DNA from: Datnioides undecimradiatus
Taxonomy: Eukaryota > Chordata > Actinopteri > Lobotiformes > Datnioididae
Length of the DNA: 64,000 bases
Direction: 5' to 3'
Assembly (NCBI GenBank): GCA_008933995.1
Contig: WARS01000052.1
Location: 3,038,001 to 3,102,000 of the forward strand
The first letter of the stretch is position 1, and every line of letters starts with the position of its first letter. Below are positions 1-64,000 of this stretch, piece by piece. The position numbers and the translations under genes were made by a program. The notes under the pieces were generated by a model. The model was not told the DNA's origin. It did not search any database and saw only the letters and a list, made by a program, of their open reading frames with translations.

Positions 1-2012
1 CTGAGGTGCTGTTTTTGTGGTGTTTTGCAAAACAGTTTAGAGGTGCACTGCTGGCACCATGCGGACTGGAGTCGCTTAACACCCACTACTCCGTCTCCCA
101 TGCGCCACATGCAGAGCGGCTGCTGAGCCAAGGGCGACACCTAGTGGTGAAACCTGGTCTGGCGATCTGGTGTTACTTCTTACTTTGAAGGCGGTTTGGA
201 TTTCTTTAACACTGCTCAAACCCTGCTGTTATTAATGTGAGGAAAAAATAACCTAAAAGGCAACGAGAGTACAGAGTTTTCACGTTTTAAAGAGCCATAA
301 CTAACACCTACAAGCACATCATGTCGAGGAAAGCTGAAAAACATATAACCATTGACAACAAATAATCACATTTTAACAGCGGCCAACGTGGAACAACTTT
401 AACACATTTTGGTTTTAACAGGAGGGTTTTTATAGCGGTGGAAAAACGTTAAAAAGACGCCTGTTCGCAGCTTAAATAAAACGTAGACAGGAAAGCGTTA
501 CGCCAAACTCCCTTAAAGAAATGTCACATATTAAAATTCCTCATGTTTCCGTAAAAATACAAAACCCTAAAAACACAGGATAAAGAGCATCACATGCTTT
601 TAGCCTTCTTGTCAATTCGGCATCAATTTAATGCGTACATATCAACCGTATTTCCGTATATACTTAACATTTTTAATTCGTCGCGCTACCAGTCTCCGTT
701 GAGTAGCTGCGCTATTTTACCATGAGAAGACTGTGAGAATGAGTTGAACAGTTTCAACAATTAAAGATATCTCACAGAAATAAAAGCATGTTGGTTGATC
801 AGGAACACGCCGATTTAAACACCGATCCCAACACCGTCAATTCACTGTCCGTCGTGTGTATGACGGTAAATAATACGTTTTTTCAGTGATTACTACGGAA
901 AATACATGATTTGCAGCTCGATGTTTGGTGTGCTCCTACCTTCCGATAACATTTAACGTTTGGCCAAGACGGGAGAGGAACTGACTTGAGACAGCTCTGA
1001 CTGGACTTTATAACCACCTTACAGATGATTAACTGTGAAGATATTGAACTTACAAGATCATGAAGTTTAGACACAGAAGCACACACTTGCTCCAATAACC
1101 GTCACTGCTAAAATCACATTGGCGCCATGTTCTACGTCATTTCCTCCTGCGAGTAAACTTGGGTTATTACGGTAATGGCATTACGGAGTTTTCCCACACA
1201 GAATTGAACATTTAATTCAGAATTAACAGATTAATCACTATAAATATGTTATACAAGGCCTATATAAAAGTTACAGAACATATTACCTCGGATTTGCCCC
1301 ACATATTAACCAGGATAACAAGCTGATTATAAAAAAGGCCATTTATGACCCCCCAGGAACAGCTCTGAACAGATATATGCTTAAAATTGGCTCCCAACAT
1401 TTTGTGGCTTATGAGCCTGTTTGAATTATACATTACTTCCTATATGTTGCTGCAACTGAGCCAAAATCTGTACAACTTAACGTTTTTATATTATTCTCCT
1501 TCATTCTCTGCAAGTTATCCGTCCCTATGTGATGTTAAGGTGTGGGTGTATTTCTTCTAAAATACCTGACCTCACCTACCTGCCTAAGATTTGACATAAA
1601 TGAGGTGAGGTAGGTAGGTTGGTAATTTCCTTTCTTCTTCATCCTTCTTTGATGACGACGATTGTTTCCTCAACAAGTATAAACCAACATAAGGTGTATA
1701 ATAATTACACAACATGACTCTGTATGAGTGTTGGCATCCCATGATGGCAAAGTACAGTGTACTGCTTGTGTCTGAATTTGCCGCAGTGAATTTATTATTC
1801 TGCCCTTTGCACGATGGCATGTTTTGCTGTGATGTAAGTGATCAAAGGAGAAGCAGGTGTTCCGGCTCTCCTGCCTCTCAAACCGACCACGATGGCAGTC
1901 GAGCAGCAAACACCCGCAAAGGTTAGTTACTCAGCTGCTAAGCTGAATTATTTGCCATTAGAAATGTCAGCAAATATGACATTTTTAAAAAGTGTATATA
2001 TAGCTGAGATTT

Positions 2013-2013
<1 letters not shown>

Positions 2014-2061
<48 letters not shown>
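2014..2061. repeat. (CA)n microsatellite
   Basis: An uninterrupted CA dinucleotide run of about 24 units. It lies in intergenic DNA, and the histidine/threonine-rich open frame across it is an artefact of the repeat. Confidence 0.95.
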
Positions 2062-2062
<1 letters not shown>

Positions 2063-4177
2063 CATACCTATTAGAAATGAAGGATTATTACTTTTCATGA
2101 AAGGTGACATGTTTGTGTTGTATTGCTGCCCTTTGATCAGGGTATGTCACCCTAAAAAATATGTACTTCTCAGTATAACAAAGCCACCAAGATGACTGTC
2201 TAACAACACAATGTATGTTTTGTGGCGACAGGAAACAGGAAATGAGTGAAGCAGTGAGAGCACAGGACCACCGTGTAATCCTTGTTTAAACCGAAACCCT
2301 GATGGATACTGTCTGCATCTGTCCATCAGGTGGCAGTGACGTACAATAGCACAACTCATAACACTACAGCTCCCTGTGCACTATACTGAGGAGTCAACCG
2401 CTAAGTTGACACACAGTGGAGTCAGGTCTCAGGTCCTGGTGACACTTCACAGTAGCACAACAAGACAAATGCATCAGGGCTCCTTCACTACAGCTGTTCT
2501 CTCCACTTTCCTCAGTGATTTGACGACATTAATGAAATTAATTGAGGGAAACTTCAGCTGTGCTCATGCATAAAGAGAGTTGACATGAACGTTGAGTTAT
2601 TATCATTAACGATGGCCCCAGATGAATCAGTTCCTTCACTTTTAGCTTTTTAAATATCATCTAATGCGTGATGCACATGCATAAAGGCAGAAACACTGAA
2701 CACTAAATACAATAGGGAGGTCAGACTAATAAAAAGTGGGTGGATCTAATTAACAAATGAGCCACGGATGAAAGAAAACAGACAGGAAATAGACAAACAT
2801 AGGAAAATAAGGATGAGAGATGAAGGAAGCCTCCTTCAACATAAAACAGGAAATACCTGAATTGAAAACAAACCGTAAGAACTTGATGAGCTGAAGATGT
2901 TTTTTGACTCGCGTGACAAAATGAGACAGCGTTTATTAACTATTATAGCTACAACAACGTTTTTTAAGGCATGTACACAGGGAAAAAAAGTAAATAATTA
3001 TTCATGAAGGATAAATAACCACACTAATCAGAACTGGAGCCAAATCCACATCATAGAAAAACATCCTTCACTGACTTTCCTCACTCTTGGAAGTCGTTCA
3101 TCAACCCTATTTTTACTCTACAGTTTATTTATTCCTCCAGCAGTCAGCCATTTCCTGCCCTATTTCCCTATTACGTACAGTAGTGACTACATGTCATGAT
3201 TATTGCATTATGTAAGTCTCATATCTGAGTGATCCAGTATGTGTCTGCTGGGGTCTTGCTTCAGGGGGTTTTAATGTCAGCGTTCTACCACTACAGTACA
3301 TCTGTGGAGCCCTTTGAGTGCAAAGCCATCTTGAAAAGTATCAGAGCACATCTATGTGTTACAATAAATGGTCTTAGATCCTTTGATACAAGTTTCTCTG
3401 ACTGAACATCAAAGGCGAATGCCGCTGATTACAATGATGCACATCAGACTTTACAAGAAAGGAGCATAACCTTGAATATGTGGAGTCTTTGGGCTGCAGC
3501 ATTAGCATTTGTTTTTACCGACTACAGATGAGGCGCCCACGTTGTGCAGCCGTCACATGCTACACTCAGTTGTCAAACCAAATAAAGTCACACTCAAGCA
3601 ATGTGTACAGATATGAGCATACAGGATTTAAACATAATTTTGCTGCAGGTTGTGACACAAAACATTTTATTCATCGCGCACGGAGCAGAGTCACATTTTA
3701 CACCCTGACATCAAATTTTAATGGTTAGCTCTTTAGCCTCGGGTTTTTAGCAAAGTATTTACCTGATGTTTGTCTGAGCCTCGCCAAATAGTGTTTGCCT
3801 CTGCGCATTTTGTCCCGTAGCACTGACAAGTCCTGTACTGGGCTTCAGGGCTGTGGCTAAGCATAAGAAAAATGGACAAGGGAAAAGATGAAGAAACATG
3901 TTGCAACCTGTGCTGAGCCAAAAATCTGTCAGGGGAACAAGATGAGTGGTTATGACGCTTTATTTTAATCCTGTTTGCATAGTTAAGGCTATATTATGCT
4001 ATGGCACTGATCATGTTCAGAACCTTGTACTCCCTCTTTAATATTAGGCCTCTTTTGACAAGACAGTGATTTTGCATTTAATTGGGGGTCTTTTGGAAAG
4101 TCTATCAAATAGTTATAAAATCAAAAAGAACTGCACCAGAGAGACGCAAAAGAAGATTTTATAAAAATGTTAAAATA

Positions 4178-4490
4178 ATATCAGTGAGACACAAACTGAC
4201 CACACAGCAAGACAAACTGACTTCATAGAAACTCAAACTGATCACAAAGACACACAAACTGACCAGAAAAAGACATGCAAACTCACAAACTGACTACAAA
4301 GAGACACAAAAGTGATCACAAAGAGATGCAAATAGACTACGAAGGGAGACAAACAGGCCACATGGACACACACGGTGCACAAATAGGCAAAAAAACACCT
4401 ACACACAAGCACGACCCGACAACAAAGAGATGCAACAATAATACAAAAAGACATAAAACAACCTCAGTGAGACACAAAGGAGAGCAGGAT
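4178..4490. repeat. Degenerate GACACAAA/CTGACCACA tandem array
   Basis: Short motifs of the type GAGACACAAA and CTGACCACAAA recur many times with frequent substitutions, giving a diverged minisatellite about 310 bp long. Similar arrays are common in fish introns and intergenic DNA. Open frames on both strands here are products of the repeat. Confidence 0.7.
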
Positions 4491-6104
4491 GCGACCACAA
4501 ATGATGTGACAGTCCGGGTTTCTTACTCCTTTGTCTCATAATCTGTTCACTATGATACAGTACTTTAGTTCGGGCAAATAACCAAAACACCAATGCTAGA
4601 TTTACATCACTCCTTTTGTACTGGATACGACTAATGTAGTGTTGTGTTCGTGCTGTATTAATGTTCACTTCACTGGGGGGAGGGTATGCTTTTTACGTAC
4701 GGGAAATCCTGAATGAAAGCTCGTCAGCAAATAGAAACCCTGACTCACCAGCTTTGGATCTCTGGCCCCTCTCTGCTGTTTGCGAGTCTTTCATCATGTA
4801 TAACAATCACAGTTCAGCGAGGGCTGGCGAGCACCAGTATCCCCGTGCTGTTTGCTGATGCACTCGTGATGTTACGCACATGTTACATACGTACAGTTAA
4901 AGGCGTGCAAACAAATCCTGGCAGGCAAATGCATTTCATTTGATCAGTGGTAATGAGTTTTACTTCTGCTAGTTAGATTTGAAACAGTTGGTCAATTAAT
5001 CAATTATTGCATCAATAGGAAATTAGTCATCACTTTCTTTTTTTTCGCAACATTTTAATATTTGAGTCATTTACGAAGGAAAAATGGCAAAAAGTTTAAT
5101 ATCTCCAGCTTCTGAAATGTGAATGTCTTCGGTTTTTTGTCTTCTTTTGCAGTTAAAACGTTATTATCTTTCAATTTTGGACATTTCAACGACATTTTAA
5201 GACAACAATCAGTCAATAAATCAATGATAAAATGAATCCTTACATACAAATCGAACAGCGGCTTCATCTGACATCTGCTTTCTCCAGCTTTCGGTTTAGA
5301 CACGTTGACAGTACAGACGGTTCTCGCTTGTGAAAACAGGAGCTTGAATAGGACACGTTGGCTCCTTTGGCGATCAAACACGCTTCTGTTTTCACTCTAC
5401 ACAACGTGTTCCCTGTTGATCAATAGATACACATCTCTGCTCCGCAAAATTGAAATCAGTGGTCAAACAGGAAATGCAAAAGCCTTGTCTGAATGCAAAC
5501 ATCCAATATGTTTTAAAAAATAGGCCATTAGCCAAAAGGCATCAGTGGACTCACACAAACCCTTTGTTGACCTCTGTTTGTGTTTTAGGATTAGCTTTAT
5601 GGGAAACCCATGCTACACCGATTACAGAAACCTGATAATGTGCCACCTTGTATATCAGGAGGTTTGTTTTAAGACACTGGGACACAGATTCACACCTGGA
5701 GCTTTCTGAATGTTAAATGTTCCTGTAAATCACCTTCCACAAGCTGAAGGTTGAATCCCGATGTCCTCATTCTTGGGGAACTTGGTCTTTAGGGAGAAGG
5801 TTTTGCTTTTTTAACACTTGCCTGCTCCACATTCACACCCGGAAACTGTCTCGCATAGCCCCATTTGTAAATCGCTGACCATAAACCAGCTCTAGTGGAG
5901 CAACATGGAAATATATGGATTCAATCGAGGATACAAAGATCGTAACCGCATTCTGGAGATTATTACCTTTGTCCCCTGACCATAACCCATCTCATTTGCC
6001 TTGGCGCTACTGCATCATCTGTGTTTTTGAAATAATTAATTACTGACAACGTGCTACGTTCTCAGGCAAACACACCAAAGCATATCCCATCATAACATGC
6101 ATAA

Positions 6105-6260
6105 ACTCAAGCACTGTACTTAAGTGTAGTTTTGACCTACTTGGACTTAATTTGAGTATTACCATGTTATAGAGCAGTACTTTGTATTCAGATGCAAATA
6201 TGTTACCTTTTACTCCATTACATTTGTCTGACAGCTTTAGTTACTAGTTACTGTATGTGA
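6105..6260. repeat. Decayed 'ACTTAAGT...TACTCCATTACATTTG' interspersed repeat
   Basis: The segment with GCACTGTACTTAAGT, then TTTTACTCCATTACATTTG and CAGCTTTAGTTACT, resembles a very abundant teleost non-autonomous repeat that I recognise by pattern. Related fragments occur near 7990-8075, 15520-15640 and 16185-16262. No ends or target-site duplications could be defined. Confidence 0.45.
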
Positions 6261-7129
6261 AAACTGGACCCAGATGGTCCAGAGCGTAAGTAAATACAAG
6301 TGTTGTGGTTTTCACTTTTTTTTTAAACTATAAGACTGTTTCTAATCCAAACAAATACTTAAAAATACAACCCCAGAGAGACCAGCCTTGAAATTCATTG
6401 TCACAAATTTAAAAAAAAATGTTTTCTGAGCTCGTGAAATATTTAATTTTCAGTTAGATGTAGCTCTCACGGGACACCGACGCTGCAAACATATGATGAT
6501 CTTATAGATGACGAGGCTTTGCTGCAGATTAAACCACTCAACAGCATGTAAAGTAGTTAAAAGTAGTACAGCTGTAAACATCTGCAGCGGTAAAATGCAA
6601 CATACACATTAATTTAGCAGTAATATTAATCCAAACCCATCAGATTTTCCCATCAGAACAGTTTTAGATACTTTAGCGAGGTTTTGAATACAGGGCTTTC
6701 ACAGCTGAACATGAAACGAACAAATCTGTCATTGCACTGATGCTTTCAAATGTCTCACTGGCTGGTCCATGAATGGCTGCTATTGGTTTGGATGCGAAAG
6801 AAGATGATGCAAAGGTTGAAAGTTGATAAACATCTGAACGTTCAGTGTCATTCACACAATCACAGTCCTTCACCTTGCACCTTCTAACATGTTTAACTGA
6901 ATCACACATCCTTGACCTTATCATTTCCATGGATAGTGATGTTAGAACGTCAGTGATGACACTCTGTCAGACCATCAACGTGGTTCTTCTGTGTTCTCTT
7001 AGCTAGTGGCTGTGGCATCTCCAGTAGACCATGTCTAGAACTGGCACTTCTGCAAAACATCACTGCAGTCCTTTCAGTCCCCCTAATCTGAGAGCAGCAG
7101 TTATTATCAGTAGTGACAGTCTAACATCA

Positions 7130-7545
7130 ACAGTGACAACAATAAATCCTTAGTCCGAGTACTTCTGGACATTAGACCTGCTTTCGACACCAGTTTATGA
7201 TGGGGTCCAGGAAAGAGCAAGAGACTGGGTGGGTCTGTCTAACATGTTTCCCCCAAGGCTTAAATCATTCCTGCATATTCAGCATTTTATATTTACACTT
7301 TTACTTCATCAGTCATGAACTGTGCAGTGGAGAGTGGAGTCCCACAGGGCTCCACTCTAGGTGCTCTTCTATTTAACCTAAATGCTTCCCCCTGCAAACG
7401 TGACATCAGTTATCAGTTGTGGATGACTGTGTTTGTTCCTTTGAACATTCAGCTGTTTCATGTTTTATATGGAAAACACTCTAAATTGATTTTGTATGAT
7501 TTAATGCTACACAAATAAAATTTTAATTGAACTGAAATAAAGAAG
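7130..7545 (+). mobile_element. 5'-truncated, decayed LINE fragment (reverse transcriptase end and 3' tail)
   Basis: Around 7160-7190 the DNA reads LLDIRPAFDT, like the reverse-transcriptase motif LLDLSAAFDT. At 7325-7370 it reads VESGVPQGSTLGALLFNL, the block just before the YADD catalytic site. The catalytic segment itself is degraded to ISYQLWMTV. The fragment ends with an ACACAAATAAAATTTTAATTGAACTGAA tail at 7509-7536, typical of teleost non-LTR elements of the L2/Rex type. Stops and frameshifts make it a dead remnant. Confidence 0.65.
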
Positions 7546-8239
7546 CTTGAACGCGACTTCACAATAAGATGATCTTCAAAATAGCGGGGGGATTATTTTT
7601 TTGTAACTGACTAATCAAATAATTAAGTTATCATTCAAGTCCTGTCTAAATTCATACATATTGATGTTGCATTTTACTGGTGCAGATTTTCCTACAAATG
7701 ATCGGTTAATCAGACCAACATGCACTAAACCTGGGGCTTTTGGGGCTCCGGTGCTTTTGCCTGCTTTGCCTGACTGCTAATCCAGGCAAGGTGTAACGAG
7801 TATTCAGGTCTTCTACTTAAGAGAACTATCAAAACAACAGTGTTTCAGTACGCAGTTATAAATGAAACCCCCACAGTCAAAATCTGCATAAATAAATACA
7901 AGTATTGTTATCAGGCACCTTTCAAACAAAGTCCTATTTGCTAGTTTAACTGAACAATATCATATTTTTTCTGGATGCTGACTTATGTAGTGGAGAGAAA
8001 CTACTCAAAAGTACAGCAAAGGAGTACTTCACCACTGTCAGTTCAGTATTTGAGTAAGTAAACACTTTCCACCGCTGGTAAAAATGCCCTTTGTATGGTA
8101 ATATATTATGTCCTTTGGTAAATATTAAATCATTTGCCTGTTGGGCAGTGAATATATTAAGACCTTGTTGGAGACACACAGTCTACAGTAGTTGTTTGGC
8201 AGTTATTAACGTTTGCAAAACAGGTTGTGACTGGAAATT

Positions 8240-8581
8240 AGGCCATTGGCTGGTTTGTCACGCGTCCCCACCGTCTTCTCCCTGAATGGAGGCATTCATT
8301 CACCTGATTTTGAGACGGAGAGAGAGAGAAAGAGAGGCTGGGAGGGAGAGAGAGAGAAAGAGAGAGAGAGAGAGCAGATGTGCGACAGCAGCTCTTCACT
8401 CCTGCAAGTTTGCAGCTCGCGGGGACATCGAGGTTTCATCTATTTTAGGTTGACATTTTCATACCGAGGCTATAAAAGAAGAAGTGAGTCTCCAGGAGTC
8501 GCAGAGGAACAAATAACCTGGATTTGCGCGCATCCTCATCATCATCATCCGATGAGGGACATAAAGAAGACAGATAAGAAC
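8240..8581 (+). promoter_or_regulatory. ghrhr: Putative ghrhr 5' UTR / proximal promoter with purine (GA)n tract
   Basis: Upstream of the ghrhr start lie an inverted CCAAT box (ATTGG near 8244-8248) and a purine-only GA/GGA tract at about 8313-8374. The frame of the first coding exon is open back to 8246, but no family protein sequence is recognisable upstream of 8552. I therefore treat the stretch as 5' UTR and promoter. No TATA box was placed and the transcription start is unknown. Confidence 0.4.
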
Positions 8582-8665
8582 ATGGAAATGTGTTGTAAGG
8601 GACTACGGAGACAGGAGACGTTCATACTCATCATCTTCTATCTTCACCTGTGCTGCAGACCTATA
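8582..8665 (+). CDS. ghrhr: ghrhr exon 1: signal peptide
   Basis: The exon encodes a basic N-region (KGLRRQ), a hydrophobic core ([12 protein letters not shown]) and then RPI, and ends in phase 0 at donor ATA|GTGAGT. I prefer the ATG at 8582 because it has A at -3 and G at +4. In-frame ATGs at 8552 (weak context, 10 residues longer) and 8588 are alternatives. Confidence 0.8.
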
Positions 8666-11600
8666 GTGAGTGACACGTTTCTATTCTTTAATCATGTATG
8701 CAGTTTTCCTGCCTGGGACGAAATACTTTCATCTATGAACTGATAAAAAGCAGCTCAAAGTGCAGCTGAAGTTGACCCTTTCGCTGCTGCGCTTCGCCTT
8801 CGAAGGAAAAAAAACAAAAACACATACTCATTAGGAAACGAGCTACTTAATTAAAGACCTGATGACATTTTTTTTAATTGCAGCGCTATTACCATCATTA
8901 TCCACTGTCCTCATCTGGCTCTGCGGAGCGCACACCGCGCTTGGACAGTAAATATCCTCATTAGGCTCCTGACACTAATTAGCGGTTATCAAGGCTCGCG
9001 ACCTGCATCCATCACCGCCTTGCGTCTGGTATCAATCAAAGGGACAACAGGGGTATGGAATGTAAAAATGGGGAGCACTATGGCTGCTCCAGATGTTCAT
9101 TCTGCAGGGTTGAGCATTAATTTGCAAAAAGCACATGTTTTATAAATACTTATATTCTTATTTATGTTGTTATTAATTGAGTCAAGACTATCAATCAACG
9201 AGTTTCAGTTAGCGGAGAAATTAAAAATGCATGTTTATTTGTGACTTTTCAAGACTGCTGGCATCTTCTGACAGCAGGAGACACATTGACGATCCATCCA
9301 AAGACGAGTGTCTGTTGATGTTTGCTCGTCAGACTGTTTTTTCCCTTCACAACTCCTCCGAGCAAACCGGCGGACAGCAATGTGCGTGTGTCTGCTCCGC
9401 TGTAGATAACTTAAGTTCTCTCGCATTTTCAGGCTGAAGCAATTCATCCGGACTGCGCCATCATCTCAGAGCACCTGAGGGCTCGGGAGATTTGTAGCCA
9501 GACGAGGAGGAGCGAGGCGCGAAACGAGACCAGCGGTGGGTTCATGTGTGATGTGCGGAAACACATAATTTCACTGATAAACGGGGAGCCGTAGCAGCAC
9601 AGCGGGGGGTTTTATTTTTACTTTATTTTTAGATTAGAAAAAGGATGAGTTTAGAGATGCGCTGGCGTGCAGGCGGAAGCGCGCACAAAGGCAGACATCA
9701 ATGGAAATGATGTAGGTTAAAGTTTCTGCAGCATCTTTGAAGAGTTGAAACTACCTGGCAACTGTTAGTCTGTCCTGTGGTGTGATGAGTGAACATCGCA
9801 AACGATATGATCAGTAAGACATTCTTATGCTTTAAATGGCCAAATAAACTGAAGAAAGGTGAAGTCATCTTTTACTACAAAGGTAAAGAATTGACCTTTA
9901 ACCTCCACCGACCACCACCTACTCCTGCTAGTTCTTTTGTAAAGGCAGCAAACCTGCAACTAAAAGGTTCAGAATGTAGGATTTATTGGCTGAAATGGAA
10001 TTTAATATCAGTAATTATCTTTTCATTAGTTTATACACTAATGAAAAGATAATTACTGATATTAAATTCCATTTCAACTGAATATAAGACTAGTTGTTTT
10101 ATTGCCCTAGAATTGGCACTTTATATTTATATAAGGAGTGACCTGCTTCCACAGTGTCTACAATGATTCTACAGCAGCCCGGACTGGACAAACTAAATAC
10201 TCTGATGGTTTTCGCGGCCTCTGCAGGTTCAGCTACGCACTTGGTAAATGGAGTGTCACTTTGCTGGTTGCAGTCTGCAGCCCCACCGCTCTGTGCAATT
10301 AAATCCTGCACACTGCTCCTTGAAAATCTGACACTGACCAAAATATAAAAGTCTATATTTATAGTTGCTGGCGTTCATGTAACTTTTCACATCTTTAGCC
10401 AAGTTTTACTTGCAGCGTCAGTTTACTGGAGTTGGATCAGTGGTTGGCGAAAGGTTAAAGGCCTTAAAGTGCAGCAGAATTAACAGCTGACTTCCTGCAG
10501 TTTTATAAAAGCAAGTATTTTACAAAACAGGCACAATACATCTTTATTAATATCTGCCCATGTATTAAAGGTCCACTGCAGATCCCTTATAGGTTAAAGA
10601 CAAACTGAAAACTCAATGTATTCCTCTGCTTCGTTTTTTAATTATTATCTCCAATTACGTCATATAAGTTGAAATACCACTGAGTTTTCTACCCTTTTAT
10701 CAACTTGTAATTAAAAGGAGACACACGTTTGATGACTCATTTTGACCTTGGAGGCAGTTAATTAAATGTATCCAATCAAATGTGACTTTGGCTGACTAGT
10801 TAAGCGTACCTATCACATGATGCGCCAGAGTTGTGGTTGAATAGTCTTTATTTTGCTCAGGATGGTTCCTAACAGAGTGAAAATGACCTTGAAGTATCTC
10901 AGCAAAGAGAGCTGGATGCGTTCTCTAAATGCTGAGGGTGCATGAATGCTTCCTTTCGTATCCCCTTAAGTGTATACACTGAACCATCCTTTACAAAATA
11001 AAATGAGATCATGTCGTCCCACAATTCCTTGCGGCAGCCTTGTGTCAGCACAGTGGTTGTTTCCACAAACAAGTTTGAATCTGTGTATAGGCAAATCATG
11101 TTAATTTGAGAGTTAAACTCACAACACAAGGGTTTTAACTTGTGCGAAGGTCGATGTGAAATGAGGTAAGATGCAGTTTTGTGCTCAGATACACAGTGAA
11201 CTTTAATTATAAAAACAAAAGATTAATAAAAACAGGCCTACAGTAGATAAGTAAATAAACTGGTGTCTGATATATGTGTATAGCATTTAGGAGGCGTACT
11301 GTATATGTAAAAAACAGGTACTTAACATACACACACACACACACATACACACACAAAACATGAACAGTAACTACACTAAGTATATTGCTGAAACACAGGT
11401 ACCAACTAGATAACTTGAATCTTTGTTCTGAGACGATCAGTTTAAATATAAGCATTAGTGGCGGGCGGATCGATCCAAATATCGATATTATCGATACCAA
11501 CGTTGGTATTGATACTGATCGATACCAGTGTAATGAGATCGATACTTTACTCTTTCATCACAGAGGCAACCTGGCTGTCTGTGTATGCGTAAGTGCCGCT

Positions 11601-14600
11601 CCTGTCACAGGAGGCGCACTTTGCTCCTCCTCCCCCCAGAATTTTTATTTAATTTTTGTAGTGTAGTTTCTGATCACTCTACCTGGAAAAAAGAATTAGT
11701 TTTAATTTGTCCTCGAGTGATAATTTTGTGCACTGTGTTTGGTTAAGAAAAAAAAATTCCAGACATGACAATGCTTGGGGGGGGGGGGTTGTTTTGCTAC
11801 TGTTCTATTGTTTCTGCATTTAAAACAGTTCAAATTGGTTGCAGATTAAACAGCTACAACATTTAAGCAACGCTTACATATTTATGCTTAGATGATAATG
11901 ATCAAATAACAATAACAGGACCTTTACTTGCACTTTAGATAATTTATGTTTCTCGTACTTCTGTACTTTCGCTTTGGTTCAGTTCAAATGAATAAACATA
12001 TTAACCATGCTACTGCTACTTTTAATTAAGTTAATGACTCAAATACTTCCTCCTCTGTCATGTGGTAGGTGTCTGACAGATGAGGTTGCAGCACTTTTAG
12101 CAGCACAACAACTTTGTGATTGCTTTAATTAAACTTTAATTTCCTTGTGTAGTTCTCTAAGTTCTCCATGATGTTTTGAGAAACAGTGATTATGCAGAGA
12201 ACGACTGAAATCTGTAACGAGCAGGGACATAGGATTATTACACCGTGTTGATATAATACCTAAACTGACACCTGTTCGTCCTCCTGGTGAGGCTTCACCT
12301 GCTTGTCCCTCCAATCTGACTCTTTGACTTCATTACATGCTAATGAACCTGGCGTCTCCCAGAGGGCCACACTGCATGCCTCCATAACGGGCTGCGTCAC
12401 TGAAGCCAAGCTCTTCCACACTTCATCAGAAACTGCCCTAGAATAACAACACTCTGACAACTCCCCTCCGCGAGAGTGATGAACTTTAACATTTCCATAC
12501 TAATTTGATCTTAATTACCCGCGATGACTCTGAGCACTGAAGCAACACAACCCATTGGTGCAAAGTTGTCATCCGCTGCTCATTACGCAGATAAACGTCC
12601 GCTGATGGATTCCACTGTCGGAGTTTGTGTATTTGTGCGTCCGTCAGTGAGGTGCCAGCCATGCAGGTGGCACGTAATCACGCAGAGTTGGAGAGTCATG
12701 CAGAGTTGAAATTTCTCTTTTATGAAATAATCAACAATGCCGTCAGGGGCTCCTGGTGCTAATGGGCCCAGACAGACATCATATATGACCTGCAGTGAAA
12801 TGTTGCTCCTGTCTCTCATAATGCTCTTGGTGTTATTTAGGGTTGCAGCTAAGTGAAGTTATAAGTGATAATATTATGTTTTGTTTGATCGTTTAGTGAA
12901 TGAAATATAGCAAAAATGGCAAAGATATTAAATTATAACAATATGAAATAGAGAAAGACAGAAAACCCATGTTTGACAACCTGGAACAGCATATTTAGCA
13001 TTTTTTTTGGCAAAGCTAGCATTAGCGTGGCTCTGCAGAGAGCAGTGCTGATTTCTTGGTTGATCGTCCACCACTTTGGTGCAGGCCGACATAATTCGAC
13101 AGCTGTTGATTGATTTGCATGGAATATGTGACTGATATTCATAGGGCCTCTTGACCTTTTATCTAATTTCAGCTTCCCCAGTGCTCTGATGATCTTCAGT
13201 TGTACTTTTAGAGCGTTTAGAGCTTATTAGCAAATGCTAGCATGCTAACATGCAAAACTAAGATGAAGTTCATGGTTAGCATCATCATTTTGTTACTTTG
13301 CTGACATTTTCATTGTAGTTAGTGTGGCTGTGAGCTATTATTATTATTCTTTGTTAAACAAATAAGCCATTGATCAGTAATTTAAACTGGTGTTCATTGT
13401 AACACTTTATATACACTACTCCATTTAGTATATAATAAGTTATAATACAGTTAGATATATGGACAATTTAAGAGTTTATTAATGTTATGTGGTGAGTGTT
13501 ATACAAGAAAAACTTCTCTTATTTAAGATATAATTTTAATGATTTGTAATATTAATAACAAGTTATATTACAGTTTCTTTCATTATCTGTTTATACACCA
13601 GCATCCAAAAACAGAAGCAGTAGGATGAGTCTCAGTTGGTGTCAGCTACATTAATGAACAACAAATATTAGTGTTGGTAATGTATTAATCATTTTTTAAA
13701 ATATCCTTTGCTCTGTTTATTCTGCTGAAATGATGCTGTACCAATTAACTTAGACTCATGAATTGATTAACCGCTGCGGCGCTCGCTTGATTCTGTGTTG
13801 ATTCTGCAATTTAACAGCCGTAATACTGATTTAAAAGATAAGTGATTTAAAAGTGCTGAATGCTGAAGGTGTTGGATGGATTTTAAACCGCTAAAAAAAA
13901 ACATGTTTATTATTTTTTCTTACTAATTAAGTAGTTTTTAAAAATTGTCCTTGAGATGCTTTTCACGCAGGAAAGTCCATTTTAGCACTTAGCCAAAAGA
14001 AAACGGTGAATTAAAAGAAAAAAACCCCAACAACCCACACTTACAATAAAAGCATCACACTACATTTAAACATTGAACACCGCTGATAATGGTGCTCGCT
14101 GCTTTATAAATGAGTGTGTCATCCAGTTGGTCCCTCAGGGTTGCTCACGTGTCATTATAACATTCAAGTGGCTAAATGTATAGTCTCCTTGAGAGCTGTC
14201 AATACACACCTAAGAATAGAGAGCTGCACATCGGGTGACAAAACCTTTTAGTTGATCTGAGAGGAACTTAATCATCCACCTCCTGACATGGCTCTGACAG
14301 ATCGACACACCAGGAGATGCAGCATTATGGTTGCAACATGGTTATTCAAAATGCTCCCCTGTGATTAAGCCCGAACTCAAGATGTCAGTCCCAGTGAAAC
14401 AGTATAAGTTTCCATAATTAATGGTTTTCACTGCACTCACTTTGTTATATGCATGAATGGGGACAAATGTTTCTTTTAACATAAATCATATAATTGTGCT
14501 AAAAATGAAATCTTTTCATAATCAGCGCATCACAGTTGTCACATCACTCTCAGTGTCTGTATGACTCAAATCCAGAGATCTGACTTGAAGCATCCAGGAG

Positions 14601-17600
14601 TGGGAGCTCCCTTATGGGAATATTATTCCACCACTTGACAGACAGTAAAACATCCATTTGCACTTTGAAGCAATCTAATCTATAAAAGCAATCCAGAAAA
14701 CAGCTTGAAGTAAACAACCTAGATATAATCTTTATGGTTCAGATGGCTGACAAGGTTACACGGGCTTGTGTCTACAGCAGTGTTTTCATGCAGCAGACAC
14801 ACCAAAACGACAAGAAACAAGACATGCACGCTCGTAGCTCTGTAAAGCTGCTAACGTCAGCATGCTAACATGTTCATACAATGACAATGCTAATCAGCTA
14901 GTTATGCCCTCTGCACAGCCGGCCAATGTGACCTTAGAAATGGCTTTAAAACCCACATATATGCACTTATTTTGGTGTAAAAAGGGTATGATAACATGCC
15001 TTGCTCTGGTTAGCACACGGAAGTAGAGTTAAAGCTGATTGTAACATCATCAGTTTTGAAGATAATCCACAGTGCAAATTAAATTTTGACCCGATGATTG
15101 ATGATTAAATGTTTAATACCATTAATCCTGCATGAATGGACCAACTGACTGACTGATCAACGGACCAACATAAAAAAAAAACTGTTATCTTAATCTTGAT
15201 TGATTTCTGGCATGATAAATTCTAAAATCAGCATAGCCTCCACCGTTAAATTTCACAATACAAACTAACAACTAACGAGCAACACACAGAGTCGGTACGC
15301 TTCAAAACACCCACATTAATGATCTGTATGAGCCCACGTACTGTCAGTATCTCCTAATGCCAGCGAGCGACAACTCCCTCCTGAAAGCAGCACTTTTATC
15401 ACATTTGTTTCCTGGATTGGCATCTTGTGGCTTCACTGCTGTTACTGCCCATGTGAAGCACCCACTGTGTCCTAACGGATGGTCAATAATACAGCACTGC
15501 ATGACAGAGCTCTCCTATGGTTCATTTACTCAAGTACTTAAGTATAAGCCTCAGACACATTTCAGAGTGACCTATTGTACTTCCTACTTCACCGCATTCA
15601 TCGTCAGTTTAAGTACTTTTTGCACATGGAGACACGTCTCAGCATTTGATATGATGCTGCACTTTAATCCACACAGTATTATAGACAGAATCTGAAATTG
15701 GGTCCATATTGATGTGTCACGTTTGTGCCACACCACACAGCAAACAGGGGAAACCAAAAGCAGACTATGAACAATGAGAGTTCAACTGATTTGCTGAAAA
15801 ACAGCTTTGGCTTACAGGCTGAACCAGGCAGGCGAGGTTCGTACTAGGAGTCAGTCCAAACAGAGAAAGCAAATCCATGAGGGAGCAGGAAGAATTAAAG
15901 TCCAAGGAGGCAAAAGTCCACAAAAGCTTACGAAAACAGATATGCACTAGGGAGGGAAGGCTAGAAATGACACAGGGGAGACTGATCATCTAATTAGACC
16001 ACAAGTGGAAACAGGAAACGAAGACACTCTTCAAAATAAAACAGGAAGCAAACCAAAGAAGCCATGACATGCTGAAGGACATCATCTCAAATCTTACTTA
16101 TTTGTTAGTGATGGACCCACAATCACATGACATAGGTAGAGTTGCTGGTACGCTGATATGACCGTACTTTTAGCAAGTGAACGTTTGAATCCAGGCCTTT
16201 TATATGTAATTGAGTATTTCTACTTTTACTCGTGCCAATGAAGTATCTGAACACTTCTTCACCACAGCCTGCCATTTTTAAAAAGCGACATTCGGAGGCT
16301 GTTTCTTCTGTTGGACAGAGGCCATTTTTTTTCCTGTTAGGATTCTATTAGGATTAAACCCATCTGCGTAACCCTGAAGATGATCCTCCCACATGCAACA
16401 TGCTTAAGAAGATGCTTCCCCTCTCACCAAATCTAAAATTTTACAGGCCGGCATCCAATCGTGGCATTAACCACAGCGAAATAAGAAACCACAATATCAG
16501 GCAATAAAATCTCTTAATCCCTGGTACCAATTACCTCAGCGCAGCACATTTTGTCACTGTATAAAGAACCTGCACCTCTGCCTGAGCTAAATCCCAGCAG
16601 ATAGTTAACTGCAAGCTTGTAACCACATCCTTTATTTTCAAGCCCGCACTTCACTGCCAGTTTTAATCATCTTATCCACAATGGATTTCCTCCTTCTACA
16701 ACAAGATGCAGTTGACAGGCGGCTCTTTGCAGCGCATTGTTTTTTCGGGGGGGATGTGATTAATTATGGCTTAGTGTGCATGGAAGCCCAAAACAAAGAG
16801 GAAATCTTATTTATATTTAGAGCGGACATGACCACACCAAGAGTTTCAAGTTCTCCTAAAGACGACAGGAGTTTACTTTTTCAAGGCACATAGTTTTGTC
16901 TTTTAAAGGAAGGTGTAATTCAATTTAAAAGTCCTGTAAGAAGCCAGTAATGTGATTTATGTTATAAATTACGTTTGTGCTTCTCCTGCTATAACGTGGT
17001 TAAATATCTTCCTTGAAAATTAGGTACAAGCTTTTTGGGGTTCCAGATTTGTCTTAACTAAAATGACTTTTGTGGTCCTCGAATATGTTTCTGTAAATAT
17101 TTCATACTTTCATTTCACACAGCTTTGGCTCCCCTAAACAAATAATTTATTTTCTAGCATCTGTGTGGTTTTCTGAGACAAGCTGGAACAGGCAGAAATA
17201 CGATTTGGGATATTTTGTGGGTGTGTGTGTTTTTTGTGCAGACTGAATCCAAGTTGTTCTCCTCTGGAAGAAAGCAGCTGATTACTGCTTTGTTAAATCC
17301 AGCCAAAAGCGAGAATTGGGGATATTACTTCTACACTACAGACAATAATAGCACGCTGTTGCATAGCACACTGCACAATCTTGCAGCGTGCGTCACAGGA
17401 GCTGAGTGACAAATAGAAAAAGACTTGCACAACAGAAACATAAAAGAGACAAATACAACTACAGAAGCATTTCATCAGAAGGGTCCACTTTAAGCCTGAA
17501 GTTTGAATGTAATCAAGTTTGGATGTGATGGAAATGAATGGGGGCCGTAAAACACACCTTCACTGGTGGAGGCTTTAATGCCAAATCAGCATTACTATAC

Positions 17601-20600
17601 TCATGCTCATATTCAAACTGCACATGCCGTCGCAAACAGCTTAAGTTAATCGCTGTGCAATAATATTTTAACTGTATTTTAAAACTCCAGCTGGGTTTGT
17701 GCTGTATGGTTATAAACACAGTGTGCCTCCTTAGACTACAATGTAAAACAAAACTCATCATAGCTCACAAACTGTGGATGCCATCGCACAAAGTGTCAGC
17801 TCACTTTATCAGTGTGCAGTACAGTGCAAAGTATCAACAGAGTTTGTGTGACTGAATGAGCCTCCATGCAGAGTGTGACCCATAAAAACTAAATGGTTTG
17901 TTAGTTTGGTCCCTGATCATTATCACATTGTTTTGACCCATAAAGTGAGGTTGCACTGCATACACTGGCAGAGATATAAATACAATCAATGTATGTGTGT
18001 TTGCTTTAAAGCTCAACTCAACCTTTGCTTTAATAACTCAAAAATGATAATTATATTTCTGCTATAAGAACCTTTTTAAAAAATAAAAACCAGTGGAAAA
18101 TATTCCCTTACTGATAAATGTAGGATTAGTAGGAAACAGTAAAGTAAATGTGCTGCAATCCAATCAACAAATATGAACAACGATGAATAAATGACAGAAA
18201 TCCTGCATATAGAGCATTTACATAGTTAAACGTGAGGCCGTGGCATGTTTGGTGCTTAAGTCTCCTGCAGTGACAATTCACAGCAGCGCCCCTGAGACGA
18301 CGACTCCATCACGCAAACACTCAGCTTAATGACAGACCTGAGATCTGAAAAGTGCTTTTCAACACAATCCCTCTGCCCCTGCCGTATCCTGGGCTTCAGG
18401 AACATCAGTCTGAGTCAGTCTGACAGCGGAGACACTGACGTCAATCATTCAGCTCCCAGGTCCCTCCTTGAATAACTGTGCACCACTGCCCCAGTATCGT
18501 TTCCCCAGGTTACGTTGGAGCTGACATCATTTTCGTGAGACCACCTGATTGGATGCAAGCGGTTGGTTTTGTGACATAGGGAAACGTTCGAGAGGGAGTG
18601 GATAATGGATTAGATACACTGGCTTTGTGCAAATGAAACAGGGCACTGAAGAAGAATTGATATTCACCCAGACAGACTGCTGCTCGTAAGTCACTGCTGT
18701 GTCTCACTTCAATGTCAGCGACCACAGCGGATGGCATATTAGCACCTCATTTTGATCACTGTTGATTTAAATTTGTTTTTTCAAGGATAAGTAATTAAAC
18801 AGGCCCAAGATGTTAAATTGCATAAAATATTATTGTCTTTGGTTCAAAGATATCGTTTTCCATATCTTACAAACCAAATTGTCGTCTTTCACGAACATCT
18901 TCTTCATTTTAGCCAGGTTAGCAGTGTAGCTTTATAGATAGCAACGCTGGCCTGTTGGTTCACCAGTTTGGCCCAGGCTGAAAAATGTATGAACTGGATC
19001 AGCACAAACTTTTATAGAGCCATTCAGTAATTTTACCAAATTGCTGCCCCCTTTTCCAACCTGCAATCAGTCTCCATCGCCCTGAAAGACCAGGTGCCAG
19101 GTCCAGACTGAGGTGCTGTCCTCCTACAAACCAGGCCTATAACAGTTGAAAGCTTGGAAATGATCCAGTTTGGTGGAACATTTCTATTTTAATCAATGCA
19201 GCATTTCTAGCCTTTACAGCTCTGGTTTAGTGGCCCAGGAGACTTGAAGACAGTTGCATGGATTGTAAAATATCTCATGTGGTGCTACTCAACCACTCGA
19301 GCCTTTGCGTTGCGATGTGAGTCAGAGAGTGACAAACACACACGCAGACAACAGTCAGAGAGTGAAGCGAGTGAGAGGAAAGTTATGGCACATGTCATGC
19401 CGTAAAAGAGAAAAGCAGACGCTGAAAACAAAATGAATGAATCGAGTGATTCATATCTGAGACTGTGGCGATTAATGAAAGCTAAATAGTGAAGTCTTTT
19501 TTGAGGAAACGTCCCCACATCAATCCAAACTGAGGTCACAGAAAATTAAATATTCATTCAGCGCTGAGGCACTGCAGAGGGGCATTACAGGTAACTGTCC
19601 CCCAAAATCCAATATGGCAGACATTCCCGGTCCCTGGTGGTTTGTGACATTTTACCTTCAAACCTGTGCTTTTATGCCACTCTGCACTGATGATGTTTAA
19701 ACTGCACAGACGCTACAAACAAGACCGGACAGGCAGCTGAGGCCTGAATGTCCAGAAACACAACTAAAGGTCTGCAGCCAAACTCAGCCGCTTTCAGGTA
19801 GACGCTAACATCAGCATGCTAACGTGCTCACAAAGATAACATGCAAAAGTGTTCACCAAAGTGATCACCATCTTACGTTAGCGTCTTTTAGCATGCTAAC
19901 AAACTACAGTTGAGGTTGATGGGGATGTCGTTAGTGTTGCAGGTAGTTTTTGACCTTTCTGACCTGCTGGTGGTGCTAGAGGTAAAGCCCGGCGTTCATC
20001 AAAGACAGCATGGTTCCTTCTCTGAGGACCATGAACACCATCCAGAGCCCTGCTGCTGGCTTGCAAAACAAAGACTTTTAATCTTTTAATGGCTGAAGAT
20101 CAAAGATTAAATTTCTAGTTTTATCAATTTAATAGTTTAGTTCTTTACAAGGACTCCCACAGATAAACTTCTAGTATTGCTACAAACTCTAAAAGGAAAT
20201 CTTAACATCTAAATTGCTTTCCAGTCGACGGGTCAGAACATCTTAATCAAATTCACATAAAAAGGGTTTAAATATTACAGTGGTTCACATTATTAGTTCA
20301 TTTATGCCCCCAGCTGTGCTAAGATTATCTTAAATTACACTTATCCTTACACTCCAATTAAAAGAACACGTTAAATGTATGGATGAATAAACATGATGGA
20401 ATAAATGTGGCTCACCGACGTCCCGCTGAGCGAAGAGTAAAAATCCTGGTTCTACATGCCGGCAGACAGTGTTTATGTTTTAGTCAGAAGCCTCTCGCGG
20501 CCTTTTGAAACATTTTCATGTTCCTCGAAACTTAAAGTGCCTGAGGAGTTGAAACTTTTTCAGAGGAGAGATTTCCTGCTGAAAATGTATTTGACATTTG

Positions 20601-23600
20601 TTTTGGTCTCATTTGAGCCTTGGGGATAAATGGAAAAACTCCTTGAATTGCCTTTTTTTAAAAAAAAAAGAAAAGAAAAGAAAGAAAAATCATCTTCGCT
20701 GTTGACATTAAACCCGCTGTGGATGGAGGTGGCTGCACATATTTGCAGCGCCGCACACCAGGCTCACGATCACAGTGATTAATGTGTATCAGAATGGAGA
20801 TACACACATCTCTACACTCCATTTGCCCCCTGAGACCACGTCCTCATTGATTGATATGTTAATTAGTCTGTAACTAATCCCAGATTAATCTAAAATCTGG
20901 ACAGTAGATAGAAAAAACAGGTATGTGTGACATTCAGCAAAAGCTTTTACTGTAATCTGTCCACAGAAACAAGACAAGGTCCTGCTGGACTGTGGATAAG
21001 ACCTGTCTGCTGGTTATATGCTCTAGTATAGATTTATTAGGCCAGGATTAACAAAAAATCCCTTTTTTATTACATGAGAAGAAGTCTGTGGTCATCCTTT
21101 TGTACTGTAGTCGCAGTGGTTTGTGCGCCTCAGGTGGGACTAAATGTTTCGAGTACTTTCTCAATAAAATGTAACAGCAGGAAGTCTGTGATGCTGCGAG
21201 AAACTCATCTCTCTTTTGCAGGAGAGCAGGACAGGAGTTTTTAAATTCATAGAGCGCAGAATGAAGCACTGGTGTGATTAGCATAAATAGTACTGAATCT
21301 GCTGTTCCTCAGTGGTGTTTGGATGCATGTACAGGCAGACAATAATGTCGCTATACTGCGGGAAAAGCAAATGTCTATTTAAGGCTTTATCTGAATATAA
21401 CAACGGGCTGCTCCTCATTATAAGCGGAACAGATTCTTTTGATCATCCAGACGTTGTTCTGATGTGCACAACACTGAATAAAAAAACAAAACACAACATG
21501 CGTGCATTAAAGACAACATAAAAATATATCCTGCATGAGCCGAGGCTTAAGTTAGTCATGTGCTTTCAGCTAAATGATAACAACAGTAAGCTAACGTGCT
21601 CAGTGTCAATGCAACATATTGATATTTAGCAGATTTCATGTGCACTGTGTTCAACACCTCAGTTTAGCATGCTAACAGTCGCAGTAAACACAAAGTATTA
21701 TAGCCCTCCTTGAAAAGATGATGGCACTAGATGAAAAATCACATTATTGCGATTCATCCTGAGGAGGACACGAATGTCCGAAGCACATTTCATAGCAGTG
21801 CATCCAATACCAGGGACCAAAGAGTTGGATCGACTGCCAGAGCAACATTTCCATCCGCAGACATCAGAAAAACATTTCAGAAAAGAGAGAATTGGATGAT
21901 GCCTCCTCGTTTTCATGTTTCCATGTCCTCCTCTGAAGAAATGCATGTGACAGCTTCAGTCCGGCAGACGGCTGATGTGATGACACAGGAATGACAGAAA
22001 GCAATGACCTCTAAAGGAATTAAACATGAAAGAGGACAAACGCAAGAAATGATGAAAGCTTTAAAGAAAAATAATGGTTTGTTGGTTTGGTCTGTTATAG
22101 TGGCTGCTGTGAACGGGTGGACCAACTCAAATATGTTGAAGACCTTAAAAGGTCACTCCAATAATCCTTCTCCATTGTCCAGAGACAATGAAAGATGGCC
22201 AGAAATCAGGTTTGCTGATGCATGCAGCCCAGAGAGGTGACAGTACCCTTAGGTCTGCTCATACTTTGAAGATTCTTGATCAAAATCATGAGGACTTCAA
22301 AGGATATTTGGCAGAGTTGAGTGTCTCAGCTGTGTTACATGGTTCTCAGTACCAAATCTTAACAAAAGTAAATATGAAAACATCTAAATGATGGACTATT
22401 TGATCTGTGATATGGAGGCGTATGAGTCATACACATGCTAATTCATGCAGTTGCCTTCTTCTTCTTCTTCTTCTAATTGTTGTATGAAACATCAGTTTAC
22501 ATGAATGAATATGTGAATCGTTCATGAACACTCATGAAGTTGCTGAGTGGATGATTGTTTTTAACTTGTTAGCTCCTCCGTTGTTCATCCTGCAGATGAA
22601 GTTGGACAAACTGACAGTTGACACCAGCCTTGACCCATATTTTTTTGATATTTACACTGGATCAAAATTTGATTGCGTTGCATGTCCAAAGTTTTTAGTG
22701 CAAACCCATTGTTGTGGTTTTCTGGCTGCACAGTGGGAATAAGCCTTCAGGCTCTCGTGTTTCAGCCGTGCTGATTTTTAAATGTACCCAACTATCACGG
22801 AGATTGTGCCACATGGAGGAACTCGAGGAGGTGGACCCAAATGCACAACTTAAACAGACTGGGGAGTGAAAGCAAACGAGACACAAGTAAAAACCAATGA
22901 ACTAATCAGGGAAAGGAAACAAATACAAGGAGACATGCAAGGGGAAAACTTTTCAAAATAAAACAGGAAGTCAACGAAAACATGGAAAAGTCAAACCCAA
23001 AGAAAACAAAAGCACCAACAAAATTCAGAACCATGACACGCAACAAGTTTGGTGTAGCGTCGGATGTGTTTTTATTAACCATAAAAGAAATTAATTCATT
23101 CTTTCTTTCGTTTTATTAAACTGCACTGTAATATGAAAATATTATATGAAATATGAAAACATCTAAATGATGGACTATTTGATCTGTGATATGGAGGCGT
23201 ATGAGTCATACACATGCTAATTCATACTGTTGCCTTCTTCTTCTTCTAATTGTCATATGAAACATCAGTTTACATGAATGAATATGTGAATCGTTCATGA
23301 ACACTCATGAAGTTGCTGAGTGGATGATTGTTTTTAACTTGTTAGCTCCTCCGTTGTTCATCCTGCAGATGAAGTTGGACAAACTGACAGTTGACACCAG
23401 CCTTGACCCATATTTTTTTGATATTTACACTGGATCAAAATTTGATTGCGTTGCATGTCCAAAGTTTTTAGTGCAAACCCATTGTTGTGGTTTTCTGGCT
23501 GCACAGTGGAAATAAGCCTTCAGGCTCTCGTGTTTCAGCCGTGCTGATTTTTAAATGTACCCTACTATCACGGAGATTGTGCCACATGGAGGAACTCGAG

Positions 23601-24379
23601 GAGGTGGACCCAAATGCACAACTTAAACAGACTGGGGAGTGAAAGCAAACGAGACACAAGTAAAAACCAATGAACTAATCAGGGAAAGGAAACAAATACA
23701 AGGAGACATGCAAGGGGAAAACTTTTCAAAATAAAACAGGAAGTCAACGAAAACACGGAAAAGTCAAACCCAAAGAAAACAAAAGCACCAACAAAATTCA
23801 GAACCATGACACGCAACAACTTTGGTGTAGCGTCAGATGTGTTTTTATTAACCATAAAATAAATTAATTCATTCTTTCTTTCGTTTTATTAAACTGCACT
23901 GGTTTGCCAACAGGTCCTTTAAATAATAAACATTTTTCAGCCAGCATGGTGACAAAGACACACAGTGTCAGGGGGGATTTATTGGCAGAATATAATTTAA
24001 TATTCACATTTCAGTTTTCATCAGTGTATAATTAGGTTAGACTCTTGTCAAAACCCACCTGATGCAGCTTTAAGAGGCCAGTTCTCTCTGCTGTTGACAG
24101 GCGGATTAACAGGTTTCCCTCCAGAGAAAGTGCAAATTTTAACCTAATATACAGAAAAATATGCAAATATGAATGAATATTATTTTAATTGTCCCCATCC
24201 AGTGCAGATATGTGAATGAACAGGTCCATTGATATAAAAGCTTTTTCCAGTCCATTGAAGCATTGCAGAGGAAGAAGGTGCATCGAGAGGACATACGTAA
24301 AGGAGCACGAGTCAAACTGCAGATCTGATGCTTTTGTTGCACAAGTTTTCCACATCAGCCAAGTACAATTTCCAGCATT

Positions 24380-24431
<52 letters not shown>

Positions 24432-27400
24432 CACACACTTATTGACTGACCCTGCCTCCCCACCTGTCCATGTTTGCAGGATGCAAAACGGAGTGGGATG
24501 ATATCGGATGCTGGCTGAGAGCTGAAGTCGGGCAGGTGGTCAACGTATCCTGCTCTGAAGTCTTTCAGCATTTCTCCAGCAATCAAGGTTGGTTTCCATG
24601 TCAACCGCAATCTCAAAAACAGAGAAAAGACTACACAAATCCCTTTCGTCCAATCAATAGCATAGTTAAACTAGAGATAGTAATGTAGAAACCCCATTAT
24701 CTACTTGTACGCTGTCACTCCACCACTAACCATATTTATCTGTATTGTATAATCTGCAGCACTGATGCAGGCTGGAGTGACTCTGATGAAGGAGCACAGT
24801 ATGAATTATTCATGTATGTTTGTTGGCAACGATATATGTTATGCTCTGGGAAGTTTCTGGCAGGAGAAATGACGTTAAATCTTGTCTGCAGGGTTCATAC
24901 GTCACAGTTGTGAAACGACAGTGTCGATGTAAACCCATGGAGACACATTCTGAAGTTTTAATAATGTAACCGCGAGAGTAAAAGTGTTAAATATTTACAT
25001 TTTATATTTAGAGGGTTTTTTTTTTTGACGCCGTTACTTAGAGAAACATCTGTGTTTAATCATTCAGGGCTTGAAATAATGAAGAGTTACATAAGAAGTC
25101 ATTTTAAATCAATTATTCATCATTTGCAGCTGTAAATAAGTGTTTTTTGTCTTCTGATCTAAAGGCACACTGAGGTTGTTTGCTCTCTGGATTGTCATTA
25201 TGATAGCCTCGTTACAGGAGATAAGGTCAGGATCATTAGGGAGTAATGTCTTTTCCTCTTAACCTTGATGGGAATCATGCCTCATTATGATCCGAGATCA
25301 CTCAAACAGACCGGAGTCTTTTTGCTTTCAGTTGGCTGCTCTGGTTCCAATTTGCATTTCTGTGTGACTTTAATTCAAACAGTCCAACTCGTGCCTGCAT
25401 GCGCGTCCTGCAGCAGCCTGCAAACGTTCAGATGTGCGATCCCACAAAGGGTGCAGGGAGCGATCCAGCTGACAAGCTTCTCCTCACACCCGCTGTGTCC
25501 AAATGGACGATAACCAGGAATAAATGTCAGTCGACTCGAACACGGACATGAGGGCGAAAATGTTTTGACTGAAAGCACTGATGGAGTGAAATGGTCCAAG
25601 AGAGGAAATGTCAGTGAGCCGAAAGTAGAGCGCACAGAGGAAATGACAACTTTCCATAACAATCAAGCTACAGTGTGTTGCTTATAATATTAGATACTTG
25701 AAACTAGGAGAAAAATTAAAATATAACAGTGAAAATACCATCAAATACACAGATGCAGGTGATTTGATGAGTTTGTTTGGATTTTGGGGTGCACTATACT
25801 TTTGTTTTTTCCATTTTGATTTGTTTCCTACTGTAAATTTGCAGAGTACAACCAGCTAGACACTCCTACACTTACCCTCTCCTGCTGTATGTGCAGGAGA
25901 ACCTGTGGTGACTTTCAAAGCCGTGTCTGGGGCCTGTGTTTTGTTTGTCTATTCTGGGCTACTGTAGGGAAATGGCAGCACAACATGGCAGAGTCTGCGG
26001 AAGCCAGTCGCTCTCTCTCTCTCTCTGTAGATATGTTAACAAAGACATAATACAGGAAAAATGCCCCCTGCGACTATTATATTTTCTATTATAGGATATT
26101 TTTACTGATGCATCAATGTGTAAATACCTGTTGTTGATTATTTTAACAACCTTTCATGCTGGCTGGTTGTTTAATCTATAAATGTAGGATACGTGTACAG
26201 CACTTGAGTAAATAATCACTAAAATAATGACTTGCTGGTGACCTTAGTGAAGCATTTAGCAGCTAAAGACTGTAAATTTACCAGAAAAAGTTCAGTATAT
26301 CAACATAAAATGTGGTGATTTATGCACATCTTGTTTCCAGAGGACCAAAAAATATGTATATTATACCTTATACAACATTTTGAAGAACCCAGGAACCTTT
26401 TCAGGAACTCATAGACTCGACTTGTGCTTTCACAGAAGTAGCTGGGGTCTAAATGAAGCTGCAGACAAGTTAAATGAGACAGTGAAGTATGACAAACGAG
26501 TTGAGCTTCTAAACTTGTAAACAGTTTTTGAATTCGTGCTTTCTGCTCCCACATCAGGGTTTGTTTACAGGAACTGCACCGCTAACGGCTGGTCAGAAAT
26601 GTATCCGCCCTACGAGGAGGCGTGCGTCTTCAGTGACGACAGCGAGCCTGAATCGGAGGTATACGGACACGTCGTTGTAAATGTGCCAGTCACTTAACAT
26701 ATTTTTATTGTTTCTGCCCCCCAGCCTTTGCTTGTCCTCCCTCGCTGCTTCCTCTCTAATTCAGACCAACTTGTGGGTTTAGTGCAGTGGTCCTCACTGA
26801 GAGAAGGAAACCAACAAAGCAAAGCCAGATTTATCAAGAAAAACAGTTTGGGGGTCCAGAATCTGCAAAACACAAATAAATCTGTCCCTTATTCTGAATT
26901 TTTAATCCCTCGTCTTGTATTTTTTATTTTTTTTTACCCTGCAGTCTGATTTTAACTTTGTTTGATTAGCAATTGATCCAATTTTAGCGTTTGTTGTACC
27001 TAAACCGGCACCTGTTAGTTTGGCTAGTCCATCGCTACAACATGACGAGTGTTACCGAACAGGTGACAGTTTCACTCTTCAGTTCAGTCGCATTATTTAG
27101 ATGTTTAATAAAAGCCCCCAAATATATGAAAATGCTTGTTTATAGCACAGTTTGCGGTGTGTAAGAATATTATGCATTAGCTGGGTTATCTTGTGATCAG
27201 TAGCTGACATGTTAGCCATGAGCTAAAGCTCATCCTGCATCAGGCTCTGTAGTTGTGTGTTTAGTGCAAAGAAAAATGCGTTTACCAAATTTTTGTTTCA
27301 AGAAAATTTTTTTTTTGGATAAAACATAGTCACAGCACTTAAATAAAAATCAGAATTTTAATCATGATTCGTGCTGTAGTGAGCTTTTCACCAGTTTCCA

Positions 27401-30400
27401 GTCATGATAAATGATCACACTGGCGAAAGCGCACCAGTAGTTGCGGTGGCGACACGTCACACCTCAAGCTCATCACCCATTCATACATTTGACGTCATCA
27501 CAGTTTGCTCACGCTCTCCTTTTCTCACTGCTTCTCTCTCTCCAGACGAGTTACCTCTCTACGTTCAGACAGGTTTACACTGTGGGCTACGCCACCTCGC
27601 TCATCTCCCTCATTACAGCCATAGTGGTGTTTACAGCCTTCAGGTGAGTTCGGGACAGCACACACTGTCCTAGATACACACACGAGATGAGGGCAATAAA
27701 AGCGACTACACCTAGATGCTCACTCCCTCAATATTTGTGGCGTCAAGAGCCTGGAGAAGAGCTGTTTTAGAGAACAGTATGTAGCTGTAACACATCGGAC
27801 AAAGATACAAATATCCAGATATTCATTTGATCAGCTGTCAGATCGGTTAAAACCAGTTATATGAATTCTAATGGATCATCTTACACATGCAGATTCATGC
27901 AGATGATTGTCTTCTTCTGATTGTCTTATGAAACACTAATTTACATGTGAAGCATATGTGAGTGGTTCATGGTCGAGAATAACTAAGTATCTGTTCGATG
28001 GATAATATCCTGTATTTTACAGATATACAGGGAAACCCTTGCAATCCCGAAACTGCATTATAAATCTGCATAAATTCAAGTATTTGCCATCAACAGTCAA
28101 TCAGAATAGTTATATAGTGTGTGGAAAAGGTGCTAAAATGACAAACTCACAGTAAATTTTGTATTCTGAATGCTTTTACAGCAACTTTTAACTCATTTCT
28201 CCCTTTTTTTCTTTATGGGCACAAACACAAACAGTAGGTTCTGAGTATTTGATGTCTTTTAAACCCAAGATTTCAATTAAAAGTTACAGTTACAATTAAA
28301 AAAGTTGCATTAAACTACCGGCGGCAGGCAGATGATGCTTATTTAAACAGTGTTTTTCGAAATAGCAAGCTGCACACTAGCTGGTGTGTTTACACAGTGC
28401 TCTGAGAGTAGAGGCGGCAGCAGTGTCTGTAGGTCTTCACTGTAATGCAGCTTTAAGTGGCTCATTACAGATAAAACGATTTGTATATATATGTTTATCT
28501 TTTACTCTCCTTTCTGTCTGGTTGTGCTTCTTTCAGGAAGTTCCGCTGCACCAGAAACTACATCCACATCAACCTCTTTTCCTCCTTCGTCCTGAGAGCC
28601 AGCGCTGTCTTCATCAAAGACACTGTGCTGTTTGCCGACGAGACCCTGGACCACTGCTTGGTGTCCACGGTGAGCACGCTAATTAGCCAATAATGTTGCC
28701 GTCATGAAGCAGATTCCCACATCTGCTGTGTGATTGAGTTAGCAATGGTCAGGGACAGGAAAGGGGAGCGAACGAGGGGAAGACATGTGGCGAACTGATG
28801 AATGGCACCTGTCATTTCCAGCGAATCCTTGTCATTAGATTGGATTGATTAATTACTGTAGCAACAATGCAGAGCAGGTTAAACACAAACAACAGCAGGT
28901 TTGTTGTATTTTAATATGAATGAAGATACTATAACGCTTCCACTTTGTTCTGCAGTTAGTTTGGTTTCCTGGTTTGTGACAGCAGTGAATCTTCACACCC
29001 CCTGTGGCGACAGCTGTGGCCAGAGGCCAGGTTTTCCATCCATCCATCCCATTCTGGTTAATGCCACATCGCCTGGAGCGAAATACTGCAAATTTAGCAC
29101 AAACGTCCACTTGGACTCAAGGCTGAACCGAACAGATTTTCTAGAGTCATAGAGGATCTTTCAAAACATATTTTGTCCTAATTATGAAAACATAATGCCA
29201 AATAGGATGAAATAAGGAAATTATTATTATATTATATTTATCTGGCTGACTGAGACGGACAACTGTGTGTCATTAATTCTTGTTTTCATTTGAAATGAGT
29301 CCATTCAACTTGTGGAGGAGAGTTTTTTGAATTTCTTTTTTTTTTTTTTTGCTATTTGCAGCTTTGTCAATACGATATATACAAATGAAATGAATACAAA
29401 ATTAATTTTATATCATCATTGCACTACCTTAGTCTTCAATATAGAAGCATAATCAAAAGGTTTTTAAAACATATTCCAATGATTTACGTCTGCTGCCCTC
29501 GGTGCTTGGTAATGGGTAACACCATAATACATATAATATTTTGAATTTATTGTCAAAAAAGACTGTTTGACGCATTAAGGTGGTGAAAAAAAGTTTAATA
29601 ATCAACCCTGCAGAGTGATCTCAATGTAGCACTGCTGATGGACACACTCTATTAATATATTTTTTATTGTATTCATACAAATAAATGCTATATGGCAGCG
29701 ACATCAAGGCTCTCGTATAATGGAATTTGTTTGTGTGCAACTGCACTGAAAACCACTGAAATACAAATTTTGGTGACTTTGAATTGAGCTATTTTATGGT
29801 TTATGAGAAAATTCCAAGTTATTAAATTAACAATATAATATAAATAATATAATATAAAATAATAATATAAAAACCTGAAAAAAGCATTATCACAAATGTG
29901 AAAACAGGACTGTTTTTCTTAGCTCATAAGGAGCGTGGAAGTCTGGAAAGGCAAGTTTAATGGCATTTCAAGATGCATGCATTAAAGTAACAGAAAGTCA
30001 TATATATAAAAGGACGGAATATGAAAAAAGATGTGTTTAAGGTGTAGTGCGTAATTATAAGATACCATTAATGCCCTTGCTGCCGTACAGAAAGACTCTA
30101 CTAACACTTTATTTCCTCCATCTCTTCCTCTTGAGAGAAAGTTCCTAATGACTCATCTGGACCTCGCAGCTGTACCGTGTGCATGGCTTCAGCGTTGAAT
30201 CACTTTGCTCTGTCGCATCCTCTCCAGACAGCGTGCAAGTCAGCCGTGGCTTTCTTCCAGTTCAGCATCCTGGCCAATTACTTCTGGTTGCTGGTGGAGG
30301 GCATGTACCTGCAGACCCTGCTGGCCCTGACCTTCGTCTCTCAGAGGAAATACTTCTGGTGGTACATCCTGATTGGATGGGGTGAGTGGACCGAAGAGGT

Positions 30401-33400
30401 TGCGTGTGAGGATGACAAAAGCCGCGACAGACTAACGATCAAGTGATGTTTGGTTACATTTAAACACATATACACAATAGCTACTCTTGGTTTTAGTCTT
30501 GTCTCCGCATGTTTCTGAGGTTTTTGAATTAAATCATTAGGTAAATCATGTAATGTTGAATTTGATAATGTAGTAGATACATACATATTTTGCTCAAGCT
30601 GAAACATTTCTGATTTGCGACTTCTGCACTTCTTCGGGTCGCCGTGTAGCATCTGAATACACCTTCCCATTGACTCTGTGAGCTATTACAGTGCCTTTGA
30701 AATCTGCTACACATTGTCATCTGATCTCGAAGTTAAGAAATAGAGAGAGGCTTTCTGGATTTACAGTCTCAAGGTACTGAATTGGAGTTAAACAAATTAA
30801 TATTTAATCACTACAAAGAGTTTCCACAGCTGTCTGGATAAAGGTTTTGTAGTTTATTACCTGGTTTTGCATTTTTAAACACTCACAAGTTTGTTTCCTT
30901 GACTTTGCAGTGAAACTCTGAGACACTGATGATTTTATTGCTGGATTTTCACAGTTTTTATTGACTTCTTGTAAACTGTACATGGCAGTGTTCAGGAGGG
31001 GAGCTCCAGAGTCGCTGATCTGACGTCAGTTCATTCACAGTAGAAAAACAACACACGAAGGAGCCTGTGATGCATAAATGTCTGCGTCAATCACGTTTGG
31101 GAACTCCTCAAACTCAAAATTTGTTCTCTAATGGGCGAGCCAACCCCCATACTGATCCTACACGATAACGTGGCACACTTGATCCTGTGTGAGTGATTCA
31201 GCTGGTCATTTCTGAACCTGCTGTTTGTGGTGTTTTTATTTTGAGGATTTCCTGTTGTGTGTACCTTTTGTTATCACACAATATGCTCACGTTCGGGTAG
31301 GAAATCTATTCCCAGACAATAATTCGGCGACCAAAAATGGCTGCTCATGTTCTTGTTTCCTCTGCTCTTCCTTTGTTTTCTTCCTTATCGTTTGCTTCTC
31401 TACGGATGTCCTAAGTGCTTTCCCTTTGTGTTTTCCTGTATTGCTTGGTCACCTGATTTCCATTGTCTTCCTCTCCCCACCTTATTGTCTCTTTGTGTTT
31501 GCTGCATATCTTCCTCTTTACGCCTGTAGTGCTTCCACTGCGGTTCGACAGCCTTTGTCTATATCATTTCCATCCTGTTACCTCGATGTCACAGTCTAAT
31601 CAAGAGACCGCATGCTGAGAGGTCTCCCACCAGCCGTGTGTGGGGCAGCCGTGGAAGTGAGAAACAGCAGCACACCTGAGTTTTTAAGACTTCCTGAAAC
31701 TTTTTGCCTACAGAACATACGACTGCCAAAACAAACATTTCTGGAGGTCATGCTGATCTTTCTGCTCTCCTGTCTGTTTATCGTGAAAGTCAATAAAACC
31801 TTGTAAAGCTCAGCCAGCGCTGAGACAACTGAGATGGTCGCAGGAGTATTTCTAATAAGGATACAGATTGAACTTGGCAGGATGTGGTGAAGTGTGGCAG
31901 CCGGATGGATACTCCAATCCCCCTCTTTACATCTGTGCAGACCCAGCACACCTGTATCTACTCAGACAATCACACGCACAAAGGGACTAATAACCCACAG
32001 AGGGAGGGAGCGCAAAGATGGTGGAGGGCATGACAGAAACCTACCAACTCTGGTGATCCACTTTCAATCTAGTGCCTACATGAGGTTCACATATTTGGTG
32101 TTTATTGAAATGTCTAAAGAACAATTGGACACATAGATATGAAGATCCATAGGCATGAAGATGAACCCTGGTAGCGCTGGTCCAATTTATCATCTAGTAG
32201 GTGCAGAGAGAGGTTTATGACTAAAAGGCCAGACCCTCACATGCTAATTTAATAAGCTGGAACATATTGACTTAACAAACATATTAGCATAGCTCTAAAT
32301 CTAAATTTAAAGTCTGAGATTGTATAGGAAAAGTTTATTTGAATAGTAAACTGGTTATTTTAATCCCAGTGCCACTCAACATTTGTGGCAATGTAGTCTA
32401 AGATTGCAGTTTGACACAACTTAAGACAAAACCAGTTTCAACAAAACGGTCTGTACTGAGGCATTTATTAGCTTCTGACTCTGGTAGAGTAGGTAAAAGG
32501 TGTAAAATGATCCCAAACCACGCACATTTTGGCATTTTGGCTAATTAATTTAATGTTTATTCACTGAGCTGCACCTGAAACAGTCTTAAGCCCCAGTCGG
32601 GAAGCCCGCCTCTCTTAGAAAACTTCTAGCATTATCACTGTGGGCATGTTAGCATGCTGACGTTAGCATTCCATCATTTATTCAGAGCATCGCTGGCTCC
32701 AAGAACAGCCTCCCAGAGCAGCAAGCTTTGCTGCAACCATCACACTTCATGCTCCGCATTTGATGGTGAAGGGTGATCACCTACTTCCAACACATATATT
32801 ATTAACAGGATCACTCCTTTGTGATAATTAATGCCAAATGTGCATTGTACATGAGTTTGACTCCCAGCGGTTATAATTATGATACTAAATGACAGTCTCC
32901 ATTCATTCGTATGTGCCAACAAAACTCATTTAGTAATGATTCCAACATAAAACTGTGCACTTGTTGCTGAGTGAAATCTGGACCCAAATATCTGCAACAA
33001 CCCAGCGTGTGGGTGTGTGTTTGTAAGTGCATTTGTGTGTGTGGCCATCACTCAGTTTTCAGAGTGGCTCTGATGTGTGTTATCAGCGCCGTTCCGGTTT
33101 GTGCTATCTTGCTCCCTCTCTTGTCTCCTGCTTTTTATCCTGTGTCTGTTTCTTCTGCTGGCATGGAGATGCAAGAGGGAGACAGATAAGTTTGATAAAC
33201 TGAGTAAGCACCGTGTTTTATATGCCGAGCAACATTTTCATTAATGCATTAAACATGTGAATTAGAGCTTTAACGTCAGATTAATTTTACTTGACAGCAT
33301 CACAAGGCATCAATAATTAATCCCTGCTCTTATGTTGCAGGGCTCCCGTCAACGGTTCTTATACTTTGGGTGTTGACCAGATTCTTCTATGACGATAGAG

Positions 33401-36400
33401 GGTAAAACATATGACATGATATGCAGCAAAGCAGATTATGCTGTGATAATGTTGTGTAGTGGCAGTAATGCTTCGCTTTGAGTGAAACATAATTGTAATA
33501 CTGAATCTTATGTGTCTGTATTTGCAGTTGCTGGGATGACACGGACAATGTTGGTATTTGGTGGATTATTAAAGGACCGATAACAGCCTCGCTGCTGGTG
33601 AGTGAGCAGCAGTGAAACTGTACCGCTACTGTCTGACTGTTCTCTAAGCCCGCCCCCCTTAGTGGCAGTTCCTAGGTAATGGCTTTGGTACAATTGGTAG
33701 AATTTTTTTTTAAAGGTTGTTTCACTTATCAGGAGCATTTCCTCCACTTTTTATGCATTTTCCAATTTTCACATTAAACCCTCTTGCAAAATTCAGAAAA
33801 ACCTCGAAACATTGCAAAAGAGTTCTTACGCTACAGATACGTTACAGACAAAAACATCCCGTCCATGGCAACCAATGCCACTCATTCAGTGTCTTTTCTC
33901 AAATTTGTTTTCATTAAATTGTGTTTTTATTTCTCCAACTGCGTGAAATGTTTCTACTCCAGGTCAACATTGTCATCTTCATCAACGTGATCCGGATTCT
34001 GGTTCAGAAGCTTAAATCCTCAGCCATGGCCGGGAACAATGACACTGGGCATTTTATGTGAGTCACAAACAACAACAACAACAACAACAAAAACCCCCAT
34101 TAAACTCCTGAATCACAAGACCGAGTTTTGAACCCAACTGAAAGGCTCGAAGGCCAACAGGGAGTTTGAAAGCACAATTTATTTTCACAAAGTAACAACA
34201 CAAATACGTCAATAACAAATGACAAAATCTAAACATAAAATCACTCTTACTAGGAAAAATCTAAACTAACAAAAAGTCACTCGTTCGAGGAAACACATTC
34301 TAGGAATTTACAAAGTAACAAATGAATGAATCAAACCAGACAAAGTAACAAATGAATGAATCAAACCAGACAAAGTAACAAATGAATGAATCAAAACTAG
34401 GCAAACCAGGAACAGACGAGACAAGGCAGAAATCATGAACAGGAACAGGGCGCTGGTTGTCGGACGCAAAACAAACATGATGAACTGGGAGACGCGGACT
34501 TATATACACGTGAGGGAATGGGGAACAGGCGAAATCTTTCAAAATAAAACTTGAAATGACAAGACAATACAGACACCAAAACAAACTGAAAACTTGACCA
34601 TCTTACTGAACCGTGACGCTGAATGGGTGGAAATTTGGTGACAATATATCTTTTTTTTTTTTTTAAAGGGAGCTTTCCTAAAATCCATACAGCAACAAGG
34701 ATATATATAAATATCTCAGTAAAGTCAGCAATACCAGAAGCTTCTTCCCAAAGAGATAAGAAGAGTTTGGATTGATGGACGGAGCTGCCTCAGCAAATAG
34801 TGTTGGCAAGAGCGTGTATCAGCAGAGCAGCTAGTGAGGAGTGTCAGGCTATAAAGGCTGCCTTGTTCACTTGATAATGAGATTGGACGTTAGTTCCCAG
34901 CAGGTAGTCGTACAGCTGAGATATGGGCTATTGATTGCGGGGGAAGAAAGAAGCAGATGAAGTGAGGCTGCTAATACAGAGAACAAACGGCTTCATGTCG
35001 TACATGACGTTTATCTTAGCTCGGCTCCGGATCCTTTAAATATTTAGAAACTGAGAGGATTTTAATACCAGTTGAGAAATTATGAAGAATTAAAAATGTA
35101 TAACGTAGATAACTGTTTCTTTATAAAATGATTAAACAGTTGAGGTGGGAGTTTACAGGGATGGTGTCATGAGTATCAATAATGCTATATGCTAGTCACT
35201 GACTTATAAAACAATGCAGTATTTTTACATTGGTTACATTACATTTACATTTTACATTGGTTATTTTAAGTTGTGTTAGCTGAATGAGCTAGCATTAGGC
35301 TAACTTAATAACCTAGCTTCATTGCATTTCTTAGCTCTTAGCTAAGAACTGTAGCCTCCTTAAGTACAAAGTGGAGGTAGGCTACATGAACATTACTTGT
35401 TTTTCTCCTTAACAGCATCTCAAAGGCAAATATGGTTTTTACTTAACTACATTTATCTCTCAGCTTGAGTAACTTGTTACTTGCAGCATTATGTAAAATA
35501 ATATATAGAATACAGACAAATTAAAATTAGCTCCATGTTAGCATACAATGAGCACATTAATGCATCAGTGCCTGTAATATCATAATTATAAGAAGGTATA
35601 GTGTCATGCACGTAAATAACATTTCCGAACATTGGTGCAGGAGTCGTAATAGTAACAGCAGTAGCATAACAGTGTAGTATTGCTGTTTGCAGATTTCCCA
35701 GTGAAGTGCTTGAACAGGTGCTGAGACTTAAAAAATGAAAGAAAGAAAAGCCTCGTGCGTGTTTTTCCCTCCTCTTGCCATCTCTCACGCTCTGTGCCTC
35801 TCTCTGACTCTGCTTTTTCAATGTCCCTCTCACCAGTCTTCATCCTCTCCTGCTGCCGACGCTTCTGGGACTCGGTACTCTCCCCTCTGTGTGCGCGTGT
35901 GTGTGGATATGTATTACTCATGCTGTGGGAACGTAACACATTACTCAGTCACAACATGGGGACAAAATGAAAGTGCCCATATTGTATTTAATTTTGAGGT
36001 GAAGGCTACGTTCAAAGTCTGGGTAACTACCTGCCACAGCAAGCTAGCATTAGAGATGTTGCTTAGCATTTAGCAGTAAGATGTGCTTAAGTACAGCCTC
36101 AAAGCTGGAAGTTTGCAGTACCTCCTTTTCTGCACAGAATAAATTCAGAGACTTTAAAGTTTCTTCTTTCAGACTAAGAACCAGTTTTTCAGTTTAAGGT
36201 AAAACTGCTGAGTGAGGAGTTTTTACATGTCGGAAATAGGTGGCAGTTTCTTTGAAGAGTTTACTATGAACAGGGAAAGGAAGGTGATTTGATGCAATCC
36301 CTTGATAAAATGCTGAACTCTTCCCTGCAGTTTAAGAGAGAAAATGTTGTGTCTGTGAATCTGCTCCCAGAAATCCTGCTCTGCCTGCAATGAATCCCTC

Positions 36401-39374
36401 CTTCCTTTCAACATTCGGTCGGTGCAGATTCCACCTCGGATGAATTAATTTAGAATGAGTGCAGCGCATAAAAATAGCACCGGATACCAGAAATAGATGT
36501 CTCCTCTATCACCGTGCGACAGGATTGTTCCACCGGTTCAATGAGTGTTACGCACTTTCAAAAGCTCCATCTCTGTCCTGCAAACTTCAATCTGATTCAG
36601 ACGGATCTGTGACGTTAACACAAAGGCACAAATCTCAGGTGTGACAAAAGACAAAACACAATCCTATTATGGGCTTGAAAATAATCTGACGTGGGAATTT
36701 TATTTTTTTTTCTCTTTAATCTTTCAGCATGATGCCACTTCTGATCAGAGTGATTGTTCTGGTCATTTAGTAAATTGAAGATGATGTCATGTCCTAAAAA
36801 AGTGTTCTAGTTTGACTGACTGACTTTAAATCTGACGTAATCAGAGAACAAACCAGGTGCAGACATCTCTGTTTGTGCTGGACTAGCTGCAGACTGCAAC
36901 CAATGACGTGTAAATTTGTGATTTTTGTGGGATGTATCACAAAAGTGGGGTTATTCTTTTTGCAAAAAACGTTATTTGGAGCAAGTTGGTGCAATAATAT
37001 AATGTCGCTACAATTAAAGAACAACATTTGCGAGATATTCAGGCTTCGCTGCTGAGTGCCAAGCTTTGAGCCCAGAGCGTCAGGGTTTCTGTTTGTTGAC
37101 ATTTTAATCTATTCCACTGATAGGCCTGATGACGGTGTCGTTTTAAAGGTCAGCGTGTTTAATAAAGATTCAGTATCTGCCACATCTGGGTCTACCTCTG
37201 ATGAAACTTGGCATAATGCGTTTTGCTGTTGTATTCTGGCATTTAAAAACTAAAACACTGATTAGCCATAGACACCGATAAAACTTCAAAAGGCCACAGT
37301 TAACATTTTCTTCTGTTTGCTTTGACTCTTAAAGTTTTCTCCGTAACAATAAATATTAATTAGAAAAATGTGAAAAAGGTGCGGGATTAGGCTGCTTTGG
37401 ACTGCGTGTGTATGGTTTGATCAGATTTCATTGACACTGGTCAGGCAACATAAGCAAATTGTCATCATGTTTCATCTATATTTGATTAATGCATTGGAGT
37501 GTGTGATATCACTTTTTATAAATGCTTAAAAATACAGACACAGATAAAACAAAAAATACATATAGTTCTTGAATGAAACAGTCCTATAAGTTCTCATCTT
37601 ATGTTCATGTAGCACCCATTGCTCAGAGGATGACAATGTGTTTTCAGGGCCTTTGATATGGATTAGCACAAGGCTCCCTGGACTGATGTGTAGTCTTCTT
37701 TCCATGATTCCTTTGTTGTTTGTTTTCCTCAGGAGGCTGGCAAAATCCACCCTGTTCCTCATCCCTCTATTTGGGATGCACTACACAGTATTTGCCTTCC
37801 TGCCTGAGAACACCGGAGTGGCAGCCAGGCTGTACATCGAGCTGGGGCTGGGATCCTTTCAGGTACGAAACAATAGAGAGGGATGACAGGGTGGAACAAA
37901 AAGTCCAGATTTAAAAATCACAAAAGACCTCCAAAGATGAATTGCTTACACGTTCAGGGTGGACTCCCAGCAGACAGTTTGACTTGTTATCATAAGAAAA
38001 CCACAGGTGTTGCTGATCACATTAACAATGGATCTATTCAAGTGCCTCAGTAAGACGTGACTGTGTGCCGTCATTAGTTTATTATGTACACATGCTTTTA
38101 CAGTGACATGTTAAAATGTCTTCTATGAAAGATGTTTTTTTGGAATTAAAATGAATGGAGGGGCATTTTATTAAAGATATGTCAGTGGAGCAGTGGCAGG
38201 AAATGAATGGGGGGCTGTGATAAGGATCCAGACTTTAACCAGGGATGCTGCAGTGTACAGTCTGCACCTTTAGCACAACTCTACCTTCACGATTTCAGAC
38301 AGGTTTAATGACTCACTAAAAGTTGTATAAGTGCAAGTTGTGCAGCATATAGACCGAAGGGCTTTTGGGCTGGCTAATGGGCTGACAAAACAGAAGACAT
38401 GTCATTTAAAATTGATGCAACTAAAATATTGATATGAACTTTAACATAAAGTTAAATTATTAATACATTTAAGTGTGTAATAATTTGTCACTTGAAGTGT
38501 GTAAAATTAAGAAACATGTATAAACTAAACTGCAATGTGCTTTAACTAAGACTTATTTTGTTTTTAAAAAAAAGCACAATCTGTGAAAGTTACACCCAGG
38601 AACCACTTTGAAACTTCAGGGGAACTTTGGTATTTTTCAAACGGACTCCATTATTACATGTTTTGACTACTGGGAAGAACAAGTTTTGAATTGTCCTTTT
38701 AATTTTACACATTGTACCCTGTTTTTTGACTAACATTTTAATACTGGACCAATTTCAGAAACTGTTGTCCTCAGTCATCATTTGAACAAAACATAGGAAA
38801 ACTGTGTGAATGCTGAAAAATACAGAAACTCGCTTTCCGGGCTGCCTGTACCTACAATTGTGGTATTTTAAGTGGCATGCATTATGAAACTGAAGAGTTC
38901 TGCATTTAAAACAGTCACAATGTGTTTTGTGTTGCAGGGTTTTGTGGTGGCACTGCTTTATTGTTTCATGAATGGAGAGGTAAGTGAATGGAGGTTTTTG
39001 AGATACTGACGTCTGACAAACTTTTAATAAAGACAGAGTTAATCTCTTAGCTGAGAGAGTCAAAAACATACAAAAAGCTCCAGTTTCACAATGTGTGTAT
39101 TGCTATGTTGACCTCCAAAGTGTCTTTTCTGATACTGCCACAGCAAACAGGGGCAGCAAAGTCAGAAATGTTTCATTTGCACAAAATAATGTGTAGTACA
39201 GCTCTGCACAAATGCATTTTTCTGCAGGTCCAGGCAGAGCTGCGGAGGTGGCTGAGGAAGTGCCACAATCAAAATCATCTCACCCCAGCCAAGCGAAGTA
39301 TCACTCAGATCACAATTAGAGCTCGCGGGGGGCTCGGGCGGCCTCCTTCTAGCGGTAACATCTCTTCAGTATGA
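8582..39374 (+). CDS. ghrhr: Growth-hormone-releasing-hormone receptor-like class B1 GPCR (13 coding exons)
   Basis: Join of 8582-8665, 9433-9535, 24480-24587, 26558-26658, 27546-27643, 28537-28669, 30228-30381, 33341-33401, 33528-33597, 33963-34057, 37733-37862, 38938-38979 and 39228-39374: 1,326 nt, 441 aa, all GT-AG and in frame. The product is a Gs-coupled peptide-hormone receptor of the plasma membrane. It has a signal peptide, a cysteine-rich hormone-binding domain (residues about 30-130), seven membrane segments (about 138-390) and a short tail. All six ectodomain cysteines and the WDD-CW and NCTANGWSE motifs are present, with three N-glycosylation sites. The TM6 block [11 protein letters not shown] followed by LPENTG is closest to GHRHR; VIPR and SCTR mostly have [11 protein letters not shown]. 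Adjacency to adcyap1r1 matches human GHRHR-ADCYAP1R1. Class B1 receptor: near certain. GHRHR rather than another subtype, or which fish paralogue: less sure. Confidence 0.85.
9433..9535 (+). CDS. ghrhr: ghrhr exon 2: start of hormone-binding domain
   Basis: After acceptor TTTTCAG it reads [20 protein letters not shown] and continues to the first conserved cysteine and the glycosylation site NETS. Ends in phase 1 at AGCG|GTGGG. The IHPDC start resembles MHPEC in human GHRHR. Confidence 0.9.
9961..10325 (-). mobile_element. Non-autonomous DNA transposon (MITE), full length, with internal palindrome
   Basis: The ends are inverted repeats: AAGGTTCAGAATGTAGGATT on the left, and AATCCTGCACACTGCTCCTT on the right, whose complement is AAGGAGCAGTGTGCAGGATT. 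On the minus strand the body follows a common teleost repeat (GGTGGGGCTGCAGACTGCAA near the start, CCATTTCA near the other end). A partial relative lies at 25842-26115. No transposase is encoded. Confidence 0.7.
9991..10076. repeat. Perfect 40-bp inverted repeat with 6-bp loop
   Basis: The left arm 9991-10030 and right arm 10037-10076 are exact reverse complements, 40 of 40 bases, separated by TTATAC. It lies inside the MITE and could extrude as a cruciform or form a very stable RNA hairpin in the ghrhr pre-mRNA. Confidence 0.95.
11455..11545. repeat. ATCGAT-rich interspersed repeat fragment
   Basis: A cluster of ATCGATA/GGTATCGAT-type words (GATCGATCC, ATCGATATTATCGATACC, TGATCGATACC), including the local palindrome ATACCAACGTTGGTAT, matches the style of a widespread fish repeat. 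It is followed by unremarkable AT-rich sequence and a poly-G run at about 11777-11789. Confidence 0.45.
13195..13335 (+). repeat. CATGCTAACATG-type interspersed repeat fragment
   Basis: The stretch TTAGCAAATGCTAGCATGCTAACATG followed by CTAAGATGAAGTTCATGGTTAGC is a fragment of an abundant teleost repeat. Other fragments in this window are at 14840-15110, 19795-20045, 21565-21880, 32040-32240 and 32625-32670. Confidence 0.55.
14840..15110 (+). repeat. CATGCTAACATG-type interspersed repeat fragment
   Basis: It contains CTAACGTCAGCATGCTAACATG, then GACAATGCTAATCAGCTAG and, further on, AATTTTGACCCGATGATTG, in the same order as the other copies. It is diverged, with no coding capacity. Confidence 0.5.
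15715..16069 (-). mobile_element. LTR-like non-autonomous element (TGTCA...TGACA ends), diverged
   Basis: It starts TGTCACG and ends GCCATGACA, and contains the family hallmark TTCAAAATAAAACAGGAAG at 16030-16048. The orientation is opposite to the better-preserved copy at 61097-61520. It has no coding capacity and no clear target-site duplication. Confidence 0.55.
16185..16262. repeat. Decayed 'TTTTACTC...GAACACTTCTTCACCA' repeat fragment
   Basis: CCAGGCCTTTTATATGTAAT, then GAGTATTTCTACTTTTACTC and GAAGTATCTGAACACTTCTT, are recognisable as the tail of a very common fish repeat. Related fragments occur near 6105-6260 and 15520-15640. Confidence 0.45.
19795..20045 (+). repeat. CATGCTAACATG-type interspersed repeat, long fragment
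   Basis: It begins TAACATCAGCATGCTAACGT, continues through GTTCACCAAAGTGATCACCATC and TTTAGCATGCTAACAAACTA, then GGTTGATGGGGATGTCGTTA and GTGGTGCTAGAGG, and ends near AGGACCATGAACACC. It is one of the longest copies of this family in the window. Confidence 0.6.
21565..21880 (+). repeat. CATGCTAACATG-type interspersed repeat, long fragment
   Basis: The order of words is GTAAGCTAACGTGCTCA, GTTTAGCATGCTAACAG, GATGGCACTAGATGAAAAAT and TTCATCCTGAGGAGGACACG, then ATTTCATAGCAGTGCATCC. This matches the copy at 19795-20045. The open frames reading through it are repeat-derived. Confidence 0.6.
22371..23128. repeat. Tandem duplication, copy 1 (758 bp)
   Basis: Starts AATATGAAAACATCTAAATG and ends CGTTTTATTAAACTGCACTG. 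Copy 2 follows directly (offset 779 bp) and is nearly identical, differing by a few substitutions and by the length of a CTT repeat. The identical 72-aa open frames at 22524 and 23297 belong to the duplicated unit and resemble no protein I recognise. Confidence 0.9.
22794..23038 (-). mobile_element. Internally deleted LTR-like element, copy in duplication 1
   Basis: Within the duplicated unit, TATCACGG...GGACCCAAATGCACAAC... AAAATAAAACAGGAAGTCAA ...CAGAACCATGACA mirrors, in reverse, the ends and middle of the element at 61097-61520 but is only about 245 bp long. The same insertion is found in copy 2 at about 23568-23811. Confidence 0.6.
23150..23901. repeat. Tandem duplication, copy 2 (752 bp)
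   Basis: A direct repeat of 22371-23128, lying immediately downstream in ghrhr intron 2. The length difference is mainly fewer CTT units. Few differences imply a recent event or ongoing gene conversion. Confidence 0.9.
24382..24428. repeat. (CA)n microsatellite near ghrhr exon 3 acceptor
   Basis: An uninterrupted CA run of about 23 units ends roughly 50 bp before the exon 3 acceptor at 24478-24479. A short pyrimidine-rich tract still separates them. Confidence 0.95.
24480..24587 (+). CDS. ghrhr: ghrhr exon 3: hormone-binding domain core
   Basis: Encodes the [11 protein letters not shown] block and [15 protein letters not shown], with three conserved cysteines and a glycosylation site (NVS). 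Acceptor GTTTGCAG, donor CAAG|GTTGG, phase 1 at both ends. Confidence 0.95.
24588..26557 (+). other. ghrhr: ghrhr intron 3
   Basis: A 2.0-kb intron. It holds a partial MITE (25842-26115) and otherwise AT-rich sequence. No extra exon was recognised. Confidence 0.85.
25842..26115 (+). mobile_element. Partial MITE of the 9961-10325 family
   Basis: The order of words (ACCAGCTAGACACTCC, GTGCAGGAGAACCTGTGG, CTATTCTGGGCTACTGTAGG, GGCAGCACAACATGGC, then a CT run and GTAGATATGTTAACAAAG) is that of a known type of teleost repeat whose terminal parts appear in the copy at 9961-10325. The ends are eroded. Confidence 0.55.
26558..26658 (+). CDS. ghrhr: ghrhr exon 4: hormone-binding domain end
   Basis: Encodes [20 protein letters not shown] plus the last conserved cysteine, followed by an acidic linker (SDDSEPESE). 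It is 101 nt, the same as the matching adcyap1r1 exon. Donor GAG|GTATAC, phase 0. Confidence 0.95.
26659..27545 (+). other. ghrhr: ghrhr intron 4
   Basis: 887 bp of AT-rich intronic DNA ending in a CT-rich tract and acceptor CTCTCCAG. Nothing else was recognised. Confidence 0.85.
27546..27643 (+). CDS. ghrhr: ghrhr exon 5: TM1
   Basis: Encodes [20 protein letters not shown] and the rest of membrane segment 1 up to VVFTAFR. 98 nt, phase 0 to phase 2, donor CAG|GTGAGT. Confidence 0.95.
27865..28010. repeat. Diverged third copy of part of the 22.4-kb duplicated unit
   Basis: CACATGCAGATTCATGCAG, CTTCTTCTGATTGTCTTATG and GAAACACTAATTTACATG match, with divergence, the words around 22430-22560 in tandem-copy order. 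The tandem unit therefore includes an older dispersed repeat. Confidence 0.6.
28537..28669 (+). CDS. ghrhr: ghrhr exon 6: ICL1, TM2, ECL1 start
   Basis: Encodes [20 protein letters not shown] followed by [12 protein letters not shown] and the acidic ADETLDHC loop. 133 nt, as in the paralogue. Acceptor CTTTCAG, donor ACG|GTGAGC. Confidence 0.97.
28985..29160. repeat. 'TGTGGCGACAGCTGTGGCC...CCATCC' interspersed repeat fragment
   Basis: CCCTGTGGCGACAGCTGTGG, TCCATCCATCCATCCCATTC and CACAAACGTCCACTTGGACT, in this order, are the signature of a common fish repeat. It lies in ghrhr intron 6, the rest of which (28670-30227) is AT-rich and featureless. Confidence 0.55.
30228..30381 (+). CDS. ghrhr: ghrhr exon 7: TM3 and TM4
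   Basis: Encodes [36 protein letters not shown] and [11 protein letters not shown]. It carries the ECL1/TM3 cysteine and the family E-G-x-Y-L motif. 154 nt, phase 0 to phase 1, donor GGG|GTGAGT read as G|GTGAGT. Confidence 0.97.
30382..33340 (+). other. ghrhr: ghrhr intron 7 (3.0 kb)
   Basis: The intron contains a T-rich, TTTTATTTTGAGGATTTCCTG-bearing segment at 31230-31595 that may be an old LTR-like copy, and CATGCTAACATG-family pieces at 32040-32240 and 32625-32670. No conserved exon was found. Confidence 0.75.
32040..32240 (-). repeat. CATGCTAACATG-family repeat fragment, reverse orientation
   Basis: TTGGTGTTTATTGAAATGTC, AAGAACAATTGGACAC and GGTTTATGACTAAAAGGCC correspond in reverse to the downstream half of the repeat seen at 19795-20045 and 21565-21880. 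A short piece with CATGTTAGCATGCTGACGTT follows at about 32646-32666. Confidence 0.45.
33341..33401 (+). CDS. ghrhr: ghrhr exon 8: TM4 end / ECL2
   Basis: A 61-nt exon, the length found in the paralogue. Encodes [20 protein letters not shown]. Acceptor TGTTGCAG, donor AGG|GTAAAA read as GG|GTAAAA, phase 1 to 2. Confidence 0.95.
33528..33597 (+). CDS. ghrhr: ghrhr exon 9: ECL2 / TM5 start
   Basis: A 70-nt exon encoding [23 protein letters not shown], with the ECL2 CWD cysteine that pairs with TM3 and the family WWIIKGP motif. Intron 8 before it is only 126 bp. Confidence 0.96.
33963..34057 (+). CDS. ghrhr: ghrhr exon 10: TM5 / ICL3
   Basis: Encodes [20 protein letters not shown] and then [12 protein letters not shown]. 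95 nt, phase 0 to 2, donor TTTAT|GTGAGT. This is where the hop insert would enter in the PACAP receptor; no such cassette was recognised in ghrhr intron 10. Confidence 0.95.
34120..34618 (-). mobile_element. LTR-like non-autonomous element, diverged
   Basis: It carries the CAAAATAAAACTTGAAATGA motif at 34540-34559 and ends ACCGTGACG, like the TGTCA/TGACA family in reverse orientation. The outer left boundary is approximate. It has no coding capacity. Confidence 0.45.
34311..34400. repeat. 30-bp tandem repeat, 3 units
   Basis: Three adjacent 30-bp units, each CAAAGTAACAAATGAATGAA plus TCAAA(C/A)(C/T)AGA-like ends. Units 1 and 2 are identical and the third diverges at its end. Confidence 0.95.
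37733..37862 (+). CDS. ghrhr: ghrhr exon 11: TM6
   Basis: 130 nt. Encodes [34 protein letters not shown] and IELGLGSFQ. The [11 protein letters not shown] and LPxNxG residues are the best sequence argument for GHRHR. Donor CAG|GTACGA, phase 2 to 0. Confidence 0.97.
37863..38937 (+). other. ghrhr: ghrhr intron 11
   Basis: 1.1 kb of AT-rich intronic DNA. Nothing further was recognised. Confidence 0.85.
38938..38979 (+). CDS. ghrhr: ghrhr exon 12: TM7
   Basis: The canonical 42-nt class B1 exon, encoding [14 protein letters not shown]. Acceptor TGTTGCAG, donor GAG|GTAAGT, phase 0 both ends. Confidence 0.97.
39228..39374 (+). CDS. ghrhr: ghrhr exon 13: cytoplasmic tail and stop
   Basis: Encodes [12 protein letters not shown] (helix 8), a basic tail with a glycine-rich stretch ([14 protein letters not shown]), and ends ISSV before TGA. 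The final residues fit a class I PDZ-binding motif (S-x-V). The tail is unlike VIPR or PAC1 tails. Confidence 0.92.
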   Translation, partial: VQAELRRWLRKCHNQNHLTPAKRSITQITIRARGGLGRPPSSGNISSV

Positions 39375-40384
39375 TTTTGAGAGACTACCCACGAGAGAAA
39401 AGTTGTTGTGTGAACATCAAGTAAAATATCAGATGCAGTCCTCAAAACTCAACCTGCGGATGACGTTAATTCAACAACCCTTCTGCGAGAAGACCATGAT
39501 GAACACTGCTGAGTGAATGAAGAAATGTGTGTCAGGATGCTTTTTATCAGTGTAGGCAGCAGCTACGACCAAGACAGAATCCATTGCTTAGCTGTGGTCT
39601 GTCTTTTATGATGGTTGCAACCAAAAATTACTAAAAAAAGTAAAAGAACAGCGGAGATTGAATTGTAAAGATGTCATGGTGACACTGTGGAAAGACGAGG
39701 CCCACCGCAGAGACGGAGCTGGCCCTTAGCTTGCAGGAGAATGATTTTACACAGTTGTGTTTACAGTTTGGGTACAAAAAATGAGCAAATGTTGAGGGAT
39801 TACACAGAAACAGCTGTGGAAACAGTGGATGTTTAAACTTGGCTAAATTATGTGAAATGAGCTTGACTTTGTCTAATTGTTTGTGCTGCGCTGAGCAGAA
39901 GCAGTTACGCTATTTCGGTGCAGGCGGAAAATATGAGCAGGACTCAACTGGACCGAAAGTGCCCATTGTTTTCTGTGCAGCGGTTCACCTGCTGCTAGGA
40001 AGAACATTTCAATCCTGAGGAGCCAAAAGGACCTGAGTGAATGTATTTAGGGCTGCGTGTTGGCTAGCGTGTGCATGTGAAGCTGCCATGTACTGTAATG
40101 GTACGTCATGTCTTTAAAGTCTTAATTTTGAGGAATCGTCTGCTTTCATGAGCCATCTTTGAAACACAGCTGAACACTGCATTTGTGAATATTTATAAGC
40201 TTGTTTTTTGTCTTCATCTGTCATTCTCTATGCAGTTGCCAGATGTGACAATCCTATTTTTTGGCACATTTGTTGCACTACAGGAGGCACCGACTTGATA
40301 TGAAAGCTGTTTCCAAGCATTTACGTGGTAAAAATCAAAGTAGTGCTCAATAACTACATGAAGCATTTCAACAGACACAGTGTC

Positions 40385-40700
40385 TTAAAGGGATAGTTTG
40401 GCAAGTTTGGTTGATGTGAGGTTGAGCAACTCTGATTGTGTGTCTTATAGGGATGGTTGGGGTTGCATGAGGTACCTACAAAAGATGTGAGGAGGAGTAC
40501 CAGTGTAGGAAGCAGAGCAATGAACTGTTGTTGACGGCGTTTGAGGTAAAATATATATTAACCACCCACAGAAGGCTCACTGAAAGAAATAAAAATAAAT
40601 CAGGCAACCCTTTCCAGTGGGAAACTGATGCAGTTACAGTGCTTAATAAGTAAACAGAGAGATTTCCGTGTTTCAAAGGTCTGGTTCAGTTCACCAAAGT
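40385..40700 (+). mobile_element. TTAAAGGGATAGTTTGG-type MITE, left part
   Basis: Starts TTAAAGGGATAGTTTGG, then GCATGAGGTACCTACAAAAG, GAAGCAGAGCAATGAACTG and GTGGGAAACTGATGCAGTT, in the order of a common teleost repeat. The right end could not be placed. Confidence 0.55.
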
Positions 40701-41210
40701 CACACAGTAAAACAAACAAGCTGATGAAGAACAGCAACTACATGTTCTCTAAGGTACAAATACTGTTTTTGTTAAAGAAGTCTGGTGCATTGTAAGAGAG
40801 CTGTATGATTTAAAGTTGAATTATTTAAAATATTTACTTTGCTTCAACATCAACTCTTCACCCATGTACGAGCTGCTCCCATTTTGATGACGGTAGTGGG
40901 GAAAAAGTCGGATACCTGCATCCTGAGTTTGTTTTAATTTTTTAAATACCATGAATAATGCACTGTACTGTACCATTAAGCACTTTGACTGTCATTGTCA
41001 GTAAACATTATGTTTTAATGTTGCACTTTACTTTATACTGAATATATTTAATTTGCATTGTTCTTGTGGATCTGGTGAGGCTCGACCTTTGTAGGGAAAA
41101 GCACAGTAATAAATGAAACATCTGTGGTTCGAGAAGTATGAACCGCTCTGTTTGTTTTGTAAAGTACTGAGTTTCATCAAAATGTTAACTTGGTTTCCAG
41201 GTGCAACTGG

Positions 41211-41673
41211 TGTAACGGGCAAAAGCTTGTTCAGCGTTTGGAGGAAACAGGCAAAACATAAACTGCTGGACCAAAATGGAGACATTGGGCGCAGAGGAGA
41301 GACAGTTCAATAGATTTAACGAAAAACACAAAGACTTACAGATGAATGAGGCGGGCAGGGTCAAAACCAGAAGAAGAAGTCCCAAAAGCAGATAAACCCA
41401 AAGTCTGTGAAGCCAGGCAGAGTCCAAAGAAACCATAAAATCCAAAACATGCAGAGGAGCGCACAAGTAAACACAAGAAAAATGGCTGGGATGCAAACAA
41501 AGATGAAGAACAAGGGGAAGACACACAATACACAGACACAGGTGAAGCTAATGAGCAAGTGAGAATGAAAACAGGTGGGAAAAGGACAGGAAGTAAGTCA
41601 ACAAAGACGCATGAGGAAATACTCCTTCAAAATAAAACAGGAAGTGACTGAAAAGAACCTTAAAACCATGACA
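41211..41673 (-). mobile_element. LTR-like non-autonomous element, about 463 bp
   Basis: Starts TGTAACGGGC and ends AAACCATGACA. It carries TTCAAAATAAAACAGGAAGT at 41627-41646 and follows the same plan as the copy at 61097-61520, reversed. Open frames of 65-113 aa across it are artefacts. No target-site duplication was found. Confidence 0.6.
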
Positions 41674-42361
41674 TTTTGGGGCGCCCGTGTGGATAAAAAT
41701 GGGAAAGAGAAGCATCAACTTGGCCTTGTTGTTCGAATAAATCCCAATGACCATAAAATACAACAGTTTACCACAGTTAGGTTTATTTTGCAGTCAAATT
41801 TACACAACATTGGACATGAATGTTGGACACCAGAACGCATGTTACACATAACACACTGTCACAGGTAGAACATAATAATGGATGAGGGTTTATAGATACT
41901 CTTTTGACATTTAAATTACTTATATGCGTCATTCTTATGCGAGTCAGTACATACACATGCGTACAGAATACACTCTCCATCGCTCACACACACACACACA
42001 CACATACACAAGCGCACGCACAGTGAAAACAGTTACAGAAACATAAACATACAAAAACACAGTCAGAAACATCACAGGTCTTCGTCAAGGGGTCCACCTG
42101 TGTGCCAAAAATATACATATACAGTGTACTATATATATTTATATATATATGATCAAGAAAAGACATCATTTGTACACCATGGCAAATTTATAGCAGGCGA
42201 CATTTAAGAGCAGCTGAGCAACATCGGTACATTCAAAAATTCATTGGCAATCAATAACTCACACACATACATTCAACACTTGATAAAACTGGCTCAACGC
42301 ACACAACCGTCAAAAGGAAAAGGCATTTAAACACAGAGATATACACTGAGAATAGGTACAT

Positions 42362-42594
42362 TTAAAGGAATAGTTTGATATTTTGGGAAATACACAAAAT
42401 GTTAGCCTTCTTGTTGTGAGAATATTGATACCACAGAGACTGGAAATGGGGGAAACAGCTAGCTAGTAGACGTAGGTAGCCGCTAGCTAGCTGTTTTATC
42501 CAGTAGCTAAACAGGAAGTGTGTAATTTAAAACATCTTCAAATGTTCAAACACCTTTGCAACATATTTTCCAAAATGTCAGACTATTGCTTTAA
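42362..42594. mobile_element. MITE with TTAAAGGAATAGTTTGA...TTTAA inverted ends
   Basis: The left end TTAAAGGAATAGTTTGATAT TTTGGGAAAT pairs with the right end ATTTTCCAAAATGTCAGACT ATTGCTTTAA as imperfect terminal inverted repeats. The interior includes GACTGGAAATGGGGGAAACA GCTAGCTAG. This is a well-known style of percomorph repeat; this copy is shortened inside. Confidence 0.75.
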
Positions 42595-44767
42595 GAAAAG
42601 AGGTCAAGGGCTTCTCTTTGACACATATATAAAGATTAGTGTGTTAGCGTCAAGCTAAATTAACTGTAGGAGAACAGGTGTGGTCAGGCTTAACTGAAAT
42701 TAAAAGCTTAAAGTTGGTGCGGCCTGATTTTGTTATAGGACTAAAGAGTGCAAATGTCCTCCCACCTCGAAAATTCAGTCAGTTCACAGTTCGGAAGGAA
42801 ATTAAAGTGGAAATTTGGGGGTTGAGAGGGAATCACTAAAAGAAAGTTTAGTGCTGCACATCAGGCTTTAGAAAAATCTCATTTGTAGGCTTGTTTTTTG
42901 ATCCGTGTAAAGAAAAATTACAAAAGGACTAGATGTTAATAATGTTTAGCATGTGGCATAAATGCCCCAATTCCCCACCCGACCCCCACTTCTACCAAAA
43001 TCAAGTAGTTACAGTTGCTCAAAAAGCAAAATCAACGCCAGGCAAATATCCCCCATGTCTACTTAACTATCAAACTAAAATTCTAACATTTGGCTGCCAC
43101 CTTGTGGTAGACAAATATACAGCACAGACATGGTCAGTAGGGAGTCTTCTACTCCTCTTTTCACACAGTAACAGCTTTGAGACATGGTCGTTTCCATCTG
43201 AGCTGATTCAGACTCAGAGTGACGGCTGGTGATAGAACACGTAAGCAGCAGCAGAGTGGTCTTTATCGCACCCTCGTATGCACTTTGTGTTTTATCTGTC
43301 GCAGTTTTCCCCCTTTCTAAACGCCTCTTAATTAAAAGTACTACTTTTTTTTTTCTACGTCTTGTTCTTGTTACATTGACAGTGTCATGTCTCACTGCTT
43401 TGTCTAAAAGCAGATACGCAGACCTCAAGCATCTCTTCAGTAGTTTGTACCTTTTACCTCACTTTTTAGAGGTCGTATCTGTGTTTAATCCCTCACAATA
43501 TCCTCTGCAGCTCTGGGCGGCAATTTCCTGTGAGTGTTTTTTTTTTTTGTTTGTTTTTTCTTTTTTCTTTTAAATCAGAAAATGAGACATTGTGCCACAC
43601 GTCTCCCACCAGTTGGCACTGAATTTATGGCACTTTGACCAAGAAAGTCAACATCAATCAGCGTCATGAGCTCACACATCAGGCATACAACTAAATTACC
43701 AATAGGAAAGCATGAATACTGTACATTGAGTCATTTCATATGGCACTGGTTTATGGAAAATAAATATACATCCTTATCTGGTCAACAATATCATCAGTTC
43801 ATTGTCATCAAAAGATACATTCTTTTAATCCACTCAGATGACAGTACAAAAAATAAATATCTTGAGTAAATATTGTGGATAAATCCTGCTATAAACACAT
43901 TTTCACATTTCAACCTTCATAAACCATTTCCCCATGCGGACGGTTATTGTTTGTTAGCTTGTTTGTGCACAAACAAAAAGACAGAAAGAGAAAATGGGCG
44001 CGATTGTCAAGAGCGGTCACATTAAAGCCTTTCGGTGTCGACTGTAACGTGTATTGTTTCTATTCTGAAGCTGTTTGTTTGTTCGTCGTCAGTGCTGAAT
44101 TGAAATGGACGATTATCTTAATTAGACTGTGATGGCGGTTGTAACCAAGAGGTTAAATAAAGCAGCGCTTATGGAGTCAAGTCTCGTCAAACTCATCGTG
44201 ATTAAAAAGAAAAAACCCAGCAGGACGCGTTTCACTTAATGTTTAAGTTATTAAACAAGAGAAAAAGAAGAATTTCACCAATAAATGAGCAAAATATACA
44301 CATATTTTTTGCAGCACACGATGATTAGTGATCCACAACAAAACACACCACTCTGTACATTCTTTGCAGGAAATGACTTTCTGCTCCTTTAAGATATATG
44401 TTCATTGTACTGTAAATGAAAGTGATAGCTATTTGTGACTGACTAGGCACTTTGGAATATGAGAGTAGGAGATGATGAATTCAAAAATGTTTTAATTAGC
44501 AATTAAATATGGCACGATGCACTGAGGCTCAGAGAAAAGAGCGCGTTGAGGGGTTGGATTCTCGATGCAGACAGTAAAATGCTGCGCATACAATGTCGTG
44601 GCACTACGAGAAGCTCTGGATGAAGGCATCCACTAAATGGCACCGTTAATGTTCACAGTTTGCAGGAACAGGCAAGTCTACGAAAAGGAAACTACTGTAG
44701 TGCAACTAAAAGCTCTACACTGACACTAGGTTTGAAATCACTTTTAGTACTGTGCTATCCTCTACAG

Positions 44768-44983
44768 CAGTGGTCCCCAATCGTTTATTTGTCTCGTGAC
44801 CCTTTAAAATACAAAATCAAAATTCACTGTGATGTTACCCTCAAAGATAGCTTAATTTGAATGTATTAAAAATGAGAAACTATCTGGTGTTGCTCAAGGA
44901 AAACAAACAGAAATCCATTATTCTGTCATATTATGTTGTATCTCCTCGAGTTCACCTTGTGTCCCTCAGGTTGGGAACCACTG
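44768..44983. mobile_element. hAT-type MITE, 216 bp, with imperfect 8-bp target duplication
   Basis: The ends are CAGTGGTCCCCAA and TTGGGAACCACTG, clear terminal inverted repeats. The 8 bp on each side, CTCTACAG and CCCCACAG, match at 6 of 8 positions, as expected of an aged hAT insertion. It has no coding capacity. Confidence 0.8.
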
Positions 44984-45878
44984 CCCCACAGTGCTCGTTC
45001 ATTTTGGCACTATGTTCTTAATAATACAGTGGGTTTTTTTCCATTTAATACAAACAAATAGTTCAGAATATAGTGGGCAGGATCTTCTGGGTCCTCAGGA
45101 TATGTGATGAAGTCTACAGATTTGGGCTCCAGTTCCTTTTGTTTGAAAAGGTCGTTACAATACTGCATTATGCAAAAACAAAAAAGAAAACGATTCTGAT
45201 CAAGACACCAAAAGTAATTATTTACAAAGTCCATGAGTTTCTCTTTTTTTTCCAATATATCTGTTGACATACTCTGTACTTACGGCTGATTGTAAAAAAA
45301 AAATGTTTAAATCGAAGATGAGACATTTAAACAATGAGCATTTTTACAAGCAAGGCGAACGTTTGGTTGATATTTAACTTTGGACTTAGATCAGATCCAG
45401 TCAGTCAACCTGTATGGCACTTTGAAGCACATTTACTTTACACACCAACAGCCAAATATGACCCCCTACATTTGATGTTTAACATTTTTTTTTTTTTTAG
45501 TTGCGTTTTTGGCCCCAACTCTGATATACTTTATAAATTAAACAATAATAATGGCTGAACTGAAGGGACTTTGTTGTTTTTTTAATCAGTGAAGTGATAT
45601 TTGAGTTGTCTGTAAGACTGTTAAGTGCATCATTAATCATAAAATAAAATACTTGAATAAATTCAATTACATCGTAGAGCCAAAGGAAATGTTTAAGTAT
45701 GAAACTCAGCTGTGCACCTCGACTGAATCTCTGGTAAATGCTCTCAGAAATACCTCATTTTCTAAAGTCCAAACTACAAAATATAAGAGCTGTGAGGGGC
45801 CACTTTGGTCTGTTCTGGTTGGTCTGGATGTACATAAGTGGAACGGCACCTTGAAGCTGACTCCTGCCGATCAGATGC

Positions 45879-46082
45879 TCAGGTGGGAAGGCTGATGTTG
45901 GCGTTCTCCGCCAGCGGGCTTGACATGCGTATCTGGGAGCTGCTCTTGCTGAGGATCGACAGTTGAGTCCCGCCGTTCACCCCACTGCTGGCCAGCGAAG
46001 GGTGCCTTTGCTGCTTCAGGTCCACAGCAAAGTATCGGTTCACTGTCCAGCTGCGCCATTTCCTCTTGATTTCTGACTGCAC
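45879..46082 (-). CDS. adcyap1r1: adcyap1r1 last exon: cytoplasmic tail and stop
   Basis: Encodes [20 protein letters not shown] followed by [18 protein letters not shown], the serine-rich [14 protein letters not shown], and ends ISLPT. It is very close to mammalian PAC1. Acceptor CCTGAAG. Confidence 0.97.
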
Positions 46083-46344
46083 CTTCAGGGAGAAACTTCA
46101 CAAGGTCATTTTTAATGTACTTTAAGCTGTACCAGCTCCATGGAAAGGTACAGTACACTTGGGGGCGATAACAGCAAGTGTTTATTAATGTACAGCTATA
46201 ATTCCCATGAAGCATTCAGGTGCGGTGTATACGAGGTTTGAGTATGAATGACAATTTATTATAGCAAAGCTGTAATCACATAAAATAAGCCTTCACATTT
46301 TGCATTAGAGACCAGCAAAAGAATCTAATTTATGTTATGTTATG

Positions 46345-46376
<32 letters not shown>

Positions 46377-49008
46377 GTATTTTAAATGCTAAATGGAGCA
46401 GTTGAGGTGTTTTTTTCACTTTTGGGTAATAATCAGGAAACATATTCACAACATTTCAGGTATCAAAACATATCATGAAAACAGGATGTTTATGAAAACA
46501 TCACAGAGTGTGTGTGTTTATCATAAACGGGGACAAAAGCTTACCTCTCCATTGAGGAAACAGTAGAGGACAGCTACAACAAAGCCCTGAGAAGGAGAGT
46601 AGAGACAAAAGAGGAGAGGAAAACAGCTTGAGATGGGAATACACTTTCATTTATAAAACATAACTCATCAGCAAAGCTAAAGACAGAGTCTGACTGTGGG
46701 TACAGATAGACTTCAAGCATTTTCAGACATTTCTTTTGAGAGCTATACTACAAAATAGTGTGTGCTGACAGCTCTGAAAGGCAGGAACTGTTGGAAAATT
46801 GGCAATTTCAGTGTCCAGGGAACTTAAATGTACAGTCACCAGTGAACTGCATGTTGTCTGTTGGTCTGTAACATCTTTTATGGAGGAATATGAAATTACC
46901 GTCAAAGAAAAATATGTATATTTCTCTCAAAAATGTGTCAATCAATTGTGCAATCACTTCCCTTTTTGCATCAAGTAAAACTCATCAAAACCAAACCTGC
47001 CTGAGAAAGGAACGCACGTCGGCGCGGGAACCACCAAAAATGACAGAAAACATCATAAACATACTTTGATTTTCTTGTAAAGTTGGGCCCATCTGCTAAC
47101 ATGGAGTAGTGGGTTATGACTTATACTGCATCCAGCCACCAGGGGGCGACAGAGATGTGTTTCGTTGCCACGCTAACTCATTTTCACAGTGGCTTTGTTT
47201 CGAATACTAGTCAAGTTATCTCATCTTTGACTTATTTGTGATCACTATAATTAAATGTTTTGTCCAACATACTTTCACCGTGGCTTTAAGTAACAACTTC
47301 GACCTATTTGGAAATGTGTTTAACTCGCTGACAGCTGTGTAAAGTGAGGGTAGAAGACTAGGTGTGAATAGCACTTGCGCTCTCCTAGAGAGCCTCTTTG
47401 TATACTCAGATGATTTATTATCCCATTATGTTCTCCAATTCATCATCTGGTATTTCTCTTTAATTGAAACTGGACGTTCAAGGAGCTGTGAGGGCCGTAA
47501 AAAGCATACCTGGAAGGATCCCAGTCCCAGTTCAAAGACCAGTCTCTCTCTCTTGCTGACATCTTCAGGTGAGAAGGCAAACACAGTGTAGTGAATACCA
47601 AACAGGGGGATGAGCAGGAGGGTGGAGCGCGCCAGACGCCTACACACACACACACAAACACACACAGTTTAATACGATTGATGTGCGAGTCGAACACAAA
47701 TCAAAGTCATGTTTGGCCGGTTCTGGTCAGTTGGATGTGATGCAAGGACGGAGCCACTGATGCAATGTCATGACACATTTTCTGACTTCTGTCGTGAAAC
47801 CGCTCAGTTAGACGCAGGTTTTCATTTTAAGTCACAAAGACTAGGCTTTAGGCTAAAAGTGTAAAAACGTTAGCGCTTTTCAAGTCGAATCAAGGCATCG
47901 CTGTTGTTTAAATACAAACTCAGTCACAGTTTTATAAAAAGGTGTTAGGCTGCAGATATTCTTTATTTCTTTTTGTCAACAAATCCCATAAAAAGACCAA
48001 AATCAACAATGAACTGATCTGGTCCACCAGGTGATTCCTGCCTTTTGTCATAATGAACCTAAACAGTGTAGTTTGTTTTGAGTCAACGAACACATAACAC
48101 TGTCCTGCTGCTGTAAAGACCCAGTAAAGCACCAAATGTGTATTCATCCGCTGCTAAAAAATAGTCCCCAACAAGTGCACTACTTAGTCCTTATGAGTGA
48201 TGTTGGATAAATCTACAGTCACCACCTGTTTTAGGAAATTATATGTCAGTTTTTTCAAATTAAAACTGTGCACGTGACCCATTTTTAAAGATCTACATCC
48301 TCAGTAAGAATGAACACGTGGAGATTGTGAGCCACAGACGAGGTCGGGCTAGAAAGTATTGTGCGATTGTCTTTGGATTTGACGACAATAAGAAAAAATA
48401 ACGAATAACACCAGCCGCATCCTTTAAGACTGAGGTTAGAGTGAGTGTGGTAATCCATTGTTATGTTAAGATTAAGACAAGAGACACAGTACTGCAACAT
48501 GTTGCTGTAGTCACTCAGAGATTTATGCCTGTTCTTATCGCCGCAGCCTGTGTCGTGCAGAAAACGGCGTCTGACACACACAAAGGGGATGGAAACACAC
48601 AGAAACACATGACAAATGACACCTCAGAGAAATGGAGGACACACATGTGCAACACGGTGGTTTTTACAGTGCAGTCCAGTGACGCCCAGAGGTCCTTAAG
48701 GAGCAGAGCAGCAGCGTACATACTCTGAACTCTTTCAGTGAGAGATGTTAGAAAACGCTGCGATCAAAAGACAAATGAGTCAGATCTTAAAAGCAAAAGA
48801 TTTTTTTTACTTTTTGAGCAGAAGAAATTTGATCAATTTGGTGTGTGTGTGTGTGTGTTTGTGTATGTCTGTCTTGTCTATCTTTGTGAGGACGAGTAAA
48901 GAGAGGTAAAGAGCTGGTGTTAAGCACGTAGCTGTAATGGCTGAGATTAGAGTTGGGGGCTGGAGGATGAATCATGTAATTGAGGGTCTTTAAAGCACAG
49001 ATGTACAA

Positions 49009-49045
<37 letters not shown>

Positions 49046-52000
49046 AGACAGAAAGCGTATACATTTGGGAGTTCAGACCATTAAAAAACTCTAAGAACCC
49101 CTGGTGTAAAACACACACAGACACACATACAAACACATGCGATCGACACAAGACAGACACACAAAAACATGTGTGTCGGCGGCCAAACACACACACACGC
49201 GCACACACACACACGCACACACACACACACTTACAGTGTGATGGTGGATAACTCTGACATCCTGCACGAATGCTGAACAGCCTGTGTGGGCTCACTGAAG
49301 CATTTCTGAGCACAGCTGCTACACAGCACAAAGACAACACAACAATACAACAAAGACAGTGTCTTTAGGGACACAGACAGTCTCTCACTCACACACACAC
49401 ACACACACACGCGCGCGCACACACACACACACCTCACACTTCTTCACACTTGGTCACGCACGCACGGGTCTGAGCAACAGATGAGAATGACATTATCTGC
49501 AGGGCCTCCAAAGGCACCGTCCTGTGGGAGCAGAACAGGAGTGATGTCTGGCTACAGTACAACTCCATAATGAGCCTCAAGCTTCCTGCCAACAGGTACC
49601 ACAAATTAGTATATTCTGAGAAGCGTTGAGGACGACACATCAGATGAAGATTTGAAAATAGGACTGTTATGGCATTTACAAACACATGGCTTATGAATTG
49701 GAACTGAAATTGACTAGTTTTACAAGTATTAAATGGGAGTTTATGGGTGTGTTTTGAATGTTTGTGTGAAAGAAAATGAGTTATTCTATATTTTTCTTAT
49801 CATCAACAAGCCCAATGCAAACGCCAAAACCATCAATGTTCTTTCAGTACTTCCCTCAGCCTGTCTCAGCGCCAAACCTGTAACTTCTGCCTGTAAATCT
49901 GTAAAATCAGGTCGCAAACGCTGTAGTCGCATTTTTAAAAAAGGCTCGTGAGGACGTGGTTAATTTGTCACGGGCTATTTTCGGCTGTGGATTTGTCGCC
50001 CGGGTGAGTATTTATGGCAGCAGCACAGTATACGTGGGACTCACTCAAAAATAAACTGCGCTGTTGTTCATCATAACGAAGGCGCGTGTCACGGAGTGCA
50101 ACCGTGTCACTAATTTGTTTTTAACAATTTTAAACAACGATGTGCAGAGGAATGAGCTCTATCAGGGTTTAGCTGCACCGGAAGCAGCTTGTTGTTGAGA
50201 CCAGTTTGTTTATAGTTTTGATATTCTCCTGTGATTTGTTGACAATAAGGAAAATATAGAATACTGACATGTACTAGAGATCCTGAAATCATGTTAATTC
50301 ACTTTATTGATATTTATATACATCATTCTCTCTCTCTCTCACACGCACACACACAGTATTTACTGAAGACATTAGTGCATTTGATGTCTGCAGCTTACAG
50401 GTAAATGCTTGACTCGTTCCCCCCGATATCAGGGGACTGCAGCTTCTGAACCAGGATGATGATTATTCCAATGAAGAGCACAAAGTTGATCTGAGGGAAA
50501 CACAAATGACATGACACTGCAGGGCGAGCTGTCAGAAGTTAAAGTGCGCAGGTGAGCAGCCAATACACAGACCGCACAAACAAGTCGGGATGTGTCTCAC
50601 CATGATGGAGGCCACCACCGGCCCTTTGATCACCCACCAGAGGGCAGTGTTCTCATTTGTATCCCAGCATCTGGAGGCGGAGGAGAGAGAGAACAGCGCG
50701 TCTCAAGAATCAGTCGGCACGCTCTGATTCACTTTCCCTCCACGCTTGGTAATACACAGCTCCATAAAATAAGTCAATCAAAGGGCCATTTTCAGAGTAA
50801 GTGAGGTGGAAGAGAGGGTCAGAGAGGAGGACGGGATTTAAAATGGGAGCGGAGCAAACAAAAGAAAATCTAAATGACGAGTTAACCCATTCAGAAAAAT
50901 CAGTCCAGTAACTCAAAACGCTTGCGTTTGCTTAATATCACATATATTATCATGTACTGTGCCCGAGAAGGATTAAAAAGCTGAGGACTGTGGCTCAGAC
51001 AGGATGTAAACAAGAGCTCGTTAAACAGATATCGAAAGTCTCTATAGGCCTTATTTGTGTGCTTAAGCATTTAAACAAACATTGATTGGATTTATTCAAT
51101 ATGTCTTAACACACTGTAAAACATAAATTACCATTTCAATAGCATAGACAGTAAAGAATGAGGGAGCTATTTCCCATTTAGCTCTCATCTGTTCCCTGAG
51201 GGTAAATCTAAAGATGGAAGAGGAGTTTTACCCAGTGTCGTGAAAGTGGAGCCTCAAAACTGCCCAGACAGTGACACAGATGGTGGGTGTTCCTAAAAAA
51301 AAAAGAAGTTTTCATTAATAAAAGAAAGAAATACGCAGTTGTCACAGTAACACTCATTATGTCATAGATTTGGGTAATTTCAGTAATTCTTTATTTCAGT
51401 GAAATGCTAAAGTAGGCAGTGATATCAGAACACATGTTTTGTTGTTGTGAGCTGCTTCGTACTGTGTTTATCTGTAAATATCAGATAAGAGAAACTAGTA
51501 CGGGCTGTTGGATTCAGCTAAAGAAGAATGATAGATACTACTTTAGCAGTGTTTTGCTGTTGACAACTAAAAGGCCCCGGCAAATAAATAAATACAAAAC
51601 AGCTTCATGGTCCTTTCCCTGTTCCTCTAGGCGTAAGAAATGACAATAAATTGGCTGAATTCACAGTATGACCAGAAAGTGAAGTTTCCCTCTTTCCACC
51701 ATTAATGATAATCACTCAGGAACAGACACTCACCCCATCCTACAATGGTGTACCAGTAGAAGTAGCGTCTCTCGGGAAAGAAGGTCTCCACCAGCAGAGT
51801 GAAGAGATACAGACCCTCAATGAACAGCCAGAAATAGTTGGACATGACACAGTAATGGAAGAAGACCATCACCGCTTTACACGCCACCTGCACGGGGTAA
51901 CACGGGGAGACGTGCAGAGATCTAGTTTATCAGCGGATTCACATCTCTACAGCAACATCTGCGCTGCTTTGAACACTTCACCTCACTTAGAAACAAGTGC

Positions 52001-55000
52001 CAGCTCTGTGACAATAATATATTATAAACAAGGACCTAAAAATATATTTTTGAACCTGATCCAGGATGGGGAAAAGGATCCTGACACCTTTCAACAGCCA
52101 GACCGTTTGTAAGGTGCCACCAGACTACACTGACTAACAGTGATCTTAGCTCCAAGCGCGTTGTAAACTCTTCATTCAGACAAGACAGGAATCAAATAAA
52201 AGTGATCAACACTGTCGAGGTTGGTCCTTCCACTGCTTCAGCAATCACTAAGTCTGCTTTGGTCAAAACAAACCCTTTATTCACTGAGCTGGACGTTAAA
52301 ATATCAGAGGAGGAGCGGCAGCGAGGGGGGAAGCTCCTCTCAGCAAGGAGCGTTATAACTGTGGTGTCCGATTAAACAAAAAGGATCTTACTGTTTAAAA
52401 GGCGAGTCTCTGCAGGGATCATTCCCATAATGACATCAACCACTTAGAAAAACAATCCGAGCCCGTTCGTGGCAAAACCAAATACTTTTAGTGGACGTGC
52501 ACCGACGGTGCGCGGCGTGGCTGCAGCACACTCACGCAAAACCGGATTGATTTCACAATATTTATCCCCATTAGTCACTCAGACATAAAAACATGAGAAA
52601 ATAGGGTCCAGCTTTAAAAATACCAAAGTTTCCCTCTAATGGTCGTGACCTCTTTTAAAGGCTCAATGCAATAAATGTCAGAGTGACAAACGTCCTTATT
52701 CCTGTAAATCACAGCGTAAACAGAGACGGTCGTCACTGGGGGCGGCGGGGTTGCAGCACGCTGCAATTATCCTAAAAATAATGTAGCATTTAGCAGCTGA
52801 GGTGGAGGCCCAACCTGCATGTCAGGTGGACTGTAATCTAATGACATCATGTTAATTAAAGAGTCCATATTCTGAGTGGGGTCAACCAATTACAGCACCG
52901 ATCTGACTCCCAGAACCACGACGCCACAATGGTGACCTGAGATCGCCATAGCAACAGCGGTAAAGCAGCGGGTTTGACAAAAAGGGCAAAGCACCCATTG
53001 ATATGTTAATGAGGCTGCAGCAGAAGATTTCCACTGGCCTCGCTGAAGCCATTAGCGTACCTAATTAGGTTTATTTATCATGGCTGCTTAACAAGAGTGA
53101 GCAATGTGTTGTTACCAGACAAAGACTAAGAGCTTGTTCTGCATTGGTAATCAGCGAGTATTAGTCATCTAATAGCATGTTTGCGTTTTGTTAAATTTGC
53201 ATGTGATTGAAGTTGATTCAAAGGTGCATTTCAAACGGGAAAGACTGCGTTTCGAGTGTTCCACTGCCTCTGTCGTCTCATCTCAGACAGCGCGGCCCTG
53301 GTCACATTTTACACGCGTGCTTTTCCTTTGAGCGAGTGAGCGCGTGAGTGGCTGCACTTCCACGACATCCTTTGCTGAAGCTCTCTGGAACCGATTAAAC
53401 CGATCATCTTGAGAACGCTTCTGCTCCTGCCAGTGTACTTTCACGCAAACTTGTCATACTGATTCAAAACCCGCCAGGCCTTATTTGGGCAGAGTAGAGA
53501 TCAATTAGAATAATAAAGGCCTAATTTTGTAATTATCTGCTTCAAATGTGAATTAATAGAATCATTAGCCTTGTGAATTGAAAGTAACCCGGTCGACTGA
53601 AAAGCCATTTATGCGTGCGGTAGCTGCTGTTTCTGACCGTGTGCACGAAGCAGTGGTCGCTGTCCTCCTGAGCGTACAGCACGCCGTCCTTGATGAAGAC
53701 CGAGATGGCTCTCAGGATGAAGGACACAAACAGGTTCATGTGAATGAAGTTCCTGGTGCAGTGGAGCTTCCTGGGGAGAAGAGACAGAGAGAACATATCA
53801 GGTCTTATCATGTGTTGACTCTTTAATGTTAATCAGAGCAAATGAATGAATGAATGAATGTGACTGTACTGCACATAATATGTAGTATATGTAGGCACTC
53901 AGATATGATATATAACATAATTATAACATATCTGTAATGAGCTAAAAGGAAAATGTAACGTGTTTATTAATGTACAGTTTTAGTCATAACTATGAAGACA
54001 TACTTTCTATGATCACAGCTGTGTTTTCTGTCTTTATCACACACCAGCCTCTTAAACTAATTCATACAGTTTCATAAAGCATTTATCATAAGTTTATTAG
54101 GGATTTGTGACTGTAGATGAAAAGGTTTAGTAAACGTCTATAGAACAGGAAGGAAATGAAGCAGCATCTCACATTTTGGTTATTTTCATTATCAGGTCGT
54201 TTGCTGATTTATTTAAACGATTGTTCAATTTAATTAATATCCCACAGCCCTACATCTTACGTATTTTGTCCATACAAGACCCACTTTACTGTGACATAAG
54301 AGTCAGACACAGAAAATACCTATAATAACTGGCTGGAACTAGGCAATGTTTAGTGTTTTTACGTGAAAAATGATTGTTTTAAGGATATTGGAACTATTGT
54401 TGGGTATGAATAATGCCTGTAATACTAAAAAACATGCACAGTGCATAAAACACAAACACAAACGAAAGCTAATACTCATGGATTTGGTCATTTCTACTGT
54501 TTTTAGAGATAAATAAAATCCAAATCTGTTTGAATGAAACATATTCTCATATCGTGCTGCATGATGCAACACTGTGGCGCCCACCTGAATCTGCAGAGGA
54601 TGACCATGGCTGTGGTCAGAGACACCAGCGATGTGCTGTAGCCGACAGTGTACAGGGCCTTGACCGAGGCGTAGTACGTGTCCTGAAGTTGGAGTCAAAG
54701 GGTTAATTCAGTGTGCCTGTGGTTAATTAACAGGAAATTTAGATGCTGAGGTAAAGGAGGTCGTACAGGTCTGGTGGTGTTGTCGTAGACGAAGCAGACT
54801 TCCACGTAGTGAGGGAACGGTTCAGACCAGCCGTCCTCGGTGCAGTTACGGCTGACCTTCCCCATCTCTGAAAGTAAAACATAAACGCCTGCGCTGACTT
54901 TGGATGAACGGCACTGAATTTGGATCCATTTTTAAAATAGTAGGTCAAGTAAGGTCAAATCAAATGAAAGACGCGGCTAATCACCATAGTCGGGCCCCAT

Positions 55001-58000
55001 GAAGTCAAAGAAGAGCTCCGGACAGTTGACCACCACAACTTCACCGACGCTGGCCGCCTGCCAGCAGGTCAGGTTGTCCCACATCCATGGACACGCTGAG
55101 GAGCAAAGGACGAGGTAAACAGAGACACAGTGAGCATATCTGCTGTTATAAAGGTGATAAAATGATTCTGACACTAATTGAATTCAATTAAGCTGATTAA
55201 ATCCAAGTTAGTGTAATTGAATCGGAGGTAATATAGTTTAATTTTCAGTGATATCTAACGTTTTCGTGACAGCCACACGCAGGCAGACATGTCTAAGAGC
55301 TCCCGGTCAGATCATTTTAATGCTTTATTTTAACTAGTCTGTCTTAATACTTCACAAAGTTACAACACACCGATTTAAAGAACATCAGTTATAGAGTCAT
55401 GATTACAGCAGTTGCTCTGTTTTAGCTTCTCTGCTAACTCCTGAGAGAAGTGCTAGATGCTGCGCTGTGTTTATCAGTGAGTCACTATCTCCTGTGTGTT
55501 TATCTGCAGTTTGGCGATTAACACAAGGGTGTAGGGTTGGGTTCAGAGGTCTGGGAGAAACAATGAGGGCTAAACAAGAGTAATTAGACTTTCTATGCTG
55601 TATATTACCAGAAAAACAAAGTCAGTGCCTCTCTCAAGCAGGAGTAATAGGCCTGTTTGGATTTTTGGTTGCATACAGCCCTGACAGTACTGAAAAGCGA
55701 GGGGGGACATGTCTCCCCTGATCCCCGGAGGAAGCTACGGCCTTTGCTGAGCAGGCAGGGTACAGCGAGGTCTTAGATGGTTTTTATTTTTGCTGAAAAC
55801 AGCTGCTCTATGGGAGCAGCGGGAGAGGAACAAAACAGCAGAGCTGCGCCTGGACAGGTAAACAATGAGCCCAGGGTAGCTATAAAGCTCCGCTAAGCCG
55901 AGGGGAGCCGCTGATTTAAGGGGTAATTCTCTGTAGGTTCGTCATTTCATCCATTATAAAAACACAGATTATTGTCTTTTTTCATTCTTTTGCAGTGCCG
56001 CCACTACAAAAAACATAGAAAGCAGGTTGCTGGGCAGAAGCAGATGTTAAAACACGCATCAGTTATCGACAAATACGCTGTCAGCATCACCTAACTTTAA
56101 CCTCCCACCTGCTCGGATCATTGAAACAAGACAAAATCATTAAAAAAAGCTTTAACGTGTCTTTATTACAGCTGACTGCAGAGCTACTTTACCTTTCTAC
56201 CAACAGCCCAGCCAGTCCCTCACTGCTACAAAGACCTAATGATGCAAACCTGTTGCTGTTGTCAGTGACAGAGCAGCTGATCAACCTCAACATCACAAAG
56301 AACAGTAACATAGCACTATGAGCTGAATATTATAACCATTGTGAAGGCAGGATTGACTGCAGGGCTGTTGTGTTAGACCACATTAGGTGTAGGTGCACAA
56401 AATAAACAACCACCACAACAACAAGTAAGAAGTTAAAAACAGAAAAACAGCTGATTTAATGCACTCATTGTTTATCTGACTGGGAGTAAATCTTATTTAA
56501 CTTGTTTATGCTCAGGCGGTTTTATAGTCGCTGCTGCAGAGGCTGGTACAAGTCTGACTGTATGTGTTCACACGCGTGCATTTTGAGTGTGGGTGCATCT
56601 GTGTGTGCAGATGTTCCTGGACACGTGTGTGTGTGTGTGTGTCTGTGTGCATGTGCGTTTGCGTGTGTTTGCAGACCTTTCTCTATTCTGCTTGGCTCTC
56701 TAATCTGTTTTGGTTCTGTCTGGTGAGCCGGACACGAAGCCAATTACCTTTTAAAGGGCAAATCTGAGCCAAATGAGCCGCACTGAGCTGCAGAGGTAAC
56801 CGGCTTAATAAAGCACTCTGTCTGCATCACCGGTGATCTCACACAAGATCCTGCAGTGTGCTGAATCTTCACTGGGCTGCATGGTATCCACGCATGCACA
56901 CTGCACATGCATGGTATTGAGTGTGTGTATGTCCACACACACACACACACACACAAAGACATTAATTTTTTATTATAAAGCTGATCTTATCGAGCGACTG
57001 GATGTGATTTGTTTTTGTATTCTGAGTCATGGGGCGCAACAGTGGCAGAATACCGACCGGAGCTACTTTCCTCCTGAGCCACCGTGCACAACAAGAGCAT
57101 TTATTCATATATTCATTCATTCTGAAATCACTTTTATTAAACTTTAAACAGTGGTCCATAAGGGAAAAGCATCATCATCAGCTAAACTCATACTGTGATT
57201 CTTGCTTTTGCAAAAAAACCAAAACAAGCTGCAGCATGTCTGGCTACAACTATGTTCATTATTCTGTCTGTGGATATTTCTTTCTTAATTAAGTGATCAA
57301 TCGTTGTATCAAACGTCATTTTCTTTCCCACCAACAGTGCAAAACACATGGTTGGAGTTTACATGTATGATATCTAATGGGAAATGCAGCAAAATCTCAC
57401 ATTTTCTGGGGTTTAAAGCAAGAAATGTTGTGTTATTATGACGAAAATCAAAACAGCTGCAGAATAATTTCAAGCACTGTACAGGTTATTGAAGCGTCCC
57501 GTGGTGTGACAGCCATGTTTGGGTATCAACATCCAACTAAAACGTCACTAATTTCAATTTATCTTTAGAAAATGTGCCGAACGAAGATGTTTTAGTTTCT
57601 GAAACAATAAACACTTTGCAGGCTGTTTTACACCCACCATTCACTCCGCAGCGACTAAATTCAGCTGGATGCTGGCGAGAGACAGCAAATCATTATGCAG
57701 CAATTTCACATGGCCTGCAGACTAATCCGGGGCCAGAGGACCTCAATTAAAAATATAATAACAAATAAGTCATGAAATATGCCTTTAGAAATGGATCTTG
57801 ATAAATTAGAAAAAAGAAAAACGGGCTGCAACCGGGCTTTTTCCTTTTTTCTAAAGCCCCAAGTCAGATTTCTGCAAACCAGGCGTTTTTATTTCCTCGC
57901 CAACGATTTGCTGTCAGCAGAAACACGGACTGGTTTCTTTTAAAGGGACAGGAGGAAACAAGGGTCAGCACGTGCGACCACAAGGTGAAGATGGTTAGCC

Positions 58001-60582
58001 CAAGACAAAAACAAACTAAAAAAGGAGTAAAAAAAGCAGCAAAACACCAGATTTTAAACGTTAATTCAAGTTGTGCATATTTGATATTTAGTTGTGAAAG
58101 GGAAGGAGACGCTGTTTGAAAAAGGGTTTGAACATAGGAAAACATTCAAGAAGCACATGCGGTTTACTGTGTGAGACTGAAGGCCCGACCTTTAAGATCT
58201 ACAGATGAAAAACGAGCTGAACTCAGAGCCCCTCTCCCCGTTAAACTTGTTATCTTATGTACTAAATCTTTAATGTTTCCTGCTTTTTTCAAGGAGCCCG
58301 TGGCTGTCGGTGCGGCCGTGAGTCACGGTGCAGTCTGGGAGATGCAGTCTGTCGGGCAACTTTCATGCGGCGGGAGGCCTGCAGCAGTCGCTAATGAAAA
58401 CCCACAGTCCATAGCCAAGAAAATAATTGCTTCCAGGAATCACATACCAGGCTTCCTGTTTTTTTGGGGGGAGGACATGTGGGAAAAATGCGAAAGCAGC
58501 TCAGCGTGATATTACAAGCAGACATTTGGTTTGTGAACTGTATATGTCACCGGTTGGTGGTTTGTGCTGTATAGCAGCCTTTCAGGGTGATGTATCTGTG
58601 AGATGAACAGGCAAGAAAACCGCACTCGTATTTCGTTACACGGGCCTCTATGACCTTCTCCAAACCGAATAAAAGATCGATGAGGTTATAAGACGAGCCT
58701 GTTTCGTTTATTCGTTCCCTCAAAGTTAGAGTCTTTTGCGGAGATGCACGACGTGGACAGTTCGATCACAGCGGAGGTGTGAAAACCGGCGGCTTCATGC
58801 CAGATTATGCGCGCAGAAGGCAGTGGCTCGCACATCGTCACCTACCCAATTCAAGGTCATCGCCGGGGCTGTGCAGCATGATCCTCTCCATGCATTTCTC
58901 ATGTTCGCGCTTGATTATGCAGTGCTCGGACTCTGAGGCCACCTGGGGGAAAATAAAGAAAAACAAACAAAAGTGTCACAAAAAATGTCGACTATACTGA
59001 GAAACTGCACCACTGAGGGGTGAATTAAAGTCCCTAACAATATTTCTTGTTCTTGCCAAAGGGTTAAAAACATAAATACAATAATATAAAGGTCCAATCA
59101 GAAGTTCTGCAGCCTCCAGCTCCTCTGTTCTGACTCACTCTCACCGCGCTCAGCTTCGTTTGCAGCCACAGGTGAACAAGGCGGAGCGTTTAGCAGCTGA
59201 AGTGCCTGATATTTCCCACAGGTGTCGGTGGAGACTAAAAGCGCGTTAAAGGAAGAGTGATTATTGGACTCTCTGCTGAATATGTAAATCAACAGGTTAG
59301 CGAACACCTTCACTGTAACGGCTCTTTGTCAAGGTGACGGCCCCAGGTGGGCAAAAAAATAAATTAATGCATTAAAAAAAGGAATAAAATTGAAATTATC
59401 CAGTGTCCCTGAGTTAATATTACTTAATAGTCAAAGCATTTATGAATAGCCTCATTTTCTGTACCTATAATTAGCAAATCAACCTGTTCTTGACTTCTTG
59501 TGGAGCGATATTGAGGGTAAAAACAAAAATGTATCCGTCTTGTTTTTCTGCGTCCTGATTTAACAAGGCGGTGGATGGAGGAGTTTTAACTGGAGAGTCT
59601 AAGTAGTGTTGTATCCCGCCCCATGCTCTGCTTCATTCTGCTATGCTGAAGCTACGGACGCTCATAACGGCCTTTCCCTGAGACTGTGACCCACCAGGAG
59701 AGAAAACGCAGGTGTTGACTGGCTCCAAGGTGCAGTCGAGGAAACTATTTACCCAGAAGTAGAAGAGTTACTGCATGTCTGTATAACTCTATAACTCGCT
59801 CCGTTATGGCCAATCTCTGTTTTGCACCCTTAGCTTCCCTGCACGCCCCTTCCTTCACTCTCACTATGAAATGATAGGTGTAATATGTCCCAGCCCTCTG
59901 AGCCATGGCTGACTCATCACTCTATCTCTGCCCTCCAATATGAATTCACTTCAGGCCTCGCTGCCCAGATAAGATAGGGCATAAAACGTCTGCGAAGATG
60001 TCCTAGGGTCCACTTCCTTTCTTTATCGCTCCGCACGTGGGCAGAATTTTAAAACGCTGCATGAAATATGTGGAACATCGTCGGAGCTATCGTCTATCTG
60101 GTGCGATTTCATTTACAGTGAACATCTGTCAAATGCTGGGCCGAAACGGTCTCTGCCTCGCTGTGAGAGCAAAACAAAAAAAACAAAACACAAAGATATT
60201 AAAAGGAATCACTTTTTCGTGCTGTCGGCGGTGTTTGATATTAAAACCGACACTGGCAATGTTTGAAAGAAAGGAGCTCTTTGTACCCGTAGCGAGCATC
60301 CATGTTGCTAAGCAGCAGGTAACCAGCTAGGAGCCAATACGTATCGTAGGCAAGGCTTCCCAGAAATAAGAAATAATTGGATGCAGATGACTAATATGTG
60401 TTTGTCATGAGTGCAGACAGGCCAGTGAGATGACAGGGTTTAATGTGTTATTTATTTCTTCATATATATAGACCTGCAGCCTTGTTACTGAGCTGGATTA
60501 GCAATGTGTTTTTATTTTTACACTGATTACAATGGGTATTTACTCATTTTTGTGCAAACCTAGTGGCAAAGACATGTGGTAC

Positions 60583-60617
<35 letters not shown>

Positions 60618-63179
60618 AGCGTGTGCAGCTGTTGTGAAGAAGTGTATGTTCTGTCGTTCTTAGCCGTGTGATTGTGTCACAGCTCCTACTGTGCTCTGTC
60701 ACACAGCTGCCGCACTGAGGAGTCATGAAATTCATTTTGGTGGCTAACAAACAACCGGAGACACACACACACAAGAGAAAACACGCTCACACCAATATCT
60801 CTGGAGCAGGTCATACCAGCGCTTTGTAAGTTAAGTGCAGATACAGACATCGGTGACTCATAACAGTTGGCATAACGTAGACATTAGTTGTTACCAGGAT
60901 TGAAAACGATTAACTGAAGACCGATTGATGGGTTCTTAAGAACTTGACCTCATAAAATTTACAATCAAATAATATATAACTGTTTATAACTGAGCCTATA
61001 CAGTTCTGAACGTTGTTAGGCTGTGCTCTCAGAGTAGATGCTAGATGTTGTTTTGGAAATAACGCTTTACTTGAAAAGAGGAAATAGGTAGAGTTCTGTC
61101 ATGGTTCTGTGTTGAGTTTGTTTTGTTTCCTGTTTTATTTTGAAAAGTTTTTCCCTTGTGTGTTTCTATCTGCTTGTGTCCTGTCTTGATTAGTTGATTG
61201 GTCTCACCTGTGTCTCGTTTGCCTGCCCCCACCTGTCTATTTAAGTTATGTCATTGCCTTTGTTCTCTGTTGGTTCGTTGGTTGTGTTAGTCTCTATGTT
61301 CCTGCCTCGATTCCTTGTGTTTCCCTGCATGTGCTTTGAGATTCTGGATTTCTGGTTTTTGGATTTTGGATTTTGCTTGTCGTGATTACCTGGTTTTCGA
61401 CCCTGCCTGCCGTGACTACCCGTAAGCCTAAGCCGAAAATAAACTGTTTAAATATCGTTGGCCTCCTTGTTCGTGTCTGCATTTGGGTCCTGCTCTCCCC
61501 TCGTAACCCAAGCCGTGACAGAGTTCGGTATAAGTCTTAATCCTGCACAAGATAATTTAAGGAATCTGATAATAGTTTGCAGCCTCTCTGAGAAAACTGT
61601 TGCGTAGCTAACAAGTAAAGCTACCTGATCATCAGGAAGCTACAGATGGAGCACCTGCAGGGAAAACCACAGCTGAGGGAAAATAAGAATATAATGTTTT
61701 TCTCCATAGACAACTTATTTAGTTTCAGCAAAACCAGTGAATAAAGTTTTGTATTGTAATCACTGAGACTGAAAGCTTGATGTTTTGTTTTTTTGTGCAA
61801 GCATAACACTTTTAATTATGTTAAGAAGCACAGTAATGTACAGTAATGTCTTATAAAGTGATGAAAACATGTTTCATCCTGTCTCCAGTCTGCATGTTAT
61901 GCTAGGCTAACTAGGCTAATGTTACATGAGGGTGGTATCAGTCTTCTAATCTAACTCTTTGCCAGAGAGCAAACAAGCACGTCTCCCAGAATTAGTTACG
62001 TTAAATGATGCATCATTCTTTAAAATGACCAGTTACCAGCACTAGCTTGTTGAAACAAAGCAACTAGGAAGGATTTAGAAATGTATTAGTCAAGATCTGG
62101 TGCCACCCAATCCAGATTCACTGAGGTCTACTGAGGTTGTCAAAGCCTCAAGCACCGTGACAACACTGCATACAGATCAATGGAAGTGTGCATCTTATTC
62201 CGCCTTCCCCAGTCACTCCTCTCTGCTCCTCTCCTCACCCTTGGACAGATGTCTGTCCAGATAAATCGTCCATTTTGAAGCTGCAGAACCACGTTTCCCT
62301 CCCCAAGGCTATTTCCGAGAGCCAGATAACTCAGCAGCTCCCACGGCACCGTGCAGCACAGATAATAAAACTCCAATTTGACGTCGCAGACCACTGGCCC
62401 ACTGTACAGACCCATTTGACACACAATAAGCGCATCACAACAGACGTATCTGCCACATCAGCGGCTGAAGGTCAGCTTGAGCCTGCGCAAACATGCTGGA
62501 GGAACACTTCCCCTATGTTACAGGGCAGGAGGATGTTTGTGACTGCAAGGCTGCCTTGTTCATCAGATTTTTAATGGCAATCACAAATAAAGGACCGTGT
62601 CATACGATGCTATATTTATGTTCCGAAAACAAAAACAGTTTCTGTATCTGTGTGACTTCACCGAGGACGCTGCTGCTGTGCTGCATCAGTGTGCTGAATT
62701 TAATTCCTCCCACACATCTTGCACAACTCCCTCATTCTGTTTTTTATTTCAATGAGACCTGCTAATAAAAGTGAGTCACAGCAGATGGATAGGCAGCTCT
62801 ACGGTCAGCCGGGCCATCTGTTATTGTTCTAACAGGCAGCCAGTCGCCTTAACACAGAGCTGATCCAGGACCTGCAACGTATGCTGATGTGCTGATGCGG
62901 CATATGGTGGTTTCCACGCTTCCAGCGCCTGTCACAAGCACACCCGCAAGGCAGCGTGTGTATTAAAATAAACCAAATCTGAAGGTGGGGGAGAGCGGGG
63001 CTGATGATGGAGACGTGTGATTCTCTTCAACATGGATGTGCCTAAACATTCCTGCATGCACCTGAACGCCCACACACACACACCTTCACATGTCACCCAG
63101 AACACAGCTCATAGATGCACGCACACAAGCTACTCACCAAGGGCAGCAGAAGGATTGCAGTCAGCAGGTATCCTCTCAT
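45879..63179 (-). CDS. adcyap1r1: PACAP type 1 receptor (PAC1), 13 constitutive coding exons plus hop cassette
   Basis: Minus-strand join of 63138-63179, 58846-58942, 54985-55095, 54767-54867, 54585-54682, 53638-53770, 51734-51887, 51232-51292, 50601-50670, 50399-50490, 47510-47639, 46545-46586 and 45879-46082: 1,335 nt, 444 aa, all GT-AG and in frame. The product binds PACAP at the plasma membrane and signals through Gs, and in some splice forms through phospholipase C. It has a signal peptide, cysteine-rich ectodomain (about residues 15-125), seven membrane segments and a tail. Long blocks match mammalian PAC1 nearly residue for residue: [60 protein letters not shown] and the tail [20 protein letters not shown]. 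The identification is firm; whether this is the fish a or b paralogue cannot be told here. An alternative hop exon lies at 49235-49318. Confidence 0.97.
46083..46544 (-). other. adcyap1r1: adcyap1r1 intron before tail exon, with (TATC)n
   Basis: 462 bp containing a tetranucleotide ATCT run at about 46345-46376 in the plus sequence. Nothing else was recognised. Confidence 0.85.
46545..46586 (-). CDS. adcyap1r1: adcyap1r1 TM7 exon
   Basis: The canonical 42-nt exon [14 protein letters not shown], with acceptor TTCTCAG and donor GAG|GTAAGC. Confidence 0.98.
46587..47509 (-). other. adcyap1r1: adcyap1r1 intron after TM6 exon
   Basis: 923 bp. Around 47080-47165 there is a repeat fragment containing CCAGCCACCAGGGGGCGACA, a common fish repeat signature. 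No exon was seen. Confidence 0.75.
47510..47639 (-). CDS. adcyap1r1: adcyap1r1 TM6 exon
   Basis: 130 nt. Encodes [33 protein letters not shown] and [10 protein letters not shown]. The first base completes the leucine codon begun in the TM5 or hop exon. Its acceptor is unusual: a UG tract rather than a polypyrimidine tract precedes TAG (see findings). Confidence 0.98.
47641..47667 (-). promoter_or_regulatory. adcyap1r1: UG tract in place of polypyrimidine tract at TM6 acceptor
   Basis: In the transcript sense the intron ends CTGTGTGTGTTTGTGTGTG TGTGTAG, with the AG at 47641-47640. Only alternate bases are pyrimidines, so binding of the normal U2AF large subunit should be weak. A tract of this type can bind UG-repeat proteins or pair with an upstream CA tract. 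Confidence 0.7.
48840..48858 (-). repeat. adcyap1r1: (CA)n tract in transcript sense, downstream of hop
   Basis: A GT run in the plus sequence, therefore CA in adcyap1r1 pre-mRNA. It is complementary to the UG tracts around hop and at the TM6 acceptor. Confidence 0.95.
49011..49043 (-). repeat. adcyap1r1: (CA)n tract in transcript sense, downstream of hop
   Basis: A pure 33-base GT run in the plus sequence, read as CA in the pre-mRNA. It lies about 190 nt after the hop donor and is the best pairing partner for the nearby UG tracts. Confidence 0.97.
49187..49230 (-). repeat. adcyap1r1: (UG)n tract abutting hop donor
   Basis: In the transcript sense, the hop donor GTAAGTG runs directly into about 44 nt of UG repeats with a few CG interruptions. 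The 5' splice site is therefore embedded in the repeat. Confidence 0.95.
49235..49318 (-). CDS. adcyap1r1: adcyap1r1 alternative 'hop' exon (hop1 84 nt / hop2 81 nt)
   Basis: The exon encodes [14 protein letters not shown] followed by [14 protein letters not shown], closely matching the mammalian PAC1 hop insert, whose end (SELSTITL) is identical. It enters the third intracellular loop between SSIYL and RLARST. Phases fit exactly: the TM5 exon ends CT, hop ends CT and TM6 starts G. The acceptor reads TGTAG CAG|CTGTG. Use of the first AG (exon from 49318) gives the 28-aa hop1 with an extra serine; the second AG (exon from 49315) gives the 27-aa hop2. In mammals this cassette changes G-protein coupling and phospholipase C signalling. 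Confidence 0.93.
49390..49432 (-). repeat. adcyap1r1: (UG)n/(CG)n tract upstream of hop exon
   Basis: CA with a central GCGCGCGC run in the plus sequence, so UG-CG-UG in the pre-mRNA. It lies about 70 nt upstream of the hop acceptor. Confidence 0.95.
50399..50490 (-). CDS. adcyap1r1: adcyap1r1 TM5 / ICL3 exon
   Basis: 92 nt. Encodes [30 protein letters not shown] and two bases of the next leucine. Acceptor CCCTCAG, donor CCT|GTAAGC, phase 0 to 2. This is the branch point for null and hop splice forms. Confidence 0.97.
50601..50670 (-). CDS. adcyap1r1: adcyap1r1 ECL2 / TM5 exon
   Basis: 70 nt. Encodes [23 protein letters not shown], with the conserved ECL2 cysteine. The intron after it is only 110 bp. 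Confidence 0.97.
51232..51292 (-). CDS. adcyap1r1: adcyap1r1 TM4 end / ECL2 exon
   Basis: A 61-nt exon encoding [20 protein letters not shown]. Acceptor TTTTTTAG, donor ACTGG|GTAAAA. Confidence 0.95.
51734..51887 (-). CDS. adcyap1r1: adcyap1r1 TM3-TM4 exon
   Basis: 154 nt. Encodes [40 protein letters not shown] and [12 protein letters not shown], nearly identical to mammalian PAC1. Long open frames on the plus strand here are antisense shadows. Confidence 0.98.
51888..53637 (-). other. adcyap1r1: adcyap1r1 intron between TM2 and TM3 exons
   Basis: 1.75 kb of unique-looking intronic sequence. No exon or clear repeat was recognised. Confidence 0.8.
53638..53770 (-). CDS. adcyap1r1: adcyap1r1 ICL1 / TM2 exon
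   Basis: 133 nt. Encodes [32 protein letters not shown] and [12 protein letters not shown]. Acceptor TCCCCAG, donor ACG|GTCAGA. Confidence 0.98.
53771..54584 (-). other. adcyap1r1: adcyap1r1 intron between TM1 and TM2 exons
   Basis: 814 bp, AT-rich, with a short GAATGAAT run near 53842-53859. Nothing else was recognised. Confidence 0.8.
54585..54682 (-). CDS. adcyap1r1: adcyap1r1 TM1 exon
   Basis: 98 nt. Encodes [32 protein letters not shown]. Acceptor ACTTCAG, donor TTCAG|GTGGGC. The intron before it is only 84 bp. Confidence 0.97.
54767..54867 (-). CDS. adcyap1r1: adcyap1r1 ectodomain exon ([15 protein letters not shown])
   Basis: 101 nt. Encodes [24 protein letters not shown] and then FVYDNTTRP. 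It carries the last two conserved ectodomain cysteines and two glycosylation sequons (NCT, NTT). Acceptor CTTTCAG, donor CCT|GTACGA. Confidence 0.95.
54985..55095 (-). CDS. adcyap1r1: adcyap1r1 ectodomain exon ([11 protein letters not shown])
   Basis: 111 nt. Encodes [31 protein letters not shown] and MGPDY, with three conserved cysteines and the NLT sequon. The donor leads into a 117-bp intron, too small to hold the extra N-terminal cassette exons of mammals. Confidence 0.97.
55096..58845 (-). other. adcyap1r1: adcyap1r1 intron 2 (3.75 kb)
   Basis: The intron includes dinucleotide runs near 56625-56643 and 56936-56955. No exon or well-bounded transposon was recognised. Confidence 0.8.
58846..58942 (-). 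CDS. adcyap1r1: adcyap1r1 exon 2: start of mature ectodomain
   Basis: 97 nt. Encodes [32 protein letters not shown]. The [13 protein letters not shown] spacing matches C-I-F-K-K-E-Q-A-M-C-L-E-K of human PAC1. Acceptor CCCCCAG, donor TTGG|GTAGGT, phase 0 to 1. Confidence 0.93.
60585..60613. repeat. (CA)n microsatellite
   Basis: A pure CA run of about 14 units in adcyap1r1 intron 1 (UG in the transcript sense). Confidence 0.95.
61091..61526 (+). mobile_element. LTR-like element with intact 6-bp target-site duplication
   Basis: The element at 61097-61520 (424 bp) begins TGTCATGG and ends CCGTGACA. It is flanked on both sides by GAGTTC (61091-61096 and 61521-61526). It has a TATTTAAG box at 61238-61245 and AATAAA at 61438-61443, the layout of a solo LTR (promoter, then polyadenylation signal). 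It encodes no protein. The family is represented at least five more times in the window, usually reversed. A non-autonomous TIR element is the alternative, because the two ends are also near-inverted repeats. Confidence 0.65.
63138..63179 (-). CDS. adcyap1r1: adcyap1r1 exon 1: signal peptide
   Basis: Encodes [14 protein letters not shown], a short hydrophobic leader, then donor TTG|GTGAGT in phase 0. The ATG has A at -3. Joined to exon 2 it gives a normal cleavable signal peptide ahead of SESEHC. Confidence 0.85.
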
Positions 63180-64000
63180 TGTCTCCCGTGAAGCGCTTGT
63201 ATCCAAGAGGCTCCACAATCTGTGTGTGTGTGTGTGTGTCTTCACAGGGACGCACTGAAATTGCTCCCCTCAGCTGCACCACACTTCAGCATCAAGGGCT
63301 CTGAAATACAACACACAGAGGGAAAAAAAAGGGGTCCTGTAAGAGAACAAACAACAACAACAACAAAACACAAGAGCATCGTCACCGTGTCAGGCCACTG
63401 CATCACTTTTATTAGTTTGTTCTGTTGGTAGGAGCCTTAATAAGAAAATAAATAAGCAGGTATATGTTATTTTCATTTAATTTGATTGATTATGGCTTTT
63501 AAAACATGGTCAATTTCAGTTTTTGAGATGCTGAGTAGTATTCTCATTTATTCTTTAAACGGTGTACACAGTGTTGCCTAACACTGATCCCTACGTGTTT
63601 ACGTGTATCAACTTTGTTTCTGAGAAAATATACTTCAGCATCCATGAGCCTCTGCAGCTGTTGCCATGGAGAGGAAGTCAGTCAGAGACATGAATCAGAG
63701 CTGCAGTGAATTCAGAACGGCTTCGTCGGTGTAGTTGAGAATAAAACACGGTGTAGTTGTTGTTGAGTTGATCCAGTATTTAAAATTCAATTCACCTAAA
63801 CTGCGCCAATCAGTTTTCTAAACACTGTACAGCTCACATATTCAACTATTTATGTTTGTATGTTCAACTTTGATTTTCTTCCTCTGTTGGCCTCAGATCA
63901 GTGGTAAAAATGCTCTGCGCTGGCTGTGATGTTGGCGAGAGCTGTGGCGTCCAACTGGACAGGACTGCAGCCCTTTAAGAGGTGCGCCACTCAAAGTTGC
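63180..64000 (-). promoter_or_regulatory. adcyap1r1: adcyap1r1 5' UTR and upstream flank
   Basis: Immediately upstream of the start is CGGGAGACA, then a CA tract in transcript sense (63221-63239). The transcription start and any 5' noncoding exon cannot be placed from sequence. No TATA box was chosen and no other gene was recognised. Confidence 0.35.

Follow-up and report, generated by a model that had tools for sequence, protein, structure and literature searches.

Dinucleotide repeats around the hop exon of a fish adcyap1r1 gene: candidate protein sites, predicted RNA pairing and chance placement

Do the UG and CA repeats that surround the hop exon of adcyap1r1 in Datnioides undecimradiatus help to decide whether that exon is included, or are they the kind of microsatellite that a repeat-rich fish genome would place there in any case? 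In zebrafish, the choice between the hop and null forms of PAC1 alters receptor signalling and the termination of the stress response, according to the available text of two papers (PMC7292827, PMC9823094). Were this choice influenced by tracts at splice sites, fish that naturally differ in repeat length could also differ in their stress physiology. The present evidence does not demonstrate such an influence, and the analysis mostly narrows the candidates worth testing at the hop intron. A sequence-only reading of the window (the whole stretch of 64,000 nucleotides analysed) had proposed that competing UG-CA pairings act as a splicing switch. I tentatively favour, with somewhat less than even confidence, a simpler account in which these are ordinary fish microsatellites whose effect on splicing, if any, is most likely local and protein-mediated.

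The hop intron and its five tracts

The gene on the minus strand is adcyap1r1, which encodes PAC1, a receptor for a stress hormone. The joined translation of the TM5, hop and TM6 exons matches PAC1 chains best (1e-33), with VPAC2 second (1.5e-19). Like the hop exon of PAC1, the alternative exon here keeps the reading frame and adds 28 residues to the third intracellular loop, between TM5 and TM6, and 28 residues is also the hop length given in PMC7292827 and PMC2245808 as available. Its acceptor is a tandem TAG/CAG, from which a cassette of 28 or 27 residues would result; cassette lengths for hop1 and hop2 are likewise given in PMC2245808.

All five tracts have the transcript orientation that had been claimed for them, and the ends given earlier were off by at most one base (Table 1). 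The first CA tract lies 191 nt past the hop donor, and transcription reaches UG3 about 1.2 kb later than the CA tracts. A pUG fold (GU quadruplex) was considered and rejected because the longest pure GU runs, of 21, 15 and 15 nt, are too short: 12 or more GU repeats are required in the available text of PMC12697283, here read as uninterrupted repeats.

Table 1. Exons, dinucleotide tracts and Rbfox motif of the adcyap1r1 hop region, in transcript order (positions in the window)
Feature	Positions	Strand	Description
TM5 exon	50399..50490	-	donor GTAAGC from 50398 onward
UG1	49390..49432	-	CGCGCGC interruption; ends 71 nt upstream of hop exon; longest pure GU run 21 nt
Hop exon	49235..49318	-	84 nt, 28 codons; donor GTAAGT at 49234-49229
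UG2	49187..49230	-	begins within hop donor GTAAGT; two C-containing interruptions; predicted partner CA1
GCAUG	49136..49140	-	no other GCAUG in transcript 50700-47500; first base at +95 of intron downstream of hop
CA1	49010..49043	-	34 nt, pure CA
CA2	48841..48858	-	pure over 18 nt; imperfect repeat continues to 48872; predicted partner UG1
UG3	47642..47666	-	one TTT interruption; runs into TAG of TM6 acceptor, replacing the polypyrimidine tract
TM6 exon	47510..47639	-	130 nt; acceptor ends at 47640

Chance placement and predicted pairing

It is quite possible, if doubtful, that these tracts are neutral, being common repeats with little or no effect, and that Rbfox, together with other factors, decides hop splicing. 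The 581-Mb genome holds 278,614 and 276,018 overlapping (TG)10 matches (about 555,000). Counting merged tracts no shorter than 12 nt, the hop region has five within 1.9 kb, against 40 in 200 kb sampled from this contig as 20 pieces of 10 kb. One of the 20 pieces also holds five tracts per 1.9 kb (three GT and two AC within 0.9 kb) and the remaining 19 hold at most three; thus the cluster around hop is uncommon, yet not unique. Two extra pieces from other contigs contained 1 and 10 unmerged tracts. When the tracts are placed at random, hop comes to lie between two of opposite type 93% of the time.

What argues against neutrality is contact with the splice sites. At least two UG tracts contact splice sites in a fraction of only 0.0003 (0.03%) of 200,000 uniform placements, a null that disregards the GT and AG seeds which splice sites themselves provide. 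AG is indeed the most frequent sequence directly after GT tracts (12 of 66 in 22 pieces plus the window, a count that should include UG3), as neutrality would have it, whereas GTAAGT or GTGAGT precedes just one of the 66, and that one should be the hop donor itself. The TM6 acceptor, moreover, consists almost solely of UG at the position of the pyrimidine tract. That it lacks a polypyrimidine tract had been noted from the sequence and is borne out, for it has the fewest pyrimidines among the 16 acceptors compared. The comparison covers 16 of 19 acceptors, with several exon ends of the neighbouring gene set by eye and with the first extracellular, TM3 and C-terminal exons of adcyap1r1 left out because their starts are ambiguous. 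Since the TM6 acceptor is nearly pure UG, UG3 at least should aid its recognition.

The proposed switch is unlikely. It holds that mutually exclusive pairings of UG1, UG2 or UG3 with a CA tract set the ratio of hop to null, by looping hop out, by masking its donor or by drawing the TM6 acceptor close. Folding with and without each tract, the check suggested for it, bore out its first elements. The UG and CA tracts do pair in predicted folds, and the free fold prefers nested stems, with UG1-CA2 enclosing hop (the loop-out expected of the upstream UG tract) and UG2-CA1 lying past the hop donor. The UG2-CA1 stem is predicted to be strong and 31 bp long, so pairing in the cell would be possible. 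Removing UG1 cuts the expected number of base pairs around hop from 90.9 to 45.6, although 62.8 still enclose it without either CA tract. With the nested stems the predicted openness of the hop acceptor is 0.24, as compared to 0.37 without UG-CA pairing, which is the direction that the switch calls for.

The remaining elements found no support. UG1-CA2 is nested with UG2-CA1 and the two can form at once, so they are not competitors; CA2 does pair with UG3 once UG1 or UG2 is removed in silico, but no other competition was seen. Nor is the hop 5' splice site predicted to be masked, as openness at +1 to +6 is 0.55-0.61 in all eight runs at 37 C, whether tract pairing is allowed or not; deleting UG2 in silico lowers donor openness (-3 to +6) from 0.40 to 0.20. 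UG3 at the TM6 acceptor has no CA partner in the favoured predicted fold. Pairing it with CA2 costs about 6 kcal/mol relative to UG1-CA2, and its late transcription also speaks against a bridge to that acceptor. Finally, when the tracts were relocated at random, all 24 folds contained 30 or more UG-CA pairs, and in 18 of them stability equalled or exceeded that of the real layout. As random layouts pair as well, the folding controls show nothing special in the real arrangement, a result that counts for neutrality and for the protein-mediated reading, and against the switch. In a genome so rich in repeats, a prediction that UG pairs with CA provides little evidence by itself.

A hairpin at the hop donor is very unlikely as the explanation. 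The exon-end CACACU would pair with AGUGUG (+4 to +9), closing a loop of GUA where exon meets intron, and the UG tract would tune the donor locally, a layout comparable to the tau exon 10 hairpin. Minimum-energy folding of 19 nt and of 36 nt yields it, at -5.5 and -10.8 kcal/mol, and positions -6 to -2 are almost fully paired in all five local window sizes. The hairpin is thus predicted, yet its stability does not stand out from that of dinucleotide shuffles (for the 66-nt piece z is -0.27, and 74 of 200 shuffles do at least as well), and openness at +1 to +6 is 0.64, above the mean of 0.46 (sd 0.17) for 300 random tract replacements, because the GUA sits in the loop. Most improbable is a protein-gated exchange, in which CA tracts nested with UG1 and UG2 would be freed for UG3 by a UG binder (e.g. 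TDP-43) on UG1 or UG2, aiding the TM6 acceptor with its few pyrimidines. A single protein would then shift both hop choice and use of that acceptor, while the UG2-CA1 stem would set the openness of the Rbfox motif that its two arms enclose.

Proteins at the tracts

I return to ordinary microsatellites with local, protein-mediated effects, the reading that I favour. Dinucleotide repeats would have expanded inside the hop intron, where they most likely either offer binding sites to ordinary splicing proteins or play no part; they may have no effect at all. The UG tracts near the hop acceptor and at its donor are putative high-affinity sites for proteins that bind single-stranded UG, namely TDP-43 and CELF, and CELF proteins do bind UG repeats. 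The first UG units past the hop donor may also extend pairing with U1. With the U1 end sequence, predicted pairing at this donor is -8.0 kcal/mol, as compared to -5.4 kcal/mol with neutral +7 to +9. The donor set comprised 14 donors for U1 pairing and 15 rows for local folding, one of the latter being a second register of the same donor.

The layout resembles that of a UG-flanked exon of the TDP-43 type, in that UG of at least 12 nt lies close to both splice sites (UG1 before hop, UG2 at the donor). A review describes repression by TDP-43 bound close to splice sites and possible enhancement further off (PMC13343711, as available). Here TDP-43 or CELF on the UG tracts would tend to repress hop. 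For TDP-43 without its C-terminal domain on single-stranded (GU)12, a site of 12 nt and a KD of at most 5 pM for the first event are given in the available text of a preprint (PMC12697283), and such an affinity may rival a duplex. The CA tracts are putative hnRNP L sites; a preprint on human cortex cites an association of hnRNP L with AC repeats and of TARDBP with GT repeats (PMC13174678). What the analysis establishes is the sequence, the positions, the make-up of the splice sites and the predicted energies; protein binding and every effect on hop inclusion I infer. Should any RNA pairing take part, it should be the nested UG1-CA2 and UG2-CA1 stems and not a stem that bridges to the acceptor.

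Effects of the repeats would overlie the known control of hop by Rbfox, which is published (PMC9823094, PMC3424503, both as available), with the GCAUG past the hop donor as the candidate site. By chance, 0.14 copies of GCAUG would be expected in the 150 nt next to the donor. Its predicted openness is 0.06 with all tracts present, 0.29 without CA1 and 0.15 with UG-CA pairing barred. Since the motif is predicted to be mostly paired, structure could matter for Rbfox.

Comparison with known systems

Zebrafish structured introns reportedly have (AC)n at one end and (GT)n at the other. The precedent invoked for the switch does exist, as zebrafish introns with GT/AC pairing are described as bypassing U2AF in the available text of PMC6093180 and PMC9198270. 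The hop intron shares with this class a GT tract right at the 3' splice site that replaces the polypyrimidine tract (UG3, at the TM6 TAG), as well as CA tracts in the same intron that are able to pair with it. However, the zebrafish class has AC just past the 5' splice site, where the hop donor has UG2, and no CA tract of at least 12 nt was found downstream of the TM5 donor in 49433-50398. In the zebrafish class AC of the same intron is the partner of the 3'-terminal GT tract, whereas here the predicted partners of CA1 and CA2 are UG2 and UG1, UG3-CA2 being the weaker pairing.

Exon loop-out by paired intronic repeats, such as Alu pairs (PMC11802352, as available), likewise involves an alternative exon flanked by complementary repeats. 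In contrast, the tracts at hop are short and dinucleotide, and the straddling of hop is what random placement mostly yields.

CFTR exon 9 has a UG tract near its acceptor. It is sensitive to TDP-43 (PMC13343711, as available) and shares with hop the UG upstream of an alternative exon. Hop has a second UG tract at its donor, and between UG1 and the exon lie 71 nt that include a U/UG-rich stretch; a role for TDP-43 here would be by analogy.

A further comparison is with the Rbfox-controlled hop exon of PAC1 itself, whose downstream Rbfox site is termed validated in section 16 of PMC3659299. Although the motif here is a candidate from sequence and is predicted to be mostly paired, a GCAUG downstream of hop is common to both.

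The hop exon and its gene

The window belongs to a 581-Mb genome that, judging by gene content, is probably that of a teleost. Minus-strand tblastn matches to a class B receptor, with a human protein as query, span 55102 to 45903. The joined TM5-hop-TM6 translation contains the Pfam domain 7tm_2 and has PAC1 chains as its top match (1e-33), with VPAC2 second (1.5e-19). The hop exon is in frame at 84 nt, and its tandem acceptor would yield cassettes of 28 or 27 residues. Mammalian hop1 and hop2 arise through a 3-nt shift of the acceptor. The two forms expected here would resemble that pair (lengths as given in a passage of PMC2245808). Because excerpts describe hop as present only in pac1a in zebrafish (PMC7292827) and as detected only for PAC1A in sea bream (PMC2245808), the adcyap1r1 of the window is probably, by analogy with these fishes, the a paralogue. 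The joined pieces of the neighbouring receptor gene score 5e-59, 5e-58 and 1e-52 against PAC1, VPAC1 and GHRH receptor chains, respectively.

Features in and around the hop intron (tract types in transcript sense)
Feature	Position	Strand	Remark
TM5 exon	50490-50399	-	splice signals
UG1	49432-49390	-	interrupted by CGCGCGC
Tandem acceptor of hop	49321-49316	-	TAG/CAG
Hop exon	49318-49235	-	splice signals
Possible donor hairpin	49242-49224	-	exon-end CACACU can pair with intronic AGUGUG, GUA in loop
UG2	49230-49187	-	two C-containing interruptions
GCAUG, Rbfox-type motif	49140-49136	-	sole copy in transcript 50700-47500
CA1	49043-49010	-
CA2	48858-48841	-
UG3	47666-47642	-	single TTT interruption
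TM6 exon	47639-47510	-	splice signals
Second class B receptor gene	24479-39006	+	tail to tail with adcyap1r1
Perfect 30-bp unit	34310-34395		2.9 copies

Repeat tracts, splice sites and chance

The five tracts described in the sequence-only reading are all present in the orientation claimed, with ends within one base; that observation was correct and careful, the repeats are real and the intron is interesting. UG2 starts within the hop donor GTAAGT and UG3 extends into the TM6 acceptor's TAG. This acceptor, said to lack a polypyrimidine tract, is indeed the poorest in pyrimidines of 16 compared from adcyap1r1 and the neighbouring receptor gene (three more, with unclear ends, were dropped): it has the lowest pyrimidine fraction (0.55; hop acceptor, 0.65), the shortest pyrimidine run (3) and zero C.

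A sample of 20 pieces of this contig, each 10 kb long, yielded 40 merged tracts of at least 12 nt. The hop intron holds five within 1.9 kb, a density equalled by one piece (L012), the remaining 19 of 20 having at most three; two pieces from other contigs contain 1 and 10 tracts (unmerged). The Poisson probability of five tracts in a fixed 1.9-kb stretch, 4.8e-5, overstates their rarity because tracts cluster. At 745-1633 of L012, three GT and two AC tracts lie within 0.9 kb, the same composition as in the hop intron.

When positions were drawn uniformly within the TM5-TM6 span (200,000 simulations), an opposite-type pair straddled hop in 92.8% of placements, so the geometry for looping out hop is expected. 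One or more UG tracts lay against a donor or an acceptor in 3.3% of placements, and at least two did so in 0.03%, so contact with splice sites is not expected, although splice-site GT and AG can themselves seed UG repeats. Among 66 GT tracts in 22 pieces and the window, 12 directly precede AG (these should include UG3) and only one comes after GTAAGT or GTGAGT (this should be the hop donor itself).

Predicted folding and the proposed switch

The folding model treats RNA alone, without proteins or kinetics. Folds of 2880 and 1931 nt agree on nested UG2-CA1 and UG1-CA2 stems; UG3 has no CA partner in either, and in the longer fold 74% of it is paired with sequence outside the CA tracts. Ensemble energies from eight restricted-pairing runs at 37 C place the free fold at -607.8, the same as the nested state, followed by UG2-CA1 with UG3-CA2 (-601.8), UG1-CA1 with UG3-CA2 (-600.2), UG2-CA1 alone (-597.8), UG3-CA2 alone (-585.2) and all UG-CA pairing barred (-584.6, identical to the UG3-CA1-only run). 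The order is unchanged in the three runs compared at 25 C (free, -769.3; acceptor-paired, -763.1; unpaired, -743.8). The polymerase reaches both CA tracts shortly after UG1 and UG2, with about 1.2 kb still to go to UG3, so co-transcriptional folding should tip the balance further towards the nested state. The suggested bridging of the TM6 acceptor by UG3 and a CA tract is thus not favoured. Openness of this acceptor varies only slightly, from 0.31 in the nested state to 0.34 with UG3-CA2 and 0.24 without UG-CA pairing.

Nor is the claimed masking of the hop donor predicted, as openness of positions +1 to +6 stays at 0.55-0.61 in each of the eight runs at 37 C. Deleting UG2 lowers openness of -3 to +6 from 0.40 to 0.20, and the UG units at +7/+8 bring a predicted gain in U1 pairing of 2.6 kcal/mol (-8.0 vs -5.4) at a donor ranking fifth weakest of 14 by that measure. 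In the local folds its +1 to +6 positions are as open as those of other donors, at 0.64 against 0.19-0.85 in the registers taken as right. The possible donor hairpin is similar in layout to the tau exon 10 hairpin; the piece shows no extra stability over shuffles (z -0.27).

Looping out of hop fares better in part: the UG1-CA2 stem is predicted and openness of the hop acceptor falls from 0.37 without UG-CA pairing to 0.24 with the nested stems, but most random placements supply the same geometry. The base pairs expected to enclose hop number 90.9 in the intact sequence and drop to 45.6 when UG1 is removed and to 19.4 when UG2 is removed as well, yet 62.8 are left when both CA tracts are removed. 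As for competition between pairings, UG1-CA2 and UG2-CA1 are nested, whereas CA2-UG3 pairing (14-15 bp) appears once UG1 or UG2 is deleted, the main sign of partner exchange in the model.

After the five tracts were excised and reinserted at random places, every one of the 24 folds contained 30 or more UG-CA pairs, so predicted pairing says little. At least 10 such pairs enclosed hop in 6 of the 24, a predicted tract stem around hop thus arising in a quarter of relocated layouts, and 18 equalled or exceeded the real layout in stability. In the 20 sampled pieces, three of the four opposite-type pairs of neighbouring tracts lying no more than 1.5 kb apart are likewise predicted to pair almost full length. 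Folding with these controls does not support the proposed switch, in which UG-CA pairings set the hop/null ratio.

The Rbfox motif lies between UG2 and CA1 (0.14 copies expected by chance within 150 nt), and the review PMC3659299 describes an Rbfox site shortly 3' of the hop exon as experimentally validated. Predicted openness of the motif in the window is 0.06 when every tract is present, rising to 0.29 once CA1 is deleted and to 0.15 if UG-CA pairing is barred. The UG2-CA1 stem could therefore affect access of Rbfox.

Comparison with known repeat-controlled introns

A more ordinary reading is that these are UG and CA microsatellites which, if they act at all, are protein sites beside a regulated exon. 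Among the papers listed for PAC1, ADCYAP1R1 or hop, no title concerned repeat tracts in the hop intron, which is weak evidence of absence. In zebrafish, AC/GT introns (Lin et al., 2016) make up about 10% of introns, in which GT just before the 3' splice site pairs with AC that follows the 5' splice site, according to passages of PMC6093180 and PMC9198270; the hop locus has the 3' half of this pattern but not the 5' half. TDP-43, according to passages of PMC12697283 and PMC13343711, binds single-stranded UG tightly and represses when bound near splice sites.
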